64,000 nucleotides of DNA, taken from positions 1 to 64,000 of the forward strand of contig NZ_VICD02000007.1 of assembly GCF_006546735.2 (NCBI RefSeq), read 5' to 3'. Under the pieces are notes generated by a model. The model had not been told where the DNA came from. It was given only the letters and a program-made list of their open reading frames with translations, and did not search any database. Source of the DNA: Marilutibacter maris (GTDB taxonomy: Bacteria > Pseudomonadota > Gammaproteobacteria > Xanthomonadales > Xanthomonadaceae). Made by a program: the position numbers and the translations under genes. Every line of letters starts with the position of its first letter. Within the stretch, counting starts at the first letter, position 1. Shown here piece by piece: positions 1 to 64,000 of this stretch.

Positions 1-741
1 GTCGAACCCGCGCCAGCGCGTCGGCGCCAGCCCCTCGTAGCGGGACAGCCCGGGCGCGGCGTCGGCCGCGATCAGCGCGGCCTCGATCACCAGGGTGCCG
101 CTGCCGCACATCGGATCCAGCAGCGCGCCACCGGCCGCCTGGACTTTCGGCCACTGTCCGCGCAGCAGCACCGCCGCGGCCAGGGTCTCCTTCAAGGGCG
201 CCTCGCCCTGCTGGCGACGCCAGCCGCGCCGGTGCAGCGGTCCGCCGCCCAGGTCGACCGACAGGATCGCGCGGCCCTTGCGCACGACCAGATTCAGGCG
301 CAGATCGGGCATCTCCAGATCGACGTCCGGACGCGTGCCGGTGGTATCGCGCATCGCGTCGACGACCGCGTCCTTGACCCGTTGGGCGGCGTAGCGCGCA
401 TGGGTGATCGCGGTGCCGGAAACGTGCGCATCGATCGCGATCGCGTGGCGCGGTTCCAGATGCGCAGCCCAGTCGATCGCGCGCGCGCCGGCGTACAGCG
501 CCGCCTCGTCCGGACATTCGAACTCGGTCAACGGCCACAGCACCCGGCTGGCCAGCCGCGACCACAGCACCGCCCGCTGGGCATCGGCCAGCGAACCCAC
601 GGCGTTGACGCCGGCAATGGTCGCCTTCGCCGACGCGCAGCCCAGCGCGAGCAGCTCGTCGGCGAGCAGGTATTCCAGGCCCTTGCCGCAACTGGCGAAG
701 AAGCGCTGGTCGGCGCCCATGTTCGCGATATCGGCGTTCAT
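1..741 (-). CDS. rlmL: 23S rRNA (guanine-N2) methyltransferase RlmL, partial
   Basis: This is the N-terminal 247 codons of an RlmL/YcbY-type methyltransferase, cut by the left window edge. The family makes m2G2445 in 23S rRNA and works on the nascent large subunit. The N-terminus reads [20 protein letters not shown], followed by a THUMP-like RNA-binding region (roughly residues 45-155). The SAM-binding motif DPMCGSGT starts near residue 208, just before the cut. The ATG at 741-739 overlaps the TGA of the upstream hydrolase gene (ATGA), so the two are translationally coupled. In full-length homologues a second methyltransferase domain follows; it is not visible here. Family identity is strong; only the missing half prevents a complete call. 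Confidence 0.9.
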
Positions 742-1280
742 GCGCGGGCGGCTCCGTCCAGCGAACGCAACAGCGCGGCGAAGGCCTCGGCACTGGCCTC
801 GACGTGACCGGAAAGACGGTGGCTGTCGTCGACCAGCAGCAGGCGGGCATCGCGCGACTGCGCCCAGCCAACGACCTCCGCGGCCGGGATCAGCTCATCG
901 TGCCAGCCGTGGACGATCGAGGTCGGCACGGCGGCGCCATCCAGGCGCGGCGCCTCGCCCATCCGCACCGGCGGCGCCATCAGGAACAGGCCCACCACCG
1001 GGACCCGCAGCGACACCTGCCCGGATATCCACGCCCCCAGGCTGGAGCCGGCCAGCAACAGCGGCCCGCGCGCCGCGGCGGCATCCGCCAGCGCGAGCAG
1101 GCGCTGCAGCCGCGCCGGCACGTCGCCCAGCTCGCTGACCTCGCGGCGGGCATCCAGGTCGCTGTAGTCCGGTCGCTCGTGGCTCCAGCCCGACCGTTCG
1201 GCGACCTCGGCCAGGGCGGTGACCTTGGTCGCGTCGGGGCCGCTCTCGAAACCGTGGGAAAGAATGCAGTGCCCGCGCAT
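738..1280 (-). CDS. alpha/beta hydrolase (YqiA/YcfP-like), 180 aa
   Basis: This is a small cytosolic alpha/beta hydrolase. The protein starts [19 protein letters not shown], with the HGF oxyanion-hole strand. The nucleophile elbow is GSSLG at residues 78-82 (Ser80), and the likely triad is completed by Asp128 (in HGWHDELIP) and His154 (in DDSHRLSGH). The size and the missing lid fit the short esterase group that includes YqiA. The substrate is unknown. The stop overlaps the rlmL start by four bases and the MOSC gene ends 2 nt upstream, so all three look like one minus-strand operon. A longer reading frame runs upstream in the same phase but lies inside the MOSC gene, so the ATG at 1280 is preferred. 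Confidence 0.85.
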
Positions 1281-1282
1281 GT

Positions 1283-1807
1283 TCAATCGTTCCCGCCACC
1301 GTCGGCGCTGGCCGGCAGCGCCTCCACCGTATCGCCGAGCCCGAACGCGCCGCCCTCGACGATCCGCGCGCACAAACCGCCCATGCCGCGCATCGCGTTG
1401 TAGCCGCCGGGACCGAGCGCGTCTTCCATCCGCGAGCACGGGTCGCAGGGGTCGGTGCCTTCCAGGACCACCCCACCGATGCGGAAGCGGCGCCCCTTCA
1501 GCGCGACCAGCGGAATGCCCGAGACCACCAGGTTGCGACGCAGCGTCATCGGCTCGACCACAAGGTGGCCGGCCAGCGCGGCGATCGCCGGCAGGTGCTC
1601 GGCCTGGATCAGGGTCACCCCGCGCTTGCCGCTGCCACCGCCATAGCGGTCGCCGGCCAGGCCGCCACCGGCGCAGGCCTCGACCCGGTCGACGACCTGC
1701 ATCGGCACGTCGCGGGCGGGACGCAGGCCGATCCATTCGACCCGCCCGGCGCGGGGCAGGTTGGCCATCAGTTTGCCGAGTGCGGAGTCGGCGGGGGGCT
1801 GGGACAT
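1283..1807 (-). CDS. MOSC domain-containing protein, 174 aa
   Basis: This is a stand-alone MOSC (molybdenum cofactor sulfurase C-terminal) domain protein. Visible family features are GGGLAGDRYGG near residue 50, the RRNLVVSGI strand at about 90-98, and EGTDPCDPC at 116-124 with two cysteines (C121, C124) in the position where MOSC proteins keep their conserved cysteine. MOSC proteins bind or transfer Moco-linked sulfur, and some (YiiM-like) reduce N-hydroxylated compounds; which applies here cannot be told. The ATG at 1807 is chosen because the domain begins about 20 residues later. It is the first gene of the minus-strand operon with the hydrolase and rlmL. Confidence 0.85.
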   Translation of the reverse strand: MSQPPADSALGKLMANLPRAGRVEWIGLRPARDVPMQVVDRVEACAGGGLAGDRYGGGSGKRGVTLIQAEHLPAIAALAGHLVVEPMTLRRNLVVSGIPLVALKGRRFRIGGVVLEGTDPCDPCSRMEDALGPGGYNAMRGMGGLCARIVEGGAFGLGDTVEALPASADGGGND

Positions 1808-1878
1808 GGCGGATTCCGGTAGGCGCGGCGGCGTGCCCGGGGCACGGCAAAGCCGGGAGCGGATGGTAGCATCCGGCC

Positions 1879-2445
1879 ATGCCGGCTCCCTCCATTGTTC
1901 ATGCGCCCCTGCCCTACCAGGACCGCCTGCAGGCACGCGACACCGCCACGATCGATCTGGTGGTGATCCATTGCACCGAGCTGCCCGATCTGGCGATCGC
2001 CCGCGAGTTCGGCGAGCGCATCCACTACCCCGGCAGCGGCACCGGCAACAGCGGGCATTTCTACGTCGACCGCGACGGCAGCGTGCAGCAATGGGTCGAC
2101 ATCGCCCGCATCGCCCACCACGTGCGCGGCTACAACGCCCGCTCGATCGGCATCGAGCTGGTCAACCGGGGACGCTGGCCGCACTGGCACGACGCCGCCC
2201 ACCAGGCGATGGACGAGCCCTACGGCGATGCCCAGATCGCGAGCCTGACCGGCCTGATCGGGCAATTGCGCATGCAACTGCCCTCGCTGCAACTGATCGC
2301 CGGCCACGAGGACCTGGACACCGACGAGATCGAGGCCCGCGACGATCCCTCGCTGCTCGTGCGCCGCAAGCGCGACCCCGGGCCGATGTTCCCGTGGGCG
2401 CGGGTGTTGGCCGCGCTGCCGCTGCGGCGCCTGCCGTCCCCCTGA
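1879..2445 (+). CDS. N-acetylmuramoyl-L-alanine amidase, AmpD-like, 188 aa
   Basis: This is an Amidase_2/AmpD-fold zinc amidase that cleaves the bond between N-acetylmuramic acid and L-Ala in peptidoglycan or anhydro-muropeptides. Visible motifs are VVIHCTE (His31), GHFYVDRDG around residue 60, RSIGIELVN at 88-96, AGHEDLD (His143) and KRDPGPMFPW (Asp166). The His-His-Asp set matches the zinc ligands of AmpD. No signal peptide is seen, so a cytosolic recycling role (AmpD) is more likely than secretion. A GC-rich hairpin lies directly after the stop. I leave the symbol blank because AmpD and other cytosolic paralogues cannot be separated by eye. Confidence 0.88.
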   Translation: MPAPSIVHAPLPYQDRLQARDTATIDLVVIHCTELPDLAIAREFGERIHYPGSGTGNSGHFYVDRDGSVQQWVDIARIAHHVRGYNARSIGIELVNRGRWPHWHDAAHQAMDEPYGDAQIASLTGLIGQLRMQLPSLQLIAGHEDLDTDEIEARDDPSLLVRRKRDPGPMFPWARVLAALPLRRLPSP

Positions 2446-2446
2446 G

Positions 2447-2472
2447 GCGGCCGGCCCCGCCGGGGCGGCCGC
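2447..2472 (+). terminator. GC-rich hairpin after the amidase gene
   Basis: GCGGCC, a bulged G, and GCCCC pair with GGGGC and GGCCGC across a 3-nt loop, 1 nt after the amidase stop. No T-run follows, so termination is uncertain. TATACT at 2473-2478, 28 nt before the tesB start, could be a -10 element. Confidence 0.45.
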
Positions 2473-2505
2473 TATACTGGCCCGCCCTGCCGTCGATGCC
2501 CGCGC

Positions 2506-3417
2506 ATGACTTCCGCCGCCCCCGAACCCGTCGTCCACGAGCTCGTCGAGCTGCTGTCGCTCGAACGCCTGGAGGACAACCTGTTCCGCGGCCAGAGCCG
2601 CGACATCGGCACCAAGTACGTGTTCGGCGGCCAGGTGCTGGGCCAGGCGCTGTCGGCCGCGCAGGCGACGATGAAGGAGCCGCGCGCGGCGCATTCGCTG
2701 CACGCCTACTTCCTCAAGGCCGGCGATATCGAGGCGCCGATCGTCTACCAGGTCGATCGCACCCGCGACGGCGGCAGTTTCTCGGTGCGCCGGGTCACCG
2801 CGATCCAGCACGGCCAACCGATCTTCTTCCTCGCAGCCTCGTTCCAGAAGGAGGAATCCGGCGCCGAGCACCAGTTGTCGATGCCCGAGGTGCCGATGCC
2901 CGAGGACATCGCCCCGGCACCGCCGGTGCCCGACGCGGTGATGGCCAAGCTGCCGACCAAGATCCAGCGCTGGCTGTCGCGCGGCGGCCCGTTCGAGTTC
3001 CGCCACGTGTATCCGCGCGACGAGCTCAATCCGCCCAAGCGTCCGCCGTTCCAGCAGGTCTGGTTCAAGCTCGCGGAGAGGGTTGGCGATGCGCCCGAAC
3101 TGCATCGCGCCCTGCTCGCCTACGCCTCCGACTTCCATCTGCTCGGTACCGCGACCTTCCCGCACGGCATCAGCTACTACCAGCCGAACGTGCAGATGGC
3201 CTCGCTCGACCACGCGCTGTGGTTCCACCGAGCGTTCCGCGCCGACGACTGGCTGCTGTATTCGATCGACAGCCCCAGCGCACAGGCCGGTCGCGGCCTG
3301 GCGCGCGGACAGATCTTCGACCGCGAGGGCCGGCTGGTGGCCAGCACCGCCCAGGAAGGTCTGATCCGGGTGGTCGCCGACGCCGACGCCGCGCGCCACG
3401 TTCCGGCCAAGGGCTGA
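2506..3417 (+). CDS. tesB: acyl-CoA thioesterase II (TesB), 303 aa
   Basis: This is a double-hotdog acyl-CoA thioesterase, hydrolysing medium- and long-chain acyl-CoA to free fatty acid and CoA in the cytosol. The family pattern is clear: DIGTKYVFGGQVLGQALSA near the N-terminus, HSLHAYFLKAGD around residue 65, the RDGGSFSVRRV block, and in the second hotdog LDHALWFHRAFRADDWLLY followed by GRGLARGQIFDREG and TAQEGLIR, which carry the catalytic Asp, Ser/Thr and Gln region. Length is close to E. coli TesB (286 aa). The ATG at 2506 gives the usual short leader before the first hotdog. The next gene follows after 7 nt. Confidence 0.93.
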   Translation: MTSAAPEPVVHELVELLSLERLEDNLFRGQSRDIGTKYVFGGQVLGQALSAAQATMKEPRAAHSLHAYFLKAGDIEAPIVYQVDRTRDGGSFSVRRVTAIQHGQPIFFLAASFQKEESGAEHQLSMPEVPMPEDIAPAPPVPDAVMAKLPTKIQRWLSRGGPFEFRHVYPRDELNPPKRPPFQQVWFKLAERVGDAPELHRALLAYASDFHLLGTATFPHGISYYQPNVQMASLDHALWFHRAFRADDWLLYSIDSPSAQAGRGLARGQIFDREGRLVASTAQEGLIRVVADADAARHVPAKG

Positions 3418-3424
3418 GGCCCGC

Positions 3425-4333
3425 ATGCGCCAGGTATTCAGCAGCCCGCGTCTGGAGAACGTCGAAGGCGTCGCCCGTCTGCTCGAGGACGCCTGCATCG
3501 AGGTGCGGATCACCGACGGCCGGTCCTATCGCGGCAACCGTCGCGGCACCTTCAGCTATCGCGACGCCGATGTGCCCAAGCCGGCGGTCTGGGTGGTCAA
3601 GTCCGACGACCAGGTCCGCGCCCGCGAGATCCTGCGCGAGGCCGGCCTGATCGATTCCACCCGCCATCGCGACAGCTTCGTCGCGACCTTCCGCGGCGAT
3701 GATGCGCAGGTCGCCCAGGCCGATGCGCGCCGACGCCGGGTCGTGCGGATCAAGTACGGCCTGCTGGCCGTGCTGCTGGTCTCCGCCGGGGTGATGACGG
3801 TATCGATGATCCGCAACCGGCCGCAGCCGCAGGCGGCGGCGGAAACGGAAGCGGCGGCGCCGGCGCCCGAGACCTCGCCGGACACGCCGCAAGCCCCCTC
3901 GCAGGCACTGGAACCGCCGTTCGACGGCAGCGCCCGAGCCACCCCGCCCGCGGTCGCCGAGGCGATCTTCGCCCGCGAACTGCCGCGGTCGCGCCTGGAC
4001 ATCGCCTGCCTGTCGATCGACGGCCGCGATGCGCCGGCGCCGATGATCGAGTCGCTGCAGGCGGCGCTGCCGGCCGGCAGTGCGCTGCGACTGGTTTCCG
4101 CCTCCGCCTGCGTGCGCAATGCCGAGGAAACCGAGGGCAGCACCCATGCCGCCAGCGGCCAGCCGGCACTGATCGTCGACGTCAGCTACTTCCGCCCTTC
4201 CGCCGCCGATGCCGGCGTCGCCGACTTCAGCGCCTATCACCACCGGATGTTCGCCAACTACCGCACCCTGGAAGTGCGCCGGATCGACGACCGCTGGCAG
4301 GTGACCGCGGTGCCGCGCGACGTCGCGATCTGA
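3425..4333 (+). CDS. DUF2007-type N-terminus with membrane anchor, 302 aa
   Basis: The first about 80 residues (MRQVFSSPRLENVEGVARLL to DDQVRAREILREAGL) resemble the DUF2007 'putative signal transducing protein' domain found in Xanthomonadaceae pathogenicity-like proteins. A single membrane helix follows at about residues 111-128 (YGLLAVLLVSAGVMTVSMI). A low-complexity Ala/Pro/Glu linker then leads to a C-terminal domain of about 130 residues (from about 175), probably periplasmic. Function is unknown. It begins 7 nt after tesB and may be co-transcribed. The family assignment of the N-terminal part is moderate; I recognise nothing in the C-terminal domain. Confidence 0.7.
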   Translation: MRQVFSSPRLENVEGVARLLEDACIEVRITDGRSYRGNRRGTFSYRDADVPKPAVWVVKSDDQVRAREILREAGLIDSTRHRDSFVATFRGDDAQVAQADARRRRVVRIKYGLLAVLLVSAGVMTVSMIRNRPQPQAAAETEAAAPAPETSPDTPQAPSQALEPPFDGSARATPPAVAEAIFARELPRSRLDIACLSIDGRDAPAPMIESLQAALPAGSALRLVSASACVRNAEETEGSTHAASGQPALIVDVSYFRPSAADAGVADFSAYHHRMFANYRTLEVRRIDDRWQVTAVPRDVAI

Positions 4334-4441
4334 TCCATTGCCGCGGGGGTGCGACCGGGGCCGGCGTCGCCGGCGGTCACATTCGCCGCGCCGGCCCGTC
4401 CTGGTTGCGACCGTGCATGCCGCACGCCCCACGAGCCCGCC

Positions 4442-5674
4442 ATGAGCGCCCATCCGGCCCTCTACTCCGACGCCCCGATCGACCGCCTGATCGCAACCCA
4501 CCTGCCCGCCGCGCGCCGCGGCGACCGCGACGCCTACGCACGGATCGTCGTCGCCTGCCAGAGCCCGGTCACCGCGATCGCCCTGGCGATCGTGCGCGAT
4601 GTGCCCACCAGCGAGGACATCGCCCAGGAGGCGTTCCTGAAGGCCTGGCAGGGCCTGGACACACTGAAGAACCACGCCAGCTTCCTGCCCTGGCTGCGCC
4701 AGATCACCCGCAATCTCGCCCGCGACTACCTGCGCGCGGCACGACACCGGCCGATGACCGGCGAAGGCGCCGAGGTGGCGATCAACATCGCCGCCGACCC
4801 GTCGCCCTCGCCCGCCCAACGGATGCTGCAGACCGAGGAAGAGCGGGCCGCCGCCGACATCATCTCGGCGCTGCCGGAAGACAGCCGCGAAACCCTGCTG
4901 CTGTACTACCGCGAAGGTCAGCGCTCGAAGCAGGTCGCCGCCCTGCTCGGCCTGAGCGACGCCGCCGTGCGCAAGCGCCTGTCGCGGGCGCGGGCACAGG
5001 TGCGCGAACAGATGCTGGCGCGGTTCGGCGAGTTCGCCCGCAGCAGCGCGCCCGGCGCGGCCTTCACCGCCACCGTGATCGGCGGACTGGCACTGGCCTC
5101 GCCGGCGGTCAGCGCGGCCGCTGCGATCGGTTCCGGCCTGCTCGGCGGAGGTGTCGGCAAGCTGGGCAGCGGCGCCGTGGTCGGCTCGGGCATGTCCGGG
5201 GGCGTTGCCGGAGGATCGCTGGCAATGACGTTGAAGACCCTGTTCCACGGCGCGTCGGCGAGCGGCGCCTTCATTGGCGGCGCGATCGGCGGCCTCGCCG
5301 GCTGGGCGTTCACCCTGTGGTACATGCTGCGCTTCGCGCGCAACACCGACGACCGCCGCCGCATCCACCGCTTCTTCTGGATGCATACCAGCACCGCCGC
5401 GGTGTGGGCGGTCGCCATGATGCTGACCAGCCAGTCGGCGCGCGGCTGGGCGCCGCTGAGCGCGGTCACGCTGGCGGGGCTGGCGGTGATCAACTATCAG
5501 TGGCTGGTACCGATGCAGCGGTTGATGGCACCGATGCTGCAGGATCCGGCCAACCGCCGCCTGCTCCGCTGGTATCCGTACATGCTGGGCCGGAAGGCGA
5601 TGGCCGTCGCCAGTCTGATCGCCATCGCGGGAATGGCCTGGGCGATATGTAGAAGCGGTGGCTTCAACGCTTGA
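4442..5674 (+). CDS. ECF-type RNA polymerase sigma factor with membrane tail, 410 aa
   Basis: Residues about 10-100 form sigma region 2 (DVPTSEDIAQEAFLKAWQG is the core-binding and -10 helix) and about 135-190 form region 4 (ALPEDSRETLLLYYREGQ, then the helix-turn-helix KQVAALLGLSDAAVRKRLSRAR). The C-terminal half, from about residue 200, is glycine/alanine-rich with several hydrophobic segments (around 215-245, 275-300, 315-345, 370-405), so the protein probably sits in the inner membrane. No separate anti-sigma gene is adjacent, so the membrane part may do that job in cis; this is inference. The ATG at 4442 is chosen over an in-frame upstream start at 4349 because sigma region 2 begins just after it. 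Confidence 0.82.
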   Translation: MSAHPALYSDAPIDRLIATHLPAARRGDRDAYARIVVACQSPVTAIALAIVRDVPTSEDIAQEAFLKAWQGLDTLKNHASFLPWLRQITRNLARDYLRAARHRPMTGEGAEVAINIAADPSPSPAQRMLQTEEERAAADIISALPEDSRETLLLYYREGQRSKQVAALLGLSDAAVRKRLSRARAQVREQMLARFGEFARSSAPGAAFTATVIGGLALASPAVSAAAAIGSGLLGGGVGKLGSGAVVGSGMSGGVAGGSLAMTLKTLFHGASASGAFIGGAIGGLAGWAFTLWYMLRFARNTDDRRRIHRFFWMHTSTAAVWAVAMMLTSQSARGWAPLSAVTLAGLAVINYQWLVPMQRLMAPMLQDPANRRLLRWYPYMLGRKAMAVASLIAIAGMAWAICRSGGFNA

Positions 5675-5910
5675 ACCATCGCGTCGTCGCACGGGATCGG
5701 CGATGTCGATGATGCGGAGTTGACGACGCCTTCACGACGCAGCGGCGACTCTGCGGGAATCTGGGGGGTGCGATCGTGCATCGAGGCCGGTCCGGACGAC
5801 GGCAAACTGCGCTATTGATCACATATCCACCTGTTGGTCGCAGCACCTGCGGCCGACAGTGTCGATACTGGGCTGTCTATTCAGCGCCAACCTAACAGGG
5901 GAGCACCACC

Positions 5911-6414
5911 ATGGGTTTTTTTGACAGGCTGTTCGGCAAGAAGGAGTCCCAGCCGGCGCCCGTAGCGACGCATCATGCCGGGACGCCACGCGGCATCAGC
6001 TACGACCCGACGCTGATCGAGCGGCTCAAGGGTGATCACGAAGAACTCGTCGCGCTCTACCAGCGCATCGGCACCCTGCTGGAAGCCGGCCAGTTCGGCG
6101 ATATCCGCAGCGAGCTGGTCAACTTCAAGACCCGCTTCGAGGCCCACATCCTGACCGAGAACGTGCGGTTCTACGTGTACCTGGAACAGAACCTCCCGGA
6201 CGCGCACGACATGGACCTGATGCGCGACTTCCGCCGCGAGATGAACACCATCGCGCGCGGCGTCGTCGACTTCGTCAAGAAGTACCAGTTCGCCGCGTTC
6301 GACGCGACGGTCCGGGAACAGTTCGTCGCCGACTACGGCGCGGTCGGCGCCCTGCTCGCCCAGCGCATCGAGCGCGAGGAGAGCAACCTGTACCCGCTCT
6401 ACCAGTCGGCCTGA
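5911..6414 (+). CDS. hemerythrin/HHE domain protein, 167 aa
   Basis: This is a helical cation-binding HHE/hemerythrin-type protein, probably cytosolic. The protein starts MGFFDRLFGKKES, then has KGDHEELVALY near residue 40, FEAHILTENVRFYVYLEQ at about 73-90, and a C-terminal helix ending REESNLYPLYQ. The His and Glu spacing fits a non-haem di-iron site, used in this family for O2/NO sensing or iron handling. The start has a good ribosome site (AGGGGAG, 12 nt upstream). It stands alone: a 236-nt gap precedes it and a strong intrinsic terminator follows. Confidence 0.82.
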   Translation: MGFFDRLFGKKESQPAPVATHHAGTPRGISYDPTLIERLKGDHEELVALYQRIGTLLEAGQFGDIRSELVNFKTRFEAHILTENVRFYVYLEQNLPDAHDMDLMRDFRREMNTIARGVVDFVKKYQFAAFDATVREQFVADYGAVGALLAQRIEREESNLYPLYQSA

Positions 6415-6452
6415 TCCGGGCACGGCCGCCGCGACCGCGGCACCATCATGAC

Positions 6453-6490
6453 GACGCCGGCCGGGCACGATGCCCGGCCGGCGTCTTTTT
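6453..6490 (+). terminator. strong rho-independent terminator
   Basis: A perfect 15-bp stem (GACGCCGGCCGGGCA / TGCCCGGCCGGCGTC) with a 3-nt loop is followed by five T. It ends the hemerythrin transcript; the stem could also act on the convergent EF-hand gene. Confidence 0.9.
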
Positions 6491-6532
6491 ATGTTCCGGC
6501 GCCGCCTCCGCGGCCGGCGCCGGGCCCGGGCC

Positions 6533-7207
6533 TCAACGCTTCGGGTGCAACTCTTCGCGGCTCAGGTAGCCGTCGCGGTTCTCGTCCATGAAGGCGAAAG
6601 CCTTGGCCATGCGCGGCATGCCGGCCTCGACTTCGGAACGGCTCAGGCGACCATCGCCATTGCTGTCGATCTCCTTGAACCTGGCCTCGCGACGCTCGGC
6701 GGCCTTGGCCGTGCGCTCGGCGCGCTTGCGTTCGTGGTGGGTGCGCAACTCGCTGCGGACGATGTAACCGTCGCGGTTGCCGTCGATGTCGTCGAAATGC
6801 TCGGCCAATCGCGGCATGTCGGCGGCCTCGGCCTTGCTGATGCGGCCGTCCTGGTTGCTGTCGAGCGCGACGATGCGCTGCATGCCGCCGTGTCCGCCAC
6901 GGCCGCCGCGACCGCGGTGGTGGCCACGGCGCGCCGGCCGCTCGCCGGCGTCGATGCGACCGTCGCCGTTGCGGTCGAGCTTGTCGAAGTGCTCGGCCAG
7001 ACGCGGCGCGGCGGCCGCCTCGCTGCGGTCGATCGCGCCATCGCCGTTGGTATCGAGCCGGGCCATGCGCTGCTGCGGGCCGCGCCAGCCGGCCACGATG
7101 TCGTCCTCGGCGCCCGCGGCGAATGCGGTGCCGGCGATGGCGACCAGGGTGGCGACGGCCAGGGTCGCGACCACGGGGATGGAACGGACGTGCTTGTAAG
7201 ATTTCAT
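6533..7207 (-). CDS. exported EF-hand protein with six calcium loops, 224 aa
   Basis: The N-terminus is a signal peptide (MKSYKHVRSIPVVATLAVAT, cleavage likely after AFA near residue 31). The rest carries six EF-hand loops in three pairs: DTNGDGAIDRSE, DRNGDGRIDAGE, DSNQDGRISKAE, DGNRDGYIVRSE, DSNGDGRLSRSE and DENRDGYLSREE, each with Asp/Asn at positions 1, 3 and 5 and Glu at 12. A His/Gly-rich linker (HHRGRGGRGGHG) lies between loops 2 and 3, and a basic, charged linker between 4 and 5. It should bind calcium in the periplasm; the partner is unknown. GGAG lies 6 nt before the chosen ATG; an upstream in-frame ATG at 7264 would spoil the signal peptide. Confidence 0.85.
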   Translation of the reverse strand: MKSYKHVRSIPVVATLAVATLVAIAGTAFAAGAEDDIVAGWRGPQQRMARLDTNGDGAIDRSEAAAAPRLAEHFDKLDRNGDGRIDAGERPARRGHHRGRGGRGGHGGMQRIVALDSNQDGRISKAEAADMPRLAEHFDDIDGNRDGYIVRSELRTHHERKRAERTAKAAERREARFKEIDSNGDGRLSRSEVEAGMPRMAKAFAFMDENRDGYLSREELHPKR

Positions 7208-7415
7208 CGGGTGATCTCCGGTTCTCGGCGCGTCGGATGAGGGCGTATTCGGACTGCACTGCATGCGCCGTTGTCCCCATCAACGTCCGCGCACCGTTTG
7301 CGTTGACAACGAGGATTCGATGGCGCGCCGGAACGATTCAGGCAGATTCAGGCAATGGACAGCGGACGACCGCCCGATCCGCACCAACGGCCCCCGCAGG
7401 CCCTAGACTGAGCCC

Positions 7416-8240
7416 ATGGGCAAGACACCCGCCCCCGACGACAACGACCTGCGCCTGTTCCACACCGGCGAGCATGCCTGCGGCTACTGGCCCGAGCGCG
7501 CCGCGCGCGACCTGGTGCTCGATCCGCGCGACCCGCGCCTGGCGCAACGCTATCCGCTGGCGCTGGAATGGGGCTTCCGCCGCTCCGGCGACATCGTCTA
7601 CCGGCCGCACTGCCACGGCTGCCGCGCCTGCGTGGCGGTACGCATCCCGGTCGACCGCTTCCGGCCAAGCCGCAGCCAGCGCCGCTGCCTGAAGCACAAC
7701 CGCGACATCGAGATGCGGATCTGCCAGCCGGTGCGCACCGACGAGCAACTGGCGCTGTACCGGCGCTACCTGGCCGCGCGCCACGCCGGCGGCGGCATGG
7801 ACGGACACGGCGCGGTCGAGTTCGACCAGTTCCTGGTCGGCAGCTGGAGCGATGGCCGCTTCATGGAACTGCGCGAGGCCGGCCCGCCGCGTCCGGGCCG
7901 ACTGCTCGCGGTCGCGGTCACCGATGTCACCGAAAATGCGCTGTCGGCGGTGTATACCTTCTTCGACCCCGACTTCACGCAACGCGGCCTCGGCACGCTG
8001 GCGATCCTCAGGCAGATCGAGTGGGCCCGCCGCGAGCGCCGCAGGCACCTCTACCTCGGCTATTGGATCGCCGGCCACGCCAAGATGGACTACAAGCGCC
8101 GGTTCCATCCGCTGGAAAGCTTCGACGGACGCGGCTGGCACGCCTTCGAGGAAGCCGACGGCGCACCTAACAAGCGGCTCGACGACGGCACCGCGCCGGT
8201 CGGCGGCACTCCCAACGACAACGACTCCGGCACCGCATGA
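7416..8240 (+). CDS. bpt: aspartate/glutamate leucyltransferase (Bpt/ATE family), 274 aa
   Basis: This is a tRNA-protein transferase of the N-end rule pathway: it adds an amino acid (Leu in bacterial Bpt) from aminoacyl-tRNA to proteins with N-terminal Asp or Glu, marking them for ClpS/ClpAP. Key signatures are [15 protein letters not shown] near residue 20, [17 protein letters not shown] at about 63-79 with the conserved cysteines, SQRRCLKHN at 88-96, [16 protein letters not shown] near 182, and [19 protein letters not shown] close to the C-terminus. Length fits the bacterial family (about 240-280 aa). The last about 25 residues are a low-complexity tail. The stop overlaps the next start (ATGA at 8237-8240). 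Confidence 0.92.
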
Positions 8241-9526
8241 CCCGCATCCACAGCCGCTTCCTGACGCCCCAGCGCACCGCCTCTGCCATCGCAACCCTCG
8301 CCACCGGTCTCGCCATGCTGGCGCTGGCCGGTTGCCTGCGGGTGCAGGCGCACCGCGCCCCGGCCCCCGCAGAACCGATGACCGCCCGACCGACGACTCC
8401 GCTCCGCCTCGCCACCTACAACACCTCGCTCTACGACGAAGCCACCGGCGGCCTGATCGCCCGGCTCGAACGCGGCGACGCCGATGCCGGGCGGATCGCC
8501 GCGGTGCTGCAGCGCGTGCGCCCGGACATCGTCCTGCTCAACGAGTTCGACTACGACGACGGCCACCGCGCCGCGGAGTTGTTCCAGCGCCGCTATCTGG
8601 AGCTCGCCCAGCCCGGCGGCGGCGAGCCGCTGCGCTATCCGTACCGCTACCTCGCCCCGGTCAACACCGGGGTGCCGAGCGGACTGGACCTGGACGGCAA
8701 CGGCGAGGTCGGCGGCGACGGCCGCGCGCGCGGCAACGATGCATGGGGCTACGGCCTGCATCCCGGCCAGTACGGCATGCTGGTGCTGTCGAAGCACCCG
8801 ATCGATGCCGACGCGGCGCGCACCTTCCAAGCACTGAAGTGGAGCGCGATGCCCAATGCGCGCCAGCCGCACGATCCGGCCACCGGCGCGGCGCACTATC
8901 CGCCGTCGATCTGGTCGCAGCTGCGGCTGTCGTCGAAGTCGCACTGGGACGTGCCGGTGAAGCTGCCCGGCGGCACCCTGCACGTGCTCGCCGCGCACCC
9001 GACACCACCGGTGTTCGACGGCCCCGAGGACCGCAACGGCGCGCGCAACGCCGACGAAATCCGGCTCTGGCGCGAATACATCGACGGCTCCGACGCGCCC
9101 TGGCTGTGCGACGACGCCGGGCGCTGCGGCGGCCTCGGTGCCGACGCCCGCTTCGTGATCGTCGGCGACCTCAACAACGACCCGTCCGATGGCGACGGCG
9201 ACCATGGCGCGATCCTTGAGCTGCTCGAGCATCCGCGGGTGGCGCGGATGCCGACCCCGCGCAGCGACGGCGCGGTCGCGGCGGCCGCGCGCTATCGCAG
9301 CATCTCCCGGCATGGCGCCCCCGCGCACGCGACCGGCGACTACGGCGAGCGCGTGGGCACGCTGCGACTGGACTACGTGCTGCCGTCGACCGGCATGGCG
9401 GTGCGCGACAGCGGCGTGTACTGGCCGCAGCCCGACCAGCCCGGCGCCGAGCTCGTCGGCGCCAGCGACCACCGCCTGGTGTGGGTCGATGTCGAGTGGA
9501 GCAGCGACGGCGCGAGCGGGCGCTGA
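8237..9526 (+). CDS. exported endonuclease/exonuclease/phosphatase-family lipoprotein, 429 aa
   Basis: The N-terminus is a lipoprotein signal with lipobox LAGC (Cys at about residue 33). The mature part has the EEP fold of exonuclease III/DNase [31 protein letters not shown] (catalytic Glu), [20 protein letters not shown] (GDLNxD core) and a final [14 protein letters not shown] (catalytic SDH). This points to a surface or periplasmic metal-dependent phosphoesterase acting on nucleic acid or a phospho-substrate. It is coupled to bpt by an ATGA overlap, although the two functions have no obvious link. Start codon and signal peptide are consistent. Confidence 0.86.
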
Positions 9527-9551
9527 GTGCCGACGGCGGGCGCCCGGCGGC

Positions 9552-9833
9552 TCAGTGCGCCGAGCGCGGCCCGAAGCCGAAGGATTCCTCGTTGCGCGCC
9601 GACACCACCATCCGCACCATGCTGGCCGGCACCATCAGCTCCAGCTCGACCATCTCGCCCTTCTCGGTGCGGCCGTCGAGAATCATCTTGATGAAGGCGC
9701 CACCAGTGTCGATTTCGCGGCACATCACGTGCTCGCCGCCGACCTCGCCCTGCAGATAGGGCTTGATCGCGCCTCCAAGCGCTTCGACGGCCTGGGGAAA
9801 CAGGAACACGGCATACCCGCGGGTGTCGTTCAT
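9552..9833 (-). CDS. conserved hypothetical protein, 93 aa
   Basis: A small soluble protein starting MNDTRGYAVFLFPQAVEALG. It looks like one alpha/beta domain with no signal peptide, membrane helix or known motif. AAGGAG lies 5-6 nt before the ATG at 9833, which decides the start. It lies 62 nt downstream of purT on the same strand, so it is probably the second gene of that transcript. I do not recognise a function; the size and single-domain look fit the short conserved proteins of Xanthomonadaceae. Confidence 0.65.
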   Translation of the reverse strand: MNDTRGYAVFLFPQAVEALGGAIKPYLQGEVGGEHVMCREIDTGGAFIKMILDGRTEKGEMVELELMVPASMVRMVVSARNEESFGFGPRSAH

Positions 9834-9895
9834 CGGATCTCCTTGATCGGTTCGAACAGTACTCGGTAGTCGCCGGCCAGCCTGCCGGCATGGCA

Positions 9896-11110
9896 TCAGC
9901 GCAGCTCGACCTTCAGCCGCTCGGCCGCCTCGCGCGCAACGGCGCGGGCCGCGTCGACGTCGGCGCCGTGCGCGAGGGTGACCGCGACCCGGCGCTGCCC
10001 CTCCACCCTGGGCTTGCCGAACAGGCGCAGCTGGGTGCCCGGCGCGGCCAGGGCGGCGTCGACGTGCGAGAACACCGGCACCCCATGTCCCTGGGCCAGC
10101 ACCGCGCAGGACGCGGTCGGGCCGACATGGGCAATCCAGCCGTCGCCATCGGCATGGATCGGCAGACCGAGAATCGCGCGCGCATGCAGGGCGAACTCAC
10201 TGAGCACCTGCGAGGCCAGGGTGACCAGGCCGGTATCGTGCGGACGCGGCGAGACCTCGCTGAACCAGACCTCGTCGCCCTTGACGAACAGCTCGACCCC
10301 GAACAGGCCCCAACCGCCGAGATCGTCGGTGATCGCGCGGGCGATCCGCTGCGCGCGTTCCAGCGCGCGCGCCGACATCGGCTGCGGCTGCCAGCTCTCG
10401 CGGTAGTCGCCGTCGCGCTGCAGGTGGCCGACCGGCGCGCAGAACGCGGTGCCGCCGGCGTGGCGCACGGTCAGCAGGGTGATCTCGTAGTCGAAGTCGA
10501 TGAAGCCCTCGACGATGCAGCGACCGGCGCCGGCGCGGCCGCCGGTCTGCGCGTAGTCCCAGGCGGTCTCGATATCGGCCTCGCCGCGCAGGGTGCTCTG
10601 GCCCTTGCCGGAGGACGACATCACCGGCTTGACCACGCACGGCAGCCCGACCTCGGCGACCGCGGTGCGGTAGTCCTCGACACTGTCGACGAAGCGGTAC
10701 GGCGAGGTCGGCAGCCCCAGGGTTTCGGCGGCGAGCCGGCGGATGCCTTCGCGATCCATGGTCAGGCGCGCGGCGCGCGCGGTCGGGATCACCCGGATGT
10801 CCGAGCCGCGCTCGGCAAACTCGCGCTCCAGCTCGACCAGGGTCTGGGTGTGGATCGCCTCGATCTCCGGCACGATCAGCGCCGGCCGCTCGCTGGCGAC
10901 CAGGTCGCGCACCGCCTGGCCGTCGAGCATGTCCAGCACGTGGCTGCGATGGGCGACCTGCATCGCCGGCGCGTCGGCGTAGCGGTCGGCGGCGACCACC
11001 TCGACCCCGAAGCGCTGCAGCTCGATCGCGACCTCCTTGCCGAGCTCGCCCGAGCCCAGCAGCAGGACCCGGAAGGCGTGGGGCGAGAGCGGAGTTCCAA
11101 GGGTGGTCAT
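9896..11110 (-). CDS. purT: formate-dependent phosphoribosylglycinamide formyltransferase PurT, 404 aa
   Basis: This is an ATP-grasp enzyme of purine synthesis, making formyl-GAR from GAR, formate and ATP. Family marks are [19 protein letters not shown] at the N-terminus, [18 protein letters not shown], then [14 protein letters not shown], the ATP-grasp loop [18 protein letters not shown] near residue 165, [17 protein letters not shown] at about 200, and [17 protein letters not shown] near 285. Length is close to E. coli PurT (392 aa). It is divergent from the lipoprotein gene at 11213, leaving about 100 nt for promoters. Confidence 0.96.
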
Positions 11111-11212
11111 GCCGGGGGCCTCGATGGCGGGAATTGGGGCATTAGTCTAACTTCCACGGCCCGCCGGCCCGACCCGCTTGGGTGCCCGGCGGGGCCATGC
11201 CATCCTTCGGCC

Positions 11213-12208
11213 ATGTCGCCAATGCCGCCATCGCCGCATCGCAGGAGCGCCCCGCCCGGCGGACGCGGCCCGCGCATGGCCGCGATCGCACTGGGACTGG
11301 CGGTGGCGCTGGCCGGCTGCGGCGATCGCGGCAGCGACGCCGACGCCCCCGGCCATCGCTGGATGGGCATGCTGCTGGACCCGCAGATGAACGAGATCAG
11401 CGGCCTCGCCGTGTCGCGCCGCCATCCCGGGGTGATCTGGATGCACGACGACGGCGGCAATCCCGAACGCCTGTTCGCCACCGACGAGAGCGGCAGCCGG
11501 CTGGCGACCTTCGGGGTCGAGGGCGTGACCAAGACCGACTGGGAAGACATGGCCAGCTTCGAGCTGGACGGCACCGCCTATCTGCTGGTCGCCGACACCG
11601 GCGACAACGGCGGCCTGCGCCGCAGCCTGCAACTGCACGTGTTCGAGGAGCCGGAGACGCTGGAGAACGCGCGCCTGACCCCGGCCTGGTCGATCGCGTT
11701 CCGCTGGCCCGACGGCGCACGCGACTGCGAGGCGGTCGCGGTCGACGCCGAGGCCGGCCAGGTCCTGCTGGTGTCGAAGAAGCGCACCCCGCCGGAGCTG
11801 TTCTCGCTGCCGCTGCGGCCGTACGGCACCGGCCTGCAGACCGCCAGTCCAATCGGCGAGCTGGCCGGGGTGCCGACGCCGGCGACGGACCTGCCGGAAA
11901 ACGCCTCGCGGCGCCTCCGGGTCGAGCACCAGGTCACCGCCGCCGATGTCGCTACGGACGGCCGCACGCTCGCGGTGATGACCTACAAGGACCTCCTGCT
12001 GTACCCGCGCATCGGCGCCGAAGGCTGGGGCCAGGCGGTGTCGCGCGCACCGACGCTGGTGGCCCTGCCATGGCTGCCGCAGGCCGAGGCGATGGGCTGG
12101 AACCGCGACGGCAGCGGTGTGTTCGCGACCGGCGAGTTCATCCCGGCACCGCTCTACCTGATCCGCGCGCCGTCCCGCGACGGTGGCGACGAGCCAGCAA
12201 GCGACTGA
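11213..12208 (+). CDS. putative lipoprotein with beta-propeller-like repeats, 331 aa
   Basis: A hydrophobic leader (MAAIALGLAVALAGCG) ends in a lipobox with the acylated Cys at about residue 36 from the chosen start. The mature part reads like a beta-propeller of the SdiA-regulated/YjiK or NHL type: repeated strands such as MNEISGLAVSRRHPGVIWMH, YLLVADTGDNGG, DCEAVAVDAEAGQVLLVSKK and ADVATDGRTLAVMTYKDLLL. The ATG at 11213 is uncertain; ATGs at 11222 and 11276 are in frame, the last giving the shortest lipoprotein signal. No enzyme motif is seen. A role in the cell envelope is inferred from the signal only. Confidence 0.75.
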   Translation: MSPMPPSPHRRSAPPGGRGPRMAAIALGLAVALAGCGDRGSDADAPGHRWMGMLLDPQMNEISGLAVSRRHPGVIWMHDDGGNPERLFATDESGSRLATFGVEGVTKTDWEDMASFELDGTAYLLVADTGDNGGLRRSLQLHVFEEPETLENARLTPAWSIAFRWPDGARDCEAVAVDAEAGQVLLVSKKRTPPELFSLPLRPYGTGLQTASPIGELAGVPTPATDLPENASRRLRVEHQVTAADVATDGRTLAVMTYKDLLLYPRIGAEGWGQAVSRAPTLVALPWLPQAEAMGWNRDGSGVFATGEFIPAPLYLIRAPSRDGGDEPASD

Positions 12209-12278
12209 TTTCAAAATAAAAACACAGAGAAGTCTGGTGTAGCGGAGGTGCCGGGCGGCAGCGCTTGTCCAATTCTTA

Positions 12279-12309
12279 TTGACTTGATATCAATTTGATA
12301 TCAAATTAT
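12279..12309 (+). promoter_or_regulatory. tandem palindromes overlapping a promoter upstream of the SPFH operon
   Basis: TTGACT at 12279-12284 is a good -35. It is followed by two adjoining perfect palindromes, TTGATATCAA (12284-12293) and TTTGATATCAAA (12294-12305), which fill the spacer; a weak -10 (TCAAAT or AATTAT) lies at 12301-12309. This AT-rich patch in GC-rich DNA looks like an operator for a small dimeric repressor, possibly the ribbon-helix-helix protein of the same operon. Confidence 0.6.
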
Positions 12310-12334
12310 CAGGCATCCACTCGAGGACACCGCC

Positions 12335-13198
12335 ATGAAGGAAAACCCGATCCGCTCCTTGCCCGGCATTCCGCTGCTCGCGGTCCTGCTGCTCATCGTC
12401 CTGCTGGCCGGCTTCAGCGCGGTGCGCGCGGTCGCCAGCAACAGCCCGGCCCTGCTGCTGGTCACCATCCCGCTGATCGCCGGGGTGATCTTCATGCTCG
12501 CCGGCCTGTACACCGTGCAGCCCAATCAATCGGCGGTGCTGAGCCTGTTCGGCAAGTACGTCGGCACCGTTCACGACAACGGCCTGCGCTGGAACAACCC
12601 CTTCTACAGCAAGCGCAAGGTGTCGCTGCGGGTGCGCAACTTCGAGAGCGGCCGGCTCAAGGTCAACGATCTCGACGGCAGCCCGATCGAGATCGCCGCG
12701 GTGATCGTGTGGAAGGTGGTCGACTCGGCCGAGGCGGTGTTCAACGTCGACGACTACGAGAGCTTCGTCCATATCCAGTCGGAGGCGGCGTTGCGCGCGA
12801 TGGCGACCAGCTACCCCTACGACCAGCACGAGGACGATCAGATCTCCCTGCGCAGTCATCCCAACGAGATCTCCGACCGCCTCAAGGTGCACCTCGACGA
12901 GCGCCTGACCTCGGCCGGCGTGGATGTGCTGGAGGCGCGCATCAGCCACCTCGCCTACGCCCCGGAGATCGCCCAGGCGATGCTGCAGCGCCAGCAGGCC
13001 AACGCGGTGATCGCCGCACGCACGCGGATCGTCGCCGGCGCGGTCGGCATGGTCGAGATGGCGCTGGAGGAGTTGCAGAAGAACGGCGTGGTCGACCTCG
13101 ACGAGGAGCGCAAGGCGGCCATGGTCAGCAATCTGCTGGTGGTCCTGTGCGGCGACCGCAGCACCCAGCCGATCGTCAATGCCGGCACGCTTTACTGA
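12335..13198 (+). CDS. SPFH/band 7 (prohibitin-like) membrane protein, 287 aa
   Basis: Two N-terminal hydrophobic segments (about residues 12-32 and 39-62) are followed by an SPFH domain: [19 protein letters not shown], then [20 protein letters not shown], the [19 protein letters not shown] strand, and [20 protein letters not shown]-type sequence near residue 200, with a helical Ala/Gln/Glu stretch to about 250. Such proteins oligomerise at the membrane and organise proteases or lipid microdomains. No NfeD or FtsH gene is adjacent. The ATG at 12335 is 30 nt past the palindromic promoter and is followed by three small genes that seem to form its operon. Confidence 0.85.
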
Positions 13199-13330
13199 TC
13201 GCGCATCCGTGCGCGAGAACCCGCACGTCCGTGTGCGGACTTCTCAATCAATCGCGCATCCCTGTACATGAGCCCGCGCTTCCGGGGCGGCCTTCTCAAC
13301 CAATCGCGTATCCCTGCACTCGATACCCAC
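13198..13330 (+). repeat. three degenerate direct repeats of about 52 nt
   Basis: Units begin at 13198, 13251 and 13303 with ATCGCGCATCC, ATCGCGCATCC and ATCGCGTATCC. The first two end in CTTCTCAAyCA; the third is cut short by the next gene. Unit 1 can fold two hairpins, GCGCA/TGCGC and CCGCAC/GTGCGG. It resembles an intergenic mosaic repeat and may also set the expression ratio between the SPFH gene and those downstream. Confidence 0.7.
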
Positions 13331-13332
13331 AG

Positions 13333-13701
13333 ATGACCGACCTCCTGATCCCTACCATCCTCGCCACCAGCAGCCTGCCGATGTTCGCGATCGCGTTCCG
13401 GGTCGGCAGCGGCGACCTGCACTGGCTCAACGGCCTGGATGCGCGGCGCCTGCGCGACCCGCAGCGGGTCGCGGCACGGATGGCACGGCTGCTGGCCCTG
13501 GTCGGTGTCGCCCTGCTGCTGGGCGCGGCCGGGATGTACTGGGCCGGTGAGCAACAGTCGCGCCTGGCCCTGGTCACCATCGCCCTGCTGGTGGCGGTCA
13601 ACGGCCTGGGCGTCGCGCTGCTGGTGGCGGTGCGCCGCGCCCGCCACGACTACCTGCCGCCGCAGGGACACGATCCGGGCAACGGGGACGACCCCTCGTG
13701 A
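13333..13701 (+). CDS. small inner-membrane protein, 122 aa
   Basis: A predicted membrane protein starting [20 protein letters not shown]. Hydrophobic segments lie at about residues 5-22, 52-70 and 78-98, with a polar stretch ([19 protein letters not shown]) between the first and second and a short polar tail. No known motif. It lies between the SPFH gene and the ribbon-helix-helix gene, and its TGA overlaps the GTG start of the latter (GTGA at 13698-13701). A role with the SPFH protein in the membrane is inferred from position only. Confidence 0.7.
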
Positions 13702-13916
13702 GCGAGAAGAAGAAAGCCTATCCGCTGCGCATCAACGCCGAGGTCCTGGCCGCGGCGCAACGCTGGGCCGACGACGAACTGCGCAGTCTCAATGCCCAGA
13801 TCGAATACGTGCTGCGCGATGCGCTGCGCAAGGCCGGCCGCCTGTCGCAGCCCCAGCCCCCCCCGTCGCCGCCCCCCGCGGACGACGCCCACGATGGAGA
13901 ACCCCAGGATGAGTAA
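13698..13916 (+). CDS. Arc-like ribbon-helix-helix DNA-binding protein, 72 aa
   Basis: A tiny protein starting [20 protein letters not shown]. The pattern is basic residues, a short beta strand (YPLRI), an amphipathic helix ([15 protein letters not shown]) and a second helix ([18 protein letters not shown]), typical of the Arc/MetJ fold. It dimerises through the strand, which also reads DNA. The C-terminal about 20 residues are Pro/Asp/Glu-rich and probably unstructured. The GTG start overlaps the previous stop. It may repress its own operon by binding the palindromes at 12284-12305; this is inference. Confidence 0.78.
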
Positions 13917-14085
13917 CCGCTGGCAGCACAAGATCGTCGCGGTCGCGTACAAGCTGTTCAACGACCAGACCGAGCGCGTGCAGCAGGAACTGGACAAGCA
14001 CGGCCAACAGGGCTGGGAACTGGTCACGGTGATCCAGTCCAGCACCACCCACGAGATCCGGCTGTTCTTCAAGAAACCCGTCTGA
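13909..14085 (+). CDS. DUF4177-like small protein, 58 aa
   Basis: It starts [17 protein letters not shown] and continues to [20 protein letters not shown], the strand-helix-GWELV pattern of DUF4177 proteins, ending with a basic FFKKPV. These are about 55-70 aa soluble proteins of unknown function. GGAG at 13894 lies 11 nt before the ATG at 13909; an in-frame ATG at 13894 would add five residues. The start lies inside the end of the ribbon-helix-helix gene, so it is the last gene of the SPFH operon. Confidence 0.72.
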
Positions 14086-14261
14086 GCGCCGCGCGCCCAC
14101 GCGCGATCGCCCACCTCGCTGGGCACCGCACTCTTTGGTGTACCGCGCGAACACATTCGATGTACTTCCAACGCACTCACACGTGTACATCGAAATTTCT
14201 ACCGCACAGAGGCGTGTGCACTCTTGCGATTTCCGCAGCTTTCGGTGAGCACTGATGCGGC

Positions 14262-14384
14262 TGTTGAGCGCGTTGGACTGCCCTCGGCTAGTGTTGAGCG
14301 CACTTGACCGTCCGACTGGTTGAACTGCGAGCGATCTTCTTCACGCTGGTCTTGCGGGCTTTTGTTGAGCGCGCTTGATTGTCC
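14262..14384 (+). repeat. three copies of a 22-nt motif in a gene-free stretch
   Basis: TGTTGAGCGC followed by a variable CTTGAC-like half occurs at 14262-14283, 14292-14313 and 14363-14384. The rest of 14086-14480 (395 nt) holds no gene that I can support. The spacing is irregular. Repeats like these occur at the ends of IS21-family elements as transposase-binding sites, so this may be the scar of a lost element at the edge of the island. Confidence 0.5.
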
Positions 14385-14480
14385 CCTGCACCCGCGCCAA
14401 CCATCCCCATTTTCCGCACTCTGATATCCCCAGTCTCAATGTCCGCAGGCGTAATTCCTCAGAAATCACGCTGACGCACT

Positions 14481-15266
14481 TTAAGAGCCCCGACTTCCAC
14501 GCGGTCCTGAGTTCCAGACGACTGTTGCATGCGGCGAAGCCTCCTGGACCCGGTAAAAAGGCTCTACACAGCTTTCAGTAACGAAGTCCGGGACACCCTG
14601 GGCCGGATCGAACACCGTCAGGTCAATCGCCAGCTCCGGTGGTGATCGCTGGATCTCCGGTTGCATCGATGTCAGGCACGCTCGCACTGCGCGCTCCGCT
14701 TGGTCAGGTGCTACGCCGAGCACAATCAGCAAGGAGACGTCGTTTTTATTAGCTTCGGGAGCGGTTTGGATCACGTAAGCCGACATGACGGGGCTTTGTC
14801 TCTTCAACGTTTGGGTCAACGCGGGAATCAGCCAAGAAGGCAGGTAGTCTGGGGCGCCAAACCACGCCCCCCCATCTGGCCATAGGTCTTTCCTGAACTG
14901 AGCGATGTTCCCGGTCGTCAACAAGGACTCGACCTCTTCCGGATACAACACGGCGCCACCGTCATTCGGGTTGAGCATCAAGGTAGCCCCGCGGGTGACT
15001 TCGAGTAGTTCGCGCCCCGTGAATGTCACGACTCTCGCCGAACGGCCAGCAGCGGCGGCCGCCTTGGATTCAGACGTAAAGAACGGCAACGCGTCGAAGC
15101 CATCAGGGTGCCTGAACTGAATCAGGCGGAACTTTGCCGAGTCGTCGGAGATCGGAACATGGGCGTACACCGCGGCCTCAAGCAGAAGTCGGAAGAATTC
15201 CTGATCCGCCTCCGGATTCCCACGAGCCCGCTCTAGGCGCTCCTCAAGTTCGCTTTCGCTGATCAT
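14481..15266 (-). CDS. SseB-like protein, 261 aa
   Basis: The protein resembles the two-domain SseB family ('enhanced serine sensitivity'). The N-terminal half has LEAAVYAHVPI, FRLIQFRHPDGFDALPFFTS and RELLEVTRGATLMLNPNDGG, followed by the PEEVESLL segment; the C-terminal half (from about residue 130) has AYVIQTAPEANKNDVSLLIV, matching the SseB_C pattern. The biochemical role of the family is unclear. The ATG at 15266 is preferred to an in-frame one at 15329, because that would overlap the end of the next gene upstream. It lies 55 nt downstream of the KfrA-like gene, same strand. Confidence 0.72.
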   Translation of the reverse strand: MISESELEERLERARGNPEADQEFFRLLLEAAVYAHVPISDDSAKFRLIQFRHPDGFDALPFFTSESKAAAAAGRSARVVTFTGRELLEVTRGATLMLNPNDGGAVLYPEEVESLLTTGNIAQFRKDLWPDGGAWFGAPDYLPSWLIPALTQTLKRQSPVMSAYVIQTAPEANKNDVSLLIVLGVAPDQAERAVRACLTSMQPEIQRSPPELAIDLTVFDPAQGVPDFVTESCVEPFYRVQEASPHATVVWNSGPRGSRGS

Positions 15267-15321
15267 GTCTGGATCCGTCTGAAGGCGTAGTGCAACTCTA
15301 TGGCACGGTTCCAAGCGTGGC

Positions 15322-16299
15322 CTAGTCAAGGTCCGCGGCTGACGTCTTCCGGTTCGCCGCTGACACTTTCTTCCTCTGGGACGCTTGCACGTTCCGTCGG
15401 GCCATCTTTCTGGGGCTCGGCGTGGCCTTTTTGGCCTGGCGTAGAACCAACTCCAACTCGGCCGGCAAGTCGCGCAGCTGCGACAGCTGTCCTGCTAGCG
15501 CCTCAGCTTTGGCTTGCTGGATCTCAGCCTTCCGCTGTGCCTCCATGGCTTTGACGTTGCTTTGCTCCAGGGCCACAAGGTGCGCTTTCTGGGACGCTGT
15601 CTGTTCCTTTTGAAGGGCCGTGAGACGGCTTTGGAGCTCCCTGCTCTGCTGCCGGGCGCGATCGACTTCGGCATGGGCCCGGTCCTCGGTCGCTTGGACA
15701 TGCTTCGCCAGCGTCTCTCGTTCGGTCTGGGCAGCGTCTTGGAGCGCCTGCAGGCGTCGCTCAGCTGCTTGTCGCGCGATCTCGGCGTTCGCGGCTTGCT
15801 CCAGCGCGACGTCACGCTGCTGAGCCAATTCAGCAGCTTGGCCTTCCATCTGGCTGACCAACCGGTTGAGCTCGGCCGCCTGGGTGGAAGCTACGCGTTC
15901 AGCTTGGGAGGCCACCTCGGCCTTGTCGCGCAGGGCGGTGGCTTCAACGGCGAAGGATTCGCGTTCGGCCTGAAGCGCGGTCTGTCCCTCTTCAAGGGCC
16001 GCGCGCTCCACCTCGAGTGCCTCCTTGGCGTTGGCTTGGGCATGTTCCAGCGCCAGGCGCCATAGCTCACCCGCGGCTTTCGCCACGGCGTCTGGAGCTT
16101 GCGGGAGCGAAAGACTCGCCTGCTGTACCTCCAGTCGCTGACCGAGCCCCTTCCACCAGGTCTCTAGCCAGCGGGTCACGGTGTTCGGGGAGCCGGTGCC
16201 CAGGTGGGCGCGGATACGTTCGACGGTCGGCCGCTCTCCGGCGCCGACGATCTTATCCGCGGCAGTGTGGACGTCTGATTCTGTGATGCCTCGTGCCAT
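15322..16299 (-). CDS. KfrA-like DNA-binding protein with long coiled coil, 325 aa
   Basis: The N-terminal about 115 residues look like KfrA_N: MARGITESDVHTAADKIVGA, RPTVERIRAHLGTGSPNTVTRWLETW (winged-helix with the GTGSPNTV turn). From about residue 75 to 280 the protein is one long Ala/Glu/Gln coiled coil; the last about 40 residues are Lys/Arg-rich. KfrA proteins bind operators as dimers and can regulate themselves. It is divergent from the integrase gene with a 104-nt gap containing a long palindrome, a likely shared operator. KfrA is mainly known from plasmids but is also frequent beside integrases in islands. Confidence 0.85.
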   Translation of the reverse strand: MARGITESDVHTAADKIVGAGERPTVERIRAHLGTGSPNTVTRWLETWWKGLGQRLEVQQASLSLPQAPDAVAKAAGELWRLALEHAQANAKEALEVERAALEEGQTALQAERESFAVEATALRDKAEVASQAERVASTQAAELNRLVSQMEGQAAELAQQRDVALEQAANAEIARQAAERRLQALQDAAQTERETLAKHVQATEDRAHAEVDRARQQSRELQSRLTALQKEQTASQKAHLVALEQSNVKAMEAQRKAEIQQAKAEALAGQLSQLRDLPAELELVLRQAKKATPSPRKMARRNVQASQRKKVSAANRKTSAADLD

Positions 16300-16340
16300 G
16301 GGTGTGCCTCCTACACAGGCGCCCTACTCTGTTGATTCCG

Positions 16341-16371
16341 TACTGACGATAAGTGATGATTATCGCTAGTA
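16341..16371 (+). promoter_or_regulatory. palindromic operator between kfrA-like and integrase genes
   Basis: TACTGACGATAA, 7 nt, then TTATCGCTAGTA: two 12-nt arms matching at 10 of 12 positions, with perfect CGATAA/TTATCG cores at 16347-16352 and 16360-16365. It lies in the divergent gap, 42 nt from the kfrA-like start and 33 nt from the integrase start. Confidence 0.7.
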
Positions 16372-16403
16372 GACACCCTATTTCATAACTTACATTACAT
16401 AGT

Positions 16404-17483
16404 ATGAAACGAAATAGCACATCAATGACCACCCCCGCGACGGCGACCCACCTGGTGCTGCCCGAGCAGTTGGCACAGCAAGCCGCGGACGCCGTGCGCG
16501 AATTGCTCGCGGAAGCGGCCGCGGCCAACACCACGCGCAGCTACGCCACCGCCCTGCGCTACTGGGCCGGCTGGCATCAAGGCCGCTACGGCATCGATCT
16601 GAGCCTGCCGGTCAGTGAGGCCGTGGTGATCCAGTTCCTGGTTGACCACATCCAGCGCAGGAACAAGACCGGCCTGATCAGCGAACTGCCACCCGCCTTG
16701 GATCAAGCGTTGGTGGCGGCCGGCCTCAAGGCCAGAGTTGGGCCGCTCAAGCTATCGACCGTGGTGCAGCGCGTGGCCGTACTGTCCACCGCACATAAGC
16801 TCAAGCGTCTGGCCAACCCCTGTGAGTTGCCGAGCGTGAGAACGCTGCTCAGTCGCGCCCGACGTGCTGCGGTCAAACGCGGCGAGCGCCCGACCAAGAA
16901 GACCGCGATTACCCGGCCTGAACTCGAGGCCATGCTCGCGACTTGCGATGACAGCTTGGAGGGCCTGCGCGATCGCGCCCTGCTCTGCTTTGGGTTTGCC
17001 AGCGGTGGGCGTCGTCGTAGCGAGATCGCTGCTGCCAACATGCGGGACCTACGCAAGGTCGGTGACGACGGCTACATCTACCGACTGGAGTATTCGAAGA
17101 CCCAGCAATCGGGGGTGAAGGCAGATTCGACGCCGGACAAGCCAATCCTCGGACGCAGTGCCGAAGCACTCGCGGCCTGGCTCGATGCGGCGGAGATCCG
17201 CGAGGGGGCGATCTTTCGGCGAATCTGGAAAGGGCGAATCGGCCCTGCCCTACTCCCGGGTTCTGTCGCGAGCATCGTGAAGCGCCGGGCTCGCTTGGCG
17301 GAATTGGAGGGAGATTTTGGAGCGCATAGCCTGCGATCTGGCTTCGTCACTGAGGCAGGCAAGCAAGGCGTGCCATTACCAGCGGTGATGGCCATGACGG
17401 AACACCGTTCCGTGGCGAGTGTAATTGGGTACTTTCAAGCCGGAGCTGCGGAAGACAATCCAGCGGCACGCCTACTCAAGTGA
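16404..17483 (+). CDS. tyrosine-type site-specific recombinase/integrase, 359 aa
   Basis: An N-terminal SAM-like core-binding domain (AAANTTRSYATALRYWAGWH, residues about 40-60) is followed by the catalytic domain. Catalytic residues seen are the first Arg in GGRRRSEIA (203-205), His308 and Arg311 in HSLRSGF, His334 in MTEHRSVAS, and the nucleophile Tyr343 in VIGYFQAG. The set is complete, so the enzyme could be active. It probably moves the surrounding island. Its attachment sites were not found: there is no tRNA gene in the window. It is divergent from the KfrA-like gene. Confidence 0.93.
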   Translation: MKRNSTSMTTPATATHLVLPEQLAQQAADAVRELLAEAAAANTTRSYATALRYWAGWHQGRYGIDLSLPVSEAVVIQFLVDHIQRRNKTGLISELPPALDQALVAAGLKARVGPLKLSTVVQRVAVLSTAHKLKRLANPCELPSVRTLLSRARRAAVKRGERPTKKTAITRPELEAMLATCDDSLEGLRDRALLCFGFASGGRRRSEIAAANMRDLRKVGDDGYIYRLEYSKTQQSGVKADSTPDKPILGRSAEALAAWLDAAEIREGAIFRRIWKGRIGPALLPGSVASIVKRRARLAELEGDFGAHSLRSGFVTEAGKQGVPLPAVMAMTEHRSVASVIGYFQAGAAEDNPAARLLK

Positions 17484-17612
17484 TAGTGGTTTCGCTCGCA
17501 ATGAACATGAATACGCTACCTCAAGTTAGGTGCCCCTCGCACTACTCATGGGACATGGCGTCTTCGTACACATGCCTTGCACGCGTTGTTGCACGCCGAG
17601 AGAAGCGCCTCC

Positions 17613-18350
17613 TCAATTTTTCCGCCCTCGTCGGCCTTGCGTGCGCCAAGAGCGCAGCTTACGACGCGCCCTCCGCGGTGGCATTTCGGGAGGGTACTCG
17701 AGCCTGAATTGATCGCGAAGGCGCCGAAAGGAAGACCTCGCCATCCCCTGCCTCAGTTTATCGAGCACAAATCGGTATCGGCATCGTCCCAAACGGACCC
17801 TGCAACCACATGGGCACGACAGCTTGTTCGCCTCACGCCGGCGCCGCGCCAAGGCCTCCAGTGCCTGGAGGACCGCTACGGGGCGCTCGACGCCCAGAAT
17901 GGAAGAGTAGTCATCCAGAAGCCCGGCCCGACCGTGGGGCAGTTCTGCAAAAGGGTAGCCACTATTTCCCTGCGCACGCCACGTGGCCGCATAGAGGAAG
18001 GGAACGACACAACGCTCCACCAAGGCGACAAGGGACACCGGATGCCCGAGAAGCTGCCGAACTCGCCACGGCGATCCAAGACACAGCGCGCCATTCGGAT
18101 TGACGTGGTTATCGGAGTCCTGAGGAATTCGCCGCCCTGTTTCGAACACTTCCGGAACGCTGTCCGTAGGACCCAGAGGCACTTCGATGCGAACCGAGTA
18201 GCAGTCTTCGATAGGTGGGAATCGGGGCGGGTCGAGTACGAAATCAAGCCGACCCTCCAAGACGGTCGCATCAGCGCGCGTGCTGGGTACGCGACGCAAG
18301 CTAGGCCATGCGTTTAGCAGGTCATCAACATTGTCCTGCGAAAAACGCAC
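17613..18350 (-). CDS. CBASS E2-like conjugating protein with SEC-C-type tail, 245 aa
   Basis: The sequence around NHVNPNGALCLGSPW (residues 81-95) has the layout of bacterial E2-fold proteins of short type II CBASS, with His82 and the candidate catalytic Cys90. In that system E2 alone, without an E1, acts on the C-terminus of the CD-NTase and tunes its activity. At about 179-190 there is a zinc-ligand-like CPCGCRVRLGRC, close to the SEC-C motif, and after it a basic tail. The GTG start lies 3 nt after the CD-NTase stop. E1-like and JAB genes are absent, fitting the short type. The E2 call comes from motif and context; I rate it moderate to good. Confidence 0.75.
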   Translation of the reverse strand: MRFSQDNVDDLLNAWPSLRRVPSTRADATVLEGRLDFVLDPPRFPPIEDCYSVRIEVPLGPTDSVPEVFETGRRIPQDSDNHVNPNGALCLGSPWRVRQLLGHPVSLVALVERCVVPFLYAATWRAQGNSGYPFAELPHGRAGLLDDYSSILGVERPVAVLQALEALARRRREANKLSCPCGCRVRLGRCRYRFVLDKLRQGMARSSFRRLRDQFRLEYPPEMPPRRARRKLRSWRTQGRRGRKN

Positions 18351-18353
18351 TGC

Positions 18354-19544
18354 TCAGCGCGCCCACGGCCTGGGCGGCGCCTCGGCAGCCGCAACCACAC
18401 GGGCAGGAGCTTGGGCAGGCGCGGCCACGTAGCCCAGACGCCGCAACGTGTCATCCGACAGCTTGACCGCAAGCGCGTCCTCGGCAATCTCCACCATCCG
18501 CTGCCGTGACGCGTCGCTCATCACCTTAGTGAAGTCGCTGTTCGCCTGCCTCACCCAGTCATGAAAGTTCTTCTTCAACTGGAGGTGAGCGCAGTCCTGC
18601 CACCCCCAGCGATCGGCAAAGTTCTCCGCCGGGTTCACCGGGTTGAGGATCTTGTCCGTGTCCGAGACCCGGATGCGCTCAAGCTCATCGAGCACGCGTC
18701 TCATTGTCTGCGAGAGAGAGTCGCCGACCTGGTACACGTGGCCCGCCACGGTAGTCAGGATGATCGATGCCGGCTTGGCGTCCGCCAAGTCCTTGAACAT
18801 CTTGTCCCGGTGGCGCTTGAGCAACTGCACGACCTGCTGGAGCGGACTCTTGCTGCGATACACAGGCACCGGGTCCACCTGCGCCTCCGCCAGCATGCGT
18901 TTCTCGAGAGCCCGCATCCGCGACCTGAACCAGAGCTGGTACCCGCCGGGATTGCTCGAGGGCCACGCCGCACCGAGCGCGTGATACGCGGGATCGCGGA
19001 TGTCCGTAATCCACAAGGCCCGCCTCGCAGCTTCCTGCGCGATGGGGCCTTCAACACCCTTCTGTTCCATCAGTTCGCGCAGTTCGCGCCGGCGGAGCTC
19101 GTCCGCTCGAATGCCAGGCACCACGTCCATATGGAAAGGCATGTCGTCCCGGTAGCCCAAGCGCCAGCATCGCCTCTTTTCATCAAGCCGCTTCTGGATC
19201 TGGCGCGCTACGCGGTAGGCCTCCAGCTCGGCGCCAAGCAGCGCTTTAACCTGAGCCTGGCTTTGCGTGTCCCTGCAAACGCCACGCCTCAGCTTGCAGG
19301 AGAAGTCGAGGTCGTACTCCTCACCATCGTTTACGGGACGGATCGCGGTACCCAGGGCGAATGAGCCTTGGACGAAGATGTGCGAGTCGTACCGGGCGAG
19401 TGCTGACCCGGGACGCCCGATCCAGTCGGCAAGATCTTCATAGCGACCCTCCGCGAGCTCGTAGGCGCGCTCGGGGAGATCCACTTCTTCCAGCAATGCG
19501 GCAAGGTGGGCGTCGGCGGCGGTAGTTGCGGCGGATGTATCCAT
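18354..19544 (-). CDS. CD-NTase: cyclic oligonucleotide synthase of CBASS, 396 aa
   Basis: This is a nucleotidyltransferase of the cGAS/DncV-like group. The active site reads VQGSFALGTAIRP (Gly60-Ser61) followed by EEYDLDF (Asp78 and Asp80) and a third acidic strand FHMDVVPG (Asp140). The long helical middle (QVVQLLKRHRD near 235) matches the OAS-type C-terminal domain. It should make a cyclic di- or trinucleotide upon phage infection, which turns on the SAVED effector next to it. The C-terminus (APPRPWAR) is a flexible Ala/Pro tail, where an E2 partner would act. TAGGAG precedes the ATG by 6 nt. The clade cannot be fixed by eye. Confidence 0.9.
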   Translation of the reverse strand: MDTSAATTAADAHLAALLEEVDLPERAYELAEGRYEDLADWIGRPGSALARYDSHIFVQGSFALGTAIRPVNDGEEYDLDFSCKLRRGVCRDTQSQAQVKALLGAELEAYRVARQIQKRLDEKRRCWRLGYRDDMPFHMDVVPGIRADELRRRELRELMEQKGVEGPIAQEAARRALWITDIRDPAYHALGAAWPSSNPGGYQLWFRSRMRALEKRMLAEAQVDPVPVYRSKSPLQQVVQLLKRHRDKMFKDLADAKPASIILTTVAGHVYQVGDSLSQTMRRVLDELERIRVSDTDKILNPVNPAENFADRWGWQDCAHLQLKKNFHDWVRQANSDFTKVMSDASRQRMVEIAEDALAVKLSDDTLRRLGYVAAPAQAPARVVAAAEAPPRPWAR

Positions 19545-19568
19545 GTTGACTCCTAAGGTGAAGGGGCG

Positions 19569-20726
19569 TCAGCGGCGGGGGCCGAGGTCCATCATCGGAA
19601 CAAAGCGGTTGCCGTCGCCCCGGTCATAGATTCGATAGGGATGGGCATGCTGGGTAGACAGCAAAGCCCCAAACTCGATGGCAATCGCCGCCGGCACGGC
19701 CGCAAACAGATGGATGGGCTCGGAAGTGCTCGCTTCCAGCTGGCTGAGCTGCGGCTGGATGGCGCTGCGGAACGAGTCGATCGTGTTCCGGTTCCGCACA
19801 AGGGCATATTCCGGCAGCGGCACGGTGAACCGTGCGATGCGCGCGCCGGGCAGCGCCTGGAGAATCGCGTCGTCAGCGAGTTCCGCGGACAACGCGAGAA
19901 CAAGCGCGAGCGGTCCGTCGCCGCTCGGTGCCGGCGTGTAGGTCCAAGTCGGAGGCGGTGCGTCCGGATCAGTCCAACGTAAGCCTCCGCTGCGATCTTT
20001 AGAATACAAGAAGCGATTGCTGCGGTCGCCGAGCTGGCGCCCCACCCGAATCAACGATGGGATGTCCGCCAGCCCGACAACGGCGAGGCTGAGAGGATCG
20101 CCATCGGCGCTCGTGCGCTTGTTCAAACGGTCCCGCAGCTCCTCGTCGATATCCTGTTCAACCGCACGCCAGTACAGGTCGTCGCGACCACGGCCACCTG
20201 GTCGCCGAAGCTTAAGAACATGGATCGGTCCTTCGGCCCACAGCCCTTCGGACAGCATCGCCTCCGCGAGATCCCTGGCCCGAACGACGTTCTCCGTCGC
20301 GAAATGGCCGCCCAACACGACCAAACCGGTAGCGCGCTGGGTTTCTCCCCGCCGTGCTGCAAATCGGACCCGCTCCACGTGATCCCGGTGCTGGCGCGAC
20401 AAGTCCTCCAGCGGATACCCATCCGCGTCGATATCGATTTTTTCGTGACATGACGGGCACAGCAGCATCAGGTTGTCCGGGTCTGCCGTACGGCGCCTGG
20501 CAGCGTCTTCGTCGTGGCCCGTCGTCGCGCGCGGACCCTGAGGACTGGCCGGCAGAACATGGGCAACTTCGGCCCAGCGGAAGGTCTTGCCAGTTCGGAA
20601 ATCCTGGGTGACGTCCGCGCCACACTGCTCGCAGTGGCCGGCGGCCCGAACCCAAACCAACTGCCGGATCGGCGCCGGGGTCGAGAACCGTCCGGCCTTT
20701 TTGCTGGATTTCTTCGTCAGCGCCAC
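19569..20726 (-). CDS. cap5: CBASS effector Cap5: HNH nuclease-SAVED fusion, 385 aa
   Basis: The N-terminal about 115 residues are an HNH endonuclease: CEQC at 32-35, AEVAHVLPAS (His56), DPDNLMLLCPSCHEKID (Asn85, Cys90, Cys93, His94), i.e. a zinc-bound beta-beta-alpha metal motif. The rest, from about 125, is a SAVED domain (GLVVLGGHFATENVV, PLSLAVVGLADIPSLIRVG, GPLALVLALSAEL, PIHLFAAVPAAIAIEFG) that senses the cyclic nucleotide and then switches on double-stranded DNA cutting, killing the infected cell. GTG start at 20726 has AAGGA 8 nt upstream. It is first in the cassette cap5-cdn-E2; gaps are 24 and 3 nt. Confidence 0.92.
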   Translation of the reverse strand: MALTKKSSKKAGRFSTPAPIRQLVWVRAAGHCEQCGADVTQDFRTGKTFRWAEVAHVLPASPQGPRATTGHDEDAARRRTADPDNLMLLCPSCHEKIDIDADGYPLEDLSRQHRDHVERVRFAARRGETQRATGLVVLGGHFATENVVRARDLAEAMLSEGLWAEGPIHVLKLRRPGGRGRDDLYWRAVEQDIDEELRDRLNKRTSADGDPLSLAVVGLADIPSLIRVGRQLGDRSNRFLYSKDRSGGLRWTDPDAPPPTWTYTPAPSGDGPLALVLALSAELADDAILQALPGARIARFTVPLPEYALVRNRNTIDSFRSAIQPQLSQLEASTSEPIHLFAAVPAAIAIEFGALLSTQHAHPYRIYDRGDGNRFVPMMDLGPRR

Positions 20727-20764
20727 CGGACTTTCCTTGCATCATCATCGATGGAGCATTTGTA

Positions 20765-20789
20765 CTTGACAACTATCGGCGTTGTCAAG
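20765..20789 (+). promoter_or_regulatory. perfect 9-bp inverted repeat between CBASS and restriction loci
   Basis: CTTGACAAC and GTTGTCAAG flank a 7-nt spacer. Each arm holds TTGACA, a consensus -35 box, one on each strand. Read leftwards, a TACAAA -10 lies about 18 nt away and could drive cap5. An operator for a divergent switch is likely; which protein binds is unknown. Confidence 0.7.
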
Positions 20790-20802
20790 CAATCTTCGCA
20801 TC

Positions 20803-21381
20803 ATGGCAAATGATGCTCTTCTGAACGAGATCGCTGACGTCCGGCTTGGGCACCCTTTCCGAGGAGCTGTGCCGCAGGTCGAGGGGGGTAGCGCACGCGT
20901 GGTTCAGATACGTGACTTAAGCCGCCACGGTCTCAGAGACTGCGACGCCCTCCTTCGCACCGAACTAGAAGGCCGAAAGGATCCTGACTGGCTGAAGGAC
21001 GAGGACGTGCTCTTCGTCGCCAAGGGCTCCAATGCCTATGCCGCCCCGGTCCCTCGCGCGCCCGAGCGAACGGTCTGCTCTCAACACATCTATGTAGTGC
21101 GGGTGAAAGAACCCGGCTACGTGCTTCCCGCGTTCCTGGCCTGGCAACTCAATCAGCCACCAGCCCAGCGCTACCTCCGCCAATCGGCGGAAGGCAGCCA
21201 CCAGCTCAGCGTGCGTCGCTCGGTACTCGATGCAACACAGATCCGAATTCCTCCGCTCGAGCAGCAACGTGTCGTTGTCGAGCTCGAGCGGCTAGCGCGC
21301 GCGGAGCGCGAAGCAATGCAATCACTTATCAAGAACCGGGAAACGGAGCTGGCGATCCTCGCCGAGCGCCTCCTCGCCTAA
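20803..21381 (+). CDS. half-size HsdS-like specificity protein, 192 aa
   Basis: The protein looks like one target recognition domain plus one helical spacer of a type I specificity subunit. It starts MANDALLNEIADVRLGHPFR (typical LxDVxxG opening), continues with RVVQIRDLS, a mid-domain EDVLFVAKGSNAYA (the DVLxxxxG strand of HsdS), AFLAWQLNQP, and SVLDATQIRIPPLEQQRVVV at the end (the I-P-P-L-x-E-Q/Q-Q hallmark) followed by a coiled helix. A normal HsdS has two such repeats. A half subunit could dimerise. It lies 16 nt before hsdM, in front of a full hsdS, so it may be an alternative S unit. The ATG at 20803 is preferred to 20782, which lies inside the inverted repeat. Confidence 0.8.
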   Translation: MANDALLNEIADVRLGHPFRGAVPQVEGGSARVVQIRDLSRHGLRDCDALLRTELEGRKDPDWLKDEDVLFVAKGSNAYAAPVPRAPERTVCSQHIYVVRVKEPGYVLPAFLAWQLNQPPAQRYLRQSAEGSHQLSVRRSVLDATQIRIPPLEQQRVVVELERLARAEREAMQSLIKNRETELAILAERLLA

Positions 21382-21397
21382 TGAAATGGAAACCAGA

Positions 21398-22909
21398 ATG
21401 AGTACGACCGACCTCACCCAGGACACCATCAACGCCGCCGTCTGGTCCGCCTGCGACACCTTCCGCGGCACCGTGGATCCCAGCATCTATAAGGACTACG
21501 TCCTGACGATGCTGTTCCTCAAGTATGTCTCCGACGTCTGGCAAGACCATTACGACGAATACAAGGTGCAATACGGCGACCACCCGGAACTGATCGAGGA
21601 GATGCTCAAGAACGAGCGCTTCGTCCTTCCAGCCAGTGCCAACTTCTACGCCCTACATGAAAAGCGCCACCAGCCCGGCAACGGCGAACGCATCGACAAG
21701 GCGCTGCACGCCATCGAAGACGCCAACATTGGCAAGCTACGTGACGTCTTCCAAGACATCAGCTTCAACTCAAACAAATTGGGTGAGGAGCAGCAGAAGA
21801 ACGACATCCTCCGCCACTTGCTCGAGGACTTCGCCAAGCCCGAGCTCAACCTGCGCCCCAGCCGCATTGGTCACCTGGACATCATCGGCAACGCCTACGA
21901 ATTTCTCATCAAGAACTTTGCTTCCACCAGCGGCAAGAAGGCTGGCGAGTTCTACACCCCACCGGAAGTCTCCACTTTGATGGCCCGGTTGATGGCGCCG
22001 CAAGAAGGCGACGAGATCTGCGATCCCACCTGCGGTTCCGGCTCACTGCTGCTGAAATGCGGGCGATTGATCCGTGAGCGCACCGGCTCCCGAAAGTACG
22101 CGCTTCATGGCCAAGAGGCGATCGGTAGCACCTGGGCGCTGGCCAAAATGAACATGTTCCTCCATGGCGAGGACAATCACCGCATCGAGTGGGGCGACAC
22201 CATCCGCAACCCCAAACTGCTCGACGGCGCAAATGGCTTGAAGCACTTCGACATAGTTGTTGCCAATCCCCCGTTCTCGTTGGAGAAGTGGGGCCACGAA
22301 GGCGCCGACGCCGACCCGTTCAGTCGTTTCCGTCGCGGCGTTCCGCCGCGTACCAAGGGCGACTACGCCTTCATCCTTCACATGATCGAAACCATGAAGC
22401 CGCGTAGCGGCCGCATGGCCGTGGTCGTGCCACACGGAGTGCTGTTCCGCGGCGCCGCCGAAGGCCGTATCCGCAAGCAGCTTATCGACGAGAACCTGCT
22501 CGACGTGGTGATCGGCCTGCCGGAGAAGCTGTTCTACGGCACGGGCATCCCCGCTGCGGTACTGGTGTTCCGCAAGAAGAAGGCGGACGACAAGGTGTTG
22601 TTCATCGACGCCAGTCGCGACTACCAGGACGGCAAGAACCAGAACTTCCTGCGCGAGGTCGACCTGCAGCGCATCTTCGACACCGTGCAGGTGCGCCAGA
22701 ACGTTGACAAGTACGCCTACCTCGCCAGTCCGGCCGAAATCACGGAGAACGAGTACAACCTCAACATTCCGCGTTACGTCGATACGTTCGAGGAAGAGGA
22801 GGAGATTGACTTGGTGGCCGTGCGGCGCGAACGCGAGAAGCTTAAGGACGAACTCGCCCGCCTGGAAGAGCAGATGGCCGGCTATCTAAAGGAGCTAGGC
22901 TATGAGTGA
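21398..22909 (+). CDS. hsdM: type I restriction-modification DNA methyltransferase HsdM, 503 aa
   Basis: This is an N6-adenine methyltransferase (type I M subunit). Visible parts are the HsdM N-terminal helical domain (about 1-150: DTINAAVWSACDTFRGTVDP, ILRHLLEDFAKPELNLRPSR), FYTPPEVSTLMARLM near 190, the SAM motif DPTCGSGSLLLK from about 209, and catalytic NPPF near residue 290, followed by FILHMIETMKPRSGRMAVVV. A C-terminal coiled coil (EEEEIDLVAVRREREKLKDE) contacts HsdS. It forms M2S methylase and R2M2S nuclease complexes. Start taken at 21398 (MSTTDLTQ); an in-frame ATG at 21386 adds four residues. The stop overlaps a 24-codon leader ORF. Confidence 0.95.
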   Translation: MSTTDLTQDTINAAVWSACDTFRGTVDPSIYKDYVLTMLFLKYVSDVWQDHYDEYKVQYGDHPELIEEMLKNERFVLPASANFYALHEKRHQPGNGERIDKALHAIEDANIGKLRDVFQDISFNSNKLGEEQQKNDILRHLLEDFAKPELNLRPSRIGHLDIIGNAYEFLIKNFASTSGKKAGEFYTPPEVSTLMARLMAPQEGDEICDPTCGSGSLLLKCGRLIRERTGSRKYALHGQEAIGSTWALAKMNMFLHGEDNHRIEWGDTIRNPKLLDGANGLKHFDIVVANPPFSLEKWGHEGADADPFSRFRRGVPPRTKGDYAFILHMIETMKPRSGRMAVVVPHGVLFRGAAEGRIRKQLIDENLLDVVIGLPEKLFYGTGIPAAVLVFRKKKADDKVLFIDASRDYQDGKNQNFLREVDLQRIFDTVQVRQNVDKYAYLASPAEITENEYNLNIPRYVDTFEEEEEIDLVAVRREREKLKDELARLEEQMAGYLKELGYE

Positions 22910-22976
22910 GCTGCCACTATCCGTTGCATTGCACAAAGGGAGCGTGCGCGCCTTTGATGGAAGGAGGCAGCAATGA
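22902..22976 (+). CDS. 24-aa ORF coupling hsdM to hsdS
   Basis: An ATG inside the end of hsdM opens a 24-residue frame, MSELPLSVALHKGS..., whose TGA overlaps the ATG of hsdS (ATGA at 22973-22976). A ribosome site (AAGGAGG) for hsdS lies within it. MSELP is a common opening for HsdS proteins, so this may be the remnant N-terminus of an older hsdS whose first domain was replaced, now working as a leader ORF. It is too short to judge by composition. Confidence 0.45.
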   Translation: MSELPLSVALHKGSVRAFDGRRQQ

Positions 22977-24124
22977 TCTACGAAGGAAACTGCCGCCTTG
23001 GAGACTTGTTTCAAAGCCGACGCGAAAGGGGACGCGACGGACTACCTGTTCTCTCCGTGACGATGGATGACGGTCTCGTTGTCCGAAGTGACTTAGATCG
23101 AAAGCAGGATACAAATCTGCTCCCCGAGGAGCACCTTGTTGTTAAGGCTGGAGATATTGCATACAACATGATGCGTATGTGGCAGGGGGCGTTTGGTCTT
23201 TCTGACAAAGAGGGCCTTGTTAGCCCTGCATATGCTGTATTGAAACCGACAAAGTCAGTCGATTCGAAGTACGCCGCATACCTCTTCAAGACCCCCAAGC
23301 TTCTGTATCTCTTCCGAGCGTACTCGTACGGCCTAACGGATGATCGATTGAGGCTGTATCCCAAGGATTTTTCGCGAATTCCTGTCAACGTTCCACCGAA
23401 GAGTGTTCAATCGCGTATTGCGACTGGCTTAGAGCATTGGGAGCGTGCCATCAACGTTATCGATGACCTGATCCGAACAACTGAAACTCAACGGAAGCAC
23501 TTCACTAGGCGCCTGTTGCTACAACTAGACAGACTGCCGGGCTTTTCTGATAAATGGAACGAAGTTTCGATCAAGGATCTTGGCCATGTCACGTCTGGAG
23601 GCACTCCCGAGACAGATGATGCTTCGTTCTGGAACGGCGACATTCCTTGGGCAACCCCGAGCGACATTTCCGCTGTTCTCGGTCGTTACATCTACAATAC
23701 GGAACGACGCTTGACTGCCGACGGCCTCGCGGCAAGTTCTGCGAAGGTCATGCCACCCGGCACATTGCTAGTCTGCACGCGCGCGACCATCTGTGAGTTA
23801 GCAATTTCCAAAGTTCCGATGGCCACGAACCAAGGGTTCAAGAGCCTAACTCCAACGAGCAGCTACGCTGCCGATTTCTTGTACCACCTCTTTCGATTCT
23901 ATAAGAAGGAGTTTGTCCGGCGGGCATGTGGTTCTACTTTCCTCGAGTTGTCAAAGCGTGATTTCGAACGAATGCGCTTTCCAGTTCCAAAGATTGAAGA
24001 GCAGCTGGCTATTGCAGGCGCGCTGAACACATTCGACGATCAAATCGTCGCGCTGAGGAAACAACGAGCTCAGATCTCCCTTGAGCTAGACGGCCTCCTA
24101 AACATGCTTGGTATGCCGGCATGA
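22973..24124 (+). CDS. hsdS: type I restriction specificity subunit HsdS, 383 aa
   Basis: Two target recognition domains are visible. The first starts CRLGDLFQSRRERGRDGLPV and ends YPKDFSRIPVNVPPKSVQSR at about 135-155, followed by a helix (IATGLEHWERAINVID). The second starts VSIKDLGHVTSGGTPETDD at about residue 197, and closes with ERMRFPVPKIEEQLAIAGAL and the C-terminal helix. It decides which two half-sites the complex recognises. Base composition is visibly lower in GC than the flanking hsdM and hsdR, as expected from swapped recognition domains. ATGA overlap with hsdR; AAGGAGG precedes the ATG. Confidence 0.93.
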   Translation: MIYEGNCRLGDLFQSRRERGRDGLPVLSVTMDDGLVVRSDLDRKQDTNLLPEEHLVVKAGDIAYNMMRMWQGAFGLSDKEGLVSPAYAVLKPTKSVDSKYAAYLFKTPKLLYLFRAYSYGLTDDRLRLYPKDFSRIPVNVPPKSVQSRIATGLEHWERAINVIDDLIRTTETQRKHFTRRLLLQLDRLPGFSDKWNEVSIKDLGHVTSGGTPETDDASFWNGDIPWATPSDISAVLGRYIYNTERRLTADGLAASSAKVMPPGTLLVCTRATICELAISKVPMATNQGFKSLTPTSSYAADFLYHLFRFYKKEFVRRACGSTFLELSKRDFERMRFPVPKIEEQLAIAGALNTFDDQIVALRKQRAQISLELDGLLNMLGMPA

Positions 24125-27100
24125 ACGACAGCGCCCCCGACACCCGCGAGAAGGTCAGCGCGCAACTTCCTGCGTTGCATCTGCTCGCCAACCTGGGCTG
24201 GCATTACCGGGGGGCGGCCGAGTGCGTGGCGCTACGTGACGGCACCCGCGAGGTAATGCTGAAGTCACGTCTGATCGAGGCCTTGAAGGCTCGTCGCTTC
24301 GACTACAAGGGCCAGCAGTACCCACTCTCGCCCAGCGCGATCGATCAGATGGTCCGCGAGCTGTCGGCGCTGCCTATGGGCGAGGGGCTACTGGTCGCCA
24401 ACGAACGCCTGTACCAGCTGCTGGCACTAGGTATCACCGTCACCGAATTCATGCCGGACGGCAAGAAGCACCAGCCGACTATTCCGGTGATCGACTGGAC
24501 CGACCCCGCCGCCAACCTCTGGGACGTCACCGACGAGTGCGAGGTGCTGTCCACCCAGGGCACGCACCACCGCACGCCGGACATCGTCTGCTACGTAAAT
24601 GGTCTGCCACTGGTAGTGATCGAAGCCAAGCGCCCCGAGTCCGGTCACGCCGGCAAGGCCATGGTAACCGAGGGCATCAGCCAGCACCTACGCAACCAAC
24701 GCCAGGACGAGATTCCGCAACTGTTCGCCTACGCGCAGCTTCTGCTGTCCATCAGCCTGACTGACGGACGCTACGGCACCACCCATACCCCCGCCAAGTT
24801 TTGGGCGCGATGGCGCGAAGAGGAGTTCGACGAAGCACACCTCACGGCCGTCAAGAACCACACGCTACCGAGCAGCACCCTGGACGCAATACTCCACAAT
24901 AAGCCGGCCCGGGTGCGCGTCTACTGTGAGTCGCTGTGGTCCCAGCCCATGCTGCCCACCGACCAGGACCGCCTGCTGGTAGGCCTGTTGACTCGCGCGA
25001 GGCTCCTAGAGTTCCTGCGCTGCTTCGTTCTGTTCGACCGGAAGGTTGGCAAGGTCGTCGCTCGCTATCAACAGTTCTTTGGCATTCGCGCGCTACTGGC
25101 CCGGATCAGCCAGATCCGCCCGGATGGAGGGCGAGAGGGCGGCGTGCTCTGGCATACCACCGGCTCAGGCAAAAGCTTCACCATGGTTTTCCTGACCAAG
25201 GCGTTGCTGCTGGATACGGCTCTGAAGGAATGCCGCGTCGTCGTGGTGACTGACCGCGTCGACCTGGAGACGCAGCTGTCGCGCAATTTCATCAGTGGCG
25301 GGGCGTTCGGCTCAGCCATCGCCACAAAAAAAGAAGGCGAGCGCAGCAAGGCGACGACCGGCCGCGACTTGGCACGTCGTATCGGACATGGTACCGAGCG
25401 AATCACGTTCTCACTGGTCCAGAAGTTCAACACAGCGTCAAAGCTGCCCGAGTGCCGCAACGAATCGGCTGACCTAATCGTGCTTGTGGACGAGGGCCAC
25501 CGCAGCCATGGTGGTGAGACTCACGAGCGAATGCGTAAGGCCTTACCCAAAGCCGCCTACCTAGCCTTTACTGGCACGCCGCTCCTCAAGGACGAGAAGA
25601 CCGCCAACAAGTTCGGCCCTATCGTTCACGCCTACTCGATGCAGCGCGCGGTGGAGGACGAAACCGTCGCGCCGCTGCTCTACGAAGAGCGCGTGCCCGA
25701 ACTCGAGGTCAACGAAGCGGCCGTCAACCGCTGGTTCGACAAGATCACGGCTGGTCTGTCCGACGCACAGAGTTCAGATCTAAAGAAGAAGTTCGCCAGC
25801 AAGCGCGCCATCTACGGCGCGGCGAACCGCATCGAGTTGATCGCCTGGGACATCGCCACCCATTTCAACGAGAACATCAAGCAACTCGGCATGGGGCTGA
25901 AGGGGCAGATTGCCACCGACAGCAAGCTAGACGCCATCCGCTACAAGCGGGCGCTGGACGAAACCGGGCTCGTCAGTACTGCGGTCGTCATCTCACCACC
26001 CGACACCCGTGAGGGCAACACCGAGGTGGATGAGGAATCATTGCCTGAGGTGCAGCGATGGTGGAAGCAGAACATCATCGACCGCAAGCTTGACCCGGAG
26101 GGGTATGAGAAGGACGTCATCCGAGACTTCGGCAGCGACGACGCGCCTGACCTCCTGATCGTCGTCGACAAGCTGCTCACCGGCTTCGACGAACCGCGCA
26201 ACACGGTTCTGTACATCGACAAGCCTTTGAAGGGCCACAACTTGATCCAAGCCGTTGCTCGGGTCAACCGACTGCATGATGCCAAACGCTACGGCGTCCT
26301 GGTGGATTACCGCGGCATCCTCCCGGAGCTCGACACGGCCGTGCGGGCATACCAAGACCTCGAAGCCCAGACCCAGGCCGGCTTCGATCTGGCCGATCTC
26401 GAAGGGCTCTATCAATCCATCAGCACCGAATACAAGCGCCTCCCGGGCCTGCACGACCGCGTCTGGTCCTTCTTTAAGGGCGTTGCCAACCGCAAGGATC
26501 TAGAACAGTACCGACAGGTCCTAAGCCCCCGCTTCGTCTCAGGCGAGGACGGCGAGGAGTACGACGAGCGTCAGAAGCTGCGCGATGACTTCTCCACAGC
26601 CTTGACCGAGTTCGGCCTGTGCCTGCAAATGGCCCTGTCGTCGCGCAGCTTCTTCGAGGACGCTAGCTTCTCCGAGACAACGATTCGTCGGTACAAAGAC
26701 GACCTGCGCTTCTTCTCCAGCCTTCGTCGGATTGCCCGGCAAGATGCCATGGAGACGGTCGAATACAGCGCCTATGAAGAACAGATCCGGCGACTGGTCG
26801 ACAAGCAGGTCATTGGTACCGAGGTTCGGGAACCGGAAGGCGTGTACCTGGTGCATGAGTTGGGCAAGCCCGAGGATCCAGAGGGCTGGACCGAGGAAAA
26901 GACTCGCAACGAGACGGACCTGATCCGGACGCGTATCCGCAAAACCATCGAGCAGGATCTCGCTGGCGATCCCTACGCACAGAAGGTGTTCGGTGAACTG
27001 CTACGCCAAGCGATCGCTGAAGCCGAAGCGATGTTCGATCACCCGCTGAAGCAATACGCCCTGTTCAAGAAGTTCGAAGATCGCCTGGAAGCTTTGCAGG

Positions 27101-27417
27101 TACCCGGGATACCGAATGGTCTGGAGACCAATCGGCAGGCCAAGGCCTACTACGGCGCTATCCGTCTTGAGCTGGGCGACGAAAAGATTGACGCCATGTC
27201 TGAGGCCGAGCGCGCCAGTCTGACTGATCTCTCGATGGAGATCGACACCGTCGTCCGTGACGCAGTCGCCGAGAACTCGCTTAATCCGCAGAGCATCGAG
27301 TCCGCGATCCGTAAGAATTTGCTGCCCAGGCTGTTCCAGTTGATCGGGCTTGATCATGCCCGCGCCGTGGTGGAGCAGGTGGTACAAATCACCCGGATTG
27401 GGCTCAGCCGCGCATGA
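24121..27417 (+). CDS. hsdR: type I restriction endonuclease HsdR, 1098 aa
   Basis: This is the motor and nuclease subunit. The N-terminal nuclease domain has TPDIVCYVNGLPLVVIEAKR (about 154-170), a PD-(D/E)xK core (Asp156, Glu-x-Lys). The superfamily 2 translocase follows: HTTGSGKSF Walker A near 346, TDRVDLETQLSRNF (motif Ia), VDEGHRSH (DEAD-like motif II) near 457, AFTGTPLL (motif III), LLIVVDKLLTGFDEPRNTVL (motif V) and LIQAVARVNRLHD (motif VI). The C-terminus is helical and binds the HsdM/S core. All key residues are there, so it should be active. It overlaps hsdS and the next gene by ATGA. Confidence 0.96.
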   Translation: MNDSAPDTREKVSAQLPALHLLANLGWHYRGAAECVALRDGTREVMLKSRLIEALKARRFDYKGQQYPLSPSAIDQMVRELSALPMGEGLLVANERLYQLLALGITVTEFMPDGKKHQPTIPVIDWTDPAANLWDVTDECEVLSTQGTHHRTPDIVCYVNGLPLVVIEAKRPESGHAGKAMVTEGISQHLRNQRQDEIPQLFAYAQLLLSISLTDGRYGTTHTPAKFWARWREEEFDEAHLTAVKNHTLPSSTLDAILHNKPARVRVYCESLWSQPMLPTDQDRLLVGLLTRARLLEFLRCFVLFDRKVGKVVARYQQFFGIRALLARISQIRPDGGREGGVLWHTTGSGKSFTMVFLTKALLLDTALKECRVVVVTDRVDLETQLSRNFISGGAFGSAIATKKEGERSKATTGRDLARRIGHGTERITFSLVQKFNTASKLPECRNESADLIVLVDEGHRSHGGETHERMRKALPKAAYLAFTGTPLLKDEKTANKFGPIVHAYSMQRAVEDETVAPLLYEERVPELEVNEAAVNRWFDKITAGLSDAQSSDLKKKFASKRAIYGAANRIELIAWDIATHFNENIKQLGMGLKGQIATDSKLDAIRYKRALDETGLVSTAVVISPPDTREGNTEVDEESLPEVQRWWKQNIIDRKLDPEGYEKDVIRDFGSDDAPDLLIVVDKLLTGFDEPRNTVLYIDKPLKGHNLIQAVARVNRLHDAKRYGVLVDYRGILPELDTAVRAYQDLEAQTQAGFDLADLEGLYQSISTEYKRLPGLHDRVWSFFKGVANRKDLEQYRQVLSPRFVSGEDGEEYDERQKLRDDFSTALTEFGLCLQMALSSRSFFEDASFSETTIRRYKDDLRFFSSLRRIARQDAMETVEYSAYEEQIRRLVDKQVIGTEVREPEGVYLVHELGKPEDPEGWTEEKTRNETDLIRTRIRKTIEQDLAGDPYAQKVFGELLRQAIAEAEAMFDHPLKQYALFKKFEDRLEALQVPGIPNGLETNRQAKAYYGAIRLELGDEKIDAMSEAERASLTDLSMEIDTVVRDAVAENSLNPQSIESAIRKNLLPRLFQLIGLDHARAVVEQVVQITRIGLSRA

Positions 27418-28160
27418 AGGAGGCGCAGACCAGCACCCGCTTGGTACTTCCTTACGGCGACAGTCGAATTCGCTGTGAGGTTCGGCGTTCGAAGCAACGC
27501 GTGAAGCGCAGCGTCGCCATCCATGTCGAACCGGACGGACGCGTGGTGGTCGATGCCCCCCTGCAGGCGGCCGACCCTGACATCCGCTTGGCAATAACGC
27601 GCCGATTGGCTTGGATCCACCGACGGATGGTGGAAGTCGAAAATCGCCAGATGGTGCTCACCCCGCGCGAGTACGTCAGCGGAGAGACCGCGGTTTACCT
27701 GGGCCGCCGCTATCGCCTTAAGGTCGTAAGCACCCAAGGCGGAAACCAGGTTCGCCTTCGGGGCGGCTACCTGGAGGTGGCCGTGAGCAACAGGTCTCCG
27801 GAGACCGTAAGACACGAACTGGAGCAGTGGTTCCAAGCCAGGGCAAAAGAGTTCCTGCCGCGACGTCTGGCGATGATGTCAGAGCGCCTGAAATGGGTGA
27901 AGGCGATTCCACCGCTGTCGATCAGGCGCATGAGCAGGCAGTGGGGTAGTTGTTCTCCCCAAGGACGCATTGCCCTCAACGCGGGCTTAGTGCGCGTGCC
28001 TCGAGAATGCATCGACTATGTGCTGCTCCATGAGCTGATCCATCTCAGGGAGCACAACCACGGCCCAGCGTTCTATCGAATCCTCGACCGGCACCTTCCC
28101 GACTGGAAACGAACCAAGGCGCGGCTGGACGCACTGGCTGACTTGGCACTCGCTAGGTAG
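27414..28160 (+). CDS. YgjP/SprT-like zinc metallopeptidase (DUF45), 248 aa
   Basis: The C-terminal half carries YVLLHELIHLREHNHGPAFY: HELIH zinc-binding and catalytic residues plus a later His, as in YgjP/DUF45 proteins. RRMSRQWGSCSPQGRIALN before it is the other family signature. The N-terminal half (RSKQRVKRSVAIHVEPDGRV) is a beta-rich domain. These soluble metallopeptidase-like proteins often sit directly behind hsdR in type I loci, but their part in restriction is not established. The ATG overlaps the hsdR stop, so it belongs to the same operon and is probably its last gene. Confidence 0.87.
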   Translation: MKEAQTSTRLVLPYGDSRIRCEVRRSKQRVKRSVAIHVEPDGRVVVDAPLQAADPDIRLAITRRLAWIHRRMVEVENRQMVLTPREYVSGETAVYLGRRYRLKVVSTQGGNQVRLRGGYLEVAVSNRSPETVRHELEQWFQARAKEFLPRRLAMMSERLKWVKAIPPLSIRRMSRQWGSCSPQGRIALNAGLVRVPRECIDYVLLHELIHLREHNHGPAFYRILDRHLPDWKRTKARLDALADLALAR

Positions 28161-28536
28161 CCGGACGGACCGCTCTATAGTCGAATTCTTGGGTCGGACA
28201 GCCCCCTTCCCTACCCTCGATAAATCCACCTAATCCCCTGCCCTATCGATGTTCGCTTCCGGCCAAAGCGGCCTACGATCACGGCGCCGGTATCGTTTAC
28301 TCGGCGCCCCAACGGCTAGCTGTTGCTGAGCGATTTCAGGTCAGCGACGAACTGCTCGGGGTGCGGTGGGTGTGGTAGACCATGACCAACGGGGGCATCC
28401 TCCGCCGCGCGAGGAAATCGCCCGGCGCGCGCCGCAATGACAACGTGTACGTACGGGCCACGTGGAGATTCCGGGCGACCCTGGTGATCGTGAGGCGACA
28501 GGCTTCGGCTGGCCGGACCCGCGCGCACAGCAGACA
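28161..28536 (+). other. gene-free stretch at right end of the defence island
   Basis: No supported gene, tRNA or clear hairpin in these 376 nt. The short frames on both strands look like shadows. It separates the restriction locus from the metal genes and could hold the right end of the island. Confidence 0.5.
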
Positions 28537-29467
28537 ATGGTCGCCATGAAACCCCGCGACAGACCGGCCGAAGCCACGCCGGACCTGAGGAAATACGCCT
28601 GGCTGGCCATCGTGACCGCGGTGCTGACGGTGCTGCTCAAGGGCAGCGCCTGGGCGATCACCGGCTCGGTGGGCCTGCTGTCGGACGCCGCCGAATCGAT
28701 GGTCAACCTGGTGGCCGCCATCGTCGCCCTGGTCTCGCTGACCATCGCCGCCCGGCCGGCCGACGACGACCACCACTTCGGCCACAGCAAGGCGGAGTAT
28801 TTCTCCGCCGCGCTGGAAGGGATCATGATCTTCGTCGCCGCGGCCTCGATCATCTACCTGGGCATCGATCGCCTGCTCAACCCCCGGCCGCTGGGATCGC
28901 TCGGCATCGGCCTCGCCGTTTCGATCATGGCCGCCGTCCTCAACGGCATCGTCGGGCGGATCCTGATCAAGGTCGGCACGCGCCACCGCTCCATCACCCT
29001 GCGCGCCGACGGCAAGCACCTGATGGCCGACGTGTACACCTCGGTCGGGGTCGTGGTGGGCCTGGGGTTGGCGTGGCTGACAGGCTGGAACTGGCTGGAT
29101 CCGGTGATCGCGATCCTGGTGGGCGTGAACATCCTGGTTTGTCGGCTACCGGCTGATGTCCGAATCCGCCTCCGGCCTGATGGACGCGACCCTGTCCCCC
29201 GAGGACAACGCCCGGATCCAGGCCATCCTGGACGCGCACGCCGAACCGGGCCGGAGCGAATTCCACGCCGTGCGCACGCGCGAGTCCGGGGCCCGCCAGT
29301 TCATGGAGATGCACATGCTGGTGCCCGGCGACTGGACGGTGCTGCGCGGGCATGACGCCATGGAAGACCTGGTGGAGAAGATCGTGGCGGAGTTTCCCGC
29401 CATGCGCGTGACCGGGCACCTGGAACCGGTCTCCGATCCCCGCAGCTACGAAGACATGGCCCTGTAG
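28537..29467 (+). pseudogene. cation diffusion facilitator transporter, frameshifted
   Basis: This is a CDF (FieF/CzcD-type) divalent metal efflux gene in two frames. Frame one (to about 29135) gives MKPRDRPAEATPDLRKYAWL, membrane helices with metal-site GLLSDAAES, FGHSKAEYFSAALEG, and DGKHLMADVYTSVGVVVG, ending WLDPVIAILVGVNIL. Frame two resumes with GYRLMSESASGLMDATLSPE and runs through the cytosolic C-terminal domain (RESGARQFMEMHMLVPGDW) to a stop at 29467. A one-base shift near 29133-29145 (CTGGTTTGTCGGC) separates them. It is either a recent inactivation or a sequence error. Start is 28537 or 28546. If intact, the product would be about 308 aa and export Zn, Fe, Co or similar. Confidence 0.82.
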
Positions 29468-29544
29468 CCGAAAAGCGGGAGGCGACGTTGGGTCAGGCAG
29501 GCGACGAAGACCCGCGGCTCGATCCCCCGTGCGTTGTCACTGTA

Positions 29545-29575
29545 TTCATCCGGAGTTTATATCCGCACGTATACT
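29545..29575 (+). promoter_or_regulatory. likely promoter of the cop operon
   Basis: TATACT at 29570-29575 is a near-consensus -10, only 7 nt before the copL ATG; TTCATC at 29545-29550, 19 nt upstream, is a weak -35. If right, the copL message would have almost no leader. In Xanthomonas the copL region is needed for copper induction. Confidence 0.4.
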
Positions 29576-29582
29576 AAGGCGC

Positions 29583-29999
29583 ATGCCTTTCCGCGCGCTC
29601 CTGATGCGGTTGTTCCTGGTCGTTGCCTTGCTCGCCAACGGTCCGGGCATCGCTGGCGCGTCCATGCACATGGAGCACGTGCGCGACTCCGCCGGTGACG
29701 TCACCTCGGCACCGACAGCAGCCGAGGCCATGGCGGCCTGCCATGGAGGAGCAGCGGCTGCTACGGGGGCCAATGAACACCATCACCCCCAGGCCACTGA
29801 CGAGGCCGGAGCGGTATCGCCGTGGGACGACTGCTGTGAGGCGGGTAATTGCTGCCCCTGCATGCACCATTGCGCAGCGGCGCTCGCCGGGTCGGCACTC
29901 GCCGATTTCACCATCCGGTACCGGCACACCGCCGAACCGTTCCTGTCGGTGCACGCGTCCGCGGCCCTGACCAATCTCTTCCGACCTCCGATCGGCTAA
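29583..29999 (+). CDS. copL: CopL family metal-binding regulatory protein, 138 aa
   Basis: A small exported, Cys/His-rich protein. Signal peptide MPFRALLMRLFLVVALLANG, then Met/His stretches (MHMEHV, ACHGG, NEHHHPQ) and a dense cluster DDCCEAGNCCPCMHHC at about 92-107. In Xanthomonas, copL is the first gene of the copper resistance operon and is needed for copper-induced expression of copA and copB; the mechanism is unclear. It is followed after 103 nt by copA, which fits. Length agrees with the family. An ATG at 29604 is an alternative start inside the signal peptide. Confidence 0.88.
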   Translation: MPFRALLMRLFLVVALLANGPGIAGASMHMEHVRDSAGDVTSAPTAAEAMAACHGGAAAATGANEHHHPQATDEAGAVSPWDDCCEAGNCCPCMHHCAAALAGSALADFTIRYRHTAEPFLSVHASAALTNLFRPPIG

Positions 30000-30102
30000 G
30001 TGTCCCTGCGCGCCTTCCGAGGCGCTGATGGATCCTGTCCGCTGCTCCGCACTGACAGGGTAACGCTCGTCCCGCGAGCCTTCGACCTTTCCCGGAGTTC
30101 CC

Positions 30103-31956
30103 ATGTCATCCGATTCTTTCGGCCGTGCCGAGGGGCTGTCTGCCCCGTCGCGCCGCCGCTTCGTCCAGGGCCTTGCTGTTGGCGGGGCCGTCGCAACCTT
30201 GGGCCTGTGGCCCCGTTCCAGCTGGGCCGTCAAGGCCGAGGGCCTGCCCAACGTGCTCTCGGGCACCGAATTCGACCTGACCATCGGCGAGACGCCGATG
30301 AACTTCACCGGCGCCACGCGCCCCGCGATCACAGTCAACGGATCGATTCCCGCACCCTTGCTGCGCTGGCGGGAAGGCACCACCGTCAACCTGCGGGTCC
30401 GCAATGCCCTGCCCCGCGGCTCGATCCATGGCGAGCAGGCGTCGATCCACTGGCACGGCATCCTGCTGCCGGCCGACATGGACGGCGTGCCCGGGCTGAG
30501 CTTCAACGGCATCAACCGTGGCGAGACCTACCAGTACCGCTTCAACGTCGTGCAGGGCGGCACCTACTGGTACCACAGCCATTCCGGCTTCCAGGAGCAG
30601 GCCGGTCTCTACGGGCCAGTGGTGATCGAGCCGCTGGAACCCGAGCCCTTCGCCTATGACCGCGATTACGTGGTCATGCTCAGCGACTGGACCGACCTCG
30701 ATCCGAAGCGCCTGTTCGCCAGGCTCAAGAAGCGGTCTGACTTCGACAACTTCTCCAAGCAGACGGTCGGCGACTTCTTCGACGACGTGAAGCAGCACGG
30801 CCTGGCCGCTACGGTCGAGGACCGCAAGATGTGGGGCCAGATGCGGATGACGCCGACCGACCTGTCGGACGTCAACGGCAACACCTATACCTTCCTCATG
30901 AACGGCACGACCTCGCTCGGCAACTGGACCGGGCTGTTCCGGTCGGGCGAGAAGGTCCGCCTCCGTTTCATCAACGGGTCGGCAATGACGTACTTCGATG
31001 TGCGCATCCCGGGCCTGAAGATGACGGTGGTCGCGGCCGATGGACAGTACGTCCGCCCGGTCACGGTCGATGAGTTCCGCATCGCCACCGCTGAAACGTT
31101 CGACGTCATTGTCGAGCCGACCGGGCAGGATGCGTTCACCATTTTTGCCCAGGACAGCGGCCGCACGGGATACATCAGCGGAACACTCGCCGTCAGGGAA
31201 GGCTTGCGGGCGCCGGTGCCGGACGTCGACCCCAAGCCACTCCTCACCATGGACGACATGGGCCACGGCGGGATGGGTGGCGGCGGTCACGACATGTCTT
31301 CGATGTCGCACGGTGCGATGGCCGGCGGTGCCATGGCCGGAATGGACCACAGCGGTCACGACATGTCGTCGATGGGAGCAGGCACGGCCGCCGGAGGGAG
31401 CATGGCCGGGATGGACCACGGTGCCGGCGGGATGCAGGAGCATCCAGCCACCGAAACCGGCAACCCGCTGGTCGACATGCAGACGATGGCCCCTGTGCCG
31501 AGACTCGATGATCCGGGCATTGGCTTACGCGACAACGGCCGACGCGTACTGACCTACGGCGATCTGCGCAGCACGTTCCCCGACCCCGACGGGCGCGCGC
31601 CCGGCCGCACGGTCGAGCTGCACCTGACCGGTCACATGGAGCGCTTTGCATGGTCGTTCGATGGAGTGAAGTTCGCTGACGCCGAACCCCTGCGTCTGAA
31701 GTACGGCGAGCGCATGCGAGTCGTCTTGGTCAACGACACGATGATGTCGCACCCGATCCATCTGCACGGCATGTGGAGCGACCTCGAGGACGAGTCCGGC
31801 AACTTCATGGTGCGCAAGCACACCATCGACATGCCGCCTGGTACGAAGCGGGCCTTTCGCGTGCGCGCCGACGCGCTGGGTCGCTGGGCGTTCCATTGCC
31901 ACCTGCTTTACCACATGGAAGCCGGCATGTTCCGCGAAGTGCGGGTGGAGGAATGA
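30103..31956 (+). CDS. copA: periplasmic multicopper oxidase CopA, 617 aa
   Basis: Exported by Tat: SRRRFVQGLAVGGAVATLG at residues 16-34. Three cupredoxin domains carry the copper sites: SIHWHGIL, TYWYHSHSGFQEQAGL, HPIHLHGMW and AFHCHLLYHMEAGM (type 1, 2 and 3 ligands, including the final His-Cys-His and axial Met). A Met/His-rich insertion (MDHSGHDM-type, about 380-450) binds extra copper, as in Pseudomonas/Xanthomonas CopA. It oxidises Cu(I) to the less toxic Cu(II) and sequesters copper in the periplasm. Complete, with ATGA overlap to copB. Confidence 0.96.
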   Translation: MSSDSFGRAEGLSAPSRRRFVQGLAVGGAVATLGLWPRSSWAVKAEGLPNVLSGTEFDLTIGETPMNFTGATRPAITVNGSIPAPLLRWREGTTVNLRVRNALPRGSIHGEQASIHWHGILLPADMDGVPGLSFNGINRGETYQYRFNVVQGGTYWYHSHSGFQEQAGLYGPVVIEPLEPEPFAYDRDYVVMLSDWTDLDPKRLFARLKKRSDFDNFSKQTVGDFFDDVKQHGLAATVEDRKMWGQMRMTPTDLSDVNGNTYTFLMNGTTSLGNWTGLFRSGEKVRLRFINGSAMTYFDVRIPGLKMTVVAADGQYVRPVTVDEFRIATAETFDVIVEPTGQDAFTIFAQDSGRTGYISGTLAVREGLRAPVPDVDPKPLLTMDDMGHGGMGGGGHDMSSMSHGAMAGGAMAGMDHSGHDMSSMGAGTAAGGSMAGMDHGAGGMQEHPATETGNPLVDMQTMAPVPRLDDPGIGLRDNGRRVLTYGDLRSTFPDPDGRAPGRTVELHLTGHMERFAWSFDGVKFADAEPLRLKYGERMRVVLVNDTMMSHPIHLHGMWSDLEDESGNFMVRKHTIDMPPGTKRAFRVRADALGRWAFHCHLLYHMEAGMFREVRVEE

Positions 31957-33125
31957 ACGCCATGAGCCGTTCCAATCGTCACTCCCTAGCCATCGGCCTG
32001 ACGTCCGTACTCGTTCTTGCAACTGGTTGCGCCCCGGCGTGGGCGCAGGAGACGGACCACGCCGCACACCATCCGGCAGCCAAGCCGGCTGCGTCACCAT
32101 CGTCGCCAAGGCCCGCGGATCCGCACGCCGGCCATCTGCCGACTTCACCGGACAAGAGTTCCGACGATCACGGGACGATGAACCACGGGAACATGCGGCA
32201 CGGAGCTGCGAATCCTGCCGACAGCGAACACACCGGGATGGACCACTCCACGATGGACCACTCCACGATGGATCACTCCGGGATGGATCACTCCGGGATG
32301 GATCACTCCGGAATGGATCACTCCGGCATGGATCACTCGGGCATGGATCACGCTTCCATGGGCCATCAACCTGGTGTCAGCGAGGACCTGCCGCCGACGG
32401 CCGAGCCGCGCGAGCCAATCCCGGTTGTCACGCCGACAGATCGGGCTGCGGCGTTCCCGGACCTCGACGAGCACCTGATGCATGGTGAATCGATCAATTC
32501 CTACTGGGCGCTTGACCGGCTAGAGGCGTGGGACGCGGACGAGGACGGCACCGGCATGGCCTGGGAAGCACAAGGCTGGGTGGGTTCCGACTTGAACCGG
32601 CTCTGGCTGCGCAGCGAGGGCGAGCGTGCAGGTGGATCCACCGAGTCGGCGGATGTGGAAGTGCTGTACGGCCGAGCGATCGCCCGATGGTGGGACGCAG
32701 TCGCCGGTGTCCGCCATGACTTCGCCTTCGGCGGCGGGCCGTCGCGCACCTATGCCGCGCTCGGTGTGATCGGTCTTGCGCCGTACAAATTCGAAGTCTC
32801 CGCGACGGCCTACCTAGGCGAGTCCGGTCAGCTCGGGGTAGGTGCGGAAGCCGAATACGAAATGCTGTTCACCAACCGGCTGATCGGCCAGTGGCTGGTC
32901 GAAGGCGAGGCCTGGAGCAAGGACGATCCGGCGGTGGGAATCGGCAGTGGGCTGAGCAAGGTCGAAGCCGGTTTCCGGCTGCGCTACGAGTTCCATCGAC
33001 AGTTCGCGCCGTATGTCGGCGTGGTCTGGGAGCGTGCCTACGGCGGAACCGCAGACTTCCGTCGCGCGGAGTCCGGTGATGTCGACGACACCCGTATCGT
33101 GGCGGGCGTGAGGATCTGGTTCTGA
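31953..33125 (+). CDS. copB: outer-membrane copper resistance protein CopB, 390 aa
   Basis: Signal peptide (SLAIGLTSVLVLATGCAPAWA), then a low-complexity His/Met segment with eight tandem MDHS-type pentapeptides (about residues 96-135), and a C-terminal domain of about 230 residues that is a beta-barrel (CopB family: ESINSYWALDRLEAWDADED to DTRIVAGVRIWF, ending in aromatic Phe as outer-membrane proteins do). It binds copper at the cell surface, with CopA. LATGC resembles a lipobox, but the AWA site that follows is a signal peptidase I site, so I favour soluble export. The start overlaps the copA stop (ATGA). Confidence 0.93.
   Translation: MNAMSRSNRHSLAIGLTSVLVLATGCAPAWAQETDHAAHHPAAKPAASPSSPRPADPHAGHLPTSPDKSSDDHGTMNHGNMRHGAANPADSEHTGMDHSTMDHSTMDHSGMDHSGMDHSGMDHSGMDHSGMDHASMGHQPGVSEDLPPTAEPREPIPVVTPTDRAAAFPDLDEHLMHGESINSYWALDRLEAWDADEDGTGMAWEAQGWVGSDLNRLWLRSEGERAGGSTESADVEVLYGRAIARWWDAVAGVRHDFAFGGGPSRTYAALGVIGLAPYKFEVSATAYLGESGQLGVGAEAEYEMLFTNRLIGQWLVEGEAWSKDDPAVGIGSGLSKVEAGFRLRYEFHRQFAPYVGVVWERAYGGTADFRRAESGDVDDTRIVAGVRIWF
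32238..32357 (+). repeat. eight tandem 15-nt repeats inside copB
   Basis: Units ATGGAyCACTCCrsG encode MDHST/MDHSG/MDHAS. The first two and next two are identical pairs; later units drift. Slippage at this array could change the number of Met-His copper ligands. Confidence 0.9.
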
Positions 33126-33138
33126 TCGGAGTACTCGT

Positions 33139-33909
33139 ATGCAACCGAAGACTCGCAAGCGTGTTTGGCTGATCGGAGTTCCCCTGGTTGCCGCAGTGGG
33201 CGCGGCGGGCTTTATCTGGGGCGGCGTATACAACGTCGCCGCGGATGACATGCACACCAGGCCCGTGCACTTTGTGCTCGAGACCGCACGCGAGCGCTCC
33301 ATCCTAGCGCGTGCGGGAAGGTTGGACGTCCCGCCGGGCCTGGACGATCCAGCGAGAATCGTGCAGGGCGCGGGCAACTACGCAGCGATGTGCGCCGGGT
33401 GCCACCTGGCTCCATCGATGGCCGAAACAGAGATGAGCCAAGGCCTGTATCCAGCCCCGCCCAACCTCAGCCAGTACGGGGTCGATGCGCCAAAAGCGTT
33501 CTGGGTGATCAAGCACGGGATCAAAGCAAGCGGCATGCCCGCCTGGGGCAAGAACATGGAGGACGAGTACATATGGAACATGGCCGCGTTCCTGCAGGTG
33601 CTGCCCACGCTCGACGCGGCTGCATACAGGGAACTGGTCGACAGCAGCGAAGGCCACGCGCATGGCGGCGGCGAGACACACGACGACGACCATGGCGAGG
33701 CGGCGACGGAGGATCACCCTGCCCAGCCCACAGCTGGGAGCGACGCGATGCCGCACGCGCAGTCGCCGGGTATGGACGATGACCACGGAACGCGTGTCAC
33801 CGACACAGAAGTCCGCGCGGTAGAGCATCGCCATGCCGACGGCAAAGTGCAGTCTCCACCTTCACCCCGTATGACCGAGGCCGAAGACGGCCCTGCGCAC
33901 ACTCACTGA
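33139..33909 (+). CDS. copM: CopM: membrane-anchored c-type cytochrome of cop operon, 256 aa
   Basis: An N-terminal membrane helix (VWLIGVPLVAAVGAAGFIWGG) anchors a periplasmic cytochrome c domain: AAMCAGCHLAPSM gives the CxxCH haem site near residue 91, and SGMPAWGKNMEDEYIWNMAA holds the likely Met axial ligand. The tail from about 170 is His/Asp-rich (GHAHGGGETHDDDHGE) and may bind copper. copM follows copB in the copLABMGCDF operon of Stenotrophomonas and Xanthomonas, and its name here rests on that position plus the cytochrome motif. It may pass electrons to or from CopA. Confidence 0.82.
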   Translation: MQPKTRKRVWLIGVPLVAAVGAAGFIWGGVYNVAADDMHTRPVHFVLETARERSILARAGRLDVPPGLDDPARIVQGAGNYAAMCAGCHLAPSMAETEMSQGLYPAPPNLSQYGVDAPKAFWVIKHGIKASGMPAWGKNMEDEYIWNMAAFLQVLPTLDAAAYRELVDSSEGHAHGGGETHDDDHGEAATEDHPAQPTAGSDAMPHAQSPGMDDDHGTRVTDTEVRAVEHRHADGKVQSPPSPRMTEAEDGPAHTH

Positions 33910-33926
33910 AAACCTGGAGTTAGACA

Positions 33927-34436
33927 ATGAATGCAACAGCAATTTCGTCTGGCCTCGCGCTGATGCTCGCAATGGTGTCGCCCGCAATGGCGCAGACGGC
34001 ACAGTCGCATACACATCACCCCGCCGCTGCGGCAGCGGCGGACGTAGACGTGCCGGCCGCCGCGGAGGCCGCCGTCGACGTGGCGGAGCGGTTCAACACC
34101 GCCCTGTCCAACGGCGACCTGGCCACGGTCGGATCCCTGCTCGCTGCCGACGTCCTCATCCTCGAGTCCGGGGGGGCCGAGCGCAGCCGCGAGGAATATC
34201 TGGGCCATCACGCCGTCAGCGATGCGGCGTTCCTCAAGGGCGCCCATCGCCAGTTGCTCCGTCAACGCGCACGGGTCGCAGGCGAGTTCGCGTGGGTCGG
34301 CACCGAAAGCGAGCTGCACGCCCAGAAGGACGGCAAGCCGCTGACCGTCCAGAGCACCGAGACGATGGTGCTGAAGCAGACCGCCGATGGCTGGCGGATC
34401 GTCCACATCCACTGGTCCTCGCGGACCAAGCGCTGA
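33927..34436 (+). CDS. exported NTF2-like (DUF4440/SnoaL fold) protein, 169 aa
   Basis: Signal peptide MNATAISSGLALMLAMVSPAMA, a His/Ala linker (SHTHHPAAAAAAD), then an NTF2-like cone fold: AVDVAERFNTALSNGDLATV, GSLLAADVLILESGGAERSR, GEFAWVGTESELHAQKDGK, and ETMVLKQTADGWRIVHIHWS at the end. No catalytic residues stand out; the fold may bind a small ligand or metal. It is inserted between copM and copG, 17 nt after the former and 14 nt before the latter, clearly in the same transcript. Confidence 0.82.
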   Translation: MNATAISSGLALMLAMVSPAMAQTAQSHTHHPAAAAAADVDVPAAAEAAVDVAERFNTALSNGDLATVGSLLAADVLILESGGAERSREEYLGHHAVSDAAFLKGAHRQLLRQRARVAGEFAWVGTESELHAQKDGKPLTVQSTETMVLKQTADGWRIVHIHWSSRTKR

Positions 34437-34450
34437 GCGGAGAACCAGAA

Positions 34451-34975
34451 ATGAAAACCTGCAGATTGAACCGACTGGCGTGGGCGGCTTTTGCGGTCGC
34501 CGGCCTGGGTGCCTGCACCCAGGCGGCTACACCCGCGCAATCCACCATCGCGCCCACAGCGCAGGTCGCCCCGAAAACGGCCGACGCGACTCCCGCTACC
34601 CTGCCACGCATGACGGTCCACAAGACCCCGACCTGCGGGTGCTGCGGTAGCTGGATCGACCACGTGAAAAAGGCGGGCTTCGCCGTGGATGTGCATGACA
34701 TGGATGACCTGGGGCCGGTCAAGGAGCGCCTGGGTGTCCCCTATGCAAAGGGCTCCTGCCACACGGCCGAGGTCGGCGGATACGTCATCGAAGGCCATGT
34801 CCCGGCCGAGGACATCAAGCGCCTCCTCGAAGAAAAGCCGGACGCACGCGGCCTGGTCCTGCCCGGAATGCCGCTCGGTTCGCCGGGCATGGAGGTCCCG
34901 GAAGGACGCCAGCAGCCGTATACGGTCGAGCTGGTCCATCACGACGGAACCACCGAACCCTTCGCACAGCATTGA
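34451..34975 (+). CDS. copG: CopG: DUF411 thioredoxin-like copper protein, 174 aa
   Basis: Lipoprotein-like leader (WAAFAVAGLGACTQ). The domain shows VHKTPTCGCCGSWIDHVKKA with the CxCC copper site at residues about 60-63 and KGSCHTAEVGGYVIEGHVPA near 98, carrying the fourth Cys and a His. DUF411/CopG proteins have a thioredoxin-like fold with a tri- or tetranuclear copper cluster and probably interconvert Cu(I) and Cu(II) in the periplasm. The ATG at 34451 places the leader correctly. Confidence 0.88.
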   Translation: MKTCRLNRLAWAAFAVAGLGACTQAATPAQSTIAPTAQVAPKTADATPATLPRMTVHKTPTCGCCGSWIDHVKKAGFAVDVHDMDDLGPVKERLGVPYAKGSCHTAEVGGYVIEGHVPAEDIKRLLEEKPDARGLVLPGMPLGSPGMEVPEGRQQPYTVELVHHDGTTEPFAQH

Positions 34976-35045
34976 TCCGCAAGAGCAACAGGGGGCGGTG
35001 TTGCGGGCGCGCCGATTCTCGTCCGCGATGAAGCAGGAGATCCAC

Positions 35046-35396
35046 ATGACTCACCATTCCGAAGACCACCGGTCTCAGGCCATGAACGAGTGCATCGACA
35101 ACTGCACGCAATGCCACGCGATCTGCCTGGAGACCATCAACTATTGCCTGGGCAAAGGCGGTGCCCACGCAGCACCGGAGCACATCGCCCTGCTGGCGAC
35201 GTGTGCCGATATCTGCGCCACCAGCGCCGACGCGACGCTGCGTGGCGCCAGCGTTCACTCCGTCGTTTGCGGTGCCTGCGCGGAGATCTGCCGCCAGTGT
35301 GCCGATGCATGCGATGCCATGAACGACCCCGAGATGACGCGCTGCGCCGATGCCTGTCGCCGCTGCGCGGAAAGCTGTAGTGCCATGGCAGCCTGA
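35046..35396 (+). CDS. Csp-type four-helix-bundle copper storage protein, 116 aa
   Basis: A small protein with 16 cysteines arranged CxxxC and CxxC along helices: ECIDNCTQCHAIC, YC, TCADICA, VCGACAEICRQCADAC and RCADACRRCAESC. This is the four-helix bundle of copper storage proteins (Csp/DUF326), whose core is lined with Cys that bind many Cu(I). No signal peptide (MTHHSEDHRSQAMN), so a cytosolic store like Csp3 is likely. GGAG precedes the ATG at 35046; an in-frame ATG at 35028 is less likely. A hairpin follows its stop. Confidence 0.88.
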   Translation: MTHHSEDHRSQAMNECIDNCTQCHAICLETINYCLGKGGAHAAPEHIALLATCADICATSADATLRGASVHSVVCGACAEICRQCADACDAMNDPEMTRCADACRRCAESCSAMAA

Positions 35397-35404
35397 TGCG
35401 TCGG

Positions 35405-35430
35405 GGATCCCGCCGTAACCAGCGGGATCC
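35405..35430 (+). terminator. hairpin after the Csp gene
   Basis: GGATCCCGC and GCGGGATCC form a perfect 9-bp stem around an 8-nt loop, 8 nt past the stop. No T-run follows; it may attenuate or stabilise the upstream mRNA rather than terminate. Confidence 0.5.
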
Positions 35431-35567
35431 TCACTTCGCGAAACCACAAGCATCAAGAGTCGACGAACCGTCGTTTCACTGACAAGCAGGCAGCCAACGC
35501 TGTCGGGTCCACCACTGCACGGCCCCAGGAACGGGACCTTGCATCACACTCGCAAAGAGGACAATCC

Positions 35568-35951
35568 ATGAAGTCGTCAAACCTTTCCCAATCCTTCGCG
35601 CTCGTCCTGGCGATCGCTGCAGGGCAGTTCTCGCTGCAGATCGCGCATGCCCACGCTGCGCTGCAGCAGTCCACACCGGCGGCAGATGCGGTGGTGGCCT
35701 CTCCAGGCCAGATCGATCTCGTGTTCAACGAAACACTGATTCCGCGGGCGTCGCGTCTCAAGTTGCTCATGAAGCACGGCAGCTCCGCCATGCCGATCGA
35801 GAACTTCACCACCGAGATCGTCAACAACGGAAAGACCCTGCGCGCCAGGTTGACTGGTCCGCTTGCTCCGGGCGTCTACACCGTGGAGTACCGCGCGGTC
35901 GGTGGTGACAACCACCCCATGCCGGGCAGCTTCAGCTTCACGGTGCGCTGA
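35568..35951 (+). CDS. copC: periplasmic copper-binding protein CopC, 127 aa
   Basis: Signal peptide ends at QIAHA, so the mature protein would begin with His (HAALQQSTPAADA), the first ligand of the Cu(II) site ('copper brace'). The other ligands are visible in GGDNHPMPG near the C-terminus (Asp and His). The domain is a small beta-sandwich (PGQIDLVFNETLIPRASRLK, GVYTVEYRAVGGDNHPMPG). CopC carries copper to CopD. 172 nt separate it from the Csp gene, and copD follows after 10 nt. Confidence 0.95.
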   Translation: MKSSNLSQSFALVLAIAAGQFSLQIAHAHAALQQSTPAADAVVASPGQIDLVFNETLIPRASRLKLLMKHGSSAMPIENFTTEIVNNGKTLRARLTGPLAPGVYTVEYRAVGGDNHPMPGSFSFTVR

Positions 35952-35961
35952 GGAGTCGCGA

Positions 35962-36891
35962 ATGTTCGACCTGTCGGCTTATGCACTGAGATTCCTCGAA
36001 TATCTGGTTCTCATGGTTCTTTTCGGGGTTCCACTGTTCGGTTGGTACGGTTCGCGTCGACCGGCACTCGCCGACGCCCTGGCCGGGTGGCCATTCATGG
36101 GCGTTCTGTTGGTGAGTGCCGCCGTCGGGCTCGTGCTGACCGGGGCCGATGTCGTCTTCAAGACCGCGGGCATCATGGGAATGCCGATTGCCGACGTTGA
36201 TCGCGAATCGCTCGGCTGGTATCTGTTTGATACGTCCGCAGGCCGCGCAGCCATGGCGAGAGGCGCGCTGCTGATCGCCATGGTGCTTGTACTCGGATGG
36301 CATCGTCGTCGCGGGAAGGTGGAGGCCGCCTTCCCGTTCGCGGCGACGCTGGCGGGCGGCGCCCTCGCCTCGCTGGCATGGAACGGCCACGCCGCCGCTG
36401 GCGAGGGCGTGGCAGGCGCGGTCCGGCTCTCTGCGGGCCTCGTCCATCTTCTCGCTGCAGGCGGCTGGATCGCAGCGGTCCTGATGTTCCTGGGAATGCT
36501 CCTGCGCGGCAAGGGCGCTGCGGGCAACGGGCGTCTGCGATCAACGCATGACTTCCTGCGTGGATTCTCGACGCTTGGAACGATTTTCGTTGCTGCGCTC
36601 ATTGTGTCCGGCATCGCGCATTACGGTGATCTCACCGCGTGGTCATTGTCGACGCTGGTCCAGAGCACCTACGGAAACCTGTTGCTGTTCAAACTTGCCC
36701 TGTTCGGCGGAATGCTGGGCCTGGGAGCAATGCACCGATGGACGCTGGTGCCGCGCCTTGAACGGGCGCTGGCCGGCGGAGATCCCTCGCAGGAGGTGCG
36801 AGCCTTGCGGCAGAGCGTTGCGGCCGAGGCTGCGCTGGCGATCCTGATCCTCATTGTCGTTTCAGTGCTCGGGACGCTCAGCCCCGCTTGA
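35962..36891 (+). CDS. copD: copper resistance membrane protein CopD, 309 aa
   Basis: A polytopic inner-membrane protein with about eight helices, starting MFDLSAYALRFLEYLVLMVL. Family features are LFDTSAGRAAMARGALL near 95, ASLAWNGHAAAGEGVAGAVR at about 140-160, and the SAGLVHLLAAGGWIAAVLMF segment with a membrane His, then RGFSTLGTIFVAALIVSGIA. CopD is thought to take copper from CopC across the inner membrane. A start in another frame at 35863 would lie inside copC; 35962 has GAG upstream and is right for the family. Confidence 0.92.
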   Translation: MFDLSAYALRFLEYLVLMVLFGVPLFGWYGSRRPALADALAGWPFMGVLLVSAAVGLVLTGADVVFKTAGIMGMPIADVDRESLGWYLFDTSAGRAAMARGALLIAMVLVLGWHRRRGKVEAAFPFAATLAGGALASLAWNGHAAAGEGVAGAVRLSAGLVHLLAAGGWIAAVLMFLGMLLRGKGAAGNGRLRSTHDFLRGFSTLGTIFVAALIVSGIAHYGDLTAWSLSTLVQSTYGNLLLFKLALFGGMLGLGAMHRWTLVPRLERALAGGDPSQEVRALRQSVAAEAALAILILIVVSVLGTLSPA

Positions 36892-37067
36892 CCATACCTT
36901 TCAACGACACACACGCTGGCAGGCCTAACTGGTGCCGCCTGTACGTCTCCGACGCACCCGAGAACCAGGTGCGACCGCACACGTTGCCGTAACTGTCGCG
37001 GTGCAACGCTTTCCAGGATGGTTGACGTCGGGTGGGACACTGTTCCGGAAACACTAGGAGAAGCAAC

Positions 37068-37559
37068 ATGGCACACGCTGTTCAAGGGACAGATCACAAG
37101 CACGCCGAGGGCAGCGGGCGTCCCTATCTGCTGTTCTGGATCAACATGGTGCTCGGTCTCGCGGTGATGTACATCGTCATGTTTTCGATGATCGATGGTG
37201 TCCGCGACTTCCGGAACAACCTGAACATGTTCTACATGGCACTGACCATGTGGGCTCCGATGGGGATCTTCATGCTCGCCACAATGCCTGGCATGTTCCC
37301 CAAGAAGGGCCTGAACATGGCGCTTTACGCAATCTTCGCCGCAGTGACGCTCGGCTCGTTCGGCGCCACGCGCGCGCAGGTGCTTGTAGATGACCGTCAG
37401 TTCATCGACTCGATGATCCCCCATCACTCAGGTGCGATCCTCATGTGCCGGGAAGCCAGACTGCGTGACGCCGAACTGCTCGCGCTGTGTGACGACATCA
37501 CCAAAGCGCAGCGCTCCGAGATCGACCAGATGGAGAGCATCAGATCCCGTCTCGACTAG
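37068..37559 (+). CDS. membrane protein with DUF305-like domain, 163 aa
   Basis: Three hydrophobic segments (about residues 22-42, 55-75 and 83-100) are followed by a short DUF305/ferritin-like part: FIDSMIPHHSGAILMCREAR and LLALCDDITKAQRSEIDQME. HH and Cys/Met suggest copper binding. AGGAG lies 8 nt before the ATG. A 176-nt gap from copD suggests its own promoter, though none is clear. Such membrane DUF305 proteins are frequent in copper and silver islands of proteobacteria. Function is inferred. Confidence 0.82.
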   Translation: MAHAVQGTDHKHAEGSGRPYLLFWINMVLGLAVMYIVMFSMIDGVRDFRNNLNMFYMALTMWAPMGIFMLATMPGMFPKKGLNMALYAIFAAVTLGSFGATRAQVLVDDRQFIDSMIPHHSGAILMCREARLRDAELLALCDDITKAQRSEIDQMESIRSRLD

Positions 37560-37870
37560 GCCGAGGATCTGCCTCCATCTGCTGCCCGGTGTCCGAGAAA
37601 AATGCCGCCCGGCCTCGCTCCAGAACTCGCCAAACTCCGGCGCCGAGACCGGCAGCCGCATGATGGCACTCGACAATGTGCCGCCGGCGCTGTCCAACTT
37701 CGAAACGCGCGGTCCATGACGTTGATCACCGGAGCCGGTTTCGGTCGACCGATCGTCTTACAGACAGCGGTCCAGAGGCCAGCGAGCTGATTCAACAGCC
37801 GCAATCGCCATCCGCACGATGGCAGTGCATGAGCTGGCTGCGCGGTAGCGACCTGCCGAGCTGCCGGGCC

Positions 37871-37901
37871 TTGACCTTGCCATCGTGGGAATCTTTAAGC
37901 T
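37871..37901 (+). promoter_or_regulatory. CueR/MerR-type promoter upstream of copF
   Basis: -35 TTGACC (37871-37876) and -10 TAAGCT (37896-37901) with a 19-nt spacer, the over-long spacing of MerR-family-activated promoters. CTTGACCTTGCCA is shared with the site before copZ; CCTTGCC is a typical CueR half-site. The copF ATG lies 32 nt after the -10. The rest of 37560-37933 shows no gene. Confidence 0.72.
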
Positions 37902-37933
37902 GGGCTTCCCGCGCATATTCCAGGGATAGTTCC

Positions 37934-40507
<2,574 letters not shown>

Positions 40508-40553
40508 TCCCGGGGCGAAGCACCAATCACCCTTGGCTGACCAGGAGAAAAGA

Positions 40554-41051
40554 ATGATGAATATCGGTGAAGCAGCCAGGTTTTCCGGCGTCTCGGCAAA
40601 GATGATTCGCTACTACGAACAGATTGGCTTGATCCCGAAAGCTGTTCGTTCCGATGCTGGCTACCGACATTACAGCTCGCCTGACGCCCACAGCCTTCGC
40701 TTCATACGTCGCGCACGCGACCTTGGCTTTTCGGTCGAACAGATCTCGGAACTGCTGGTCCTGTGGCGCGACCGTGACCGCGCGAGCGCCGACGTGAAGG
40801 CGATGGCGATTACCCATGCCGCCGGACTGAAGGCGAAGATCGGCGAACTACAGGCGATGGTGCAAACGCTCGAACATCTGGCCGATCACTGCCACGGCGA
40901 TGATCGGCCGGACTGCCCGATCCTTGCGGATCTGGCTGAGCCAACCGCCGCGGTGGACTCGCGTCCGCAGACTCCACACAGGACGCCTCTGTTCGGAGTC
41001 GACACGCCCGCCTCGTCACGCAACCGCCGCGTCGAGATTGCGCATTCGTGA
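40554..41051 (+). CDS. CueR-like MerR-family copper regulator, 165 aa
   Basis: N-terminal winged helix: MMNIGEAARFSGVSAKMIRY, YYEQIGLIPKAVRSDAGYRH, then FIRRARDLGFSVEQISELL and a dimerisation helix. The metal loop HCHGDDRPDCPIL near 117-129 has two Cys eight residues apart, as in CueR/HmrR, which sense Cu(I), Ag(I) or Au(I). The tail of about 35 residues is extra. It probably activates the two 19-bp-spacer promoters at 37871 and 41134. It follows copF by 46 nt, with AGGAG upstream of the first ATG. Confidence 0.9.
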   Translation: MMNIGEAARFSGVSAKMIRYYEQIGLIPKAVRSDAGYRHYSSPDAHSLRFIRRARDLGFSVEQISELLVLWRDRDRASADVKAMAITHAAGLKAKIGELQAMVQTLEHLADHCHGDDRPDCPILADLAEPTAAVDSRPQTPHRTPLFGVDTPASSRNRRVEIAHS

Positions 41052-41133
41052 TCGAATGTACGGTCGCAGGAGAGATCACGGCATCGTTGCCAGCCCGCCG
41101 CGAACAGCGTGCAAGCATTTCATTGACAACCGC

Positions 41134-41164
41134 TTGACCTTGCCACGCTGTCAAACCCGATACT
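41134..41164 (+). promoter_or_regulatory. CueR/MerR-type promoter upstream of copZ
   Basis: -35 TTGACC (41134-41139), 19-nt spacer, -10 GATACT (41159-41164), with TTGAC/GTCAA dyad arms at 41134-41138 and 41150-41154. Shares CTTGACCTTGCCA with the copF promoter; the copZ ATG lies 30 nt after the -10. Confidence 0.72.
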
Positions 41165-41194
41165 GACCAGACACCCGGCAACCAGGAGATCGCG

Positions 41195-41395
41195 ATGCTT
41201 CACTTCCACATCCCAAACATGACCTGCGGCGGCTGTGCCAAGTCCGTCACCAAGGCGCTGCTGAGCGTCGACCCGCAAGCCCGCATCGAAACCGATCCGC
41301 CGACGCGCGAGGTGAGGGTCGATAGCGGCATGGACGAGGGCGCGTTCCTCTCAGCGCTTGGCGAGGCTGGGTACGCGGCCAGGCGACCAGCCTGA
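41195..41395 (+). CDS. copZ: CopZ-like copper chaperone (HMA domain), 66 aa
   Basis: A single heavy-metal-associated domain: MLHFHIPNMTCGGCAKSVTK with the MTCxxC copper site at 9-14 and a ferredoxin-like beta-alpha-beta layout ending FLSALGEAGYAARRP. It shuttles Cu(I) in the cytosol to the ATPases or the CueR-like regulator. AGGAG precedes the ATG. It has its own CueR-type promoter. Confidence 0.92.
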   Translation: MLHFHIPNMTCGGCAKSVTKALLSVDPQARIETDPPTREVRVDSGMDEGAFLSALGEAGYAARRPA

Positions 41396-41488
41396 AGCGA
41401 TGCCCGACTGAACTCATGGCTGCAGGTGGTGCGTCGGCACCAGCAAATGCACCCCTGGTCGGGCCGGACACTGCCATTCGCGTTTCCT

Positions 41489-42530
41489 TCAAAGCCAGCG
41501 GCGTGCCCACCAGCCGATCAGCTGGGTAAACGGCGAGTGCCATGGCCTGCGCCGCGGCCAGTCTTCAGTGACTTCGGCGGCGTCGCCCAGATCCAGCACG
41601 AACTGCCCGGCGAGCTGCCCGTTCAGCGCCGGGCCGTGTTCGAACAGATTGAGCTCATCGTTGACGAAGAAGCTGCGGTAATCGAAGTTCGCCGTACCCA
41701 CCGTGGCCCAGTCGTCATCCACCAGGACTGTCTTGGCATGGAGGACGCGGGGCTGGTACTCCCAGATCCGTACGCCCGCCGCCCGCAGGCTGCCATAGGC
41801 TGCGCGCGCGGCCCACTGGGTGATGACGACGTCGCTCTTGCCCGGCACCAGCAGGCGCACATCCAGGCCTCGCCTGGCCGCATCGCGCAGCGCCGCCTGG
41901 CTGCTTCGGTCCGGGACGAAGTAGGGCGTGGTCAGCCAGATCCGGCGACGCGCGGCGCGGAACGCATCGGTGAATTCGCAGTGCAGGACGTGCCGGCAGC
42001 GGCCGTTGCTGTTGGGTACCAGCTGCCGGCCGGAGTGCGTGGCGGGTGGCCACGGCGCACGCGGGAAGGCATCGAAGTGGCGGATGGCATCCTGCACGAG
42101 TTCACCCTGGAACCGCAGGTGGGTGTCGCGCCACCTGCCGGGGCCGATGGCGGCGGCCGAACTGTCCCGATGGATGTTGAACCCGCCCAGATAGGCGGCC
42201 GTGTCGTCCACGACCACCAGTTTGCGGTGGTTGCGCCGATGGAACGCCCACGGCCGCCTCCACGACCAGGGACGGCTCCAGTGCAATTGGACCCCGGCCG
42301 AGCGCAACGCCGCCAGCCGCGCACTGGAAAGCATGCCCCAGGAGCCGACGGGGTCGATGCGCAATCGGACCAGGACCCCGCGCGCAGCGGCACTGGCCAG
42401 GAGATCGAGGATCGGTTCTCCGGCCTCATCGTCCGCGAAGATGTAGGACTCCAGACGGATGGTGGAACCGGCCGCCGCGATGTCTTCGCGGAGATCGGCG
42501 TAGAGCGCGTCGCCCTCAATATAATGTCGC

Positions 42531-42532
<2 letters not shown>
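41489..42532 (-). CDS. phospholipase D family protein, cardiolipin synthase ClsB-like, 347 aa
   Basis: Two HKD motifs are visible: [20 protein letters not shown] near 99-118 and [20 protein letters not shown] near 267-286, giving the paired His-Lys-Asp active site of the PLD superfamily. The start, [20 protein letters not shown], and [15 protein letters not shown] are as in cardiolipin synthases of the ClsB type. It would join phosphatidyl groups at the inner membrane. It is the only minus-strand gene within the metal region and faces copZ convergently. Its ATG at 42532 shares a CATG with the longest frame of the divergent ATPase. Confidence 0.88.
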
Positions 42533-45096
<2,564 letters not shown>

Positions 45097-45100
<4 letters not shown>

Positions 45101-45110
45101 TCTGGATCAG
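45097..45110 (+). promoter_or_regulatory. FNR/ANR-like box upstream of the cus operon
   Basis: TTGAT-CTGG-ATCAG matches the TTGAT-N4-ATCAA consensus at 9 of 10 positions. It overlaps the end of the split ATPase gene, 34 nt before the next ATG. TAACCT at 45133-45138 could be a -10. Confidence 0.45.
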
Positions 45111-45144
45111 TTGCATCGGACCGCGAAAGAGGTAACCTCAAGTC

Positions 45145-45564
45145 ATGATCCGCCGTCGCCACCGGAACTGGTTCCAGCGCGCCGCCCTCCTCGCGATGGC
45201 GGCGCTGCTCTGGTCCCAGTTCGCGCTGGCCGGTCATGGCGGTTGCCTGGATCTCCCGGGAGCGACCACCGCAGAGGGGGCTGACGCATACGCCCAACAC
45301 GATCCCAACCATGGCTGTGACGCCGATCTTCCCTCAGCGGACACGGCGCTGTGTGCCGCACATTGCAACGAAGGGGGCATTTCGGCCGACAGTAGTCGCA
45401 TCTCCCCGGTGCCACCGCTCATTGTCAGTGCGTGGCTCTCCTGGTTCGCGGTCGCTCAGACCGCAGACGCCGGTCCCGGAGTTTCGTCTGCCTGGGTAGA
45501 CGCCCCACCCAGGCCCGCCTGGCACCGCCCCACCGCCCATCCAGCGGCTCTCCTGCTGATCTGA
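45145..45564 (+). CDS. exported Cys/His-containing small protein, 139 aa
   Basis: Signal peptide (WFQRAALLAMAALLWSQFALA), then a mature part with GHGGCLDLPG, NHGCDADLP and CAAHCNEGG, four Cys and several His that could bind metal, and a Pro/Trp-rich tail. No known domain is certain; it resembles short Cys-rich proteins (DUF2946-like) that often precede cusC-type genes. It is 127 nt before the cusC gene and should be in the same transcript. Confidence 0.7.
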   Translation: MIRRRHRNWFQRAALLAMAALLWSQFALAGHGGCLDLPGATTAEGADAYAQHDPNHGCDADLPSADTALCAAHCNEGGISADSSRISPVPPLIVSAWLSWFAVAQTADAGPGVSSAWVDAPPRPAWHRPTAHPAALLLI

Positions 45565-45691
45565 TGCCCGAACGCTGACTGCTCCGCACGCCTCTGTGCG
45601 GCGCAGTGCTGTGCGTTCGTGCCGTGCGCGTCACGGCATGTGTTCTGCCTCGTCCGAGCGACCTGCGTCGCGTCGGCCCAAGGACACTGAT

Positions 45692-47014
45692 ATGGCATCC
45701 CTGTTCGACCCGATGCAGGCCAGGCGCCTGCACCCTTACCCGCTGTTCCGCCGTCGGCCACTGCTCCGGCACCTGCTTGCCTGCGTGTTCGCCGGCGGCT
45801 TGTGGACGCTGGCGCTGCCCGCGACCGCCACCGAACCCATCCCGGGGCACAGCCTCGAGTCGATCCGCACCTGGGTTCTGGAACACAACCCCGAGCTGCG
45901 GGCCATGGACTTCGAAACCCAGGCCGCCGAAGCGAGGATCCTTCCCGCAGGTGCCCTGCCCGATCCGATGGCCTCGGTTGGATTCCGCGGCCTCGATCCG
46001 GACAAGCCCTGGCGCACCGCCGGTGCCGAGCGCGAGGTGAACTACGCGCTGCGTCAGCGCTTCCCGCTCTGGGGCAAGCGTGGTCTGGCGCGGACCGCGG
46101 CCAGCCAGGACGCGGTCGCGGTCGGGCTTGACCGCATCACCGCGGCGCGCGACCTGCTGGCAGAGGCTGAAGCGGCGTACGTGCGCTACTGGCATGCCGA
46201 TCAGGCCGTGGCCGTGCTCGACCGCCGCATCGCCCTGCTCCGGCAGGTCGAGGAAATAGCCGGCGTGCGCTACGCCCTGGGTCGCGCGGCGCAGCAGGAT
46301 GCCATCCGCGCCCAGGTCGAGCAGACCAGCCTACAGCGCGAGCGGATCGAACGCCTCGCGACCAAGCAGGAGGCGGCCGCCACCTTGAACGCGGTGCTGG
46401 GACGCCGTTCCGATGCACCGCTGGCGACTCCCGATGAGGCGCCGCGCCTCGTCGTCCACAGCGCCTCGCTCACCGAGGCACTGGATGACGCAAATGCGCA
46501 CCCCGCGGTGCGCTCGCAGCAGGCCCGCGCCGAGGCCGCGCGCACGAACGTGGTACTGCAGCGTCGCAACCGCTTTCCCGACATCACCCTGGGCGTGGGT
46601 GCGATGCAGTACGGCAACGGCATCGAAAGCACCGAGCTGATGCTCGAGGTCGAGATCCCGTTCCAGCAGCGCGCCCGCCGCGAACGCGAGCGCGAGTCGC
46701 GCCTGCTCGAAGACGCAGCGCTTGCCCGCAGGGACGCCACGCTGCGGGCCGTCGAGGAAAGCGGCGCCTCCGCCTGGTCGCAGTGGACCAGCGCACGCGA
46801 GCGCCGCGCGCTGATCGAGAACACGCTGCTGCCGCAGGCCGACGCCACCTGGCAGTCCGCGCTGGCCAGCTACCAGGTCGGCGAAGTCGACTTCGGGACG
46901 CTGCTGGAAGCACTCAATGAATGGCAGGGCGCCGACCTCGCACGGGTCGATGCACTGCGTGACGAACTGTTGGGCGCCGCCGCCGTGCGCGCCATCGAAG
47001 GAGAGATCCGATGA
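45692..47014 (+). CDS. cusC: TolC-family outer-membrane factor CusC/CzcC, 440 aa
   Basis: Signal peptide (LLACVFAGGLWTLALPATA) followed by two outer-membrane efflux protein repeats: SLESIRTWVLEHNPELRAMD, then YALRQRFPLWGKRGLARTAA near 110-130 and a long helix, and in repeat two EALDDANAHPAVRSQQARAE, FPDITLGVGAMQYGNGIEST, and YQVGEVDFGTLLEALNEWQG near the end. It forms the trimeric outer-membrane channel of the RND pump with CusB and CusA. The ATG at 45692 has AAGGAC upstream. ATGA overlap with cusB. Confidence 0.9.
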   Translation: MASLFDPMQARRLHPYPLFRRRPLLRHLLACVFAGGLWTLALPATATEPIPGHSLESIRTWVLEHNPELRAMDFETQAAEARILPAGALPDPMASVGFRGLDPDKPWRTAGAEREVNYALRQRFPLWGKRGLARTAASQDAVAVGLDRITAARDLLAEAEAAYVRYWHADQAVAVLDRRIALLRQVEEIAGVRYALGRAAQQDAIRAQVEQTSLQRERIERLATKQEAAATLNAVLGRRSDAPLATPDEAPRLVVHSASLTEALDDANAHPAVRSQQARAEAARTNVVLQRRNRFPDITLGVGAMQYGNGIESTELMLEVEIPFQQRARRERERESRLLEDAALARRDATLRAVEESGASAWSQWTSARERRALIENTLLPQADATWQSALASYQVGEVDFGTLLEALNEWQGADLARVDALRDELLGAAAVRAIEGEIR

Positions 47015-48423
47015 CCCGTGTCCAGACCCTGTCGCTCGCCATCGGCGTCGCACTCGCCGCACTCGCCGTCGGCTGGATGGCGGGCCGCGCCACGAACGAT
47101 TCGCCCACCGCAGCCACGTCCGCCGAGGCACCGGCCGCGGAACGCAAGGTGCTCTATTACCGCAATCCGATGGGCCTGGCGGACACGTCGCCGGTGCCGA
47201 AGAAGGATTCGATGGGCATGGACTACGTCCCGGTCTATGCCGACGACGCCCCGCCGGCGGCGCCGGGTACGGTGGTGCTGCCCCCGGACAAGGTGCAGGC
47301 GCTGGGCGTGCGCACCGAGGCGGTCAAGCGAGGAGCCATGTCCGCCACCGTGCGCACCAGCGGCACGGTCGAGGTCGACGAGACCCGGCAGTACGCGATC
47401 GCGCCCCGCTTTGAAGGCTGGGTGGAGCGGCTGTACGCGGACCAGACCGGCATGCGCGTCCGCGCCGGGCAGCCGCTGCTCTCCGTCTACAGCCCACAGT
47501 TGGCGGCGGCGCAGGAGGAATACCGGCTGGCCGACGAGACCGCCCGCAGGTTGGCCGGGTCCGATCCCGCGAGCGCGGCATCGATGACCCGCCTGCGCGA
47601 TGCCGCACGCACCCGCCTGCGCAACTGGGAAATCAGCGACGCGCAACTCGGCAAGACGGGGCTGGTGCTCACCGCGCCCGCGGACGGGGTCGTGATCGAG
47701 AAGCCGGTGGTCCAGGGCGCACGCTTCGAGCCCGGCGAAACCATCCTGCGCCTGGCGGACCTGTCGACGGTGTGGGTGATCGCGAAGGTCCCGGCGGCGC
47801 AGGCCGCGGGCATCCAGCCCGGCCAGCCCGCACGCTTTGAAACCGTGGCCCTGCCGGGCCAGGTGGCCGAGGGCGCGGTCACCTTCGTGCAGCCCGTCAT
47901 CGATGCGATGACGCGCACCGTGGATGTGCGCATCGCCCTGCCCAACCCCGACGGCGACCTCCGGCCGGGGCTCTACGGGACGGTGGTGCTGGAGGAGCCG
48001 GGTGCTGGACCGGTCCTGACCGTTCCGCGCTCGGCCGTGCTCGACAGCGGCAAGCGCCAGGTGGTGCTGGTCGAGACCGGCCCCGGCCGGTTCGCACCGC
48101 GCGACGTCACCCTGGGTCGCCGTGGCGGCGATCGCATCGAAGTGCTCGACGGGATCGCCGAAGGCGAACAGGTCGTGGTCTCCGCCAACTTCCTGATCGA
48201 CGCCGAAAGCAACCTGCAGTCGGCACTCCAGGGTCTTGAGGGTCACACAGGACACGGCGCGCCTTCGGGCACCGCTGAGGATCCACACGCCGGGCACGGC
48301 GAGGACGCCGCCGACCCGCACGCAGGTCATGGTGACGAGGCCTCTGATCCGCACGCCGGTCATTCCATGCCGGCTACCCCGGAAGAGACTCCGCCCGCCC
48401 CCACCGGCCACGAGGGGCACTGA
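47011..48423 (+). CDS. cusB: RND efflux periplasmic adaptor CusB, 470 aa
   Basis: An N-terminal membrane segment (SLAIGVALAALAVGWMAGRA) and a heavy-metal-binding domain (YYRNPMGLADTSPVPKKDSM-type with Met ligands, about 47-75) are followed by the adaptor core: APRFEGWVERLYADQTGMRV, a helical hairpin (LAAAQEEYRLADETARRLAG), and a beta-barrel (LVLTAPADGVVIEKPVVQGA, IRLADLSTVWVI-type). The C-terminus holds three DPHAGHG repeats, likely copper ligands. It links CusA and CusC and hands over Cu(I) or Ag(I). The ATGA overlap with cusC and the 1-nt gap to cusA define the operon. Confidence 0.93.
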   Translation: MTRVQTLSLAIGVALAALAVGWMAGRATNDSPTAATSAEAPAAERKVLYYRNPMGLADTSPVPKKDSMGMDYVPVYADDAPPAAPGTVVLPPDKVQALGVRTEAVKRGAMSATVRTSGTVEVDETRQYAIAPRFEGWVERLYADQTGMRVRAGQPLLSVYSPQLAAAQEEYRLADETARRLAGSDPASAASMTRLRDAARTRLRNWEISDAQLGKTGLVLTAPADGVVIEKPVVQGARFEPGETILRLADLSTVWVIAKVPAAQAAGIQPGQPARFETVALPGQVAEGAVTFVQPVIDAMTRTVDVRIALPNPDGDLRPGLYGTVVLEEPGAGPVLTVPRSAVLDSGKRQVVLVETGPGRFAPRDVTLGRRGGDRIEVLDGIAEGEQVVVSANFLIDAESNLQSALQGLEGHTGHGAPSGTAEDPHAGHGEDAADPHAGHGDEASDPHAGHSMPATPEETPPAPTGHEGH

Positions 48424-48424
48424 C

Positions 48425-51400
48425 ATGCTTGGCCGTCTCGTTGAATGGTCGGTGCGCAACGTCTTCCTGGTGCTGCTGATGGCGCTGGCGATTGTCGCCG
48501 GTGGCATCTACGCACTGATGAACACGCCGCTGGACGCACAACCGGATCTGTCGGACGTGCAGGTGATCGTGTTCACGGAGTACCCGGGGCAGGCGCCCCA
48601 GGTGGTCGAGGACCAGGTCACCTATCCGCTGACCAGCGCCCTGCTCGCGACGCCGAAGTCGAAGGACGTCCGCGGCTTCTCGTTCTTCGGCGCCTCCTTC
48701 ATCTACGTCATCTTCGAAGAAGGCACGGACCTGTACTGGGCGCGCTCGCGCGTGCTCGAGAACCTCAACGTCGCGTCGAAAAACCTGCCGGCTGGCGTGG
48801 CACCGGCACTGGGACCCGACGCGTCCGGCGTGGGCTGGGTCTACCAGTACGTGCTGCAGAGCGACCGCCACTCGCTGGACGAGCTGCGCGCGATGCAGGA
48901 CTGGTACCTGCGTTACCAGCTCACCACCGCGCCCGGCGTGGCCGAGGTCGCCAGCGTCGGCGGCTTCGTGCGCCAGTACTCGATCACCGTCGATCCGGTC
49001 CGGCTGCGCGAGTTCGACATCCCGATTTCACGCGTGTCCGAGGTGATCGCCGAGAGCAACCGCGACGTCGGCGGCCGCGTGATCGAGATGGCCGAGACCG
49101 AGTACATGGTGCGGGGCCGCGGCTACCTGCGCGGTATCGAGGATATCGAGAGCCTGGTTCTGCGCGCCGAAGGGGGCGCACCGGTGCTGATCGGCGACGT
49201 CGCCCGGGTCGAACTGGTACCCGATGAGCGCCGTGGCATCGTCGACCTGGACGGCGAAGGCGACGTTGTGGGCGGGATCGTCATTGCGCGCTTCGGCGAA
49301 AACGCCCTGGCCGTGATCGGGGGGGTGAAGGACAAGATCGCCCAGCTTGCGAGTGGACTCCCCGAGGGCGTCAGCGTCCAGGCGGTCTACGACCGCTCCG
49401 ATCTCATCGTGCGCGCGATCAAGACGCTACGCACGACGCTGCTCGAGGAGAGCCTGATCGTCGCACTGGTGTGCCTGGTATTCCTGTTCCATGCGCGCAG
49501 CGCGCTGGTCGCGATCATCATGCTGCCCGTCGGCGTGCTGATCGCGGTGATCGCGATGCGCATGCTGGGCATGAACTCCAACATCATGAGCCTGGGCGGC
49601 ATCGCGATCTCGATTGGCGTGATGGTCGACGCGGCGATCGTGATGATCGAGAACGCGCACAAGCACATCGAGCGCTCCGACGGCTCCCGCAGCCGGACCC
49701 AGCTGATCATCGATGCCTGTCGCGAGGTCGGGCCGGCGCTGTTCTTCAGCCTGATGATCATCACCGTCTCGTTCCTGCCCGTGTTCGCCCTGGAGGCTCA
49801 GGAAGGTCGCCTGTTCAAGCCGCTGGCCTTCACCAAGACCTTCGCGATGGCCGGTGGCGCGCTGTTGTCGATCACGCTGGTACCGGTACTCATGCTGCTG
49901 TTCGTGCGCGGCAAGATCGTGCCCGAGCACAAGAATCCGGTGAACCGGTTCCTGGTTGCGGCCTATCGGCCGGTGATCAACGTCGTTCTGCGGCATCGCA
50001 TGGCCACAATCATGTTTGCGTTGGTCGCCCTGTTTGCAAGCCTGTGGCCTGCATCGCGGCTGGGCAGCGAGTTCATGCCAACCCTCAACGAAGGCACGCT
50101 GCTGTACATGCCCGCGTCGCTTCCGGGCATGTCGGTGACCAAGGCCTCGGAGCTGCTGCAGCAGCAGGACCGGATCATCAAGGGCTTCCCGGAAGTGGAG
50201 TCGGTGTTCGGCAAGGCGGGCCGTGCCCTGACGGCCACCGATCCCGCACCGCTGGAGATGTTCGAGACCGTCATCAACCTCAAGCCCGAGGACGACTGGC
50301 GGGACGGCATGACCACCGACAAGCTCATCGCCGAGATGGACGCGGCGCTGAAGTTCCCGGGCGTCGCCAACTCCTGGACGATGCCGATCAAGGCGCGCAC
50401 CGACATGCTGGCCACCGGCATCCGCACGCCCGTGGGCATCAAACTCTTCGGCACGGACCTTGAGCAACTCGACGCGCTGGCCACCGAGATCGAAGCCGTG
50501 GTGCGCGAAGTGCCGGGCACGACCAGCGCGTTCGCCGAACGCCTGACCGGCGCCTACTACCTCGACATCACCCCCGACCTTGGCAGCCTGGCCCAGTACG
50601 GCGTCACCCTGGGCGAGGTGCAGAACGTGGTGGCCGCCGCGCTGGGCGGCGAGATCGTCACCACCATCCTCCAGGGCCGCGAACGCTTCAGCGCGATCGT
50701 GCGCTATCCCCGCGAACTCCGCGACGATCCGCACCGGATAGGCAGCCAAGTCCTGGTGCCGGTCCCCGGCGGCGCCCAGGTGCCGCTCGGCGAACTGGCG
50801 CAGATCGAGGTCAGGAAGGGGGCGCCGAGCATCCGCACCGAGAACGCGATGCTGGCGGCTTACATCTACGTCGATACCCGCGAGAGCGATCTCGGCCGCT
50901 ACGTGAAGGCTGCGCAGGAAGCGGTCACCGAGCAGGTGCAGTTCCCGCCTGGCTACTACGTAACCTGGAGTGGACAGTACGAGTACATGCAACGTGCCGC
51001 GGAGAAGATGCGTGTCGTCGTTCCGGTGACGCTGGCGCTGATCTTCCTGCTGCTGTACCTCAACTTCCGCCGCGTCACCGAGTCGCTGATCGTGATGCTG
51101 TCGGTGCCCTTCGCACTGGTCGGTGGCATCTGGCTGATGTGGATGCTCGACTACAACACCAGCGTCGCGGTGATCGTGGGCTTCATCGCGCTGGCCGGCG
51201 TCGCCGCGGAAACCGGCGTGGTGATGCTGATCTACCTCGACCACGCACTTGAAGCGCGTGCCGCGCAGAGGCAGGCCGAAGGCCGGGCACTGGATTCACG
51301 GGACCTGCGCGAGGCCATCATCGAAGGCGCGGTCGACCGCGTGCGCCCGAAGATGATGACCGTGGTCGCGATCATGGCGGGCCTGCTGCCCATCATGTGG

Positions 51401-51574
51401 AGCAGCGGTACTGGCTCGGAAGTCATGCGCCGAATCGCTGCGCCGATGGTAGGTGGCATGGTGTCTTCGACCATCCTCACCCTGGTCGTGATCCCGGCGC
51501 TGTACTCGCTGATCAAGCAGCGGCAGCTGGCCAGGAAGCCGCACCCCTCCTCCGCACTACCCAAGGAGAAGTAG
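48425..51574 (+). CDS. cusA: RND heavy-metal efflux pump CusA, 1049 aa
   Basis: This is a 12-helix HME-RND transporter of full length: MLGRLVEWSVRNVFLVLLMA opening, DAQPDLSDVQVIVFTEYPGQ, the long periplasmic loop, LGGIAISIGVMVDAAIVMIE in TM4 with the proton-relay Asp, and IVGFIALAGVAAETGVVMLI in the second half. Periplasmic Met residues suit Cu(I)/Ag(I), as in CusA; the divalent-cation CzcA is the alternative. It takes metal from the periplasm (CusB, chaperone) or cytosol and drives it out through CusC using the proton gradient. Confidence 0.94.
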   Translation: MLGRLVEWSVRNVFLVLLMALAIVAGGIYALMNTPLDAQPDLSDVQVIVFTEYPGQAPQVVEDQVTYPLTSALLATPKSKDVRGFSFFGASFIYVIFEEGTDLYWARSRVLENLNVASKNLPAGVAPALGPDASGVGWVYQYVLQSDRHSLDELRAMQDWYLRYQLTTAPGVAEVASVGGFVRQYSITVDPVRLREFDIPISRVSEVIAESNRDVGGRVIEMAETEYMVRGRGYLRGIEDIESLVLRAEGGAPVLIGDVARVELVPDERRGIVDLDGEGDVVGGIVIARFGENALAVIGGVKDKIAQLASGLPEGVSVQAVYDRSDLIVRAIKTLRTTLLEESLIVALVCLVFLFHARSALVAIIMLPVGVLIAVIAMRMLGMNSNIMSLGGIAISIGVMVDAAIVMIENAHKHIERSDGSRSRTQLIIDACREVGPALFFSLMIITVSFLPVFALEAQEGRLFKPLAFTKTFAMAGGALLSITLVPVLMLLFVRGKIVPEHKNPVNRFLVAAYRPVINVVLRHRMATIMFALVALFASLWPASRLGSEFMPTLNEGTLLYMPASLPGMSVTKASELLQQQDRIIKGFPEVESVFGKAGRALTATDPAPLEMFETVINLKPEDDWRDGMTTDKLIAEMDAALKFPGVANSWTMPIKARTDMLATGIRTPVGIKLFGTDLEQLDALATEIEAVVREVPGTTSAFAERLTGAYYLDITPDLGSLAQYGVTLGEVQNVVAAALGGEIVTTILQGRERFSAIVRYPRELRDDPHRIGSQVLVPVPGGAQVPLGELAQIEVRKGAPSIRTENAMLAAYIYVDTRESDLGRYVKAAQEAVTEQVQFPPGYYVTWSGQYEYMQRAAEKMRVVVPVTLALIFLLLYLNFRRVTESLIVMLSVPFALVGGIWLMWMLDYNTSVAVIVGFIALAGVAAETGVVMLIYLDHALEARAAQRQAEGRALDSRDLREAIIEGAVDRVRPKMMTVVAIMAGLLPIMWSSGTGSEVMRRIAAPMVGGMVSSTILTLVVIPALYSLIKQRQLARKPHPSSALPKEK

Positions 51575-51688
51575 TGATGGGGCCGTTCAACGCAGGCAGG
51601 GACCGACGGTTCATGCAACTGTGGCCGCGAACATCCGTCCGTCTACGGCCAATTCGCGCGTTACTGGCTTCGCCCACCGCAAGGCCGG

Positions 51689-51719
51689 TTGACCTGTGTG
51701 CGAGACACAGGTCTAGCCT
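51689..51719 (+). promoter_or_regulatory. perfect MerR-type operator-promoter
   Basis: -35 TTGACC (51689-51694), 19-nt spacer, -10 TAGCCT (51714-51719). GACCTGTGT (51691-51699) and ACACAGGTC (51705-51713) form a perfect 9-bp dyad in the spacer, the classical MerR arrangement. The merR ATG is 28 nt further on. Confidence 0.85.
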
Positions 51720-51746
51720 GATCAACACCTCGCCGGGAGCAAGCCG

Positions 51747-52259
51747 ATGACGACCAAGGAAGAAGTGACGCTGCCGCTGATGACGGTCCGCCAGCTGGCA
51801 CGGCAGGGCGATGTCACGGTGCATGTGGTGCGCAACTACCTGCGGCGCGGTCTGTTGCAAGCGGCCACGCGTACCGAGGGCGGCTACCAGTTGTTCTCCA
51901 CCTCGGAGCTCCTTCGCCTGCACTTCATTCGCACGGCGCAACACCTTGGCTTCACGCTGGGGGAAATCGAGGAAATCATCCACCACAGCCTGCTGCGACA
52001 TAGTCCCTGTCCGCTTGTGCGGGACATCATTCGGCGCAGGCTCGACGACACCCGCCAACAACTGGACAGGCTGCTCGCCATGCACGGACGAATGGAGCGT
52101 GCCATCCACGCCTGGGCGGAGCTTCCGGACTCCATTCCGACTGGCGATGACGTCTGCGCATTGATCGAATCTGTTGCCGCTGCTGAAGGCGGCGGGTTCG
52201 TCAAGTCCACCCCCCGGCGACTTCTTGGACGCCGCCCCACAGAGGAGAATTTGCCATGA
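51747..52259 (+). CDS. MerR-family transcriptional regulator, 170 aa
   Basis: Winged helix: LMTVRQLARQGDVTVHVVRN, YLRRGLLQAATRTEGGYQLF, LRLHFIRTAQHLGFTLGEIE, then a coiled dimer helix (DTRQQLDRLLAMHGRMERAI). Candidate effector Cys are HSPCPLVRD (about residue 90) and DDVCALI (about 137), not the CueR loop, so its metal may differ from copper; it has some look of MerD. The YLRRG hinge is unusual. It should bind its own promoter and, by ATGA overlap, leads a ten-gene train. Confidence 0.86.
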   Translation: MTTKEEVTLPLMTVRQLARQGDVTVHVVRNYLRRGLLQAATRTEGGYQLFSTSELLRLHFIRTAQHLGFTLGEIEEIIHHSLLRHSPCPLVRDIIRRRLDDTRQQLDRLLAMHGRMERAIHAWAELPDSIPTGDDVCALIESVAAAEGGGFVKSTPRRLLGRRPTEENLP

Positions 52260-52570
52260 CAGCCTCCAGTCCTGCCCCCTCAGGCTCCCGACGCTGGGTC
52301 TTCTGGATCTTCCTGGCGCTGGCCGTGTTCTATCTCGCCGTCGAGCACCGCGCCCACCTTGGGGGGACGCTTCGCTGGTTGCCCCTGGCCATCCTGCTGC
52401 TATGTCCCTTGATGCATGTGTTCATGCACAAGGGGCATGGCGGTCATGGAGGTTCCGGAAGTCATGGGCGCGACGGCAATGCCGACGACACACCCCATGG
52501 CCAGCATGAGAGCCGTAGCAAGCGGGCACTGAACGACGAAACGTCCGACACCTCGAACGGAGGGCACTGA
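52256..52570 (+). CDS. DUF2933-like His-rich membrane protein, 104 aa
   Basis: Two membrane helices (WVFWIFLALAVFYLAVEHR and WLPLAILLLCPLMHVFMHKG) with the CPLMHVFMHKGHGGHG signature seen in DUF2933 proteins, and a His/Gly/Asp-rich tail. Cys, Met and His at the end of the second helix suggest metal binding at the membrane. Function unknown. Overlaps merR by ATGA and precedes the methyltransferase by 1 nt. Confidence 0.82.
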   Translation: MTASSPAPSGSRRWVFWIFLALAVFYLAVEHRAHLGGTLRWLPLAILLLCPLMHVFMHKGHGGHGGSGSHGRDGNADDTPHGQHESRSKRALNDETSDTSNGGH

Positions 52571-52571
52571 C

Positions 52572-53237
52572 ATGCAGGCACCCGACTCCGGCTACGGCCT
52601 TTGGCTGCTGGCCGCCATCAACGCCGCGTTCTTCATCTTCTTCGCCTGGAGCTTCTACAAGCCCTTGACCCGCTGGGACTGGCGGGGGTTCGGGATGTTC
52701 TCCGCCTTCGTCGTGGCCCTGTTCGCGGAAATGTATGGCTTCCCGCTGACGTTGTACGTCCTGGGCGGGTGGCTCAGTGCCAATTATCCGCAAGTGAACT
52801 GGCTCAGCCATGACGCGGGCCATCTGCTCGAGATGTGGTTCGGCTGGCGCGCCAACCCGCATTTCGGCCCATTCCACATCGCAAGCTTCGTCCTGATCGG
52901 CGGCGGCTTCTGGCTGCTGTCGGCCGCCTGGCCGATGCTGTATCGGGCACAGCGTGAAGGCCGGCTCGCCCGCGAGGGCGTGTATGCGCGCATGCGTCAC
53001 CCGCAGTACGTCGCCTTCGTGCTCGTGCTGACCGGCTTCCTGCTGCAGTGGCCCACGCTGCTCACGCTCGCCAGCTATCCGGTGCTCGTGTGGGCCTATG
53101 CCCGACTGGCGCGCCGTGAGGAAAAAGACTGCTTGAGCCGCTTCGGCGACGACTACGTCCGCTACATGCAGGAAGTGCCGGCCTTCATCCCCCGACGCCG
53201 GCGCGGCCCCGCCCCATCCCAAGGAGAAGCCCGATGA
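52572..53237 (+). CDS. isoprenylcysteine carboxyl methyltransferase family protein, 221 aa
   Basis: A membrane protein with about five helices. The C-terminal half has the ICMT/PEMT signature: [20 protein letters not shown] near 137-156 and [20 protein letters not shown] near 177-196, which form the SAM site at the membrane surface. Bacterial members of this group are common beside heavy-metal pumps; the substrate (lipid, isoprenoid thiol or metal) is unknown. ATGA overlap with the ATPase gene following. Confidence 0.85.
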
Positions 53238-55624
53238 TGCAGGTCCACGAACCCACGGTGCGCACGCGCACCTGGCCCATCGGCGACATGGTGAGCACCG
53301 GCTGCGCGCGCACGCTGGAGAAGGCCGTGGCCGCGCTGCCTGGAGTCAACGCCACCAGCGCGAACTTCGCCACCGCGACCCTGCAGGTGTCCTACGACCC
53401 GGCCCGCCTGTCGTCGGGTGCGGTCGCCACCGCGATCCGTGACTGCGGCTTTCAATGCGACGCCTCGATGCCCGCTGCCGGCTCCGCCACAGGCGCGCAC
53501 GACCATGCTGCGCATGCCAGGCACGGACAGGATACGGTCGCGGCGCACACTGCCGACGCCCACGCCGGCCACGGCGATGACGCCAGGGATGCCGCAGGTC
53601 ACGACGCGCATGCGGGCATGAACCACGGCAGCGATCTGCACGCCGCGGCGCGCGACATGGGCCGCCGCTTCCTGGTCGCCCTCGCCTTCGCGATCCCGGT
53701 ATTCGTGTGGTCGCCCATGGGCGGCCTGATGGAGCCGCCGCCGGTGCCGTTTGGACTGCGCGAGAACGTCTGGTTGTTCCTGCTGGCGACCGGCGCCGTG
53801 CTGTATCCGGGCTGGCCGTTCTTCAGTGCGGCGATTCGTTCGCTGCGCCGCGGCGTGCTGGACATGGCGGTGCTGGTGCTGCTGAGCGTGGGCACCGGTT
53901 ACGGGTTCAGCATCGCGTCGACGTTCTTCTTCGACGGACCGAACTTCTACGAGGCCTCAGCGGTCCTGCTGACCTTCGTACTGCTCGGCCACTGGCTCGA
54001 GATGCGGGCACGCGCCGGCGCCTCGGATGCCATGAAGGCGTTGTTGAAGCTGTCCCCGCCCCGCGCGGTGGTACGCCGTGACGGACAGGAGCTCGACATT
54101 CCGACCGCCGAAGTCCTGGTTGGCGATATCGTCGTGGTGCGGCCCGGGGCGAAGATCCCCGTCGACGGCACCGTCACTGAAGGCAGCTCCCAGGTCGACG
54201 AATCCATGCTGACCGGCGAGTCGATGCCCGTGCGCAAAGACCCCGGGGCCTCCGTTGTCGGCGGATCGATCAACAAGAGCGGCGCATTTGCCTACACCGC
54301 CACCAGGATCGGCAGCGACACCGCACTGGCGCAGATCATTAAGCTGGTCCAGACCGCACAGAACTCCAAGGCGCCCGCGCAACTGCTCGCCGACCGCGCT
54401 TCGCAGTGGCTGGTGCTGGCCGCGATCGTGATCGGGCTGCTGACCTTCGCGGTCTGGTTCTGGTGGCAGGGACAGCCGCTCATGTTCGCGCTCACGCTGA
54501 CGATCACCGTCTTCGTCATTGCCTGTCCCGACGCACTGGGTTTGGCCACCCCGATGGCGATCATGATCGGCACGGGCCTGGGCGCTCGACACGGCATTCT
54601 GTTCAAACACGCCGAAGCCATCGAGAAGAGCGCCCGGCTGGACGTTGTGATCTTTGACAAGACTGGAACCCTGACGGTCGGTGCACCGGAGGTGGTCGAC
54701 ATGGCGGTCGCACCGGGCTGGACGCAGGAGCGGCTACTGGCCACGGCCGCTGCGGTCGAGGCGCATTCGGAGCACCCGCTGGCGCAAGCGATCCTCAAGC
54801 GCGCCGGTCCGGCAGCCGAACGCGCTACGGCCTTCACCAACATCGACGGCCAGGGCGCCACCGGGGTGGTTGACGGGGTGCAGGTCCTGCTGGGCAATCG
54901 CATCCTGATGGTCGAACACGCAATCGATCTATCCGTGCTGGAAGCGGAGGCCGCGCGCCTTACCGGCGCCGGCCGCACCGTGATCTATGCAGGGGTAGGC
55001 GGCGAGCTTGCGGGCTTCTTCGCAATTGCCGACGCGATCCGCGAGACCTCGCGCGCCGCCATCGACGAACTGCATCGTCGCAACATCAAAGTGGCGATGA
55101 TCACCGGCGACAATCGCCCCACCGCCGAACGCGTAGCTCAGGATCTGGGGATCGACATCGTACTGGCAGACGTGTTGCCTGGCGGCAAGTCCGACGAGGT
55201 CATCAAGCTGCAGTCGCAGGGCCTCAAGGTCGGCATGGTGGGCGACGGCATCAACGACGCACCGGCGCTGACGCAGGCCGACGTCGGCTTCGCGATCGGC
55301 GCCGGCACGGACGTCGCCATCGAGAGCGCCGACATCGTGCTCATGCACAGCGACCCCTACGACGTCGTGCGCGCGACCTCCATCGCCCGGGCCACCCTGC
55401 GCAAGATGCACCAGAACCTCGGCTGGGCCGTGGGTTACAACGTGCTGGCCTTCCCGCTCGCGGCCGGCGTGTTCTATCCGTTCGTGCTGTCGCCGGAAAT
55501 CGCCGCCCTGTCGATGTCGGGAAGTTCGGTGATCGTGGCCCTCAATGCCTTGCTTCTCAAACGCCTTCCACTGGCGGACGTTGCCGCCTCCCCTCGCATC
55601 CAGTCCAAGGAGTCCACGCCATGA
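53234..55624 (+). CDS. P1B-type ATPase with CPD motif and degenerate HMA domain, 796 aa
   Basis: The HMA-like N-terminus ([20 protein letters not shown]) keeps only one Cys (Cys24) where CxxC is expected. A His-rich linker follows (about 85-140: [21 protein letters not shown]). Eight helices; the ion-path motif is CPD (Cys431-Pro-Asp433, in [13 protein letters not shown]) instead of CPC. Other motifs are intact: [19 protein letters not shown] (Asp475), [29 protein letters not shown] pumps are annotated as copper or generic heavy-metal ATPases; the true ion is uncertain. It sits in the MerR-led train, with ATGA overlaps on both sides. Confidence 0.93.
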
Positions 55625-56034
55625 ATCCCGCGACGCACCTTGCCCACCCAAGGGCCCGAGGCACGTATCCCCGCCGCTGGCATGCCGCGCTGGCCTTGGC
55701 TGCTCTGTTCGCCTTCGCACTGCCGGGTGTCGCCTCGGCGAGTGAAGGTGGGTTCCGTCACAACGTACTGATGCGCGGCCAAGTGTTGGAGAAGCAGGAC
55801 GAAACGCTCGTCGTCTGCGTCGGACAGGCCGACGGCGCTCAGGTCGGGCAGGTGCTGGATGTGATCCGGCACAAGCGCCGCATCCGGCATTCGCGGACCG
55901 GCGGTCCACGCTACCGCCGTGAAAACGTCGGCCAAGTGCGGATCGTTGAACTGTTCGACGGTCACTACGCGGATGCCGAAGTGATCTCCGGCAGCCCCAA
56001 GGTCAACGACACGGTGGAGCTCGTTCGCCCCTGA
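55621..56034 (+). CDS. exported small protein with a beta-strand C-terminal domain, 137 aa
   Basis: Signal peptide ([20 protein letters not shown], cleavage near ASA). The mature part is a compact beta-rich domain: [56 protein letters not shown] and [10 protein letters not shown]. The pattern 'VGQVxIxELFDxHYAxAxV...G...ND.VEL' resembles the C-terminal domain of FlgT-like and similar stress proteins. No enzyme residues. Overlaps the ATPase stop by ATGA; 80 nt before the nuclease gene. Confidence 0.72.
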
Positions 56035-56114
56035 CCAGGCGCGTCGCACGGGGATGCGCATCGGCCCTTCCAACGCCTCCCGCAATCGCTTCTTTCCGAG
56101 ACAGGAGTCACGTT

Positions 56115-57500
56115 ATGACAGCGTCTTCCAACCCCACCCTGCAGTTCCTCGGCGCCGCGGGCACAGTCACCGGCTCGCGCTACCTGGTCGAGGCCAACGG
56201 CCAGCGCGTGCTGGTCGACTGCGGCCTGTTCCAGGGCTACAAACAGCTGCGCGAGCGCAACTGGGCACCGTTTCCCGTCGACGCGGCATCAATCGATGCG
56301 GTGATCCTGACCCACGCCCACTTGGACCATTCGGGCTACCTGCCCGCACTCGTCAAGCAGGGGTTCCGCGGCCGGATCCACTGCACCCACGGCAGCGTGG
56401 CGCTGTGCGGACTGCTGCTTCCCGACAGCGGGCACCTGCTGGAAGAAGAGGCGAAGTACGCCGCGCGCAAGGGCTACTCGAAGCACAAGGAGCCGCGACC
56501 GCTCTATACGGAAGAGGACGCCCGTCGCAGCCTGAAGCAGCTGCAGGGACATGACCATGAACGCGACATCGAGGTCGCGCCCGGCTTCACGGTGCGCTTC
56601 CACCCCGCAGGCCACATCCTGGGCGCCGCCCACGTCAGCTTGGATGTCCAGGGGCAGCGCCTGCACTTCAGCGGCGACTTGGGACGGCAGCAGGAATCGC
56701 TGATGAATCCGCCGACGCCCCTGCCCGCCTGCGACGTACTGGTCTGCGAGTCCACTTACGGCAATCGCGAACACGTCCCGATCGACCAGGAAGCGGAATT
56801 GGCCCCGATCATCCGCCGTGTTGCCGCGCGCGGGGGCGTTATCGTCATCCCCGCCTTTGCTGTCGGCCGCGCCCAGGCGCTCATGCTGCATATCGCCCGG
56901 CTGCGTGAGCGCAAGGAGATCCCTCGCGTGCCGGTGTACCTCAACAGCCCGATGGCGATCAACGCGACCCGGCACTACCACGCCCACCATTCCGAGCACC
57001 ACGTGTCCGAAGAGGACTGCCAGCGGATGTTCGACGTGGCCACCTTCGTCAACACGGTGGAAGAGTCGAAGGCGCTCAACCGCCAGCGCGGGCCGATGAT
57101 CATCATCTCCGCCAGCGGGATGGCGACCGGGGGGCGCGTGTTGCACCACATCGAAGCGTTCGGCCCCGATGACCGCAACGCGATCCTCCTCGCGGGCTAC
57201 CAAGCCGGCGGAACACGCGGTGCCGCGCTGGCGGCAGGAAAGCGAACCTTGCGCATGTTTGGCCGCGAGGTCCCCATTCGCGCCGAGGTAGTGCAGCTGG
57301 AAGGCTTCTCTGGCCACGCCGACGCCGGGGAACTGCTGGACTGGATGCGCACCGCGCCGTCCGCGCCGCGCGTCGTCTACCTCACCCACGGCGAGCCCGA
57401 TGCAGCCGACACGTTGCGCGGGCGCGTGCAGCGTGAGCTGGGCTGGCGCGCGCGCGTTCCGGAGCACCTGGAGCGCGTTGGGCTGGAGGATGCGCGATGA
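56115..57500 (+). CDS. MBL-fold beta-CASP RNA-processing exonuclease, 461 aa
   Basis: A metallo-beta-lactamase/beta-CASP nuclease. Zinc motifs: AVILTHAHLDHSGYLPALVK (HxHxDH), FHPAGHILGAAHVSLD, HFSGDLGR and VCESTYGNREH; the beta-CASP insert has VIVIPAFAVGRAQALMLHIA, ISASGMATGGRVLHHIEAFG and a last VYLTHGEPDAADTL. It is of the YSH1/CPSF73-like bacterial group, acting as endo- or 5'-3' exoribonuclease in the cytosol. AGGAG precedes the ATG. Its stop overlaps the phosphorylase start, so RNA cleavage and nucleotide phosphorolysis are co-expressed. Confidence 0.92.
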   Translation: MTASSNPTLQFLGAAGTVTGSRYLVEANGQRVLVDCGLFQGYKQLRERNWAPFPVDAASIDAVILTHAHLDHSGYLPALVKQGFRGRIHCTHGSVALCGLLLPDSGHLLEEEAKYAARKGYSKHKEPRPLYTEEDARRSLKQLQGHDHERDIEVAPGFTVRFHPAGHILGAAHVSLDVQGQRLHFSGDLGRQQESLMNPPTPLPACDVLVCESTYGNREHVPIDQEAELAPIIRRVAARGGVIVIPAFAVGRAQALMLHIARLRERKEIPRVPVYLNSPMAINATRHYHAHHSEHHVSEEDCQRMFDVATFVNTVEESKALNRQRGPMIIISASGMATGGRVLHHIEAFGPDDRNAILLAGYQAGGTRGAALAAGKRTLRMFGREVPIRAEVVQLEGFSGHADAGELLDWMRTAPSAPRVVYLTHGEPDAADTLRGRVQRELGWRARVPEHLERVGLEDAR

Positions 57501-59014
57501 GCGAGCTGGCCGCTGGTCACACCCTGCTGCGCGTCACCCGTGCCGGCATCGACACCTACCAGCAGCCGGTGGTGTACATGCACCGCGACTGTGAAGTCTG
57601 CCGCTCGGAAGGCTTTGCCGCGATGACTCGCGTGAGGCTAGACGTGGGTTCGCGCACGCTGGTGGCGACTCTGAACGTGGTCGTGGACGATCGGCTCGGC
57701 CTGGACGAGGTGGCGCTCTCGGAGACCGCGTGGACGCTGCTCGATCCCATGCCCGATGTCCTTGCCCGGGTCCGGCACGCGGAACCCGCGGCGTCGGCAG
57801 GCGCGCTCCGCGCCAAGGTGTTCGGGGCACGGCTGGACGACGCGCAGTACCTCGCCCTGGTGCAGGACGTGATAGAAAGCAGGCTGTCGGACCTGGAGCT
57901 TGCCGCCTTCGTCACGGCCAGCGCGGGCGACCGCCTCGACAACGTCGAGACGACCGCGCTGACGCGGGCCATGATCGCGGTTGGCCAGCGCCTGGACTGG
58001 GGCGATGGGCCGGTGCTGGACAAGCACTGCGTCGGCGGCCTGCCGGGCAATCGCACCACCCCGATCGTGGTGGCCATCGTGGCCGCGCTGGGCTACCGCA
58101 TCCCGAAGACGTCCTCGCGCGCCATCACATCGCCCGCGGGCACCGCCGACACCATGGAAGTGATGGCGCCGGTGGCGCTCGACCTGGCGGCGATGCGGCG
58201 GGTGGTGGAGCGCGAGGGCGGCTGCATCGTCTGGGGCGGCAACGTGCGCCTGAGCCCGGCCGACGACATCCTGATCCGGGTCCAGCGGCCGCTGGATTTC
58301 GACAGCGACGGCCAACTGGTCGCCAGCGTGCTGTCGAAGAAGATCGCGGCGGGCTCCACCCACGTGCTGATCGACATGCCGGTGGGTCCGACCGCCAAGG
58401 TGCGCAGTGAGGCTGCGGCCGACAGCCTCGGCTCGCGGCTTGCACACACCGCCAGCGCGCTTGGATTGCAGCTGGCCATCCATCGCTCCGACGGCACCCA
58501 GCCGGTGGGTCGGGGCATCGGCCCGGCGCTCGAGGCGCACGATGTGCTCAAGGTGCTGCGCAACGCCACCGACGCACCGGCCGACCTGCGCGAACGCGCG
58601 CTTGCGCTGTCGGCGGCGCTGCTGGACATGGCACCGGGCAGCAGCGCCGGCACCGGACTGGAGCGCGCGCGCAGCGTGCTGGATTCCGGAAGGGCGCTGG
58701 CCAAGTTCCTGGCGATCTGCGAAGCCCAGGGAGGCTTCCGCGAACCGGCGCGGGCGCCATTCACCGCCGATGTTCCGGCATCCGCGTCGGGCCGCATCAC
58801 GGAAATCGACAACCGCAGGCTGGCCAAGCTGGCCAAGTTGGCCGGCGCACCCACATCCCCCACCGCCGGCCTGGAAACGAGTCTGCGCGTCGGCGATGCG
58901 GTCGAGCGCGGACAGCCTCTGCTGACCCTGCATGCGGAGTCTCCGGGCGAGCTGGCCTATGCGCTGGAGCACGCCGCCACCTTGCAACCCTTCGTCCTTG
59001 GAGAGGTTCCATGA
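57497..59014 (+). CDS. AMP phosphorylase-like (thymidine phosphorylase family), 505 aa
   Basis: The length (505) and an N-terminal extension of about 85 residues fit archaeal AMP phosphorylase (about 503 aa) rather than DeoA (440). The signature DKHCVGGLPGNRTT near 174-187 has the PGN form of AMP phosphorylases, not DKHSTGGVGD of thymidine phosphorylase. Other blocks are AKVFGARLDDAQYLALVQDV, TSSRAITSPAGTADTMEVMA, DDILIRVQRPLDFDSDGQLV and STHVLIDMPVGPTAKVRSEA. Expected reaction: NMP + Pi to base + ribose 1,5-bisphosphate. Such genes are often labelled 'thymidine phosphorylase'. Substrate is inferred from the motif. Confidence 0.85.
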   Translation: MSELAAGHTLLRVTRAGIDTYQQPVVYMHRDCEVCRSEGFAAMTRVRLDVGSRTLVATLNVVVDDRLGLDEVALSETAWTLLDPMPDVLARVRHAEPAASAGALRAKVFGARLDDAQYLALVQDVIESRLSDLELAAFVTASAGDRLDNVETTALTRAMIAVGQRLDWGDGPVLDKHCVGGLPGNRTTPIVVAIVAALGYRIPKTSSRAITSPAGTADTMEVMAPVALDLAAMRRVVEREGGCIVWGGNVRLSPADDILIRVQRPLDFDSDGQLVASVLSKKIAAGSTHVLIDMPVGPTAKVRSEAAADSLGSRLAHTASALGLQLAIHRSDGTQPVGRGIGPALEAHDVLKVLRNATDAPADLRERALALSAALLDMAPGSSAGTGLERARSVLDSGRALAKFLAICEAQGGFREPARAPFTADVPASASGRITEIDNRRLAKLAKLAGAPTSPTAGLETSLRVGDAVERGQPLLTLHAESPGELAYALEHAATLQPFVLGEVP

Positions 59015-59925
59015 CCCGTGTGCTGATGCCTTTCCCGGCCGATGCAGCATTGGCCAGCACCATGAACCAGGCTATGCAGGCGCGCATTGCAGCTGTGGCC
59101 TGGCGGCACTTTCCCGACGGCGAGTCGCTGGTGACCCTGGAGGACTCTCTGGCTGGCACGGATGTGGCCATCCTGGCCAGCCTGCGCCACGCCGATGCCC
59201 TGGCCCTCCCGTTGCGTTTCGCCGCCCGAACGGCGCGCGAGTTCGGAGCGCGCTCGGTCGGCCTGATCGCGCCCTACCTGGGGTACATGCGCCAAGACAA
59301 GCGTTTCCATGGTGGTGAAGCGGTCAGCACCCCTCTGTTTGCCCAGTTCCTGGAGGAGGCGTTCGACTGGCTGGTGACCGTGGACCCGCACCTGCACCGC
59401 GTCGAGCGTCTGCAATCGCTCTACCAAATGCCGACGGCCCATGTGTCGGCAACGCCGGCCATGGCGCGCTGGATCGCCGAGACCGTCCCCGACGCGGTTC
59501 TGATTGGACCCGACAGCGAGAGCGAGCAATGGGTCGCCGACATCGCCGCCCGCTCCGGCATGCCCTGGCAGGTGCTGACCAAGGAGCGGCACGGCGACTA
59601 TGACGTGCGCGTGAGCCTGCCCGACCCGGCGGCCGTAGCCGGCCGCACCCCGGTGCTGATCGACGACATCGTGTCGTCAGGCCACACGATCCTGGAAACC
59701 CTCGCGCACCTGCGCCAGCTGTCCCTGCCGCCGCCGCTGCTGGTCGCCATCCATCCGGTGTTCGCGGGCGATGCTTATGCCCGCCTGCAGGAGGCGGGCC
59801 TGGCCCGCATCGTGAGCACCGACACCATTCCCCACCCGTCGAACGCGATTGCGCTCGGCGCGGACCTTGCCGCTGCGGCCTCGACACTGATGACCGCGTC
59901 GACCGATTCCCCGGAGGACCCATGA
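59011..59925 (+). CDS. prs: ribose-phosphate pyrophosphokinase (PRPP synthetase), 304 aa
   Basis: Two phosphoribosyltransferase-fold halves: WRHFPDGESLVTLEDS, YLGYMRQDKRFHGGEAVSTP (ATP-binding flexible loop), VTVDPHLHRVERL near 127, and the PRPP loop VLIDDIVSSGHTILETL near 215. Makes PRPP from ribose 5-phosphate and ATP. It is shorter and more divergent than a housekeeping Prs (about 315 aa), closer to the non-allosteric archaeal type. It is probably a second copy dedicated to this operon. ATGA overlaps on both sides. The symbol follows the enzyme; it may not be the essential Prs. Confidence 0.88.
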   Translation: MTRVLMPFPADAALASTMNQAMQARIAAVAWRHFPDGESLVTLEDSLAGTDVAILASLRHADALALPLRFAARTAREFGARSVGLIAPYLGYMRQDKRFHGGEAVSTPLFAQFLEEAFDWLVTVDPHLHRVERLQSLYQMPTAHVSATPAMARWIAETVPDAVLIGPDSESEQWVADIAARSGMPWQVLTKERHGDYDVRVSLPDPAAVAGRTPVLIDDIVSSGHTILETLAHLRQLSLPPPLLVAIHPVFAGDAYARLQEAGLARIVSTDTIPHPSNAIALGADLAAAASTLMTASTDSPEDP

Positions 59926-62384
59926 ACCTGCATCTCAACTGCTGCACCGCCGACCAGCTGTTGGCCGCCGAGCGCCAGCGGATCCTTGAACTCGCCGACG
60001 CCCACCGGCAGGCCGATCCCGCGTTCGCCCACTGGGCGGCCGGCTACGGGGTGATCCGACATGACCCGCTTACCCAGCTCCGGGTCCGCCAGATGGTGCA
60101 CGAGCTGGTCGCCCTGGGCCGCACGCCGGATGCCGGCACCGCATGGCAGCGGCTCGCCGCGGCCGACCGCGTCACCAGCGCCGGCATGTGGCTGGTGGCG
60201 CACATGACCTACAGCCAGCGCGTTCGTACCGACGGCGCGGCCCTGGAGGTCGATGATTTCAAGACCACGCCTGAAGGCCACACCGGCGGGTCCCTCAACA
60301 TGGTGCCCGCCTACGCCGGCTACCTGCTGATGGATTCCCTGGATGGCGTCACCCGCGCGTGGATGATGGGCCAGGGGCACTGCGTGGCCGCCATCGACGC
60401 GCTGAACGTGCTGGTTGGCAACATGACCGACCGGCACGCCGAACGTTACGACCGCACCGGCGAAGGGCTGAGCCGGTTCGTAAGCGACTTCTATGCCTAC
60501 ACCCTCAATCCGGACGGAACGCCGGCGTCGCCCCTCGGCTCCCACGTCAATGCGCACACCGCCGGGGGCGTGATGGAAGGCGGCTATCTCGGCTTTGCCG
60601 AGCTGCAGTACGTGCATGCGCCGCTCAAGGATGAACGCCTGGTCGCCTTCCTCAGCGACGGTGCGTTCGAGGAACAGCGTGGCAGCGACTGGGCGCCACG
60701 CTGGTGGCGCGCCGAGGACAGCGGACTGGTCAGCCCGATCATCATCCTCAACGGGCGCCGCATCGAACAGCGCAGCCAGATCACCCAGCAGGGCGGCGAG
60801 CGGTGGCTGGACCGGCACCTGCGATTGAACGGCTTTGATCCGATCGCGCTGGACGGGCGCGATCCGGCCAGCATCGCGTGGGGCATCCACGTGATGGAGT
60901 CGCGCCTGCAAGCGGGCGCCGCTGTTCCCGCCGACGTGCGGCTGCCCTATGGCATCGCCGAAACCGTCAAGGGCTTCGGCTTCCCCGGCGCCGGGACCAA
61001 CGCCTCGCACAACTTGCCGCTGCCGGGGAATCCGGCGAAGGATGCCGCGGCGCGCACGCTCTTCAATGAAGGCGCAGCGGCGCTGTTCGTGGCCGCGTCG
61101 GAGCTCGAGCAGGCCGTTGCCGCACTCAACAGCCACGATCTCCAGCAGCGGGTGCGCGAGCGCGACCATGCGCTGGCCGATCGCCAGGTGGAACCGCCCC
61201 GCGTCCCGGCGATCGCCGACCGCGGCGCCGGCGGCGAGAGCTCGCCGATGACCGCGCTCGACGAGCAGTTTGTCGCGATCGCCGAAGCGAACCCGGGCCT
61301 GCGCGTGCGCGTGGGCAATCCCGACGAGCTGCGCAGCAACAAGCTCGACCGCACCCTGGACGCGATGAAGCACCGGGTGCATGAGCCCGAGCCCGGCGTC
61401 GCCGAATCGCCCACCGGCGCGGTCATCACCGCGCTCAACGAGGAAGCCGTGGTCTGCGCCGCACTCGGCAACAAGGGCGGGCTGAACCTGGTGGTCACCT
61501 ACGAGGCGTTCGCACCGAAGATGCTGGGCGCCGTGCGCCAGGAGCTGATCTTCGCCCGCCATCAGGCGCAGGCGGGACGTCCGCCCGGCTGGCTGGGCGT
61601 GCCCCTGGTGCTGACCTCCCACACCTGGGAGAACGCGAAGAACGAGCAGTCGCATCAGGATCCGACCATGGCCGAGGCGCTGCTGGGCGAAATGGCCGAC
61701 ATTTCGCGCGTGGTGTTTCCCCCGGACGCCAATGGCGCCGCCGCGGCCCTCGCCCACGCCTACGCGCAACGCGGCACGGTCACCACCCTGGTCGTCCCCA
61801 AGCGCCCGGTGCCGCATGAGCTGACGCCACAGCAGGCCGAGGCGCTGGCCGTGACCGGCGCAACCTGCCTGGCCGGCGATCCGGCGACGGCGGCGATCCT
61901 GCTGGTGGCCACCGGCGCGTACCAGCTGCAGGAAGTGCGTCGCGCGCAGGCGCGCCTGGCCGAACGCGGGGTGTCGGCCGCGATCGTCTATCTCGGCGAG
62001 CCCGGCCGGTTCCGCGCGCCGCGCGATCCGGAGGAGGCGCGGTACGTGCACTCCGACAGCGCGGTCCAGGCGCTGTTCCCGGTGGGCCGACCGCGCGTAT
62101 TCGTCACCCACACCCGCCCCGAACCCTTCCTCGGCGCCCTGCGCCGGCTCGACACCGGCCCGGCCACCACCGCGGCGCTGGGCTTCGTCAACCGCGGCGG
62201 CACGCTGGACGTGCCCGGCCTGCTGTTCGCCAACCGCAGCACCTGGGCGCACGTGGTCGACGCGGCCGCGGGCGTCCTCGGCGAGTCCCGTGGCAGCCTG
62301 TTGTCGGAAGCGGAGCTGGCGGCAGTGGATGGTCGCGGCGATCCGGCCACCGTCCTGCGCCCGGAAACGGGACAGGCGTCGTGA
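59922..62384 (+). CDS. xfp: xylulose 5-phosphate/fructose 6-phosphate phosphoketolase, 820 aa
   Basis: This is a ThDP enzyme cutting xylulose 5-P (or fructose 6-P) with phosphate to acetyl phosphate and glyceraldehyde 3-P (or erythrose 4-P). Family blocks are all present: HWAAGYGVIRHDPLTQLRVR-like start, KTTPEGHTGGSLNMVPAYAG near 111-130, GQGHCVAAIDALN, SHVNAHTAGGVMEGGYLGFA, LSDGAFEEQRGSDWAPRWWR, FPGAGTNASHNLPLPGNP near 355, and SHTWENAKNEQSHQDPTMAE near 565. Length fits (790-825). Acetyl phosphate can feed acetate kinase for ATP; no ackA is seen in the window. ATGA overlap with prs. Confidence 0.95.
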   Translation: MNLHLNCCTADQLLAAERQRILELADAHRQADPAFAHWAAGYGVIRHDPLTQLRVRQMVHELVALGRTPDAGTAWQRLAAADRVTSAGMWLVAHMTYSQRVRTDGAALEVDDFKTTPEGHTGGSLNMVPAYAGYLLMDSLDGVTRAWMMGQGHCVAAIDALNVLVGNMTDRHAERYDRTGEGLSRFVSDFYAYTLNPDGTPASPLGSHVNAHTAGGVMEGGYLGFAELQYVHAPLKDERLVAFLSDGAFEEQRGSDWAPRWWRAEDSGLVSPIIILNGRRIEQRSQITQQGGERWLDRHLRLNGFDPIALDGRDPASIAWGIHVMESRLQAGAAVPADVRLPYGIAETVKGFGFPGAGTNASHNLPLPGNPAKDAAARTLFNEGAAALFVAASELEQAVAALNSHDLQQRVRERDHALADRQVEPPRVPAIADRGAGGESSPMTALDEQFVAIAEANPGLRVRVGNPDELRSNKLDRTLDAMKHRVHEPEPGVAESPTGAVITALNEEAVVCAALGNKGGLNLVVTYEAFAPKMLGAVRQELIFARHQAQAGRPPGWLGVPLVLTSHTWENAKNEQSHQDPTMAEALLGEMADISRVVFPPDANGAAAALAHAYAQRGTVTTLVVPKRPVPHELTPQQAEALAVTGATCLAGDPATAAILLVATGAYQLQEVRRAQARLAERGVSAAIVYLGEPGRFRAPRDPEEARYVHSDSAVQALFPVGRPRVFVTHTRPEPFLGALRRLDTGPATTAALGFVNRGGTLDVPGLLFANRSTWAHVVDAAAGVLGESRGSLLSEAELAAVDGRGDPATVLRPETGQAS

Positions 62385-62409
62385 GCGTGCCGGCCAGGAC
62401 CTCGCGCTG

Positions 62410-63999
62410 ATGGCCGGCACGGTGCGCCGCGGAGGTCAGATCGCCTGGGCCGGACTGAAGCTCGGAGTCGCCGTGCTGCGCCTGCGCCGGCGTGCACCCG
62501 ATCGGCTTCCCGCCTACATCAGCACCACCCTGGTGGGGCTCGGCACAACCTTCGTCAAGCTGGGCCAGGGCTTGAGCCTGCGCTGGGACCTGCTGCCGGC
62601 GCCCTATCGAGAGGCGCTGTCGCGACTGCACAGCGATGTGCCGGCGTTTCCTGCGGAGCAGGCGAGGCGCAGCGTCGAGCAGGCGTTCGGCGCACCGGTC
62701 GACGCGCTCTTCGCCAGCTTCGATGACAGGCCGCTGGCCGCGGCTTCAGTCGCCCAGATCCACCCGGCGCGCATGCATGACGGACGCGACGTGGTCGTCA
62801 AGATCACCCGCCCCGGCATCCATGCCCAAGTGCAGGCCGACCTGCGGCTGCTGCGGCGCACGGTGCGCGTGGCCCAGTGGCTGTGGCCGCCGCTCATGCG
62901 GCACCGCCCGCTCGAACTCGTCGACGAACTGGGTGCCTTCCTGCGCGACGAGATCGACATGCGCCACGAAGCACAGAACATGCGTCGCATGGCCAGGGTG
63001 CTTGACGCCCTGCCCGGCATCACCCAGCCACACGTCGTCGAACCTTACGCCGCCCGCGCCGTGATGGTCCAGGATCGAAGCCACGGCACCCGCCTCGAGG
63101 CCGCCTACGGAACAGCGGCCGCTCCCGCACTGGCGAGGGAGCTGCTGGATGCCTACGTGCATCAGGTGTTCGGCGCCGGCGTATTCCATGCAGATCCCCA
63201 TCCGGGGAATCTGTTCTTCTTCGACGACGGTCGCCTGTGCCTGCATGATTTCGGCTCGATCGGCGTGCTCGACCCGGCTTCCCGGCTCGCGCTGGGCGGC
63301 ATGGTCGAGGCCATCGCGGCCGACGATGCCGAGGGCGTGCTGGATGCGGCAATCGCCCTGGGATTCTTCCCGCCACAGGTCGAGCGACGCTCACATGTGC
63401 GAGAGATCCACCTGATCCTGGCCGAGATGGCCAGCCGCCCGCTGGCGGAATGGTCCATTGCCGAGGCGATCTGGCGCGTGGCACGCATTGGGCAGGGCGC
63501 TGGCTTCCGGCTACCCGCCCACCTGTTGGCCCTGATCCGCACGTTGTTCCTGGTCGAGAACACGCTGCGGGCACTGGATCCGGACATGGACCTGCTGGGC
63601 ACGCTGTCGGCGCAGGCAGCCGACGTCATGGCGATCGTCGACGCCAGCCGACCCGCGCGCCGTCCGCTGGCGATGCGGCTGGCACGCACCGCCCGCCAGC
63701 TGCCGCAGATCGCCACCGACCTGTTGCGACAGGCACAGCTGAGTGACGGACGACCCGCGTTCTCGGTGCACCACCACGGCCTGGCTCCCACGCACGAGGC
63801 GCTCGCGCGCACCGGCAACCGGCTGGCGCTGGCCCTGGTTACCCTGGGCCTCTACGTCAGCGGTGCCCTGCTCGCCCTGCACAGCACCGGTCCGCTACTG
63901 GCCGGACATCTGCCATGGCTGTCCGTCATCGCGTTCGCCGGCGCAGCGCTCCTGTCGCTGCGGCTCGTCGTTGCCATAGGACGGTCAGGCCACCTGTAA
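62410..63999 (+). CDS. ABC1/UbiB-family atypical kinase, 529 aa
   Basis: A membrane-anchored protein-kinase-like ATPase. Signatures: GTTFVKLGQGLSLRWDLLPA (KxGQ helix), AAASVAQIHPARMHDGRDVV (Ala-rich loop and Lys), DEIDMRHEAQNMRRMARVLD, FHADPHPGNLFFFDDGRLCL and LHDFGSIG (DFG-like). Two hydrophobic helices lie at the C-terminus (LALALVTLGLYVSGALLALH and WLSVIAFAGAALLSLRLVVA). UbiB proteins help ubiquinone biosynthesis by extracting lipid precursors, but this copy is outside a ubi operon and may serve membrane stress. It is 25 nt after the phosphoketolase stop, ending at the window edge. Confidence 0.9.
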   Translation: MAGTVRRGGQIAWAGLKLGVAVLRLRRRAPDRLPAYISTTLVGLGTTFVKLGQGLSLRWDLLPAPYREALSRLHSDVPAFPAEQARRSVEQAFGAPVDALFASFDDRPLAAASVAQIHPARMHDGRDVVVKITRPGIHAQVQADLRLLRRTVRVAQWLWPPLMRHRPLELVDELGAFLRDEIDMRHEAQNMRRMARVLDALPGITQPHVVEPYAARAVMVQDRSHGTRLEAAYGTAAAPALARELLDAYVHQVFGAGVFHADPHPGNLFFFDDGRLCLHDFGSIGVLDPASRLALGGMVEAIAADDAEGVLDAAIALGFFPPQVERRSHVREIHLILAEMASRPLAEWSIAEAIWRVARIGQGAGFRLPAHLLALIRTLFLVENTLRALDPDMDLLGTLSAQAADVMAIVDASRPARRPLAMRLARTARQLPQIATDLLRQAQLSDGRPAFSVHHHGLAPTHEALARTGNRLALALVTLGLYVSGALLALHSTGPLLAGHLPWLSVIAFAGAALLSLRLVVAIGRSGHL

Positions 64000-64000
64000 G

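Follow-up and report, generated by a model that had tools for sequence, protein, structure and literature searches.

A bacterial gene named thymidine phosphorylase probably encodes a nucleoside monophosphate phosphorylase and has a near-obligate partner of the PRPP synthetase family

The window, a stretch of 64,000 nucleotides from Marilutibacter maris (contig NZ_VICD02000007.1), contains a run of co-directional genes, among them those for a nucleoside 5'-monophosphate phosphorylase-like protein (NMPp) and a divergent PRPP-synthetase-family protein (Prs2, Table 1). The NMPp frame is open across 505 amino acids, the gene is real, and it overlaps the preceding gene (57497/57500) and the next gene (59011/59014) by 4 bases each. 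Names of the upstream genes were read from the sequence and from annotated plasmid relatives; for the 137-residue protein, the sole upstream gene scanned, the profile scan gave no match. At the other end, the ABC1/AarF kinase gene is the last of the run visible in the window. Among 46 related loci, an RNase-like gene was found near NMPp in 24 (in one on the other strand) and a phosphoketolase in 10 (in one at just 23% identity). No tRNA was found beside the island within the window.

Table 1. Features of the NMPp locus (window positions; residue numbers refer to NMPp)
Feature	Position	Strand	Basis or remark
Upstream co-directional genes: MerR-like regulator, small protein, isoprenylcysteine-methyltransferase-like protein, P-type ATPase, 137-aa protein	51747..56034	+	overlapping or near-overlapping frames
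Metallo-beta-lactamase/beta-CASP ribonuclease-like protein	56115..57500	+	profile; nearest solved relative RNase TTHA0252
NMPp, nucleoside 5'-monophosphate phosphorylase-like protein	57497..59014	+	505 aa; ORF, profiles, structure, residues, tree
N-terminal domain, residues 1-97	57497..57787	+	common to 4ga5 (AMP phosphorylase)
DKHCVGGLPGN, residues 175-185, inserted Pro183	58019..58051	+	ORF translation and alignment
KTSSRAIT, residues 204-211	58106..58129	+	alignment
Prs2, divergent PRPP-synthetase-family protein (NF005537/PRK07199)	59011..59925	+	profile; 4-base overlap with NMPp
Divergent phosphoketolase-family protein	59922..62384	+	profile and structure relatives
ABC1/AarF (UbiB-like) kinase-family protein	62404..63999	+	profile scan from 62290; start set by hand

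In profile searches, NMPp matched NF003338 (648 bits, cut-off 434) and TIGR02645 (560 bits, cut-off 434.6) over the full length, and both models are named '(putative) thymidine phosphorylase'. Since NCBI models give NMPp this name, the mislabelling suspected by the earlier note is confirmed: the active-site letters and the exclusion from the thymidine phosphorylase (TP) clade, both described below, contradict the name, which is not supported for the NMPp clade. Cut-offs of the TP and pyrimidine-nucleoside phosphorylase (PyNP) models were not reached (TIGR02643, 142 of 570.7 bits; NF004490, 186 of 269; TIGR02644, 179 of 409), nor was that of the AMP phosphorylase equivalog TIGR03327 (441.3 of 535 bits). 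Among the 30 listed of 114 plasmid matches, 26 are annotated as thymidine phosphorylase (family protein) and the other four are without a feature. The T. kodakarensis NMP phosphorylase was once annotated in the same way, according to an excerpt of PMC8376864. Sequence identity of NMPp is 44–94% to 43 bacterial relatives, 25–40% to 79 archaeal relatives and 25–32% to 17 TP-type proteins. Its length, which had been likened to that of archaeal AMP phosphorylases, agrees with the archaeal median ORF (510 residues) and the AMP_phos model (500 positions), against 440 residues in the E. coli TP structure (1tpt). A search of the own genome with the shared domain returned only NMPp itself and one further match that we interpret as TrpD, and no other TP-like gene. 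Two genomes with NMPp relatives, G043 and G048, hold a TP-sized second match of 192–198 bits, judged from score and range only.

In the structure model (pLDDT 93.9), NMPp has the full fold of the Thermococcus AMP (NMP) phosphorylase and with it the N-terminal domain, which is missing from TP. The closest solved relative was the T. kodakarensis enzyme with 314 bits, against at most 124 bits for PyNP/TP. Structure search aligned 4ga5_A over 498 columns (TMq 0.91) with the N-terminal domain included, and superposition on residues 9–502 of the model gave 488 aligned residues at an rmsd of 2.1. The fold and the length are common to NMPp and the archaeal AMP/NMP phosphorylases (TIGR03327; T. kodakarensis TK0352; 4ga4, 4ga5 and 4ga6), which share 36–42% identity with it over the structure alignments as well as the GG-x-PG and KTSSRAIT motifs. 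DeoA, Pdp and TYMP have the same fold over NMPp residues ~97–505 and several active-site residues in common with it, but lack the N-terminal domain and the inserted proline; TP/PyNP chains among the matches listed begin at NMPp residues 95–99 and leave this domain uncovered.

The earlier note had regarded DKHCVGGLPGN, which we take to be the phosphate-site region as in TP, as a signature of archaeal AMP phosphorylases. This holds for the GG-x-PGN part, common to NMPp and archaea: Pro183 is present in 44 of 44 bacterial and 75 of 79 archaeal rows of the alignment and is a gap in all 17 TP rows. It does not hold for DKHC, which we rejected as an archaeal signature. Cys178 is a bacterial mark (41 of 44 bacterial rows), the residue being serine in all 17 TP rows and in 76 of the 79 archaeal ones, and stands where TP has a phosphate-site serine. 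Within KTSSRAIT, K204, T205, S207 and T211 set NMPp apart from TP, where the letters are mostly Met, Ile, Gly and Gly; K204 occurs in 44/44 bacterial and 79/79 archaeal rows and is Met in 17/17 TP rows. This motif is a candidate helper in holding the 5'-phosphate of the nucleotide. K176, H177 and K281, active-site residues in TP, are kept in NMPp.

Phylogenetic analysis against archaeal AMP phosphorylases and DeoA/Pdp, the check that the earlier note had suggested, rejected a placement of NMPp within the DeoA/TP clade (AU test, p 0.0009, 60 rows). The 17 TP rows formed one side of a branch with a support of 99–100; the E. coli DeoA row is without its C-terminal end, as its source stretch ends inside the gene. 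NMPp and its relatives formed their own bacterial clade outside the sampled archaeal clade. Constraining the window protein with 20 archaeal rows was rejected as well (p 6e-50), and so was an origin of NMPp from among the archaeal enzymes sampled, which had been chosen by likeness to the Thermococcus enzyme. The first tree comprised 44 of 47 bacterial rows, the window included (L059 left the ORF cluster, L097 and L098 are partial). Of the 79 archaeal rows it took in 40, one of 80 fetched archaeal loci having dropped from the cluster; its root rests on a single long TrpD branch.

The new result of our analysis is the partner gene. Prs2 exceeds the NF005537 cut-off (368 versus 322 bits) and is a second copy, with a canonical Prs elsewhere in the same genome. 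Among 299 sampled genomes of the phylum, NMPp was found in 36, the window's own included, and Prs2 in 34 of these 36 and in none of the 263 others; these counts ignore shared ancestry and come from two 299-genome lists with the same handles where both show them, genomes without matches being mostly unlisted. One of the two exceptions is broken, the other (G304) carries NMPp fused to PhnN. In the 35 NMPp genomes covered by a separate count, canonical Prs was present in all and a second Prs in 34, the exception again being G304. A prediction set down beforehand was then tested: Prs2 was missing in 6 of 6 genomes with the fusion only (G304, known earlier, among them) and in 10 of 10 genomes with neither NMPp nor fusion. 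It was present in 19 of 22 genomes with standalone NMPp; the remaining three (G396, G419 and G454) indicate that Prs2 is not always needed. Five of 14 control genomes matched the Prs2 model under its cut-off, two of them (Thermus and Sulfolobus) without NMPp at the strict threshold, so the model is not selective below its cut-off. L078, L097 and L098 contributed no Prs ORF to the ORF cluster, although tblastn did find a Prs match in L078. Prs2 is a near-obligate partner of NMPp. An archaeal neighbourhood as the origin of this link was rejected, with Prs nearby in just 5 of 80 archaeal loci.

PhnN is a kinase that converts ribose 1,5-bisphosphate (R15P) to PRPP, and belongs to a protein family separate from Prs2. 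All three PhnN-NMPp fusions that were scanned scored above the cut-offs of NF003338 as well as TIGR02322. Such fusions turned up in 9 of 150 genomes from one family, and two betaproteobacteria and one alphaproteobacterium carry them on plasmids. In all 12 fusion loci examined nadC lies upstream, adjoining the fusion gene in seven and about 1 kb away on the same strand in five (L237–L241); four of the 12 also have nicotinate-degradation-like genes nearby. Neither nadC nor NicC/D/E/X/F-like genes were found in the 44 Prs2-type loci. R15P is also given as the PhnN substrate in the accessible part of PMC9700705.

NMPp had further been proposed to be a bacterial AMP phosphorylase. The nucleotide-phosphorylase kind is borne out, but judged by its sequence NMPp is not an archaeal-type AMP phosphorylase in the strict sense: it scores under the equivalog cut-off, has Cys178 for the archaeal serine and falls in a separate bacterial clade. 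Unlike in the archaeal NMP shunt, R15P isomerase and RuBisCO are missing as takers of the product, and NMPp is paired with Prs2 instead. Profile searches of the own genome, part of searches that took in 44 of the NMPp genomes found, detected no RuBisCO, and no R15P isomerase (isomerase-family match, 205 of 314 bits) or PhnN above cut-off; an acetate kinase match was also under cut-off (214 of 293 bits). Bacterial homologues of archaeal AMP phosphorylase have already been published (PMC9700705), and WOR-3 appears in a separate literature listing. The AMP phosphorylase of uncultivated bacterial phyla belongs to a form III RuBisCO pathway and is set beside NMPp by description only.

We consider it probable that NMPp is an NMP phosphorylase (NMP + Pi -> nucleobase + R15P). 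The RNase of the operon would supply the NMPs, Prs2 from the next overlapping gene may turn R15P into either ribose 5-phosphate or PRPP, and the pentose would be consumed by the phosphoketolase; in the fusion type, PhnN would take the role proposed for Prs2 and convert R15P to PRPP. Fold, clade, active-site letters, gene order, the near-obligate Prs2 pairing and the PhnN fusion near nadC were computed here; we infer the catalysed reaction, the bases accepted and R15P as the compound passed to Prs2. The papers searched gave no activity for a member of the bacterial NMPp clade. Further points against this explanation are the score under the TIGR03327 cut-off, Cys178 at the phosphate-site serine of TP, the three genomes with standalone NMPp that lack Prs2, the ordinary catalytic residues of Prs2 (below), the phosphoketolase at just 10 of 46 loci, and the Bradyrhizobium genes lying outside the earlier-defined FixK2 targets (below). 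The context had been read as suiting NMP breakdown, but with near-obligate Prs2 and the PhnN-fused variant it is more specific than this. More tentatively, and possible rather than probable as a joint claim, R15P from nucleotide phosphorolysis might be a dedicated PRPP source in Pseudomonadota that was built twice, with an R15P-consuming Prs2 and as an NMPp-PhnN/NadC cycle. Prs2 would then not be a ribose-5-phosphate PRPP synthetase and would catalyse either R15P + ATP -> PRPP + ADP or R15P + AMP -> R5P + ADP, the latter saving a high-energy phosphate from RNA. In the cycle, NMPp-PhnN and NadC would convert imported quinolinate to nicotinate while regenerating PRPP (quinolinate + PRPP -> NaMN; NaMN + Pi -> nicotinate + R15P; R15P + ATP -> PRPP).

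Thymidine and pyrimidine-nucleoside phosphorylases act on nucleosides, not nucleotides. That the label is correct, NMPp being such an enzyme with an extra N-terminal domain, is very improbable: the common superfamily, the retained K176, H177 and K281 and the lack of another TP-like gene in the own genome are outweighed by the low TIGR02643 and TIGR02644 scores, the AU rejection, the differing letters at K204, T205, S207, T211 and P183, the co-occurrence with a TP-sized match in G043 and G048, and the natural fusion to an R15P kinase. A substrate that is mainly one special nucleotide, e.g. nicotinate mononucleotide, instead of RNA-derived NMPs would agree with nadC and the nicotinate-degradation-like genes at the fusion loci, yet such genes occur in 0 of 44 Prs2-type loci and the window operon has an RNase-like gene instead, which makes this option improbable.

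A somewhat less unlikely alternative accepts NMPp as an NMP phosphorylase and takes Prs2 as an ordinary PRPP synthetase, the pair removing the AMP formed by Prs2 or building NMP from base and R15P. AMP, a product of Prs, is also a substrate of NMPp, phosphorolysis can run in both directions, and Prs2 keeps the catalytic residues of PRPP synthetases (RQD 94–96, H127, K191, R193, DD 218–219, T226), so that ribose 5-phosphate may simply be its substrate. However, the dependence is one-sided, NMPp existing without Prs2 while Prs2 was not seen without NMPp in the sample, which fits Prs2 acting downstream of NMPp; a canonical Prs is already at hand in every genome counted, and the sole intact exception in the sample has PhnN fused instead.

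R15P has been regarded chiefly as an intermediate of archaeal or phosphonate metabolism, and the wrong name of this widespread gene, found in 114 of 72,556 plasmid records, hides a branch of R15P metabolism in ordinary bacteria. If the pairing with Prs2 is true, its context suggests PRPP or energy saving from RNA breakdown under copper-poisoned or oxygen-starved respiration. If the fusion cycle is true, it would explain a possible route of quinolinate degradation via nicotinate mononucleotide and the quinolinate-binding receptor gene beside nadC and 'phnN'. In open-access papers, no literature joining these genes was found apart from Bradyrhizobium tables and the Bug27 paper. The available tables of PMC6515984 list Bradyrhizobium bll3115–bll3117 (MBL, Prs and 'thymidine phosphorylase family') as jointly raised at low oxygen and mark them as outside the earlier-defined FixK2 targets; an excerpt of PMC9104804 gives a FixK2 box at these genes. 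An FNR box before the window operon was rejected, the sole window site for TTGAT-N4-ATCAA with at most one mismatch lying at 45097 (chance 0.37). A deoA-named protein was raised under uranium, as stated in a portion of PMC6315756. With a slightly looser pattern, FNR-type boxes were found in 12 of 43 related clusters, where mononucleotide shuffles gave an expectation of 1.1.

The phosphorylase, whose database name is thymidine phosphorylase (TP), is encoded within a tightly packed, co-directional run of ten genes, in which six of the nine joints are 4-base overlaps. The gene order is MerR-like regulator, small protein, methyltransferase-like protein, P-type ATPase, 137-aa protein, beta-CASP ribonuclease-like protein, phosphorylase, PRPP-synthetase-like protein (Prs2), phosphoketolase-like protein and ABC1 kinase; family searches covered the last five genes and the 137-aa protein. 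The phosphoketolase-like protein is very divergent, with at most 122 bits against the listed NCBIfam phosphoketolase models (cut-offs from 777), and it exceeds the Pfam XFP cut-offs and keeps the SHQDP, TYEAFA and GSH motifs.

Features of the window and their coordinates
Feature	Position	Strand	Details
ORF of 772 aa	9890-12208		Coding-like base composition; no Pfam match
KfrA-like gene, integrase, then CBASS pair and type I restriction-modification genes	15322-28160		CBASS pair: DncV-like cyclase and HNH-SAVED effector
Copper island	28462-51574		Leads into the phosphorylase operon. By Pfam: cation efflux protein, multicopper oxidase, CopD, two heavy-metal P-type ATPases, outer-membrane efflux protein; followed by an RND-type efflux pump (assigned from the sequence)
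Phosphorylase	57497-59014	+	505 residues; DKHCVGGLPGN at residues 175-185
Prs2	59011-59925	+	Divergent second PRPP-synthetase-family protein (NF005537/PRK07199)
Phosphoketolase-like protein	59922-62384		

Two NCBIfam models claim the protein: NF003338, named 'thymidine phosphorylase', with 648 bits over a cut-off of 434, and TIGR02645, named 'putative thymidine phosphorylase', with 560 bits over 434.6. Scores for the true TP and pyrimidine-nucleoside phosphorylase (PyNP) models of NCBIfam were far under their cut-offs, and the AMP phosphorylase equivalog TIGR03327 reached 441 bits, under its cut-off of 535. The best solved relative is the AMP phosphorylase of T. kodakarensis, which was likewise first annotated as thymidine phosphorylase (PMC8376864) and is called an NMP phosphorylase with AMP, CMP and UMP as substrates (PMC9700705). 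An AlphaFold2 model of the window protein (43-row alignment, mean pLDDT 93.9) matched 4ga5_A over 498 columns with a TMq of 0.91. Since 4ga5_A covers model residues 9-502 (VIA-align), whereas the listed TP and PyNP chains begin at residues 95-99, the modelled N-terminal domain is common to the window protein and the archaeal enzyme. In the latter, this domain is required for activity.

To compare the active site, 44 bacterial rows were aligned with 79 archaeal and 17 TP-type ones. An inserted Pro183 was present in 44/44 bacterial and 75/79 archaeal rows versus a gap in all TP rows, and K204, invariant in bacteria (44/44) and archaea (79/79), is Met in 17/17 TP rows. Likewise, T205 (43/44 and 78/79), S207 (44/44 and 78/79) and T211 (44/44 and 79/79) are mostly Ile, Gly and Gly, respectively, in TP. 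The TP residue at the K204 position lies near the base or sugar; we propose that K204 may act in 5'-phosphate binding. The bacterial clade is set apart by C178 (41/44 rows), which is Ser in 76/79 archaeal and 17/17 TP rows.

In a tree with TrpD as outgroup and an archaeal sample picked by likeness to one enzyme, TP (17 rows) formed one side of a branch with support 99, as did the archaea (40 rows, support 97), and the 44 bacterial rows including the window had support 94. In a 60-row tree, placement of the window protein with TP was rejected (AU test: P=0.0009), as was placement with the archaeal rows (P=6e-50). The nearest row, 94% alike, came from another genus of the same family, while the copy in a same-genus genome was 65% alike, which suggests that the operon has moved between lineages.

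A Prs-like gene lies near the phosphorylase on the same strand in 44 of the 46 related loci. Based on ORF listings and first possible start codons, 24 of the 43 measured pairs share a 4-base overlap; in three pairs the Prs is co-directional and about 5 kb upstream. Because a canonical Prs (at least 358 bits) was found in 35/35 genomes searched and at least one further divergent Prs in 34/35, the Prs near the phosphorylase is not the housekeeping enzyme. Prs2 keeps the standard catalytic residues, with differences from six canonical Prs at the conserved places G79, E103, H129-R130, E170-S171 and W174.

Among 299 genomes sampled from the phylum, the window's own included, the phosphorylase (E <= 1e-100) occurred in 36 and Prs2 (E <= 1e-50) in 34, all of them among the 36 (Fisher test: P=9e-43, uncorrected for ancestry). 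In the two exceptions, the phosphorylase contains an inner TGA (G310) or is fused to PhnN (G304), the kinase turning ribose 1,5-bisphosphate (R15P) into PRPP. Outside the phylum, 5 of the 14 control genomes matched the Prs2 model, below its cut-off; two of these, Thermus composti and Sulfolobus acidocaldarius, lack a phosphorylase at the strict threshold. Prs2 presence within the family of G304 was predicted in writing before the test. Prs2 was absent from 6/6 fusion-only genomes (G304 known beforehand) and from 10/10 genomes with neither fusion nor standalone phosphorylase, and present in 19/22 with a standalone phosphorylase. Of the three misses (G396, G419 and G454), one, G454, keeps the RNase-like gene beside the phosphorylase. 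G416, for which no prediction was made, carries the fusion and a standalone copy with an inner stop, and lacks Prs2.

The fusion was found in 9 of 150 genomes of this family and also on plasmids from Variovorax, Paraburkholderia and Pacificitalea, the last an alphaproteobacterium; the two plasmid genes with an annotation bear the name PhnN only. In G304, Pacificitalea and Variovorax both halves exceed the TIGR02322 and NF003338 cut-offs, two of these three fall under that of TIGR02645, and the Variovorax fusion spans almost the entire phosphorylase model (positions 6-488). Whatever the exact use of the fusion, the joining to an R15P kinase strongly supports the prediction that the phosphorylase family makes R15P.

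Gene neighbourhoods of 10-20 kb were compared per locus. All 12 fusion loci (L097, L221, L222, L223, L236-L243) have nadC upstream of the fusion gene and on its strand. The two genes adjoin in seven loci and are about 1 kb apart in five (L237-L241), with an opposite-strand ORF between them whose relative in the Variovorax locus is annotated as a MarR-type regulator. A TctC/Bug receptor gene occurs in 6/12; the one receptor compared with solved structures was closest to Bug27 (366 bits). Four loci (L237, L241, L242, L243) hold nicotinate-degradation-like genes, each with 5 to 7 of 8 query proteins drawn from the fusion loci themselves. Named after the best PDB match of a single example, these include 6-hydroxynicotinate 3-monooxygenase-like (564 bits, two loci), 2,5-dihydroxypyridine 5,6-dioxygenase-like (406 bits, three loci), maleate isomerase-like (371 bits, two loci) and isochorismatase-like hydrolase (three loci) proteins; a Pfam match indicates a molybdopterin subunit. 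The 44 Prs2-type loci contained no nadC, PhnN or NicC/D/E/X/F-like genes; TctC matched in L078 only, and 2Fe-2S and molybdopterin domains in L079 only. Bug27 binds quinolinate, and bug27 has been noted beside nadC and phnN in Variovorax (PMC11452294), in a main text where the word 'phosphorylase' is absent. Together, these findings suggest a possible PRPP-regenerating quinolinate-to-nicotinate cycle: NadC would convert quinolinate and PRPP to nicotinate mononucleotide, the phosphorylase domain would release nicotinate and R15P, and PhnN would restore PRPP.

In archaeal loci, RuBisCO-like genes lie near the enzyme in 15/80, R15P-isomerase-like genes in 15/80 and both in 11/80; one neighbour of each kind was confirmed by family. 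In the window's genome, RuBisCO gave no match, and neither R15P isomerase (205 versus 314 bits) nor PhnN (51 versus 156 bits) exceeded its cut-off. Prs2 is the obvious candidate to take R15P there.

In Bradyrhizobium, protein and transcript of bll3115 (MBL), bll3116 (Prs) and bll3117 ('thymidine phosphorylase family', judged a family member by name and gene order) were up at 0.5% oxygen, and that table places all three outside the FixK2 regulon as defined earlier (PMC6515984). In a later table, bll3117-bll3116-bll3115 form a predicted operon that has a FixK2 box at -74 and is lowered when fixK2 is mutated; the phosphoketolase-acetate kinase pair bll2518-bll2517 is listed there too (PMC9104804). 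L079 has an identical box, located 74 bases upstream of the ORF start adopted here. Between -300 and +150 relative to the start of the first ORF, 12/43 clusters have such a box, against an expectation of 1.1; the window copy instead sits in the copper island. On a plasmid of Acidovorax sp. T1 (L181), the MBL-phosphorylase-Prs run is accompanied by polyphosphate kinase 2, acetate/propionate kinase and a 2.4-kb gene annotated as xylulose 5-phosphate 3-epimerase, a set that looks like an ATP-saving stress island.
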